Assembly (NCBI GenBank): GCA_018398765.1 | Contig: JAHBMJ010000181.1 | Span: 23,073 to 56,573 of the forward strand | Origin: Chromera velia | Lineage: Eukaryota; Sar; Chromeraceae | Direction: 5' to 3' | DNA length: 33,501 nucleotides | In this document: in pieces, positions 1-33,501 of the stretch | How positions within the stretch are numbered: position 1 is the first letter of the stretch | Layout of the letters: every line of letters starts with the position of its first letter | Program-made: the position numbers and the translations under genes | Notes under the pieces: model-generated | Seen by the model: only the letters and a program-made list of their open reading frames with translations | The model's database searches: none | What the model was told of the DNA's origin: nothing

Positions 1-454
1 TCGGTTACTTGGTAGGTCGGTTGGGTGGCCTTTTCCTTCCGTTCGCATGTTCTGTCAGTCAGAAAGAAAAAGAAGTCATTTTGAGAAAAACGCGTTTTTA
101 TAGTTTGACTCTACGAAGCCCTGGCCCTTGAATTGTGACCATTCAACCACCCTTTGCATCGACTGATCTGTATGGATGAATCTGTATGGTTTTTTTTTTC
201 ATTTTTCAATTCTTTTTTTTTTTGTAAAAAAAAAATGGCCAGCTCCAGGTGGGGCCCTATCTGAAAGCGGTGTAAGCGCTCTCATCGCGCGCGTGCACGT
301 CGATGACAGACGTATGACAATGGCGCAAAATATAAGAGCAAAGGGTGACATGGTGTTTGTCTGTGTGCAAGTCAGTGGATGTTGGCAGGTGTTTGTTTAT
401 AGGTACGTCAGGGTGGTATACGCCTATTTGGTCACAATTCAAGGGCCAGGGCAT
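1..454. repeat. 454-bp direct repeat, copy 1
   Basis: This block recurs at 1256-1709 with only a few substitutions. It is cut by the window start, so the true unit may be longer. It consists of about 117 bp of flank followed by a 335-bp inverted-repeat element. The two copies stop matching at the right inverted repeat: copy 1 continues into unrelated DNA, copy 2 into a LINE fragment. Peptides readable in it are broken by homopolymer T and A runs (about 188-236), so I do not regard it as coding. Confidence 0.9.
118..452. mobile_element. MITE-like element with 23-bp perfect terminal inverted repeats, copy 1
   Basis: The ends 118-140 and 430-452 are perfect 23-bp inverted repeats, beginning GCCCTGGCCCTTG and ending CAAGGGCCAGGGC. 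The 335-bp interior is non-coding, with long T and A runs and a GC-rich patch (GCGCGCGTGCACG). Size and ends fit a miniature inverted-repeat transposable element. I see no clear target-site duplication, so the class is unassigned. Confidence 0.65.
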
Positions 455-779
455 CGTGAGCTGTGTGACTTTGATTTCTTTTTTCTCTTGAATAAACGTC
501 TTTGCCGTCTCTGCCGTCTCTGCAGGTTACTTGGAGCGACTGACTCTCTTTCTGGACGGCGTTTCTCGGAAAGTTGGTCTTCTTCGATTTGGACCCTTTT
601 TTGCCCCCCCCCTCCCCCTTCCCTCTATGTGTGTGTGTGTATGTGTATGTGTGGATGGATGGATGGATAGATGGATGAATAGATGGATGAGTGGTTGGGT
701 GGGTGGGTAGGTAGGTCACTGAGTGTGAGGGTGCACGCAAGCTAGTTCAGAGGTTGGGTGTACAGAGCTAGCAGGGAAG

Positions 780-830
<51 letters not shown>

Positions 831-1255
831 AGAGAGAGAGAGAGAGAAAGAAGGTGGGAGAGGGAGAAAGAGTGCAGAGAGACGGCGCATACGTTTTAGT
901 GAGAGAAAAGGAAGGAGAAAGGATCGAGGTAAGTAGGTAAGAAAGAGTGAGACAGGCATTTCACAGGAGCAGAGAGTATGTGTGGCAGGAGAAGTGTGAC
1001 TGAATAGACGAATGACTGTCAGTGAATGAAAGAGCAGAGAGGTGCGGTGGGCAGGACATGGTAGAAAAGAGTGATGAAAGATAAACAAAACAGACGAGTG
1101 TACACTGTACGGAGGGGCTTGGTAATCGGTTGGTAGAAAATGAAAGGTAGGGGCATATTCAGTCAGACAGTGTATTTGATGGTAGAAAGCTTATGGTAGA
1201 AGAGCGAAAGAGAGAGAGAAGGGAAGAAGGCAGGCAGGGAGAGAACACAAGTGGA
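455..1255. other. Microsatellite-rich spacer between the direct repeats
   Basis: No gene is supported here. The stretch holds a short GCCGTCTCT direct repeat (about 509-525), a TG-rich tract (about 628-650), a GGAT/GGGT-type tract (about 650-715) and a long GA tract (about 779-848) followed by purine-rich DNA. Open frames across it translate into simple repeats (E/R or S/L runs), which marks them as artefacts of the microsatellites. Confidence 0.8.
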
Positions 1256-1709
1256 TCGGTTACTTGGTAGGTCGGTTGGGTGGCCTTTTCCTTCCGTTCG
1301 CATGTTCTGTCAGTCAGAAAGAAAAAGAAGTCATTTTAAGAAAAACGCGTTTTTATAGTTTGACTCTACGAAGCCCTGGCCCTTGAATTGTGACCATTCA
1401 ACCACCCTTTGCATCGACTGATCTGTATAGATGAATCTGTATGGTTTTTTTTTTCATTTTTCAATTCTTTTTTTTTTTGTAAAAAAAAAATGGCCAGCTC
1501 CAGGTGGGGCCCTATCTGAAAGCGGTGTAAGCGCTCTCATCGCGCGCGTGCACGTCGATGACAAACATATGACAATGGCGCAAAATATAAGAGCAAAGGG
1601 TGACATGGTGTTTGTCTGTGTGCAAGTCAGTGGATGTTGGCAGGTGTTTGTCTATAGGTACGTCAGGGTGGTATACGCCTATTTGGTCACAATTTAAGGG
1701 CCAGGGCAT
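1256..1709. repeat. 454-bp direct repeat, copy 2 (contains MITE-like element 1373-1707)
   Basis: Offset from copy 1 is exactly 1255 bp throughout, with no indel noticed by eye. The embedded element spans 1373-1707; its right inverted repeat carries one substitution (AATTTA for AATTCA), so this copy has started to decay. The repeat ends at the inverted-repeat terminus, and the next bases already encode LINE reverse-transcriptase residues (YKYLRC). The element border and the LINE 5' truncation therefore coincide. Confidence 0.9.
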
Positions 1710-2919
1710 ATATAAGTACCTGAGATGCATGTTCTATAAGGAAGGGAACTTAAAAATGAGTGTAGATGCACGCCTGCAGTCAGCAACAAAGGCTTTAGGG
1801 TCTCTTCAGGGCCTCCTCTCTTCTCTTGATCCTCTTCCTGCCTCTACAAAAGTGTAGCTTTTCCGGTCGGTTTGGCTGCCTGTCGCCACCTACTCCTTGG
1901 AGGCACTCCCTTTTAGGAAACAGGACATCGACACACTGACCGCGCTGCAACTCAGATTTGTTCGTTGGGCCTTCCGTCTCCCTCACAACTCTTTCACCTC
2001 TCCTTCTCTCTTCTCTATTGGTCTGTCCTCTATGCTCTGTGTCATGCGAAGTCGTGTTGCTTCTTTCCTCTCTTCTCTTCACCTCCAAAAGCAAGACCTC
2101 CCTAAAGCAGTCCTGTGTACATATAGAGGAGGGCTGTGCCCATTATTTCGTGCATGTATCAATAAGTTGCTCCTGAAAGAGACCGCCAAGCTCCTCTCTC
2201 TAAGTTAGGCAGAGGCCCACAGCGTGTGGTCACTGCAGTATGAAGATATGAGGTAAAGAGAATGGAAAACAGAAAGAGCCCTGGTAGGGAACCGGTTGAA
2301 AAGAGAAATGGCGGTCCAGACAGAAGGGGAGTGGTTGAAGGGATGGGCAGCTAAGAATGAAGACGACAACAGTTATCCAAGAAGAAACCCATCACTCTAC
2401 CCACCCAACACTGCATGCACCGCTTTTCAAAAAGCACATCCATCGAGAGAGAGATTTGCTAAACTGCTCCTTTCCACCCAACGAATCCATTCAGGAAAGA
2501 AGGTGTCGGTGCCGTGCTCTCTGCCCTCGCCCTTTTTTCAGGCAGGCATTTCCATCATGCCCCTTTTGCTCAAAGTCGTGGGGGGGGGAGCATGCCATGG
2601 CAGGGTGCAGGAAAAATTGTGTGTGCGTTGTCTGGATCAAGATAGACGACCGGTTGACGATGCTGTGCATCGCCTGACTGATTGTATAGGGAGGAGAGAG
2701 GAACAAGCAGCATTGAAAGCGGTAGTGAGAGAAGTGAAGGATAGTCTCTCTCTTTTTGACAGGGTTACCGCTGCGCAAAGAGTGGCAGCAATCTTTAAGG
2801 TTAAAAGGGCGGGCCCAGCAGAGGTAGAAGCCTTTGAGAGCTGCTTCTTGATGCTTAATCATAAGCCGCGGCAGGGGTTTGAAGCAATAATGAGGTGCTT
2901 GAGAGAGGTGGAGAATTGA
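1708..2919 (+). pseudogene. 3' fragment of a LINE (LINE-A): RT C-terminus plus zinc-knuckle tail
   Basis: One frame carries homology to the neighbouring LINE on the other strand. YKYLRC..., LQGLLSSLDPLP and VATYSLEALP.....ITALQLRF-like stretches match YKYLGC, SSLGPLP and VATYSLEALP of LINE-B. The segment 2296-2919 ends in a C-x2-C...H-x4-C knuckle (CVRC then HRLTDC). Everything upstream (endonuclease, RT catalytic core) is missing. The frame is interrupted by TAG at 1855, TAG at 2206 and TAA at 2254 but never shifts. It is a 5'-truncated dead copy. Family placement rests on the intact RT of LINE-B; the exact clade is not determined. Confidence 0.8.
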
Positions 2920-3220
2920 GAGCATGCGTTTGATCTAGAATAATCGATCGATCAAACACCCTATACATGAATGCATGGATGAACGGACCACCCGAGCCCA
3001 ACAGAGGCTAGGGGTTAAGTCTTCTATTTTTTTTTTTTTATTTAATTGTGGTTAAGCCTAGAGTCTCTGAAACCAGAGATAAATGGCAACCCATGCATGC
3101 AGTTGTAAACAAAAGGAGCAGACCGCCGCAGCTTAGCCTGCTTCCGCATAAATATGAACAACCACGACCCTCCGCAGCCTAGGCTGAAGCTAAAGGCTAA
3201 ACAACCATACAAGATGGGCA
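2920..3220. other. LINE 3' ends and poly(A) junction
   Basis: No gene. The T13 run at 3027-3039 reads on the minus strand as TAAATAAAAAAAAAAAATAG, the probable poly(A) end of LINE-B. DNA between 2920 and about 3025 is the likely 3' flank of LINE-A. A small AT-rich palindrome lies near 2943-2950 (ATCGATCGAT). No target-site duplication could be assigned. Confidence 0.5.
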
Positions 3221-3301
3221 TGCACTCATTTCAGACAAGCTTCGATCAGTGCACTTGACGCGCGTGCACTCATTTCAGACAAGCTTCGATCAGTGCACTT
3301 G
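3221..3301. repeat. 37-bp tandem duplication across the LINE-B stop codon
   Basis: 3221-3257 and 3265-3301 are identical 37-bp copies with a 44-bp period. Read on the minus strand each encodes the C-terminus ALIEACLK followed by TGA, so the duplication repeats the end of the ORF and its stop codon. Confidence 0.9.
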
Positions 3302-3839
3302 CCTTCTTCGGCTCCCGGTCCACAATGAATGAAACGAGCTCTTTTACATATGTCCCTTCTTCCCCGATACCTCTTCCCCCAGCTGCAGCAGTCCATCTTG
3401 CTCTACAGACCCTTTCACCAATTCCTGTTCTCTCTTTCACTCTCCCTGCCAGCGAATGAAGTTTGGATCTAAGCTGCTCTGTTTGCACGCACGCAGACAA
3501 TCGATGCACCGCATCGTCGATCACCTTTTTACCTTCGACTGCAGGACAGTGAATATAGTGTTCTTCGCAGGATCCACCGTGTTTCTTTCCCCCACCAGCA
3601 CATGCTCGAAGGAGAAAAGTGAAAAGAGAACCACCAGACAAGAGAGAGCGAGGCAGAGTACGCAATTGAACTGTGTAACCCCACCCCCTTCTAACCCTCC
3701 CCCCTAAAAGCAACATGGCCAGACGCTGGTGTGATCGGTTTTCTATCTGAAAATTACTCAGTCGGAAGTTGCGTAGATAGATGCCACATGAACGGGTGAG
3801 TCTATGCTCGCTGACGGGGGAAGTCAACCATTCTGACAA
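3270..3839 (-). pseudogene. LINE-B C-terminal region with zinc-knuckle-like motif
   Basis: This is the last part of the LINE polyprotein. Residues around CPAVEGKKVIDDAVHRLSAC align with CLDQDRRPVDDAVHRLTDC of LINE-A, matching the Cys/His knuckle that follows RT in many LINEs and is thought to bind RNA or DNA. In this copy the first cysteine of the C-x2-C pair is replaced (YIHC versus CVRC), so zinc binding may be lost. The apparent start is TTG and not a real start: the same frame continues upstream without a stop to TAG 3909. The end is the TGA at 3270-3272. Confidence 0.7.
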
Positions 3840-3908
3840 CCATTTTGAGGCTTCCCTTTCCCTCGCTTTCTGCCTGAATGTCCATTTATTCGTTCTGTTT
3901 CTCCCTCT

Positions 3909-4121
3909 CTAGATTTCTTTTCTCAAAAGATCTGGTGCGATTGTCTGAAGCATGCTACTGGCTGAATTGGCCCACACCGGGGTCAGCGATCTGTGCCATA
4001 CATCCCAGACTGCCCGAGGAACCTCCCTTTCTTTTCTCTTTATGCTTTTTATGAAACCTCCCAACCGACAAGAAAGGATCTCTCTCATGGGACGCACCCC
4101 AACCGAAACCAAAGTTAGCAC
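3909..4121 (-). pseudogene. LINE-B segment between RT and C-terminal knuckle
   Basis: It lies in the same frame as the RT and the C-terminal region. The stretch TFRLPYNSF just downstream of the RT stop matches AFRLPHNSF of LINE-A, showing that TAG 4152 replaces a tryptophan codon (TGG). The segment itself is basic and helical-looking, with no named motif. It ends at TAG 3909, again a nonsense codon, because the frame stays open to 3270 beyond it. Confidence 0.6.
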
Positions 4122-4151
4122 TTTGAAAGAGTTATAGGGTAAACGGAATGT

Positions 4152-5720
4152 CTAGCGCATAAATCGAAGCTGCAATGCATCAAGTGTAACGATATCTCTC
4201 TGACTTACCGGCAAGGCTTCCAGTGAGTACGTTGCCACCGGCTCCCAGAGTGCCTGCAGTAAACGAACTTTGCATCGGGGGGGCAAAGGACCTAAGGATG
4301 AACAAGTGCCCATCACTGCCCCCAAACAGCGTTCAGCACTTTCAAGTCGGTCCCTGACTAACTTTCGTGGGTCCCCTCCCTCAAACACACGACACCCAAG
4401 GTATTTATAGCTCTCTACACGTTCAACTGTCTTCCTTTCAAAAGTCACTTCCCATTCTATTTCCCTTCTTGAGCCTGAGAGTGCGAGAACTTTTGTTTTC
4501 TTTAAATTCACTTTCAACCCATGTTCCTGACAATAAGAGGCCAAACGGTCCAAACGCCACTGCAGGTCAGAAGAAGAGTGAGCAAAAATAACAAGATCGT
4601 CTGCGTAACCTATGCTCTCAAGCAGTAAGTCCGCCAATCTTACCTCCTCAGGGATACGGGGTCGCTGCTCCGTTGTTTCACTCTCCTCCCTCCTCTCTCC
4701 GCATTCTCCCCCCCTCTGTCTTTCATCCGTATCTAATTCCCCATCTAAGCCATTAACAGCTTCTCTCCCTTCAACACTCAGAGCAGAATGAATATTATTA
4801 ATAAACAAAAGAAAAAGAAGAGGAGAAAGTGGATCTCCCTGTTTTACCCCTGCACTTTCGGGAAAGACCCAATCCGACCCATCCACCCTTCCCCACACAT
4901 TCATATACATAGAATGAATCATGCACACGTCCTTCTTACTGATTCCTTCCTCTCTAAGTTTGTCAATCATTTTCTTTCTGGGTACTCGGTCAAATGCCTT
5001 ACTGAAGTCAACAAACGCTGCAAGGAGGGGTCTGTGTCTCTTCTTTACTGAAGCCGTGAGAGCATGAAGAGCAGCTATCGCTTCCCTTGTACTGACCCCC
5101 TTCCTGAAACCCACATGTTGTTCATCTATATTCGTTGTGTCCCTTAACCGGCCATCCATCAACAACGTGAACAACTTTGCCAGAAGGCAAACGATGTGTA
5201 TGGGCCTCCATTCGTCACAAGAGGGAGAGACGTGACCTTTTGGAACAGGAGCGATTCGAATGAAGTTCCACTTTTCTGGCCAGAAAGAAAAAAGGAAAAA
5301 AAGATTGAAGAAAATGAAAAGAAGAAAACGAGACAGACGAGAAGAGGAAAAACATAAATGTACCTGCGCAGGGGAGATTCCTTCAAGGCCGGCTACCTTC
5401 TTTGGGTCGATTGCCTTCAGTATCTTCTCACATTTATCGAAAGAGAAGAAAGGTGCCGGGGGGGGAGCTGGTGTTTCATCCTTCTTTTGAGGCTCCAGTC
5501 CATCCCCACTGAACACATCGGCCCAAAAATTTGAAAACGAAAAGGCGGACAGCTTTTCTCCCTCACTCCCACTCTCTGCCTTTTTTCTCTCCCTCCTCCA
5601 TTTCCATAGGGCTGCTGGGTCCTTAGCAGCTTCTTCCGCGAGTTTCTCTGCCTGAAGAATGGCATACTTTCTCTTTTTTCTTACTATCAACTTCCCTCTC
5701 TCTCTATTTAACCTGTTCAT
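4152..5720 (-). CDS. LINE-B reverse transcriptase (522 aa open stretch)
   Basis: RNA-dependent DNA polymerase for target-primed reverse transcription. Visible motifs: EWRPI (about residues 170-174), motif A AFVDFSKAFDRVP (235-247), motif B GVKQGDPLSPLLF (291-303), motif C YADDLVIF (372-379, catalytic DD encoded at about 4596-4607), GLKVNLKKTK (401-410) and YKYLGC. All three catalytic aspartates are present. An acidic/arginine-rich insert of about 50 residues (about 315-365) separates motifs B and C and is unusual for the family. The ATG at 5720 is internal: the frame is open up to the TAA at 5934, adding a basic, charged stretch (KEKAVAPWRDQEYREI) typical of the EN-RT linker. The stop at 4152 is a mutated Trp codon. 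Confidence 0.92.
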   Translation of the reverse strand: MNRLNRERGKLIVRKKRKYAILQAEKLAEEAAKDPAALWKWRRERKKAESGSEGEKLSAFSFSNFWADVFSGDGLEPQKKDETPAPPPAPFFSFDKCEKILKAIDPKKVAGLEGISPAQVHLCFSSSRLSRFLLFIFFNLFFLFSFWPEKWNFIRIAPVPKGHVSPSCDEWRPIHIVCLLAKLFTLLMDGRLRDTTNIDEQHVGFRKGVSTREAIAALHALTASVKKRHRPLLAAFVDFSKAFDRVPRKKMIDKLREEGISKKDVCMIHSMYMNVWGRVDGSDWVFPESAGVKQGDPLSPLLFLLFINNIHSALSVEGREAVNGLDGELDTDERQRGGECGERREESETTEQRPRIPEEVRLADLLLESIGYADDLVIFAHSSSDLQWRLDRLASYCQEHGLKVNLKKTKVLALSGSRREIEWEVTFERKTVERVESYKYLGCRVFEGGDPRKLVRDRLESAERCLGAVMGTCSSLGPLPPRCKVRLLQALWEPVATYSLEALPVSQRDIVTLDALQLRFMR

Positions 5721-5933
5721 CTTTCTCTTTGCTGTGATGCACCGCTCGTCTTCGTCCCCCCAGAGTTCCCTTTCTTCCTTCCATTCCCTTTCTGCAGATC
5801 TAACTCTCTTCTGAATCTCCCTGTATTCTTGATCTCTCCAAGGTGCGACAGCCTTTTCCTTCTTTTTACTTTTCCTCGGATGAGTTGGCTTTCGTTTTTT
5901 CTCCTTGGGTTGGGCGAGTACATGCTCCCACTG

Positions 5934-6371
5934 TTAGGTGAGTCTGGCTATTTGGCTTCTCGGTGGCACAGAGATAGAACAAGTGGAAGACGGAAAGGCA
6001 GAAGGTGGTATCTGAGTATCGGGGTAGAAAGAAGGGACGGACATAAGGGGAGGGGGGAAGAGGGGAGGAGGAGGAGGCGAAGGTATGGATGGAATAGGCT
6101 TGCCTTCTTTTTTCGATTCTTGAATCCCGGCGTCCCACAACCTAGGCCAAAGCTTCCCTGCTAGATCTTTTACCGAAGTTGCCAAAGGCATCATCTCATC
6201 ATTGGTGACCGGCGTTTGCCTTCCTGGCTTCGTGAAAGAAGGGGATGGGACAAGGGAAGGGTGAGACGGCGAGTTGTCATTCGGTTTTGGCGGAGATGAG
6301 AGGTTGAGAGATAGAGAAACGGCCGCATGTTCGGGGGCCGCGTCAGGCTGTAGCTCAACCCCAAAAGAATT
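5934..6371 (-). pseudogene. LINE-B endonuclease end and EN-RT linker
   Basis: After TGA 6372 the same frame continues as a short PEHAAVSLSL stretch, which resembles the SDH...L end of AP-endonuclease domains. A Pro/Ser-rich linker follows, including KLWPRLWDAGIQE, up to TAA 5934, where the RT-side open frame begins. The frame is preserved on both sides of both stops. This suggests one original polyprotein with two nonsense codons rather than separate genes. Confidence 0.6.
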
Positions 6372-6944
6372 TCACAAACCAAGAAGGGGAGGATCAACCA
6401 AAAACAAATCAATGATCGTAGCTGGGGCACCCCCTTCATAATAAGTGAAAGCCCCTGTGAAGTCGACTTCAATCCTTTTCTTTTCATCTTTCCAAGACAG
6501 GCCATTCAAGGGAAGGAGGTTTGCTTTCTCACAAAAGTGAATGACAGCTCTTCCTGGTTCGTTTACGATTGAATGACAGTCAGAGCAGCGAGACAGTCCC
6601 TCGATTGCTTCTTCCCCCTTGCCCCCCAAGATCTCTTGTAAGTCACCCACCCCCCCGATCTGTTCCCTTTTCCATGAAATTCCTTTAGGGACCTCCTTTC
6701 CTATGTGGCAATTGAAGTCTCCTGCCAAAATGCGAAGGTCACATAGCGGAACATCACAGACTGCATTGAGAAGCATCTCTCTCTCTACCTCTTTCGGTTC
6801 ATTGTTTCTTAGTCTCTTCTCTGCCCCCGATTGGAGGAGATAAACACCGAAAATATGCAGAAATGCATTCGTCCCCCTCCTTCCTGGGCCGGCAAGCAGC
6901 TCTTCAGTGTCAGTTTGACCATACTGGGCCCCACCAGCTCCCAA
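6372..6944 (-). pseudogene. LINE-B AP-endonuclease domain, central and C-terminal part
   Basis: The domain would nick target DNA to prime reverse transcription. The stretch LHIFGVY matches the core strand before the Tyr/Pro segment of LINE endonucleases, and ILAGDFNCHIG contains the diagnostic GDFN motif. ...FTGAFTYYEGGAPATIIDLFLV matches the 'F T ... S x I D' strand near the catalytic end. The apparent start at 6944 is TTG and artificial: the N-terminal part of the domain lies in another frame upstream, after a frameshift between about 6860 and 6930. The domain ends at TGA 6372. Confidence 0.82.
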
Positions 6945-7051
6945 AAAGGCTTCAAACTAGCGACCAAGCATGATCGGACAAGGATACACACCCCCCCTGT
7001 TTTTACTTCCCTGTCCTTTGCTCTTTTGTGTACCCCCAGCTTTCTTCTGTA

Positions 7052-7458
7052 CTATTCTTGATGACTGAAGTTTTGTTCTGTGTGGGTGGGTGTGTTGATT
7101 GAAGTGGTTGTATACTTCGTTTCAGTCAGGATTGCAACATCGATCCCTTCTAACCACCGGTCAAGCAATTCATTCCCGAGATAAGAATCAAGACCCCCGA
7201 CATTCAGCGTGGCAATAGACAGCCTTCTTCCATTCACTGTCACGTTTCGCACACCGGTTGCAGAGGAAGAAGATGAAGAAGAAGAAGAGAAAGAAAAAGA
7301 AGAAGAGGGAAAAGGTTCATTCTTGGAGAAAATAGAAGGAGGAGACGGTTTGAGAACCCAGTCTGGAATTGATGTGAAAGCAGAGGGGCGGGAAGAGGAA
7401 GATGAAGAGGAGGAGGAAGAGGAGGAGGAAGAAGAAGAAGAAGAAGAAGAAAAAGAAA

Positions 7459-7489
<31 letters not shown>

Positions 7490-8776
7490 AGAAGAAGAAG
7501 AGGAGGAGGAAGAGGAGGAGGGAAAAGAAGACTGACATGATGAAGGGGTAGGGTGAGGTGCCTTTTTGAGGCCAGTGATCGGCTTTCGTCTTTTGCCAGC
7601 CCAGAAAGCGGCTCTCATCGATTGAGGCACAAGTGAGGCCGAGACCCATGCAGTCCTTTCCCATTCTTCCCGTCTGATTTCGTATTCTCTCTTTCTTCCA
7701 TTTCCTCCCCTGATAGACACAATTTCCACAATGCGAGTCATGGAGGGGGGAGCTTCGCTTCCCGCCTCGTCAGTGGCGCTGCTCTCCTCTTCTGTCTTCT
7801 CTTCTTTACAAAAGAAACCCCCGCACCCCCCCACTCCCAGTACTCCCCCACATACATCACAGATGGGAAGACGAAAGATAGAGATAGAGGAAGCATGACC
7901 ATACACATATACATCTTCCTCTTCACTTTCTGTCTGTCTGGCTGTCTGTTTAGGTGGCTTCCTATTGCTCTCCTCTCTTTCTATTTCTGCTTGCTGTATG
8001 TCTGTCTGTCTATCTACCTGCCTTAGAGGTCTGCCTCTTCGTCTCCTCCTTCCTGGGTCTGTAGGCTGCCTGTCAGTCTGTCTGCCTGCCTGTCCTAAGA
8101 GTCTTTTTCCATGTCTGTTTCTTTCTGGTTCCACTGGCTGTCTGTCGGTCTGTCTATCCGCCTGTCTTGGAGGTTTTCCTCTTTGTCTGTTTCTCTCTGG
8201 TTCTTCTGGCTGTCTGTCTATCTGCCTATCTGCAGGAGAGGGAGAAGAGAAGGGTGAAGAAGAAGAAGAAGAAGAAGAAGAAGAAGAGAGACGNCCCCCA
8301 TTTTTTTCCTCCCCTTCACTGCTTTGTCCTTCGTCATCCCTCTTTTTCTCTCCCTGACCCCCTCTATCTCTTCTTCTCTTGCTGTCATTCCTGTTTGTCT
8401 GCTTCCCTTGGGTTTTGACATTCATAACCCCCCTAGGCCTGCTCTCTCCGTCTCCACACACTCTAATTGGGGGGATAATGGAAAAAACCAGGGGAGAGTC
8501 AACAGTATTGGTGTCCGCCGGCCCTCTCTGAAAGCAAAATGGACCTGTGTTCTCACTGCCTTTCCTGCCCTTTCTATCCTTCCTATTTGATCCTGTCTGA
8601 ATCTCCCTGTCAGACACTGTCTCTCTCTTATCACCTGTCTTGCACCTCTCTAGTAATATCTCTTCCTTTACCCTCTCTCTATCCTCCCTTGCCTCTCTGT
8701 TTCTCCATTCCCTATCACTGCACACCGTCTGTCTGCCTCTGTCTGTCTTCATGCTATCTGAGGACTCGACCTCCAT
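7052..8776 (-). pseudogene. LINE-B N-terminal region with poly-Ser tracts, 24-aa repeats and start of the endonuclease
   Basis: The C-terminal 70 residues carry the first endonuclease strand, IATLNVGGL, and AILTETK, the catalytic Glu motif (about 7120-7215). Beyond TAG 7052 the same frame continues through GGVCILVRS and KPFWELVGP to about 6930. Upstream are two serine runs of about 20 residues from AAG/GAA repeats (about 7381-7535). Further up is a Cys cluster CDVCGGVLGVGGCGGFFC (about 7807-7861) that could bind metal. Four 24-residue units rich in RQTDRQ follow (about 7925-8225). One N at 8294 leaves one residue undefined. No known ORF1 family is recognised. Confidence 0.75.
7925..8225 (-). 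repeat. Four tandem 72-bp units coding 24-aa RQTDRQ repeats
   Basis: The minus-strand protein repeats a 24-residue unit of the form DRQPxEPERNRxRGKPxRQAD four times, the last copy diverged. In DNA this appears as CTGTCTGTCTGTC-type motifs separated by CCTCTTCGTCTCC-type spacers. It lies inside the LINE-B N-terminal region and could be a basic nucleic-acid-binding or disordered linker. Confidence 0.75.
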
Positions 8777-8845
8777 TCTCAGTCCCCTACACCTTTCTCC
8801 TTCTTTTCTGCCTCCAGCCGCGCACTTTGCTGTCTCCTTTCCTTG

Positions 8846-9436
8846 TCATTCTTGCATTCCTTTTCTTTTCTCTTCCCGGTGTAAAGCAAGCCTCACTAAC
8901 TCTTCCATTGGCGTGCTAGAGGTGAAACTTTGCTGTCTATCTCTATTGTCTAGGTCCGAGAGCTGCGAGGGAACGTCAACAGGTCGAGCAGGATGCGACG
9001 AAAAGGGGGGAGTGCTTTCAGACAAAGAGTCATCCGTTAGGCACACAAAACGGTTACTACCCGAGGAAACAGTGGAGCCAGTTTCTGACAGAGGATGAAG
9101 AGTGGGTCTTAGAAAACGGGGAGGGCAAGTTTTTGCAGGCACTAGAAAAGGCTCATCGAAATGTGTGCATTCGAACAAAAGCAATGCCTCATCAACAGGG
9201 AGGAAAGGCAAGAGAGAAGAAGAAGAAGAAGAAGAAGAAGAAGAGGGAGAAAGAAAAGAAAGAGAAACAGAAGACGAGTCAGGAGGGCTTACTGTTAACA
9301 AGCGGTCATCATTTACCAAGAGTCGCCCCATCTTTTTGCTGGAACCCCCCACTACCCCCAGTCCCTCCCCCTGTGTTCCCCCATTTCCCTCCCAGGACGT
9401 AGCCTCTGTGCCCCTCCGTAGGCGCTCCCGTGATAT
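8846..9436 (-). pseudogene. LINE-B extreme N-terminal region (ORF1-like), no clear start
   Basis: It is in the same frame as the region downstream, separated by TGA 8846. The readable protein is Ser/Pro/Gly-rich with a ten-serine run encoded by an AAG tract, then NRFVCLTDDS and a charged end. No domain is recognised. The frame is open from the TGA at about 9437-9439; the first conventional-looking start is GTG (9352), and no ATG is convincing. It could be ORF1, a 5' UTR that happens to be open, or part of the polyprotein. Confidence 0.45.
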
Positions 9437-10416
9437 TCAACCTGTGCGGGTCCGCTGCAGGGAAAATAACTAGAAACGTGTATTTCTTATCATCTGTTTG
9501 TGTTGATGATACAGTTTTGATGTGTATGACCTAGTCAACATTATCATCATCATCATCATCAGGTGCATGACATAGCTATATGTCAAGACATTGTCCTCTT
9601 ACCTTGCAGGTGACTAGGATTTTAGGCTAGGATTTAAAGGGATTTCAGTAGATTTTAGCTAGGTTTTTCCTAAACTTTATAAGACTTTAATTGACTAGGA
9701 ATCTGGCGGACCATGTCATGCATTATAAACAATTTAGGCTGCTAGTTAGGCTGTATAATTAAAATTAATTAAATATAATGATCACTTTTCTCGGAAGTTG
9801 ATTGCTAGTTTGATTGATTTTGATTATGAAAGCAAACCATACACTTCCTTTCTGTCAATGGAGTCCCTCTGCCTCCTTTTGTTGAGAACTTCCCCCTGTT
9901 TACCTCCAAGTTTCTCTTTCCTACCCGAAATATAGCCCTTCTTCTGTGAACAGGCCAGGGAGCTATCTTTGTGTAGCAGACGGGAGTCTAGACGGGAGTT
10001 CTCCCTATCTTATCTCTATCTAATAAAATGCTTCTGTCTGTATCTTCTCCATTCTTGCTGTTGTAAAGCCACAGATTTAGGCGATTTTCGTTGGATAGAG
10101 ATGCATGGATAGGATGCATGACGCCTTTTCTCTTCTCTTCCCTCTCGGCCCTTCCTCTTTTCTGCACTGACCTCTCAACTCTCTTTGCAAATGCTTCCCT
10201 TTTCCTCTTTCTAATTTCTTCATTTTTCAGCGCTTTTATCTACCTTACTATTCTGTCTCTTCTGAGACTCTCAAAGGAAGGTTGTCTGCCTGCAGCTTCA
10301 GACGGCTTCAGGTTTTCTTCCTATCTGGAAGGGATGGCTTCTTGTCTGTCTGAAAAGTGTTTTGACACATTTCTTCAAATTCCCATAATCACGATATAAT
10401 CTGATTCACCAAATAT
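9437..10416. other. Spacer without recognisable gene
   Basis: AT-rich DNA with an ATC microsatellite (about 9541-9561). The open frame at 10091-10399 (+) is hydrophobic and pyrimidine-derived, with no recognisable domain, so I do not call it. The bases before 10417 (ATAT) match those after 22531 and may be a target-site duplication. Confidence 0.6.
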
Positions 10417-10866
10417 TGTAACAACTTCCTGCTGCCTTGGAGGTAGCGGCAGGAAAGACGGAGAGCTAGACTAGAGACGAGGCCCAGACAGAGAGATGGA
10501 TCTACAAACTCTACCGACTCTAGCTCAGTCTGAAGATCTCAATCAGCTAAAGAATAGGATATGGATAGATCCTTAGCCATTTATAGAGTCCAGAGGATTT
10601 ATAGTTCGAAGTTGAACTTAAACTTCTGCTAGCGCTGCTGAAAGAAGACAAACTCACGACCGGACGACCGGACAAATGGAACGAACGATTTCAGTGAGAC
10701 GGCTGAGGGCGGATTAAATATGACTGGTCTCCGCACGAACGCAAAGATAAGCTTTCCAGGGCCAGGCAGACAGAACGTGGCGGCAGGCGATCGAAGCAAA
10801 GGCGGCGTGCACGCGAGAAGGACCAAACGGCGGCGGCGGGACGGCGCCAGGAGGTAGGACACTACA
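10417..10866 (-). repeat. LTR-like repeat, copy 1 (putative 3' LTR of a minus-strand element)
   Basis: The 450-bp unit begins TGTAACAACTTCC and ends GACACTACA, i.e. TG...CA. It recurs at 22073-22531 in the same orientation with about 80% identity by eye. On the minus strand the sequence just upstream of the repeat start is AAGAGGGGGGGATA (10867-10880), a good polypurine tract, as expected next to a 3' LTR. Coding potential on its minus strand (LLAPS..RRLVLLAC) is shared by both copies but looks incidental. Confidence 0.55.
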
Positions 10867-12454
10867 TATCCCCCCCTCTTACCAGCAAAGAAATCGCGCC
10901 CTCACGATAACTCACACCCAATCGAGCATGCGCGTGGACAGACTGAAATCACAGCATAAAAAACAGACACCAGAGTTAGTCAAACAAACGCAGTAAGCCT
11001 GTCGCTTTCTTTTCTCCACAACTCTTTTTGTTTTTTCTTTCTTTCATTCTCTTTCTGCGGGTGCCAGATCGTGAGATCAGCTGTCAACAGAGATTCGATG
11101 CAACCTTCTACTTTCCAAGACCGGACCAGGTACTTTACTTTGGAACCTTTAAGTGGCTCCAGGCTTTTCCCATCAGATACGCTACTACCAAAGCACCAGG
11201 CTTCATTCGTTTTGTATCGCCAGTCAAGGTCGGACAGGTGGCTACGGTCCCTGTCAACCCCTCATTCATGTCTCTTTCTCTTCTTTTTTTCTTCCACTCT
11301 CTTTTCTTAAAGGCTCTAAAGACACAGGCAACCGTCAACATGAATATTAAGTGGACACAAACGCAGAAAGAAGACGTACCTCGTCTGCTTTCTCTCTTTC
11401 TCTTTACTCCTCGTTGCTGACAGGAGACTGACATGCCCTGGGCTCTCATATAAACTAAGGAAAGACAGGGACAAAAGAGGAAGTTTTCTTCTATTTTCTT
11501 TTTTATTCTTTTATTCCTCCCACCTCTGCTCTCCTTTTCAACTACTGTGCGCCCTCACTCTCAGGGAGGAGTACTGTGGATTTCTGGTACAAACGGTGGT
11601 AGCAAGTCAGGGAAAGACAGATGGAAAGATGCCAAGAGAAAAGGGTGGACAAAGAATAGATTCATTTCTTCTTGTACCTTCTCCCTCTTAGATGTACTTA
11701 ATCCCACATCTCCCCACATTTACATACATGCCACAAGGGGAGGAAAAAGGCATCAAACACGCCAGCGCTGGAGAAAGACGCACACATACGAGCATAGGGA
11801 AGCAAACATAGAAGACAGCAACATAATTGCACCACCGTCTCCACAAGTCGCCTCCAGATGAACAGTGTGCTGTGCCTGCTGCCAGGGGGAGAGAGGCGAT
11901 ACCGCCAGACCTAGAAGGATCCGGAGCATTGCAATTCCCCCTGCAGTGGCAGACACAAAAGGAGAGAAGACACAAGCGATGCACAGGCTGTTCCTTCAGG
12001 CCGACTTCCTCTCTTCCATTCTGCTTTGCAAATGTCTGTCTTGACAGGCGTCTCCTTTTCTCACTCACACCTCCTCATTTTCTTTCTCTTCCTCTCTTCT
12101 TCGCTTGGTCTCTCTTTCTTTCTTCTTCTTACAGAGAAACGAAACATCTGACCCAGAAGGATTCACTCGCGCGTCGACTGGACACTCTTTCACCAAAGAG
12201 ATTAGAGAGAGAAGGCAAGGGCGTAAATGCAAGGGACGAAACGAGAAGAGAGATCGATCCTCAGAGGGAACCACCAGCAACTCCAAGCATACTCAGGCAG
12301 TGCTCGACTTGTTCTTCTTTAAGTTACAGTTTTCCTCATTGCTGCTTTGCTTCACAAAGAGCTCAATTGGTTGTTCTCCCCCCCAAGTCCAGGGCGGGAG
12401 CGTGAGAGCTGCAGTCGCGGGCATACGCAGACGATAAGGGTCTAAAATTGCTAT

Positions 12455-12945
12455 CACAACACCCTATGAAGGGGCGTTGTCGGCTTTGCGTCTATATAGT
12501 GTTTTGGGGGGGAGGCGTCGGCCTCCGGCCAACGGCTATATACAACGCCTCTGCAGAGGCATAGCAGGTTATAGGTAAACGTTGGGAGAACGTTTTCCAT
12601 GGCAATGGACGAGCGTTCAAAAGTTATTTCATTCAGACATGTAATATGCTGATAAGGACTTTCTTCCATCTTCTTTCATAACAGATAAGAATGAATGAAT
12701 TATGTTTGATTTTGATCTAATGACTAGATTTTGATATATTAAAGGGTATAGGCTGATACATATTCGTGAGTTTAGCTCAATTTTTTGTCAATGAAGGATA
12801 ATGAAGAGGACCCCCCGGTGTAGCCTATCTAAGATCTTATACATACAACACAACACCCTAAGGGCATTGCCCCTTAGGCAAAACGCCTTTATATACAACG
12901 CTCTCAAGGCGTAGCCCCTCGGCACGTCTCTATATACTACACCAC
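12455..12945. repeat. Cluster of short palindromes with TATATACAACGC repeats
   Basis: TATATACAACGC occurs at about 12538 and 12891, each followed by a variant of a GC-rich inverted repeat. GCCTCTGCAGAGGC (about 12548-12561) is a perfect palindrome. CCTAAGGG / CCCTTAGG (12857-12864 and 12871-12878) forms an 8-bp stem with a 6-nt loop. ACAACACCCT...AGGGGCGTTGT (about 12458-12481) is an imperfect stem. It resembles GC-cluster or double-hairpin repeats of organelle-like DNA; the function is unknown. Confidence 0.5.
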
Positions 12946-13301
12946 CCCCCCCTCCCCGTATCTAGACCCTTGTCGCAGATATAAGTGCATGGTGGCAGCA
13001 TTAGGCAGTCCTCTCCCTGTCTTGCATGTAAATTACGTTGGGGTAGGCGATTGACTTCGGGTTCTTGTCTCGACAAAGGGACTCGGTGGTCTCAGCAGGC
13101 ATAAGCACACCTCGCGCATGTCAGTAGCTGCATAGAGGGAGGGAGGGAAGGGAATACCAGACGCTGCACACTGCTCGACTACGCACCCACAGGCATACGC
13201 TTACATACCATCGGCCACCATCGGCTACTAAGTGAGAACAGGCACATTCACTCACAAACATCTCATAAACATACATTTCCTTTTGCCAGGTAAGACCAGA
13301 G

Positions 13302-13450
13302 GACCGCCTGCGGGCATTCACCTTCCACACGGCTCATCATCCTCTGAGACTCTTAGTAGGGACCGCCTGTGGGCATTCATCTTTCGCAAAGCTCGTCGCC
13401 CCCCCGTCACTCTCAACTTGACAGCGGGCATTCACCTTCTGCATGCTAAC
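13302..13450. repeat. Degenerate 59-bp tandem repeat (about 2.5 units)
   Basis: Units start at 13302, 13361 and 13420 with GACCGCCTGCGGGCATT, GACCGCCTGTGGGCATT and GACAGCGGGCATT, each followed by a CACCTTC-like segment. Spacing is constant at 59 bp. The third unit is truncated and carries a deletion near its start. Confidence 0.65.
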
Positions 13451-14217
13451 CCCTTCCTTACTCCCCTTTCCTTTACTACTCTTAGCTGAGTGGCTCAGCC
13501 AAGTGGGCTTACTGCATTGCAGGTCAATGCTCTAGCAGAAAGACCTTTCCCCAAGCAGACGCACCAGCACCGCACCGTGCTATGCTGCCGACCCCAATCC
13601 TCTTTCTCTCGCTTTATCTATCCTCGTCTCATACATGTTTTCTTCTCATGCATATGCATTTTCATGCCCGGCTTCACTTCTTATATTAGCTCCTATGGCC
13701 TACCGGTCCTCTGCCGTGCGGTATACCACCCCCCTGCTAGAGTCTCTCCCCTCCCCTACAGCTAAGCATCCATCACAAACACTCTTTCACATTGGCAGGC
13801 ACATTCACGTGTACGCAAGACCTCTCTTCACAACAAAACACAGTGGACCATCTTCCCACTCACACACAGTCATGAGCTTCACTCGCACTATTGATCTCAA
13901 AACAAATCAGATTAACGTCTTCCTGCTGCCCGATCTACCAAAGTTACTGGATGACCAGTCTAACGAGCGAAAGCACATGGTTGGCGTTTGGCAATGCAAG
14001 CTATATGGGCTGGTCAGACCCGAGCACACAAGCAAGCAACCATAACAAGGCAAGCGAAGGGGATCAGTCTCCTCTCGCACTGAAGACAAAGAATAAAATA
14101 GCTAGTCAACACACATAAAGAAGGAAACCAACTACCCATTTTTCTCCAGTTTGCTTGTAGTTGGCAAGGCTAATGGTCTCTGAGTCCCTGTCTAGTCTTC
14201 GTGGAAAGGAACTGTCT

Positions 14218-14453
14218 CGCATGCCGAGGGGGAGTAGGGTGCTTTTTGTCCCCCCCTCTGTATAGGAGACCGGCGCTTAAAGTTTTCCACAAAAAACTCG
14301 TTCTCATAATTGGTAAGGAGTTCGAAGCTGAAACTTTGTGTAAAAAGACATTGTAACGATAAAAAAAGAACCATGAAACAGATTTTTTATATTATTTCTA
14401 GAAATATAGGCTGCCATACAAATTTTATGAGTTTCATACCATTTTTCTTACTA
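14218..14453 (+). repeat. PLE-1 outer inverted repeat, left arm
   Basis: It runs from CGCATGCCGAGGG to about TTACTATTG and matches the reverse complement of 21527-21760 with scattered substitutions and indels. Shared blocks include AAAAAACTCGTTCT, AATTGGTAAGGAGTT, GAAGCTGAAACTTTGT and TTTCTAGAAATATAGGCTGC. It directly abuts the left pseudo-LTR. Confidence 0.85.
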
Positions 14454-14460
14454 TTGAAAA

Positions 14461-14771
14461 CTGTAATGGAGATTCTAGGAAATTGAAAGTCTCTTCCAAC
14501 AGCTGAGATCCTATGTTGTCTGTGCACAAATGTATCGGTAGGAGCACACGGTCAATCTACCATAATCCAGTACAATCCAACAGGCTGCTGTCTGATTCAA
14601 TTGGAATTTATCGAATACATGCTAATTACACGACATACAAAAAACGCATGCATGCGAAAAACCATCGGAGACTAACGCTTCGCATACACGCCGAGCTAAA
14701 CATTAATAGCTCAAAATCAGCATGCTAATTAATCGCAGTATTACGTCGATCCTTGCAAGCCGATAGATAGA
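14461..14771 (-). repeat. PLE-1 pseudo-LTR, left copy (3' side)
   Basis: It matches 21216-21526 in the same orientation at a constant offset of 6755 bp with about ten substitutions. Shared blocks include GAAATTGAAAGTCTCTTCC and GCATGCATGCGAAAAACC. Direct terminal repeats of this kind are typical of Penelope-like elements and arise from tandem or template-jumped copies rather than LTR-type replication. No CTGANGA...GAAA hammerhead core was found on either strand. Confidence 0.85.
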
Positions 14772-14917
14772 TCATAGACATGATTAGAGAACACACGTAG
14801 TGTTCCGCACGCGACGCCCCTCCGTATCTATACCGCTGTCTTTTGTCTATCGCTGACGGTTCTTAGGTGCACTTGCGGAAGCAAACGACAACAAAAGGCC
14901 GTAACGTTGAAAATCAG

Positions 14918-16668
14918 TCATATGTAGATTATTTTAGAACAAAACAAAGAAAGGACAAAGAGAAGACCATCATCACCAGTCCGACGGACTGCAGACATGA
15001 ACAAATCAAGCAAAAACAAAACAGGCCATCTCAAAATATACAACTCCAAAAACAGAAAAGTAAGTTCGTCAACCAGGACAACCGCAGGTACATTACAAGA
15101 AAGAAGTGTCCGAATAAGATGAGAGGATATTAGGCCCTTCTTAGCCGAAACAGAAGGAACACAGGAGAAAGCATACATCAGATGCACTCTACGAAGTGAA
15201 GGTAGGTTAGGAAAAGACGACCATCCTCCAGAAATGGGCAACAGAGAAAAAGCAACCAAATCACGAAAGAAATTAAAAAGAACATCACGGTTAGGATTAA
15301 CAGCAGCAAAAAGCAAAATCGAAGGAGATTCCGGCAAAGAGAAAAGACGCAGACCAAGCACCGTAGATCCCTTCTGACGCTCTAAAATGTATGTAGGACT
15401 GTAGAAGTCTTCCTCAAGTAACTTTTCCATGATGGGGTCATCCGACACGTCACTCATACCACAGTCAGACCTAAAAACAATCGTTCTATCGTCCATATAT
15501 CTCCCTGCTATCCATTTCTCCCCCTCCCATGAAGGCTTCGATCTCATCAATGCAACAGAGTACTCTTTCCACGAGGCAAAAAATCGGGCCTCGCCAGGAG
15601 AGCATGGACTCCCTTGAGGAAAACCTTCATGCCGTTTGACCATCTTCCCTCGAACTCGAATTACATTCGAAACAAAATCAAGATTAATTATACGAACCAG
15701 CATATCAAGAGGGCAAGAAAGTGCATTCGCATAATTGCAGTGGGAGGATAAAAAAGCACTAGGTTTTAAGTAACGTCTCCAAGAATACCACTTCTTACGC
15801 TTTCCCGGACCCGCCTCCTTAATACAAAAAGACTTATGGGTCGGCAACACAACAAAGCGATATCTAGAGGAAGAATGAATGAAATGAATAAAGTTATTCA
15901 AACAAGAAAGGAAATTAGCTCTGGATAGAGAGGGAAAAAATGCTTTGATGTCGTCCACCAGTAGACCAAGTCCACTCCGAGGCCAATACGAATTAGAAGA
16001 AACACAAGAGCCACGATTTGCAAGTCTCCCAAACCCTGAATTAAAGATCCCAACCTTATCCTGAAAAGCAAAGACAGAGTCAAAGTCACAATGCGGCGAA
16101 AAGTAAGAAAGACAGCCATTCAAAGCCTTGCAAAGGAAAGAGAAAATCTCACGTCTGGCATGCCTCTTGTAAGATACCAATGGCCTGTACTTCAAAGAGG
16201 ACCAAGACTCAGGGAGCTCCCCCTCAACTCCCCAAGACTTATGTTTCACCCAAAGGATCCCAATCCCAAAGTGGTGTTTCTTCCTGTCGAATTTCTTGAA
16301 CTGATTCAAAAAAGACACCCATGCATCCTTTTTATTCTGAAAACCATTCTCCAGAAGGTCCAGAGAAGCAGAAAACTCACCCTCCCCAATTTTTCTATAA
16401 GAAGAATCAAAAAGAAAAGCTCTCGCCACTGCCTCAATGTATTTCCCTTTACACAAAAAAGCCAGATCTCCTCTGGCCTTATCAACTAGCATAACCGCTA
16501 GAGCAGTCAATAACTTTCTGATTGCCATAGACTGATTGCCATAGACTTCCTTGGGACGGCCGGCCCCTTTCTCATTTGCCTGAGCATACGAAAGCGTTGA
16601 AACCCACCACTCCCGAAGGTCGGCAATCATTGCAGGAGACAAGACCCCTTTCATTGACCTGCCTCTTG
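14918..16668 (-). CDS. PLE-1 reverse transcriptase, catalytic and C-terminal part
   Basis: RNA-templated DNA synthesis for element copying. Visible motifs: YRPLVSYKRHARREIF (template-binding region), motif A LLVDDIKAFFPSL, motif B GFPQGSPCSPGEARF, motif C AGRYMDDRTIVF (YMDD at 15488-15499), then TVLGLRLF and a hydrophobic C-terminal thumb. All catalytic Asp residues are present. The open frame ends at TAA 14918. The apparent start crosses the N at 16669 and is artificial. The stretch 15711-16668 is repeated at 16670-17627; skipping the repeat joins this frame to 18132-17628 without a shift. YMDD differs from the YIDD/YVDD usual in Penelope-like RTs. Confidence 0.82.
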
Positions 16669-17627
16669 NGGGCAAGAAAGTGCATTCGCATAATTGCAGT
16701 GGGAGGATAAAAAAGCACTAGGTTTTAAGTAACGTCTCCAAGAATACCACTTCTTACGCTTTCCCGGACCCGCCTCCTTAATACAAAAAGACTTATGGGT
16801 CGGCAACACAACAAAGCGATATCTAGAGGAAGAATGAATGAAATGAATAAAGTTATTCAAACAAGAAAGGAAATTAGCTCTGGATAGAGAGGGAAAAAAT
16901 GCTTTGATGTCGTCCACCAGTAGACCAAGTCCACTCCGAGGCCAATACGAATTAGAAGAAACACAAGAGCCACGATTTGCAAGTCTCCCAAACCCTGAAT
17001 TAAAGATCCCAACCTTATCCTGAAAAGCAAAGACAGAGTCAAAGTCACAATGCGGCGAAAAGTAAGAAAGACAGCCATTCAAAGCCTTGCAAAGGAAAGA
17101 GAAAATCTCACGTCTGGCATGCCTCTTGTAAGATACCAATGGCCTGTACTTCAAAGAGGACCAAGACTCAGGGAGCTCCCCCTCAACTCCCCAAGACTTA
17201 CGTTTCACCCAAAGGATCCCAATCCCAAAGTGGTGTTTCTTCCTGTCGAATTTCTTGAACTGATTCAAAAAAGACACCCATGCATCCTTTTTATTCTGAA
17301 AACCATTCTCCAGAAGGTCCAGAGAAGCAGAAAACTCACCCTCCCCAATTTTTCTATAAGAAGAATCAAAAAGAAAAGCTCTCGCCACTGCCTCAATGTA
17401 TTTCCCTTTACACAAAAAAGCCAGATCTCCTCTGGCCTTATCAACTAGCATAACCGCTAGAGCAGTCAATAACTTTCTGATTGCCATAGACTGATTGCCA
17501 TAGACTTCCTTGGGACGGCCGGCCCCTTTCTCATTTGCCTGAGCATACGAAAGCGTTGAAACCCACCACTCCCGAAGGTCGGCAATCATTGCAGGAGACA
17601 AGACCCCTTTCATTGACCTGCCTCTTG
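15711..17627. repeat. 958-bp tandem duplication joined by a single N (probable assembly artefact)
   Basis: 15711-16668 and 16670-17627 are identical except for at least one substitution (T versus C, His versus Arg codon, near 16242/17201). The junction is exactly the N at 16669. The duplication breaks the RT frame (959 bp is not a multiple of 3), and removing one copy restores it. The pattern fits two contig ends that overlap by 958 bp and were joined without merging. Confidence 0.88.
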
Positions 17628-18132
17628 TATTCTCCCTCCCCCTCCCCCTTCCCATTATCCTTCCTAGACCAACCCCGTCCCGAGTGCCACCATCAGAAGT
17701 GAGAACAGAACGGAGGAAAGACTCAATACCCTTCGAGACAACATTCCATGCACCAGTGTTAGGCCATAATTTGGCCTTGGAAGAAAAGTTAGGAGGAAGA
17801 GAGAAGAAAGATCTAAGAGAAGAAGATGCAGACAGTAGACAACACACATGACCATCAAGCAAAGGAAGATCAAATAATTCCGCAATCTCTCTACAATGAC
17901 ATGACGATCCATAAGAAGAACCTTCACCCCCTCCTCCTTCCCCACAAATCCCATATGTATTGTCCAAAGTCTGTTGGAGATCAGTCAGCTTTGTAGGGAG
18001 AAGGCGAAGCCTCATGTTTAACAATGGAGACACAGTTTTCCTTATCTCCTCAAACATGGCAAAATAAAAAGATCGGAAAAAAAACAAGTCGGCGAGGGGC
18101 ACCCGAATCGTAATCAGCTCCTCTCTGAGCAA
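16670..18132 (-). CDS. PLE-1 reverse transcriptase, N-terminal part plus duplicated core
   Basis: It continues the GIY-YIG frame after a single TAG (18145-18147). The first codon here is TTG, so this is not an independent start. 18132 to 17628 is unique: SAATLLREEL, a Gly-rich CGEGGGGEG stretch, SCHCREIAELF, then GRGRGRENTRGRSMKG. After that the sequence duplicates 15711-16668 and is cut at the N. I do not see the DKG motif of canonical Penelope RTs in the unique part, as reported for the permuted group. Functionally it should be read together with 14918-16668 as one RT of roughly 750 codons after collapsing the duplication. Confidence 0.75.
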
Positions 18133-18144
18133 AGTCGCTGCTGA

Positions 18145-19446
18145 CTAGCCATTGAACTTGCACATTCGTCTCACATTCAAGTCAAAAGTTGCCTTCCCTC
18201 CCCCAAGAATCCCGCCCCTGGGCACCATGCGCATACATGCACTCAAATCATTCTTCGTCGTATCAAATGAACGAAAAGACGAATCGGGAAGGACCTTCTT
18301 GAACAATGCAGTCAGCAGTCGTGCACAAAAAAGAGAAATCACGTCCCCTTCCCCTCTTTTCGCCCCCACACCCTCTTTGCCAGTGACCCTATAGAGGAAA
18401 AGGGAGCGAGATTGGAAAATGCCCCCTTTATCAACTCTTCCCGCCAACTTCAACATGTGAACAGAAGATTCAAGTCTCCTCCTCAGACTTGAGACCCTGT
18501 CACTACACCTGCACGCAATTGAGCGAACATCCCTTTTATTAGGGTCCCTCAAATTACGCACCGGGTCATTCTTGAATCTCTTCAACACACCAATTGTATT
18601 CCATGTAGGTTTGTATGCACGAATACATAAGTATTCCATCATGCGCAAATTCATCTGACCACCCTCAATCTTTGTAATAGGAAGGATAACAAAGAGGCCA
18701 TGTCTGGAAGCATCAGCAGACAAAACAGAATAGAAGCGATATGCATACCCACGACCCATCTTATTACATTTCTTCCCAACGCGACATGGTTTTAATGCAC
18801 TCGTGAGGTGCTGAAAGAACCGATCGAGCGCCCTACCAACGGTACTTCCAATATAAAAGCCTCTCTTCCATTGTGACCAAATCAAATATATTACTCCCTT
18901 GTCCCACCATGATGCATCCTCTCCCACCCCCGCACAAGCATTCTTGACCTCTCTCAGAAAGGAAGAATATTTCATATTAGACAGACCTAACCATGTAGAA
19001 GCAGCCAGCGAATGGGAATATACAAGTCTCCTCAAACATTTCTGACTAAACCCTCTCTTAAAGACAGTCCGAAGCTTGCAAGAAGGATTCATCACATCCT
19101 CAGGAGACGCAGGCATAACATGGAGAGTGTATGAAGGTGGCTGTGTTATCTGAATGACAAGAACCGTCGTCAATGGGCAATCGCATCTGTGAATCTCCAA
19201 TACGCAAACAGGACAGGCTTGAACTGCGTGCACATGGAGGGATGCAACAAACATCCGCACCCCAGCCAATCTGAGGGAAAGACGATCAAGGTCAGACTCC
19301 ACTTTCTCTCTCACACTTTCCCTGCCAAAACCCCTTCCATTCCCTGTATCCTTCCCAATCACTCCAACCAGTTCCCTCACTTTCTCATGTAATTCATCAG
19401 ACAAAGACAACAAAAAAGAGGAATCAAAATTAATTTGAACATTCAA
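18145..19446 (-). CDS. PLE-1 GIY-YIG endonuclease domain protein
   Basis: It would cut target DNA for insertion. GIY-YIG signature: VIYLIW (residues 185-190), FYIGST (197-202), Arg205/Arg209, His213, and the catalytic Glu in MMEYLCIRAYKPTWN (Glu271). Upstream is a Cys/His group, CPVC (78-81) and HRCDC (86-90), which could be the zinc finger that accompanies the nuclease in permuted Penelope elements. Downstream is a second Cys group (IACRCSD). The displayed start is TTG; the frame is open upstream to TGA 19486. It ends in TAG 18145 and the RT follows in the same frame four codons later, so nuclease and RT were or are one polyprotein. Confidence 0.83.
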   Translation of the reverse strand: MNVQINFDSSFLLSLSDELHEKVRELVGVIGKDTGNGRGFGRESVREKVESDLDRLSLRLAGVRMFVASLHVHAVQACPVCVLEIHRCDCPLTTVLVIQITQPPSYTLHVMPASPEDVMNPSCKLRTVFKRGFSQKCLRRLVYSHSLAASTWLGLSNMKYSSFLREVKNACAGVGEDASWWDKGVIYLIWSQWKRGFYIGSTVGRALDRFFQHLTSALKPCRVGKKCNKMGRGYAYRFYSVLSADASRHGLFVILPITKIEGGQMNLRMMEYLCIRAYKPTWNTIGVLKRFKNDPVRNLRDPNKRDVRSIACRCSDRVSSLRRRLESSVHMLKLAGRVDKGGIFQSRSLFLYRVTGKEGVGAKRGEGDVISLFCARLLTALFKKVLPDSSFRSFDTTKNDLSACMRMVPRGGILGGGKATFDLNVRRMCKFNG

Positions 19447-19485
19447 CTGACCACTGCTCCTCCTGACATGCTCTTGAGTCCCTAG

Positions 19486-19911
19486 TCACTCAAGTCCCAG
19501 CTGGCGACCTCCCATTCCCTTCTCCCCCTCTCCTTCCTTCTTCTGCTGCAGACAGAGAGCCTCAACCCTCTTCTTCTGTATGATGAAAGCATAAACGAGT
19601 TCCAGAAGGTCACAGCCCTCCAGATCCCCGTCCACTGCACTGTCCCTCAGCGCTGAGATCATCTCCCTCCTCATCTGGCCCCGCCGTGTTTCACTGTACA
19701 TGACAGACACCATCAGTCTGGCATCATCTATACATTCTTGCCAGAGTTTCCCCCCTAGACCTCCATTCTTCGGTTGTCGATATACCGGAAGGTCAACCAG
19801 TGTCTCGTATGCGATCCTCCCACCTACCATCGGCACATTTAGGGGGAAGATTTGCATTTCATTCATTGTGGGCCTGTCCCTCCCAGCAGACGATGGTCTG
19901 AAAGGCGTCAT
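19486..19911 (-). CDS. PLE-1 ORF1-like region, C-terminal part
   Basis: It is in the same frame as the GIY-YIG ORF, ending at TGA 19486 only 40 bases before it. It starts with an ATG at 19911, just after TGA 19921. The predicted protein is helical and charged (ECIDDARLMVSVMYSETRRGQ, LLELVYAFIIQKKRVEAL) and ends in a KKEGEGEKG tail. No domain is recognised. It may be the C-terminal part of an RNA-binding ORF1 product or an N-terminal extension of the nuclease-RT polyprotein. Confidence 0.5.
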   Translation of the reverse strand: MTPFRPSSAGRDRPTMNEMQIFPLNVPMVGGRIAYETLVDLPVYRQPKNGGLGGKLWQECIDDARLMVSVMYSETRRGQMRREMISALRDSAVDGDLEGCDLLELVYAFIIQKKRVEALCLQQKKEGEGEKGMGGRQLGLE

Positions 19912-19920
19912 AGCTCTCTT

Positions 19921-20223
19921 TCACATCTGCTGACCCTCTCCCTCTCTCTCCTCCATGGATTTTGGGGTCACGAACCCCGAGTTTGTATTCCCCTGCTTCC
20001 CCTCCAAGGAATGCGTTACCTGCCTCACTCGCTTAGGTGACCCTGTCCCTGTCTGCCTCCCAAAGCTATCCTGCATCCCTCCCCCCCCCACCCCGTTCGC
20101 CCCTGTATTACCGTTCACTCTCGGCCTTCCGTTAGACACCATCAGACTAATTCCCCCATCCCCGTTCTTCCCATCATTCATCCCTCTGTTCACCATTCCA
20201 ACCCCCCCCAGTCTGGCGTACAT
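19921..20223 (-). CDS. PLE-1 ORF1-like region, Gly/Asn-rich linker
   Basis: It lies in the same frame as 19486-19911. The protein is low-complexity (Gly, Asn, Arg, Thr; for example NGNTGANGVGGGGMQDSF) and probably disordered. It overlaps the end of the next upstream ORF (20174) in another frame. The switch lies at a C run near 20199-20208, so a homopolymer indel probably separates one original frame. TGA 19921 ends it. Confidence 0.45.
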   Translation of the reverse strand: MYARLGGVGMVNRGMNDGKNGDGGISLMVSNGRPRVNGNTGANGVGGGGMQDSFGRQTGTGSPKRVRQVTHSLEGKQGNTNSGFVTPKSMEEREGEGQQM

Positions 20224-20884
20224 CCACCCCTGTGTTCGGAATCCCCTTCTCTGTCACCCCAGAGCCATCTACATCTACATCCTCAACTGTGATCCCCCCT
20301 GATTGGATGTCACAGATCGGGTACATAGAGTGTTTCCCACCCATCGGCCAACTCCCCCCTCCTCTCCGGGTTTTCTTCATCTCTTCCTGAAGACGAACAA
20401 CCCACCCATGAATTTCCATGACTCCATGCTCTTTCACCATCTCCGTCACTGAGCACAACATCTCACTCGCCACATCTACCTGTGCCCCCGCTCTGGCAGC
20501 TATATATTCAGTGGCCAGGTGTGCGTCAATGTATGCAGCCCCCTCACTTCTCACTTTGTTTGTCAGCCTCCGGTTGTATTCTCTGTATTCCATTCCCTTC
20601 TGCATCATCATATACTCCTTTTTGGATTTCGAGAACACCCTGTCGAGCGGTATCTGAAGCATTGGCATCAACACCCCCTCCACCATCTCATCACACGCTT
20701 CTTTCACCTCCATCATTCCGATATGTGCCTTTTCGTTTATCTCTCCCCCCTTCTTCATTTTCCTCAACGGCACGATCAGTCTATCGTATGCCTTTTTATT
20801 CATTACCTCCACCTTCATAGAGGACTCGAGGGCATCCTTGTTCATGGCTTTCAAATTCGCAGCGTCTGCCACCCTCATCTTCAC
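20174..20884 (-). CDS. PLE-1 ORF1-like helical protein
   Basis: A 236-residue open stretch, strongly helical and charged, with many Met, Lys and Glu (KAMNKDALESSMKVEVMNKKAY; MEYREYNRRLTNKVRSEGAAY). This is suggestive of a coiled-coil, multimerising or Gag-like ORF1 protein. The displayed start is GTG; the frame is the same as 20891-21103, interrupted by TAG 20891. No family is recognised. The C-terminal residues after about 20205 are probably out of frame because of the C run. Confidence 0.55.
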   Translation of the reverse strand: MKMRVADAANLKAMNKDALESSMKVEVMNKKAYDRLIVPLRKMKKGGEINEKAHIGMMEVKEACDEMVEGVLMPMLQIPLDRVFSKSKKEYMMMQKGMEYREYNRRLTNKVRSEGAAYIDAHLATEYIAARAGAQVDVASEMLCSVTEMVKEHGVMEIHGWVVRLQEEMKKTRRGGGSWPMGGKHSMYPICDIQSGGITVEDVDVDGSGVTEKGIPNTGVDVRQTGGGWNGEQRDE

Positions 20885-20890
20885 CAGGAC

Positions 20891-21184
20891 CTATTCTGTT
20901 ATTCCCGTCTTCTCTGTGTCGAACGTATGGATGATGACTTCGTCCGCCTTCAGCTCATGACCCGGTAGATATCGTTTCACAACCATTCTATCTGGGATCC
21001 TCTTCCTTGGCTCAACCATTCTCCCCATATCCGGGGGCGCCTCTTCCACTTCCACCTGACCGAGCCGTTCTTTCACTGACTTGTACATCTCTGAGTCCCT
21101 CAAGTGCCTAAGAATCAGTCTATAAGGACAGTAGAGAGACTGGACCTCACTGCATACACATGACGGTCTATAGAACTCTAAGGT
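20891..21184 (-). CDS. PLE-1 ORF1-like N-terminus
   Basis: The frame is open from about 21184, about 30 bp inside the right pseudo-LTR, down to TAG 20891. The first ATG is at 21088 (MYKSVKERLG). The upstream part without ATG still reads protein-like (YRLILRHLRDSE). The sequence then gives RYLPGHELKADEVIIHTFD. After the TAG the frame continues into 20884-20174. No recognised domain. Confidence 0.5.
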   Translation of the reverse strand, partial: TLEFYRPSCVCSEVQSLYCPYRLILRHLRDSEMYKSVKERLGQVEVEEAPPDMGRMVEPRKRIPDRMVVKRYLPGHELKADEVIIHTFDTEKTGITE

Positions 21185-21215
21185 TCAAGGTAAGGAGCCA
21201 ACCTGGAAAAAGAAT

Positions 21216-21526
21216 CTATAATAGAGATTCTAAGAAATTGAAAGTCTCTTCCAACAGCTGAGATCCTATGTTGTCTATGCACAAATATGTTGGTAGGAGC
21301 ACACGGTCAATCTACCATAATCCAGTACAATCCAACAAGCTGCTGTCTGATTCAATTGGAATTTATCGAATACATGCTAATTACACGACATACAAAAGAC
21401 GCATGCATGCGAAAAACCATCGGAGACTGACGCTTCGCATACACGCCGAGCTAAACATTAATAGCTCGAAATCAGCATACCAATTAATCGCAGTATTACG
21501 TCGATCCTTGCAAGCCGATGGATAGA
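21216..21526 (-). repeat. PLE-1 pseudo-LTR, right copy (5' side)
   Basis: Direct copy of 14461-14771 at a 6755-bp offset; no indel was noticed. Being upstream of the minus-strand ORFs, it should contain the promoter if the element is like other Penelope elements, whose pseudo-LTRs carry it. Confidence 0.85.
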
Positions 21527-21760
21527 CTGTTAAAAAATGGCCCGAAAATCAAAAAAATTGTATGGCAGCCTATATTTCTAGAAATGGCATTGATATAAAA
21601 AATCTGTTCCATAGTTATCCACAGTTCTTTTTTTATTGTTACAACGTCTTTTTATACAAAGTTTCAGCTTCTAACTCCTTACCAATTCTCAGAACGAGTT
21701 TTTTATGGAAATACGCCGCTTTAGAGAGGCAAAAAATACCCTACTCGCCCCCAGCATGCG
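21527..21760 (-). repeat. PLE-1 outer inverted repeat, right arm
   Basis: Its reverse complement matches 14218-14453. It directly adjoins the right pseudo-LTR, giving the symmetric order inverted arm, direct repeat, coding, direct repeat, inverted arm. An open frame across it on the + strand is incidental. Confidence 0.85.
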
Positions 21761-21780
21761 CTCCCCGTCTCCAGTCTCTC

Positions 21781-22072
21781 CCGACTTCATAACAATTTTC
21801 ATCTCCCGTCTCCAGGTTCTTTCTCAAGCGCTGAGAAAAGAAAGTTCCGACCAGACCAGAAGAGCAAGAGAATAGAGCTCTGGCCAGCTGACACGGGACG
21901 CAAGGGGTCTCTAACACCCTCTTTCACAGTCTCCTGACTGTGCCCGCAGCGGTTTGAAAAAGAGAGACGGATTGATGTAGACTGTCTCTCTGAAAGAAGC
22001 TGAAAGAAACAAAGTGACAATTAAATCTAGAACAGAGAGAAGTAGTCGACTCTTGCTGAAGCCATCACTACG
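21781..22072. other. Short segment between PLE-1 and the right LTR-like repeat
   Basis: No gene is seen. If the LTR interpretation is right, its minus strand is the start of the element interior. TGGCTTCAGCAAGAG (about 22051-22065 on the minus strand) lies 8 nt inside the LTR and could be a primer-binding site. I cannot match it to a specific tRNA. Confidence 0.3.
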
Positions 22073-22531
22073 TGTAACAACTTCCTGCTGCTTTGGAGGT
22101 AGCGGCAGAACAGACGGAGAGCTAGGCTAGAGATGCGGCCTAGACATAGAGATGGATCTACAAACTCTACAAGACTCTAGCTCAGTCCGAATTCTTCTGT
22201 CAGCTAAAAGATTGGATATGGGAAGATCCTTAGCCATTTGTAGAGTCAAGAGGCTTATAGTTAGGAGTTCTGCTAGCTAGCGATGCATTCATTCAAGAGA
22301 GGACAGGCTCACGACTAGACTCACAACCGAACGAATGGAATAAACAATTTCAGCAAGACGGCTGCGGTCAGATTAAAACTGACCAGACCAGGTTCCCGTG
22401 CGAATGCAAAGACAAGCTTTCCGGGGCTAAGCAGACAGAACGCGGCGGCGGGCGATCGAAGCAAAGGCGGTGCGCATGCGAGAAGGACCAAACGGCGGCG
22501 GCAGGATGGTGCTAGGAGGTAGGACACTACA
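22073..22531 (-). repeat. LTR-like repeat, copy 2 (putative 5' LTR of a minus-strand element)
   Basis: Same TGTAACAACTTCC...GACACTACA ends as copy 1. Conserved blocks include CTACAAACTCTAC, ATCCTTAGCCATTT, AAGCTTTCC and GCGATCGAAGCAAAGGCGG. The outer flank ATAT (22532-22535) equals the outer flank of copy 1 (10413-10416). Identity to copy 1 is only about 80%, so if they are one element's LTRs the insertion is old. Confidence 0.55.
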
Positions 22532-22862
22532 ATATATTGAGTGCATAGCCAAAAGGAGATATAGACCCTAAAAATTTGTTTTTGGTGATGAAAACAAGGC
22601 TGGAATACTCAGTTAAAGCAATATAGAAGCTACGATAAAGTAAATCTAGGTTTGAGTAGAGACAAACAAAATGTAAACGTAAAATTATGAACCAGTGAAA
22701 CTAAGAACCTTCTTAGCTACTGAAACTGGGTACCAGTATAGACCAATAATTATGACTTCAAGACAAAATCGCTTTGTAATTAGTGACAATTGCCTTTAAA
22801 ACACGTATTAAAGACTACTAAAAATCACACTTTTGGGCTAAAAAAATAATTAAAATATTTAA
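22532..22862. other. AT-rich spacer
   Basis: I see no gene or repeat of note in this stretch. It ends where a 58-bp fragment of the ICEHGR repeat gene begins. Confidence 0.7.
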
Positions 22863-22920
22863 TCGCCCCTCCACACTCCTTGCACTTGTTTCATTCGCGG
22901 CCGTGCTCACAGATACTGCC
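22863..22920 (-). pseudogene. 58-bp fragment of the ICEHGR-repeat gene at the PLE-2 border
   Basis: It matches 30252-30309, inside the array of the 29956-31566 gene, at 56 of 58 bases. Minus-strand translation gives GSICEHGRERNKCKECGG-like residues, about one repeat unit. It stops exactly where the PLE-2 palindromic leader begins (22921-22927). It is either the remains of another repeat gene hit by PLE-2 or sequence carried along by the element. Confidence 0.85.
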
Positions 22921-22926
22921 AGAAGA

Positions 22927-23001
22927 TCTTTTAATTCTTCCTGCAGGAAGAATTAAAAGACCTGCAGGAAGAATTAAAAGATCCAGGAAGAATTAAAAGA
23001 T
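22927..23001. repeat. 34-bp perfect palindrome and triplicated GGAAGAATTAAAAGA
   Basis: 22927-22960 is a perfect palindrome with 15-bp arms (TCTTTTAATTCTTCC and its complement) around TGCA. The right arm GGAAGAATTAAAAGA then recurs at about 22965 and 22986, where it becomes the start of the pseudo-LTR. The second element end (28231-28264) has the palindrome once, with one mismatch. Confidence 0.9.
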
Positions 23002-23512
23002 CTTTTGATAGTATCATCCCCTGGGTGGCCTAAAGAAATTTCCTATTTTTTATTTTTTAATTTTTTTCTATTTTCTATTTTTTATTTTTTATTTTTTTCA
23101 GAACCAGACTCTTCATTCTATGCTATTTTATTTTATCTTTATCATTTTTTCTTTAACCTTTTTTTTGAAAAAACTGTTTGCAAATAATATGCAAAATTGA
23201 ATTTTTTTAAAAAAAACTGTTTGCAGATAATATGCAAAATTAAAAAATTTGAAAAACGGCTCCGCGTCTCGACAGACGCCTGTAGTTTAGATACACTCTT
23301 TTCTTCTTTGTCTATGTCAAAGGTGACATAAACAAGAAAAGGAGTGAAGATTGTTGTAGAACATTGGTTTCACTATTTAGGACCTCTGTTACGAGAAAAG
23401 GAACTGAATTCCTCCTGATGAGAAGCGCTGGCTTCGAAACGCGTTGAGTTTCTATTCAGTTTTCCTGGTCTCACAATCGCTGAAGAAAGAGACTACTAAA
23501 AAAATTATCTAT
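22985..23512 (+). repeat. PLE-2 pseudo-LTR A
   Basis: Direct repeat of about 28250-28790; the copies are nearly identical except in the T-rich tract (about 23040-23100). It carries a tandem AAACTGTTTGCA.ATAATATGCAAAATT repeat (about 23173-23240), two short hairpins (23264-23279 and 23313-23330) and a hammerhead ribozyme. It presumably holds the promoter; no TATA box was assigned. Confidence 0.9.
23400..23463 (+). ncRNA. Hammerhead ribozyme (type I) in pseudo-LTR A
   Basis: Core CTGATGA at 23415-23421. Stem II is GAAGC / GCTTC (23422-23426 with 23431-23435) with loop GCTG. GAA follows at 23436-23438, then a very short stem III (A23439-C23440 pairing G23443-T23444, loop GC). The cleavage triplet is GTT (23443-23445), so self-cleavage is expected after 23445. 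Stem I has CTC/GAG next to the core (23412-23414 with 23446-23448), an internal loop, then 8 bp AACTGAAT / ATTCAGTT (23402-23409 with 23454-23461). The minimal stem III with palindromic ACGCGT resembles hammerheads of Penelope-like elements, which may act as dimers. Confidence 0.85.
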
Positions 23513-23572
23513 CGGTTTACCGATCTCTTTCTTTAGTTCTATTCTTTACTTCAGTCCTCATAAGTCATAGAC

Positions 23573-24772
23573 TTGGAGGAGAGCCGCGCATTTATTTCAC
23601 GTTTTCTTCTTCCTACGCCCGCGGAAGATCTAGAGCCCAACGTTCAGCCCCAGATCGCGGGACGCACTTTGTTGTGTTACAAAAAATATGTCAAAATTGG
23701 ACAGTCTCAATTTTTTCTTTTGAAGGGGTTCGATGCTACCACCCGCGATGAGCTTGGCATTGGCAAGCACCCTTGTCTTCTCCTTGCACTGCTTCATCAG
23801 CTCGAACCCGCTCTGGTAAGAGACCTTGCGTTTGAAAGCTCGGTCCTGTGGGTGCGAGACAGAAACCCCACCCCAGAAAGAGCTGGGCTTGACCCCCTCC
23901 TTTCCTCCATTATCGACACCTTCTACCATGACCTCTTCAAAGCTTTCCCTGCAAAAGCAGAAGAATTGCTGACCAAAGTGAAAAGAAACCCAGAAAAGTT
24001 TGGCCTGCAGATTGCGGACCCGCAAGCCGCTAGAGCTGACGCCGACGCGGGCGCACCTGCCGCAGCCGCAGCCGCACAGCACGCCGCAGGCGCAAACCCT
24101 TCCCATCAGCACGACAGTGGGGGAGCAGAAGGCGATGATGACGATTGGGAAGAGCTGGTCATCGTTGACAATGGAGACAGAAGGGACGATGGAGACGGGT
24201 CTGGAGACGGGTCAGGAAGCAATGATCAGGGCAGAGACGCACCAGCCGACCCACAGTCCCAAATCCAATCTGACGCCCCTCAGTCTCAAATCCAATCTGA
24301 TGCTCCCCAGTCTCAAAACCAATCCGACTCCCACGAGGCCTGGCTTACGAGCTCGTGCCTCCCAGTCGACAAACGGTTCTGGTACTCAGGCCTTAGAAGA
24401 ACCACAGACTCCCTCCTGAAAGTAGGGAAGTCGTTTACCTATCTTCCCCAGTGGGCTGTCGACCAATTTGAGTCAGACGTCAATGACCTTTTCAGCTCGG
24501 TGCAGAGAAGCCTGAATGAGTTGAGAGTTCGAGCTCGCACTTCTGAACTATTCGCCTTCTGTAAAACAGCCTTCCAGATTCTGGAACAAGCAGATTCGCA
24601 GGCTCGAAAGCTGCAAGGCGTAGAAGGAGTCACAAAAGATGACATCAACCAAGTGGTTGCCTCCATTCTCCACCGTCACCACCGAGCGCAGGTGGCCAGA
24701 AACCGAGCTAAGCTGCAGCTCGCTCTCGCCGCAGCCACCGAGCAGAGAGAGAGAGACGCACAGGCTGACTAG
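23573..24772 (+). CDS. PLE-2 ORF1, N-terminal and central part
   Basis: An open stretch of about 399 residues, unrecognised in family. The N-terminal 170 residues look globular (CLLLALLHQLEPALVRDLAF; SSIIDTFYHDLFKAF). An Ala/acidic low-complexity middle follows (GGAEGDDDDWEELVIVDNGD) with three 9-residue PQSQIQSDA units (about 24251-24330). A second helical region comes after it (SVQRSLNELRVRARTSELFA; VARNRAKLQLALAAATEQRE). The displayed start is TTG, and no in-frame ATG occurs in the whole stretch; the frame opens after TAA 23561. Translation therefore needs a non-AUG start, an upstream exon, or the frame is decayed. TAG 24770 ends it, but the frame continues coding. Confidence 0.65.
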   Translation: MEESRAFISRFLLPTPAEDLEPNVQPQIAGRTLLCYKKYVKIGQSQFFLLKGFDATTRDELGIGKHPCLLLALLHQLEPALVRDLAFESSVLWVRDRNPTPERAGLDPLLSSIIDTFYHDLFKAFPAKAEELLTKVKRNPEKFGLQIADPQAARADADAGAPAAAAAAQHAAGANPSHQHDSGGAEGDDDDWEELVIVDNGDRRDDGDGSGDGSGSNDQGRDAPADPQSQIQSDAPQSQIQSDAPQSQNQSDSHEAWLTSSCLPVDKRFWYSGLRRTTDSLLKVGKSFTYLPQWAVDQFESDVNDLFSSVQRSLNELRVRARTSELFAFCKTAFQILEQADSQARKLQGVEGVTKDDINQVVASILHRHHRAQVARNRAKLQLALAAATEQRERDAQAD

Positions 24773-25402
24773 CTCGAGAAGGAGCTCGGACAGTACATGT
24801 CTGAACCCTTCATGACACTGATGGGTGCTGTTGAGCACACAGTGAACAGACTGCTCAGTCAGAAAGAGAAAGAAAAAGTGGAGAACGAGAGAAAAGCACC
24901 CCTACCCGAGAAAAGAAAGCAGCCTAGAAGCCCCAACCCTAACAAGAATAAGAAACAGCGTGGGAAGGGCAACTCGCTGAACGAGAATCAAAATCCCGGA
25001 TTTTCTTCGAACGCGAGAGGTGGAGGGCAACCTCAGTGGGCGTAACCCAACCAGCAGGGGGGGATGCATGGAAGACAACAGCAGGCTGGGATCTCAAACC
25101 AGAATGGGATCTTTCCATTCCCACTGAGCGAGAATCAGAACAGAAAGGCAGGACAGGGAGTGATCCCAAGTCAGCAAGTGATCCCAAGTCAGCAAGTGAA
25201 CAACCCTCAGTTCTTCCAGAATGCAGAGGGGTTCACCGGACTTTTGGGTGCAGCAGTAGCGCTTGGGAATGGATGGTACCAGCAAGGTAACCACGCCTGG
25301 TGCAAAGTTCAACCCCAAGCATCCGCCCTACCCAACGGTCCGGGAGCGAATAGAATAATTTTCTCTCAGCCCCTCTTGCCTCCACCGGGCTTCCTCCCTT
25401 AA
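24773..25402 (+). pseudogene. PLE-2 ORF1 continuation beyond in-frame stops
   Basis: Same frame as ORF1. It starts LEKELGQYMSEPFMTLMGAV, then a basic Lys/Arg/Pro/Asn-rich tract (EKRKQPRSPNPNKNKKQRGK), TAA 25043, then a Gln/Asn/Gly/Pro-rich region with a doubled VIPSQQ unit and TGLLGAAVALGNGWYQQ, ending at TAA 25400. Composition remains protein-like and in phase across both stops; CAG-to-TAG and CAA-to-TAA changes would explain them. It looks like the nucleic-acid-binding half of ORF1. Confidence 0.55.
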
Positions 25403-25663
25403 GGACCCCAGGGCCAGACCCTGCGACTCGCAAATCATCAGGGGAGAGGAACCGGAAGAGTCTCCGGCTCTCGAGGCAGAGGCCGAAGGCCTGAGGGCCC
25501 AAGACCTCCCGGGGGATTCAACAACACAGGGGATCCATCCAGAGGAAACATCAGAGGAGGATTCGCTCCTCGAGGCGCTCGAGGGGGACAGTCCCACGGA
25601 AGAAGACCTCCGAGAGGCAGTGCCTTTCGAGGAGGCACCCACGGGGGGAGAGCAGGGTGATCG
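25403..25663 (+). pseudogene. PLE-2 ORF1 RGG-box tail
   Basis: Still in the ORF1 frame after TAA 25400, the sequence reads as an Arg/Gly-rich tail with RGRGRR, RGNIRGGFAPRGARGG and RGGTHGGRAG, ending at TGA 25661. RGG boxes bind RNA and are a plausible chaperone or RNP function for a retroelement ORF1 protein. The tail is visible only if the preceding stops are read through or are recent mutations. Confidence 0.6.
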
Positions 25664-25904
25664 CAATGAACTTTCTTCCCTTTTCCGCATTCGTCCTCTT
25701 TTCTCTCATTCCTCCTTCTTTTATTCCCCCACCCTTCCATCATAACGCTCCTCTTCTTCTTCTTCTTCCTTTTATTTTCCCGAGCTGACAAAGTTTTTCA
25801 GTCCCTCTCTGTGTCAGTTTGGAGACGAATTCGAATTTCCTTTTTCAGAAACTTGCATCTCCACTTCGCTTGTCCGTCTTTCTCCTTCTCCCTCCCCCCT
25901 TTCC

Positions 25905-26306
25905 TTGCATGATACCGTCTCTTCTTTACAATTCTGCCCCCGCCTCCGCACCCATCAGAAAAGAAAAGGGCAGAATAAGCTTGAATGGAAAGGGACTGGA
26001 CAAAAGCAATTGAAAGAGGAGTACATAAGCAGACTAATGAGAACCAAAGATGAAGGCAGAAGAAAAAAGATTGTCGAAAGCTTCGTGCGGGAAAGATGGC
26101 TGCGACTGCCTGTGGCCACTGCAGAAGCTAACGTAATCTCTCCGACTTGGCATGCAATAGGTCTCAAGCCTTCAGACCTCTCCTCCACAGAAAAAGCCCT
26201 TCTTGCCCTAGGTGCGAAATTCATCGCCGAAGCACCTGTCAGCACGCGTCAGCTTCTGTCTGGTCTAGTTGATGGGGTAAATGAACTTGCACGCACGGCA
26301 GAGTAG
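25905..26306 (+). CDS. PLE-2 RT N-terminal region
   Basis: ALLALGAKFIAEAP and the following helix (LLSGLVDGVNELARTA) match the conserved region N-terminal to Penelope-like RTs (leucine-rich 'LLSLGLNF.PTP' type). The displayed start is TTG and may be arbitrary; the region before about residue 30 is basic. It ends at TAG 26304, and the same frame continues into 26346, so this is the front part of one RT protein. Confidence 0.7.
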   Translation: MHDTVSSLQFCPRLRTHQKRKGQNKLEWKGTGQKQLKEEYISRLMRTKDEGRRKKIVESFVRERWLRLPVATAEANVISPTWHAIGLKPSDLSSTEKALLALGAKFIAEAPVSTRQLLSGLVDGVNELARTAE

Positions 26307-26345
26307 GCCCATTTTTTCGAAGCGAGTGGGAACGGAGGGAACGCA

Positions 26346-27245
26346 ATGCCTCGTCTTTTCTCTACATCAGGGAGATGGCTAAATAAATCAAAAGTAATTC
26401 GTACCCCACCTTCTCTCTCTCGTTTCTCTGTTGCACCTATTTTATCTGCCCTGCACCACTCTGGTGCTTCTCTTTTTCCTCGATGCCGACCTAACCTCCC
26501 TTCTGATGCGTTTGACGCGATCGAATCTTTAGGGAAAAGGGTCAAAATAGTCATGATGGACAAAGGAATGGGGGTGGGCAGCGTGGGTCCGACGTGGTAT
26601 GATGGAGAAGTCTTTAGACAGCTCGACGATCTGTCTGCGTATGAGCATCTGGAGGGGTCCCCTCTGGAAGAAGAGAAGAGAATGATCCGAAAGCTTGTCG
26701 GTGTCCTTGATTATCTCGACTCTGATATCGCAAAATACGTGAGAAGAGAATCGCTGACAAGGATTGAGAAAGCAATGCTCCCTGAATTCTTTCTCGTTAT
26801 TAAGATTCATAAAAATCCTATCGTCGGACAACCCATCGTGCCTCTGTGCGTGTCCCTTTTTGCACCAATACATCGAATTATGGCTCTCTCCCTCCAACCT
26901 TTCGCCGTGAATCGACCCCAACACCTGATTTCCTCCGCAGAAGTTGTTCAAAGGTTTGAAGGGAAACGAATCCCTGCTTCTTCTTTTGTGTGGACTGCTG
27001 ACATCTCTTCCCTCTACACGTCTCTCCTTCAGTCCGAAATCATTCATGAAGTGGTCTCTTTGCTGAAGCAACATCCATCCTACTTCTGCAATGGTATGAC
27101 ACCAACTCCCCAATTCCAACTCCCCCCCTACTTCCCTGAGCAAGAGAAGACTTGCAAAACCCTTCAAATCTGGTACACCATACTAAAGAGCATGTTGCAA
27201 GTTAAGTTTCAATACACAGACAGAGACGGCAATGTTTCCTTTTAG
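26346..27245 (+). CDS. PLE-2 reverse transcriptase, fingers and motif A
   Basis: Canonical Penelope-like RT features: VKIVMMDKGMGVG contains the DKG motif with Tyr and Leu-Asp following (WYDGEVFRQLDD). FFLVIKIHKNPIVGQPIV is the 'K.HK.P...RPI' region with Gln in place of Arg. VWTADISSLYTSLL is motif A with the diagnostic SLYT. The ATG at 26346 is internal to the longer frame. TAG 27243 cuts the protein just before motif B (RQKGGVPMGS), and the frame continues in phase. The catalytic Asp of motif A is present. Confidence 0.85.
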   Translation: MPRLFSTSGRWLNKSKVIRTPPSLSRFSVAPILSALHHSGASLFPRCRPNLPSDAFDAIESLGKRVKIVMMDKGMGVGSVGPTWYDGEVFRQLDDLSAYEHLEGSPLEEEKRMIRKLVGVLDYLDSDIAKYVRRESLTRIEKAMLPEFFLVIKIHKNPIVGQPIVPLCVSLFAPIHRIMALSLQPFAVNRPQHLISSAEVVQRFEGKRIPASSFVWTADISSLYTSLLQSEIIHEVVSLLKQHPSYFCNGMTPTPQFQLPPYFPEQEKTCKTLQIWYTILKSMLQVKFQYTDRDGNVSF

Positions 27246-28088
27246 AGACAGAAAGGCGGAGTACCAATGGGGTCTGCAGCTGGGGGGACAATCGCAGACA
27301 TTGTGCTTGCATACAAATATGAGAAATTTCTTTCTGACCACCGTCGTCCTCCTTCTCTGGAGGAATTTCTCCGCTACATTGATGACGTGATTGGAATCTG
27401 GAGTAGGACAAAGACTGAACTTGAAACCTTTCTTCGTTCTTTTTTTGTTTTTACCGACCCTGACACAAAATTATCGTTTGGTTTAATCAAGATTTTTAGA
27501 GCAGATGAGTTGATTTACGTGCCCATTATTTATTTAGATGTTGAGATCTGGGGGAAATGGGATGGCGACGGGTGGATTCGTTTGTTTATGCGCCCCCACA
27601 CTAAAGCATTAAGTGCTCATCAATACATTGCATGGTCGTCCGCTCACCGCCCCTCCTCCAAACTGATTCGCAGGCTGCGTCTCTGCTCAGACGAGAGCAC
27701 CTTCAGAAAGGAAAAGAAAGAAGTTGTCATTCGTTTCTTGAAGAGGGGATACCCACTCAAGTGTGTGCTGAGGGTCTCGAACGAAGTGAAGTTTGAAATG
27801 AGAAACAGAGAGAGAAGAAAGGTGCTCTGCTCAGTCGACCGCCTCAAGCGAGAAGCAGCAGATACAATTCAGTTCAGTCAAAATCCCCTAAAAGGGTCTG
27901 TTGGGTTCGCTCATTCCCAATCTCTTTTCTTTAAAGTTAGCGGAAATCGACAAGTTGATCCGGTAGCAAAAGTAATCAGAAAGAAATTGGGAGCGAAAAC
28001 TTCGTTTCGTATCCTTATTGCAAGAAAAAACCCTCCAAACATCTTTTTTCTGTTCAAGAAAGCATGGAAAAACCATTTTCATGCCTGA
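27246..28088 (+). CDS. PLE-2 reverse transcriptase, motifs B and C to C-terminus
   Basis: It continues the RT: RQKGGVPMGSAAGG (motif B), RYIDDVIGIW (motif C with both catalytic Asp), then a beta segment ending YLDVEIWG, like the 'fLD..i' of Penelope RT, and a thumb-like basic region. It ends at 28088 after FKKAWKNHFHA. No GIY-YIG signature (Y-x-G-x-T with Arg, Glu) follows in any frame before the pseudo-LTR, so the element lacks its own nuclease here. ATG 27267 is the Met of PMGS, not a real start. Confidence 0.85.
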   Translation, partial: RQKGGVPMGSAAGGTIADIVLAYKYEKFLSDHRRPPSLEEFLRYIDDVIGIWSRTKTELETFLRSFFVFTDPDTKLSFGLIKIFRADELIYVPIIYLDVEIWGKWDGDGWIRLFMRPHTKALSAHQYIAWSSAHRPSSKLIRRLRLCSDESTFRKEKKEVVIRFLKRGYPLKCVLRVSNEVKFEMRNRERRKVLCSVDRLKREAADTIQFSQNPLKGSVGFAHSQSLFFKVSGNRQVDPVAKVIRKKLGAKTSFRILIARKNPPNIFFLFKKAWKNHFHA

Positions 28089-28249
28089 ACTTGTTTGAAT
28101 CCATTCCTCAACATAGCCAGTGGTCACTTGAATCCGACCTAATCTGACCAAATTTTAAGAGAAACTTTCAACTAAGTCGCCGTCTCATTGCAAGTCTTCT
28201 TGGTTGTTAAGTCCTTTGCCCTCAGGAGATTTTTTTAATTCTTCCTGCA

Positions 28250-28790
28250 GGAAGAATTAAAAGATCTTTTGATAGTATCATCCCCTGGGTGGCCTAAAGA
28301 AATTTCCTATTTTTTATTTCCTATTTTTTATTTTTTAATTTTTTTCTATTTTCTATTTTTTATTTTTTATTCTTTTCAGAGCCAGACTCTTCATTCTATT
28401 ATATTTTATTTTATCTTTATCATTTTTTCTTTAACCTTTTTTTTGAAAAAACTGTTTGCAGATAATATGCAAAATTGAAAATTTTTTGAAAAAACTGTTT
28501 GCAGATAATATGTAAAATTAAAAAATTTGAAAAACGGCTCCGCGTCTCAACAGACGCCTGTAGTTTGGATACACTCTTTTCTTCTTTGTCTATGTCAAAG
28601 GTGACATAAACAAGAAAAGGAGTGAAGATTGTTGTAGGACATTGGTTTCACTATTTAGGACCTCTGTTACGAGAAAAGGAACTGAATTCCTCCTGACGAG
28701 AAGCGCTGGCTTCGAAACGCGTTGAGTTTCTATTCAGTTTTCCTGGTCTCACAATCGCTGAAGAAAGAGACCACTGAAAAAATTATCTAT
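28250..28790 (+). repeat. PLE-2 pseudo-LTR B
   Basis: Direct copy of pseudo-LTR A. Preserved elements: the hairpin GCGTCT / AGACGC (28542-28557; loop CAAC versus CGAC in A), the hairpin TATGTCA / TGACATA (28591-28608) and a hammerhead. It is preceded by an almost perfect palindrome (28231-28264). Confidence 0.9.
28678..28741 (+). ncRNA. Hammerhead ribozyme (type I) in pseudo-LTR B
   Basis: Same fold as in copy A with core CTGACGA (28693-28699); position 7 is variable in hammerheads (CUGANGA), so the change T to C is neutral. Stem II is 28700-28704 with 28709-28713, GAA 28714-28716, short stem III, cleavage after 28723. The stem I outer helix is 28680-28687 with 28732-28739. Confidence 0.85.
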
Positions 28791-29955
28791 AAATTCAATA
28801 ATAATATATAATTATCTAGATAATTTTTTTTTTCTCTGTGACTTCAATGCTAACAGCTAGGCTCACAGACTGCTCTTTGCAATTGGGACACGATAGCTGG
28901 GGAGTTAAGTCACCTTATCATATCTCATAATTCTCATCATCATCATCATCTAACCTCTTTACTTGAAAGTGATAAGACTTGGTGGTAGCACCTGTAACTA
29001 GACTTGTAATTTTGAAGTAATCAGTGATTAAGTACATTGGTATGGTGACTCTCACTGCAAGCCTGGGGAAAAAGTAGAGGAAAAATCCCTTTAAATTTGA
29101 TAAATAACTCGAATCATGCATTTTAACATGCAACCGGTATCTTAGTCTGTCTAAATCAAAGGTTTCCTTAACTTTTATACCGCTCTGTAGGACCTATACT
29201 GTCCTAGTGCTACTACACAACCGCCCCTCTTTCTACCTGATTCTTTATGAAATCTCTCCTTGTGCATGTCTTTCCATCGAGACTTCAAATGCCTTCTGAG
29301 CAAATATTTAATGATTTATTTAATTATACTGTTTTGCAGAGGCCTTCAAAGTGTCTGACTGCTTTTCTGCCCTTTTTATTCCCCTTTCTCCCCTTCTCTC
29401 TCCATTTTTGTTATTGGGCAACTGGAAACGGACTTTGCACAAGTGAAAAAGAAGACCGCTACCCTTTCCAACCAAACCGAAAGAAAGGACTCTCCATCCG
29501 AACTACTCACGTGATGGAGCCAGACCCTCCAGACCGTCAAGAATCCGCACGATAATCATGCGAGGCTTCCTTAACCATCCGTCATACGAGGTTTGAGACG
29601 TACAGGCGTATTCTCTGTGGACAATCGCCGCTGCTCGGACTGCCACTTGTGCATGCAGGAATGAAAACAAGTCTACAACCTCCCCTTTCGTTCCATTCCA
29701 CATGCTCATGCAAATCCATGCAAGTTCCTCAAATAGATTCGATCCCTTTGCCTACAGGTCCTCTCCTCGTACATGCATGCAACACACACAAAAAAGTCAT
29801 TCATTTTCTCTGGGGAGATCAACAATGCACGCATCCATCCATTCACAGCATGTGCACGCGAATGAAAAAGAAATCAAGGACAGCTACAGCACAGACCCCG
29901 TCGATCAGAGAGGAGCCAGTAGGTGAGTGGATCACAGAAAGGGCACAGAAGGACA
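28791..29955. other. Spacer between PLE-2 and the CBM20/ICEHGR gene
   Basis: AT-rich at first, with an ATC microsatellite (about 28934-28951), then a pyrimidine-rich stretch (about 29340-29420). Open frames here have no recognisable domain. The last 200 bases are likely the 3' UTR of the minus-strand repeat gene; I see no clear poly(A) signal. Confidence 0.55.
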
Positions 29956-31566
29956 TCATGCACAGACCCCCTCAGTCCTCCAGGAGGCACAAAGAGATAC
30001 AGTTGGCCACAGAAAGAGACTGATGCAGTCAGAGAAGACATGGTTGGGGCGAATGGAAGCTCGGGAGGCAGAGTGTGCAGGCAACTGGAGCTTGGCAATG
30101 CATTCGCAAGAATATCGTCGATCCTTTTCATGAACACAGAGTGCCTTCCCTCCGCACTCCTTGCACTGAGAGCGCTGCCGGCCGTGCTCACAAATGCTAG
30201 TGCCTCCAGACTTCTTGCACTGAGAGCGAACGCGACCGTGCTCACAGATGCTCGCCCCTCCACACTCCTTGCACTTGTTCCGTTCGCGGCCGTGCTCACA
30301 GATACTGCCCCCTCCACAGTCTCTACATCGAGTGCGGAGCCGGGCGTGCTCACAAATGCCCCCACCTTTACACTCCTTGCACTGAGAGCGAATGCGACCG
30401 TGCTGACAAATGCTCGCCCCTCCACACTCCTTGCACTGAGAGCGAATGCGACCGTGCTCACAAATGCTCGCCCCTCCGCACTCCTTGCACTGAGAGCGCT
30501 TCCGGTCATGTTCACAAATGCTTTTGCCTCCACACTCCTTGCACGTAAACCGTTCGCGGCCGTGCTGGCAGATGCTCTTCCCTCCACACTCCTTGCACTG
30601 CGAACGCCGTCGGCCGTGCTCACAGATGCTCGCCCCCCCACACTCCTTGCACTGCGAGCGAATGCGACCGTGCTCACAAATGCCACTACCTCCACACTCC
30701 TTGCACCGCGAGCGCCGTCGACCGAACTCACAAATGCCACTACCTCCACACTCCTTGCACTGATAGCGGATGCGGCCGTGCTCACAAATGCCTCGCCCTC
30801 CGCACTCTTTGCATGTGTGACGCTCTCGGCCGTGCTCACAAATACCCTTCCCTCCACACTCCTTGCACTTGCTGCGAACCCGCCCATGCAAGCAGAGAAC
30901 CTGCCCATGGCGGTTCCTCTTCACCTCTTCCCCTTCTCTGCCCCCCCGACGACGATTCTCACAGACGACCTCTTTCTCTCCACCGACCGGACCCCCCCTC
31001 CCTCTCTCAGGTTTGGAACACAGAGGGGCAGAGTCCGAAGCTGTTTCAGACACACTCAACCGACGCTGCTTCTCTTCCCGCAAGCAATCCCCATCCATTC
31101 CCCCTCCCCGCGAAGCAACATCTCTTCTGTGAGAACAACAGCCAGACACCCCATCGCACACGTCAGCCTCGACCTGAGAAACTGCACTCTCAGACCGACG
31201 ACGCTTCAAGGGAAGCCCCCTCGTCTGCTGCCCCTCTTCTTGTTGTCTCTGAGTGAGGGTGCAGTCATGGAAAGGCAGATGGGTGGAGGTCGAAGGGTGG
31301 AAGGGAAGGATTCTGTTGTCAGTCATGATATCAACGACTCTCTCAGAAGTTAGAGTCAGAACAGTCCAAATTCTTCTCACTGTCCTTCTCCCGCTGATTC
31401 TGTCTCCCTGACTCTCCCCCCCCCCTGTCGCCCCCACCCATTTCCCTCTGACTGTCGGACCCTCTGACCTCAACAGCTGACTGAGAAGAACAAACAGAGA
31501 CGGCTGAAGCCCCTTTCTGTTCATCAGTGCTTTTGAACATTTCTGACTCCCCCTCTCCGACCTCAT
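29956..31566 (-). CDS. Protein with 14 tandem 18-residue CKECGGxSICEHGRxRSQ repeats
   Basis: The N-terminal 220 residues are Arg/Ser/Gly-rich and look disordered. Then come 14 units of 18 residues (30112-30867, 54-bp DNA period), each C-x2-C-x5-C-x-H, e.g. CKECGGASICEHGRIRSQ. The regular three Cys plus one His per unit suggests one zinc site per repeat. Variants: unit 10 CKECKGGGICEHARLRTR, unit 11 starts CRDC, and unit 13 loses its second Cys (CKKS). From memory such ICEHGR/CKECGG arrays occur in many algae, oomycetes and giant viruses, with no established function. The C-terminal about 50 residues are unrelated. ATG at 31566 may be false: the CBM20 ORF overlaps in another frame and probably joins it. 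Confidence 0.85.
   Translation of the reverse strand: MRSERGSQKCSKALMNRKGLQPSLFVLLSQLLRSEGPTVRGKWVGATGGGESQGDRISGRRTVRRIWTVLTLTSERVVDIMTDNRILPFHPSTSTHLPFHDCTLTQRQQEEGQQTRGLPLKRRRSESAVSQVEADVCDGVSGCCSHRRDVASRGGGMDGDCLREEKQRRLSVSETASDSAPLCSKPERGRGGPVGGEKEVVCENRRRGGREGEEVKRNRHGQVLCLHGRVRSKCKECGGKGICEHGRERHTCKECGGRGICEHGRIRYQCKECGGSGICEFGRRRSRCKECGGSGICEHGRIRSQCKECGGASICEHGRRRSQCKECGGKSICQHGRERFTCKECGGKSICEHDRKRSQCKECGGASICEHGRIRSQCKECGGASICQHGRIRSQCKECKGGGICEHARLRTRCRDCGGGSICEHGRERNKCKECGGASICEHGRVRSQCKKSGGTSICEHGRQRSQCKECGGKALCVHEKDRRYSCECIAKLQLPAHSASRASIRPNHVFSDCISLFLWPTVSLCASWRTEGVCA
30112..30867 (-). repeat. Tandem 54-bp repeat array (14 units) coding the ICEHGR units
   Basis: CACTCCTTGCA recurs every 54 bp, from 30856-30867 down to 30154-30165. 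DNA units differ mainly at third positions and at the two variable residue slots. The mirror + strand open frame over the array is only its shadow. Confidence 0.92.
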
Positions 31567-32311
31567 CTGAAGAAGTCATGCACGCTCTCTCTGACTGAGG
31601 GACAGACACACGACTGTGCTCATTGACTGTCTCTCTCTGCGAATGCTCCGTCTGTCCGTTTGTAGGACCAGAGAGCAGTGCGAGCTGCACACTCTCAGGG
31701 ACCCCCCATTCCACCGCAATCCCAACCACCTCTGACCTCTGCTGCTGCTCCCCTCCCCCTCCTTCACCGATACTGATCGTATTGTCACCCCTCTCTCCCA
31801 CCGAAGAGCAGTCAGCAGGAGGAGCCTCACCAACGAGACGCACAATGCGGAAGTCTCCCCCTCTCAGTGGCTCAAGACACACGAAGTTGGGGGAATCCGG
31901 CAGTTGAGCTACATCGCCATCATTCGGAATTGCAACCAGTCGAAACTTCAATTCTGACACTTTCACCCTCTCAATCTCCCCCTCTGTCTCCCCAACATCC
32001 GCTGAACCTCCAGAGGCACGCATCGTGCGCCCTGACAGATTCACCTCCACCTCACTCGATACCCACCACGGACGCCCACACGGTGCAGGTCTCATACACA
32101 CCGCACCACCCAACTCCCACCCTCCCAGCTCAGGACAATCTCCCACCACAACAACGCGCGGATCCTCTCGCACCTCCGGGCAAAACGCAACAAAGGCGAC
32201 TCCTCCCTTCATTGTGCCGAAATGCGCAGATCGACCAACGCCTTCGCCTTCACTCCACAGACGATCGATGGATGTAGAGACACTCCGACACACCCGTCTA
32301 CGCAGCTGCAT
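31343..32311 (-). CDS. CBM20-type starch-binding domain protein
   Basis: Residues about 37-130 match a CBM20 starch-binding domain: VAFVAFCPEV, VVVVGDCPELGGWELGGAV (the 'GS.PELGNW....A' signature), PWWVSSEVEV and ELKFRLVAI (the 'YKFV' strand). CBM20 binds alpha-glucans such as starch granules. The C-terminal half is Ser/Glu/Gln-rich and disordered. ATG 32311 is the first available start, but the frame is open upstream to about 32520 and encodes a hydrophobic run, LKIAALLLLAALSSF (32312-32356). A signal peptide or membrane segment may therefore belong to the protein, with its start in an upstream exon. The frame ends at 31343, overlapping the repeat ORF; a C10 run at 31416-31425 could hide a frameshift joining them. 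Confidence 0.8.
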   Translation of the reverse strand: MQLRRRVCRSVSTSIDRLWSEGEGVGRSAHFGTMKGGVAFVAFCPEVREDPRVVVVGDCPELGGWELGGAVCMRPAPCGRPWWVSSEVEVNLSGRTMRASGGSADVGETEGEIERVKVSELKFRLVAIPNDGDVAQLPDSPNFVCLEPLRGGDFRIVRLVGEAPPADCSSVGERGDNTISIGEGGGGEQQQRSEVVGIAVEWGVPESVQLALLSGPTNGQTEHSQRETVNEHSRVSVPQSERACMTSSDEVGEGESEMFKSTDEQKGASAVSVCSSQSAVEVRGSDSQREMGGGDRGGGESGRQNQREKDSEKNLDCSDSNF

Positions 32312-33501
32312 AAAGGAAGAAAGGGCAGCCAGGAGAAGAAGCGCTGCAATCTTCAGTCTGAGAGTGAAATGGAACCATAGAGAGATCTGAACGAAGACTG
32401 AATGCCGCTCAGGCCAGTCAAAGAGGGGCTGAGCTTGCGTGACTGACTGACCACTCTTGCTCTGCAGAAGTGCCTCGGCCGAAGAGTTGTGCAGACCGAA
32501 CGAAGTTGTCGATCGCGCCAGCTAGAGAAAGCCGGAGGACAGGAATTCACTGGCTGGAAACAGGAAGCGATCTATCTCTCTCTATATATAGAATCAAGGA
32601 GGTTGCGCCTTTGTCTCTTCCTTCAAGGCAAGATTAGATCTTCGTTGTGGAGGACCAGACTCAGAAGACAGTCGCGCTGTCAGAGACTCGAAGGCTGAGA
32701 GGCCAACCAATGGGGCACAAAAAAAAGTCTGAATGCGGGGATTGAAGAAAAAGAGAAAACTTCTTCAAATGATAGTCTCCAGGTCAGAATCCTTTGTTTT
32801 AAATTGTTTGAACTGTTCTCAGCCTTTCCAACAATGTCAGACTGTCAGTCCAATTATATATGATGCCCAAAGTCCCATGCACCTGCAGTGGCCGAAAGAT
32901 GCATGCCGTGTCAGAAGAATGCGCGACATGCAGATGCCACTATGATGCCACTGCAACAACTGTGAGTCTGTGACTATATACATATAGCTCTGACTGTTTT
33001 GAACAGTGTTTTCCATTGTTTTCCTACGTTTTCATCTGCAGACACCCGGCGTTCGAGTGGACTTTCATGGTAAAGATGTCACTGACTCTGTTACTGAGAC
33101 GATATCAAAGACCGAGGCAATGAATGTGAGACATGTCCAACGGGACAGAACGCACTTTCTGATCTGTTTCTGCAGCCTTCCCACTTCGTGAGTCGAAGCT
33201 GTACACATCGGCTTCTTCGTGAGTTGAGGCTCCCTTGTGTTTTCGGTCGGCTTCGATCTATGAAAAGTCCTTTCAGTCGATCGTCGCTTCGCACAAGCAG
33301 CTCTCAGAAGAAACATTGAAGTTGCTCTCTGTATCTGCTGAGTGGCTGTGTGGCTTTGGGTCAGCTCGAAGAGTTCGATCGAATCTCTTTTGTGGCGTGT
33401 CCTTTATAGGAGTCAACTAGACAGAGTCTCGATCGATTGCTGTCAGCCAATCTATGAATAGTTGGTCGGCATCTTGAGGCTCCGTCTATCTTCATTCCAT
33501 T
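32312..33501. other. Upstream flank of the CBM20/ICEHGR gene
   Basis: No gene with a recognisable domain. 32312-32520 is an in-frame open extension of the CBM20 ORF with a hydrophobic segment and no ATG. CTATATATAG (about 32582-32591) is a TATA-like sequence about 270 bp upstream of the ATG. A short inverted pair, CGTGAGTTGAGGCTCCCTT / TTCGTGAGTCGAAG-like text, lies near 33185-33235. The rest is unassigned. Confidence 0.45.

Follow-up and report, generated by a model that had tools for sequence, protein, structure and literature searches.

Hammerhead motifs in both pseudo-LTRs of a decayed Penelope-like element of Chromera velia, and short insertions in related families that may reflect RNA cleavage

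Minimal type I hammerheads in the pseudo-LTRs of Penelope-like elements (PLEs) were reportedly described by Cervera and de la Pena in 2014 and by Lunse et al. in 2017. PLE hammerheads occur in other protists, so an algal host for them is not unique, and the GIY-YIG endonuclease is missing from some PLE clades. That minimal type I hammerheads belong to PLE pseudo-LTRs is by now established, going by the relevant part of PMC7761336. Endonuclease-deficient PLEs, or Terminons, combine two ORFs and no detectable GIY-YIG domain with a hammerhead near the 3' end, according to PMC6431247. In PAc, the Poseidon element of Anolis, the hammerhead overlaps the ORF start and lies upstream of an internal start site for reverse transcription, and a GIY-YIG nuclease is present; according to the sections of PMC11167929 concerned with these points, the template used in vitro is mainly unprocessed RNA, insertion in vitro persists when the hammerhead is mutated, and RNA-seq ends at the cut were not found. 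Retrozymes, in the portion of PMC4918200 that describes them, also have hammerheads in the terminal repeats of a retroelement, but are non-autonomous and spread via circular RNAs. This analysis concerns a hammerhead pair in the window, i.e. the whole 33,501-nt stretch of Chromera velia DNA that was analysed, with added attention given to related copies elsewhere in the genome.

The window pair is a further instance of the established PLE-repeat hammerheads, here in a decayed copy. As in the known cases, there is a site in both pseudo-LTRs, the layout is type I, and the minimal stem III is self-complementary and able to pair between two copies; unlike them, the window has an algal host and an 8-bp outer stem I, and in other families of the Chromera velia genome insertions begin at the predicted cut. 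The two ORFs, the lack of a detectable GIY-YIG domain and the hammerhead near the 3' end recall Terminons; in contrast to Terminons, however, the copies are interspersed, a 13-nt direct repeat is seen at one of them (C1403), and the direct repeats of an element are spaced 5.3 kb apart in the window's family A and 6.9 kb in a second family, B. Athena, Coprina and Terminons have telomeric repeats at their ends, whereas telomere-like repeats were found neither in the window nor at 65 loci examined, each covering part of its neighbourhood. Unlike PAc, the window element has no detectable GIY-YIG nuclease, although the position of the hammerhead upstream of a start site would be common to both, and unlike retrozymes the window family is a reverse transcriptase-coding element.

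The element is laid out on the forward strand as a 5' pseudo-LTR of family A (22929..23509; direct repeat families D6/D10), an ORF1 region with an RGG-rich end (23573..25660), an ORF2 region assigned to reverse transcriptase (25905..28088) and a 3' pseudo-LTR (28232..28787). Both pseudo-LTRs begin with a palindrome and end in ATTATC; in the 5' one these lie at approximately 22929 and at 23504-23509, and its palindrome has a match at C180:46001-46035. At the 5' junction, an inverted piece of the pseudo-LTR start (22912..22958, reverse strand; inverted repeat I4) is 94% complementary to 28233-28279. Direct repeats, a palindrome at their 5' end and an inverted junction piece bear out the pseudo-LTR pair and Penelope-like anatomy proposed in the first-pass annotation, and features of this sort are known for PLEs from the part of PMC3846280 that treats them. 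No target repeat was recognised round the element, the longest words common to both flanks being 9 nt. The copy is decayed, a point absent from the first-pass annotation, since in-frame stops interrupt both ORFs, at 24770, 25043, 25400 and 25658 in ORF1 and as TAG at 26304 and 27243 in ORF2. No Pfam domain over the cut-off was found in the ORF1 region. Two ORF2 pieces are 51-52% identical to an open sister frame, L063, which together with a second sister frame, L053, scores 19.7 and 24.1 bits, respectively, against Pfam RVT_1, both under the cut-off of 29.6; the window ORF pieces themselves have no RVT_1 match. Sequence and profile searches of the PDB, as well as searches of NCBIfam and viral contigs, gave no relative of the reverse transcriptase, and its motifs, recognised by eye, are ones that we take to be PLE-like. 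For the GIY-YIG endonuclease, Pfam gave no match in L063 or in the stretches of ORF that the stops delimit, a search that a diverged domain could escape.

Within the repeats, the hammerheads occupy 23402..23461 (CTGATGA core) and 28680..28739 (CTGACGA core) on the forward strand, both with GTT and with predicted cuts after 23445 and 28723, 5278 nt apart. Stem I has an outer helix of 8 bp (AACTGAAT/ATTCAGTT) and an inner CTC/GAG, stem II is GAAGC/GCTTC with a GCTG loop and is followed by GAA, and stem III is AC-GC-GT, i.e. 2 bp with a 2-nt loop, followed by GTT. The motif thus has CUGANGA, GAA, GUH and stems II and III, and is open at stem I, as a type I hammerhead is. The two 60-mers differ solely at core position 7. 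All of this agrees with the first-pass annotation, which had described a complete type I hammerhead in both direct repeats, with the variable position 7 as the only core change, and whose cut positions and spacing are those given above. Judged by core sequence and stems, both window pseudo-LTRs carry a minimal type I hammerhead motif.

Beside family A, the genome searched (177.8 Mb in 4040 contigs) has four further hammerhead sets, B to E, in which the core is common and the stems differ. Members of three of these four adjoin reverse-transcriptase matches, set C being found at such loci and set D at one (C2956). Truncated copies starting inside the repeat were compared by offset, counted from the first base 3' of the predicted cut. 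In family C, 12 truncated copies begin within the repeat and extend as far as the 3' end, at offsets -183, -112, -59, -56, -15, -9, -2, -2, -1, 0, 0 and +12. Five of the 12 start no more than 2 nt from the cut (P 1.2e-6 under uniform starts, a simple null, as real truncation may favour short copies); T residues on both sides of the bond leave three of the five with an uncertainty of 1-2 nt. Among 20000 random draws, three had a 5-nt interval of that density at any position. With C664 counted once and merged with C1602, since letters in common past the 3' end make it uncertain that the two are independent, the figure is 4/10 (P 1.9e-5), and if only the two exact BLAST starts are counted P is 8e-4. 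The target position for family C was derived ahead of the truncation search and recorded only afterwards, and its count leaves out C1396, which starts at the first base of the repeat, C2344, whose start (query 271) lies outside the repeat, as well as matches short of the 3' end. Family B has eight truncated copies within the repeat, at -451, -412, -350, -156, 0, +7, +8 and +10, one of which lies within 2 nt of the cut (P 0.08) and four within 11 nt (P 2.8e-4), so that among its four short copies one starts exactly at the cut and three start 7-10 nt inside. Left out here were copies that extend as far as the start of the query or the end of a contig, C1374 and C3704, both of which begin outside the repeat, six starts at 1960-1962, and the extra piece in inverted orientation at C2090, which starts 31 nt inside; C1912, split in two by 3 kb and starting at 2012, is included in the final count. 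For all four families together, 6/23 starts are within 2 nt of the cut, with none of three truncations at the cut in families A and D (one of A lies 55 nt upstream, two of D 69 and 49 nt upstream). The pieces that match the cut are 55-72 nt long, lie downstream of it and come from families B and C, not from the window's family A. On both sides of C1403 stands a copy of the 13-nt direct repeat, the 3' side having 11 additional nt, so that it was apparently this short piece that inserted. These short insertions in B and C resemble cDNA made from the 3' cleavage product, i.e. footprints of cleavage in cells, and leftover copies with starts at or near the cut suggest that such RNA may cut itself in cells.

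That the window motifs resemble hammerheads by chance is extremely improbable, even though several tests on their own would allow it. The bare core pattern GAAACGCGT occurs near chance level in the genome, with 13 matches vs 10 for a backward control, five of the 13 belonging to family A or to C3949, a diverged relative of it, and with counts so close it was dropped as evidence. Folding energy is ordinary, as 12/200 and 22/200 shuffles fold as well as the window copies, and the lowest-energy fold of a single window copy is not the hammerhead; two co-folded copies pair as a dimeric hammerhead in families A and B, with an energy gain that 154/200 shuffles of the A copy equal or surpass. The covariance-model check proposed in the first-pass annotation for both repeats went against it, there being no Rfam hammerhead match in the window at E 1 and none at E 10 in 101 bases round the 5' copy. 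Rfam was also run on five other loci, and the model looks insensitive for the hammerheads of this genome, because two longer motifs, of sets E and D, reach only 28.8 and 22.1 bits as type I matches, beneath the RF00163 gathering score of 34 bits. Stem requirements, on the other hand (stem I at least 3, stem II at least 4, stem III at least 2 and outer helix at least 7 bp), reduce the chance expectation to 2 matches over 672 Markov-shuffled versions of 158,502 bases, or 0.019 per Mb per strand, and to 0 with an outer helix of at least 8 bp; the hammerheads are, moreover, repeatedly linked to reverse-transcriptase loci, and their stems contain paired changes between copies. In an alignment of 12 sequences (the two window copies, the diverged C3949 and nine of family B), 10/18 pairs of one structure are altered on both sides, a count to be read with the facts that 3/18 pairs are unpaired in most rows, that the structure guided the fitting and that the A-vs-B contrast supplies most of the signal; slid partners give 0-3, and 6/500 letter shuffles reach 10. 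The number of pair types in this alignment is no better than in shuffles (139/500). MAFFT alignments of family A with the other families had misaligned cores and were set aside. The paired changes between families point to past selection on the hammerhead fold. They bear on a further, rather doubtful reading, according to which the window hammerheads are inert relics in a dead copy, kept only because the insertion is recent. Consistent with it are the stops in both ORFs and the loss of core letters in 2/7 hammerheads of A, 5/9 displayed of B and 2/3 of C; it does hold for the window copy as an autonomous element, but the paired changes suggest that the fold was once selected.

How copies end bears on two other readings. 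The distance from the predicted cut to ATTATC is 64 nt at 7/7 family A hammerheads and at 10 of the 11 loci examined in family B, the exception being C2695, where nothing matched, and the window's own tail, at the 3' end of the element (28724..28787, forward strand), spans 64 nt; flanks past ATTATC differ between loci, and the end repeats of family B begin at the repeat's 5' palindrome (6 matches). As copies in A and B extend 64 nt beyond the cut before they end, RNA cut at the 3' hammerhead was not their template. Of the self-cleaved monomer RNA of 5278 nt predicted earlier, the spacing of the predicted cuts stands, whereas its case as the RNA of the element is weaker, since the genomic copies examined do not run from cut to cut. 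It is conceivable, if somewhat improbable, that the fold mainly serves reverse transcriptase at the 3' end, for recognition or spacing, with cutting incidental: the distance is equal in A and B despite a match at only 12/40 positions of their tails, counted from stem I up to the final 8 nt, it is approximately 64-70 nt in C, 54-57 nt in four D matches and 48 nt in the diverged C2956, and PMC6431247 describes the Terminon hammerhead as a 3'-terminal fold. Nevertheless, the equal distance may be inherited, as A and B are related families, and a pure binding fold would not need catalytic letters, yet all five sets include one or more copies with a complete set of core letters and a cleavable triplet. 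It is unlikely that the short copies arose from reverse transcriptase stopping at the folded hammerhead rather than from RNA cutting. The three family B starts 7-10 nt inside do fall within the 3' strand of stem I, and C1744 (family A) and C2813 (family D) are truncated near the upstream edge of the hammerhead; a block at stem I, however, should halt the enzyme before that strand is copied, whereas C79 and five family C copies contain the whole strand and end within 2 nt of the bond, and in C664 two successive units are joined such that the 3' end of one abuts base one or two past the cut in the other, which is what a template end would give.

The preferred explanation, which as a whole is considered probable, is that of a decayed two-ORF PLE without a detectable GIY-YIG nuclease, with a hammerhead pair and a mechanism of cutting and short-tail insertion. 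The element RNA would carry the hammerhead approximately 55-70 nt before a near-fixed 3' end, at which reverse transcription, to judge from the constancy of that end, would start. Uncut RNA would give a long copy that retains the hammerhead, and copies running past the cut are observed. Cutting would separate the 3' tail from the coding RNA, so that the start site would be removed from the latter and full-length copying limited, while the tail, still usable by reverse transcriptase, would give rise to insertions of 55-72 nt starting at or near the cut. Such insertions are observed in B and C, and we infer cleavage as their cause; activity in the window's family A may be supposed by analogy. 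We lean slightly towards the combined proposition that PLE hammerheads cut in living cells, that the released RNA of approximately 55-72 nt keeps the start site and inserts, that the ribozyme therefore acts as a brake separating start site from coding RNA, and that cleavage is readable from genome sequence alone. Against the preferred explanation stand the in-vitro mutant and RNA-end results for PAc, plus the lack of a footprint in A and D. Insertions with starts at the predicted bond would record past cleavage much as fossils do, in a form countable in other PLE-bearing genomes without RNA, and suggest a concrete, testable role for the ribozyme in limiting full-length copying.

As to the host, the first-pass annotation spoke of an alga-like genome, and 58 light-harvesting-protein matches support this; there is no match to Photo_RC in the genome, and alveolin-type matches number 11, the same model also matching in Caulobacter.

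Each direct repeat of the decayed two-ORF Penelope-like element (PLE) carries a type I hammerhead, as the first-pass annotation had described, and both are present in the window sequence. The predicted cuts follow 23445 and 28723, which reproduces the claimed spacing of 5278 nt, and the core letters of both 60-nt copies agree with the consensus, the sole difference between the copies being at core position 7. In each copy, stem I is divided into an outer helix of 8 bp and an inner one of 3 bp, stem II has 5 bp and stem III 2 bp. Chance was gauged with 672 Markov shuffles of 158,502 bases: hits with 7 bp or more in the outer helix turned up twice (0.019 per Mb per strand) and one with 8 bp never. 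The bare core pattern is uninformative (13 genome matches vs 10 for a backward control), and the folding energies of the window hammerheads are ordinary. The library covariance check that had been proposed went the other way, as Rfam returned no hammerhead match for the window copies. A purpose-built model made from five copies of family A, the window's own family, recovers family A by construction and gives weak matches at the equivalent site on contig C3949 (23.7 bits) and in family B, another hammerhead set of the genome (20.4 down to 11.5 bits). The finding in the window holds up, and its kind is already known.

The pseudo-LTRs, each with a palindrome at its start, lie at about 22929-23509 (5') and about 28232-28787 (3'), and an inverted piece sits at the element's 5' junction. 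ORF1 has in-frame stops and an end rich in RGG, while ORF2, the reverse transcriptase (RT), is broken by two TAG stops; two sister frames match RVT_1, both below cut-off, and no GIY-YIG was found in the ORF pieces between stops. Assignment to the PLEs is based on anatomy, the hammerheads and RT motifs judged by eye, which we take to be PLE-like. The 58 nt immediately upstream of the element (22863-22920) are 97% identical to 30252-30309, a portion of a gene built of 54-nt tandem repeats, and possibly represent filler that was copied in where the element begins, at its 5' junction.

Across the genome, the family A repeat has eight matches, including two partial ones (C1744 and C3949), and the window RT piece has 36. 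Four further hammerhead sets, B to E, were found; RT loci carry sets B and C, as well as set D at C2956, and no RT was found in the 10-kb loci of set D at C1217 and set E at C3881, the latter being a possible non-autonomous carrier. The set E hammerhead (5550-5630 of the C3881 stretch L059; scored as L007) reaches 28.8 bits in Rfam. Family B repeats are paired at a spacing of about 6.9 kb on four contigs. In an alignment of 12 sequences (two from the window, C3949 and nine of family B), 10 of 18 pairs are altered on both sides, vs 0-3 with partners slid, and three of the 18 are unpaired in most rows. Core letters are complete in 5/7 copies of A (C3949 excluded), 4/9 displayed copies of B (leaving out C3880 and C2695, where the display pattern was unmatched), 1/3 of C, 2/2 of D and 1/1 of E. 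Catalytic G8 or G12 is often lost as G to A (stretches L006, L017, L028, L032, L033, L053 and L054), and in most of these the lost G is preceded by C, as CpG decay predicts.

Family A and B copies share an ATTATC end, beyond which their flanks diverge. It lies 64 nt from the predicted cut in 7/7 family A hammerheads, counting the window's internal 5' copy, and in 10 of the 11 family B loci tried, the eleventh (C2695) giving no match. The next letters are AG in 8/10 family B loci and TAT in 3/6 outer family A ends, and the true 3' end may lie slightly beyond ATTATC. From stem I to the last 8 nt, the A and B tails agree at 12/40 places, not above shuffles (P 0.27). Four set D matches end 54-57 nt past the cut and the diverged C2956 copy 48 past, and family C copies end about 64-70 nt past it. 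A copy that extends beyond its hammerhead must derive from template RNA left uncut at that hammerhead.

Insertion starts are given as offsets, zero being the first base following the predicted cut. The 2488-nt family B query picked out 10 truncated copies that extend to the 3' end. Two of them have starts outside the repeat; the other eight start inside it, at -451, -412, -350, -156, 0, +7, +8 and +10. When compared by eye with the rest of family B, C3773 has its start at +5, while for C1403 a start at +6 combined with a small deletion is possible; the latter is flanked by 13-nt direct repeat copies with 11 extra nt on the 3' side. The site at C2090 is near-palindromic and holds a double insertion in inverted arrangement, whose inverted extra piece starts at +31. 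The palindrome is the start point of six family B repeat matches (query 1960-1962). A family C query gave 12 truncated copies, at 11 places, whose starts lie within the repeat and which extend as far as the 3' end; five of them begin no more than 2 nt from the predicted bond (P 1.2e-6 under uniform starts; 1.9e-5 with related or joined copies merged; 8e-4 counting the two exact starts alone). An equally dense 5-nt window anywhere occurred in 3/20000 random draws. C995 starts exactly at the bond, and C664 (L074) at the bond or one nt inside, joined to another unit's 3' end; C2519, C675 and C1602 carry an uncertainty of 1-2 nt, and C2519 has a 10-nt word common to both sides, clipped by the end of the examined stretch. 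Families A and D have 0/1 and 0/2 starts at the bond, and all four families pooled give 6/23 inside-repeat starts within 2 nt of it. Two short family C units meet at C664: a 3' end is fused to the point where the predicted 3' cleavage product begins, an arrangement that resembles template jumping.

Starts at the bond most likely arose because the template RNA stopped at that point, having already been cut. Reverse transcription blocked by the hammerhead fold would account for the family B starts within stem I, but fits the family C starts poorly. If the RNA is cut, the reverse-transcription start site would be separated from the coding RNA, and we infer from this detachment that the ribozyme limits full-length copying. 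Such a role fits in vitro results of PMC11167929, in which RNA that has not been processed serves as the main template and insertion persists with hammerhead mutants; counting against it, RNA-seq ends at the cut were not found in that study. The role of PLE hammerheads is termed a mystery in PMC7761336, and no report of insertion starts at their cuts was found in searches of open-licence papers. The wider family B and C result means that genomes can be used to test for cleavage in cells.

The host genome (177.8 Mb, 4040 contigs) is algal, as judged by its 58 light-harvesting matches. The window also holds a second repeat-bounded unit at 14284-21711, with direct repeats at 14458 and 21213 (95% identity over 300 nt) flanked on the outside by inverted arms, and enclosing four ORFs that have no Pfam match at E 0.01. 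Another retroelement is represented by a 521-aa ORF at 4152-5717 (minus strand) that matches RVT_1 strongly (E 3.2e-30), and a 54-nt tandem repeat with twelve register steps lies inside long ORFs at 30074-30967.
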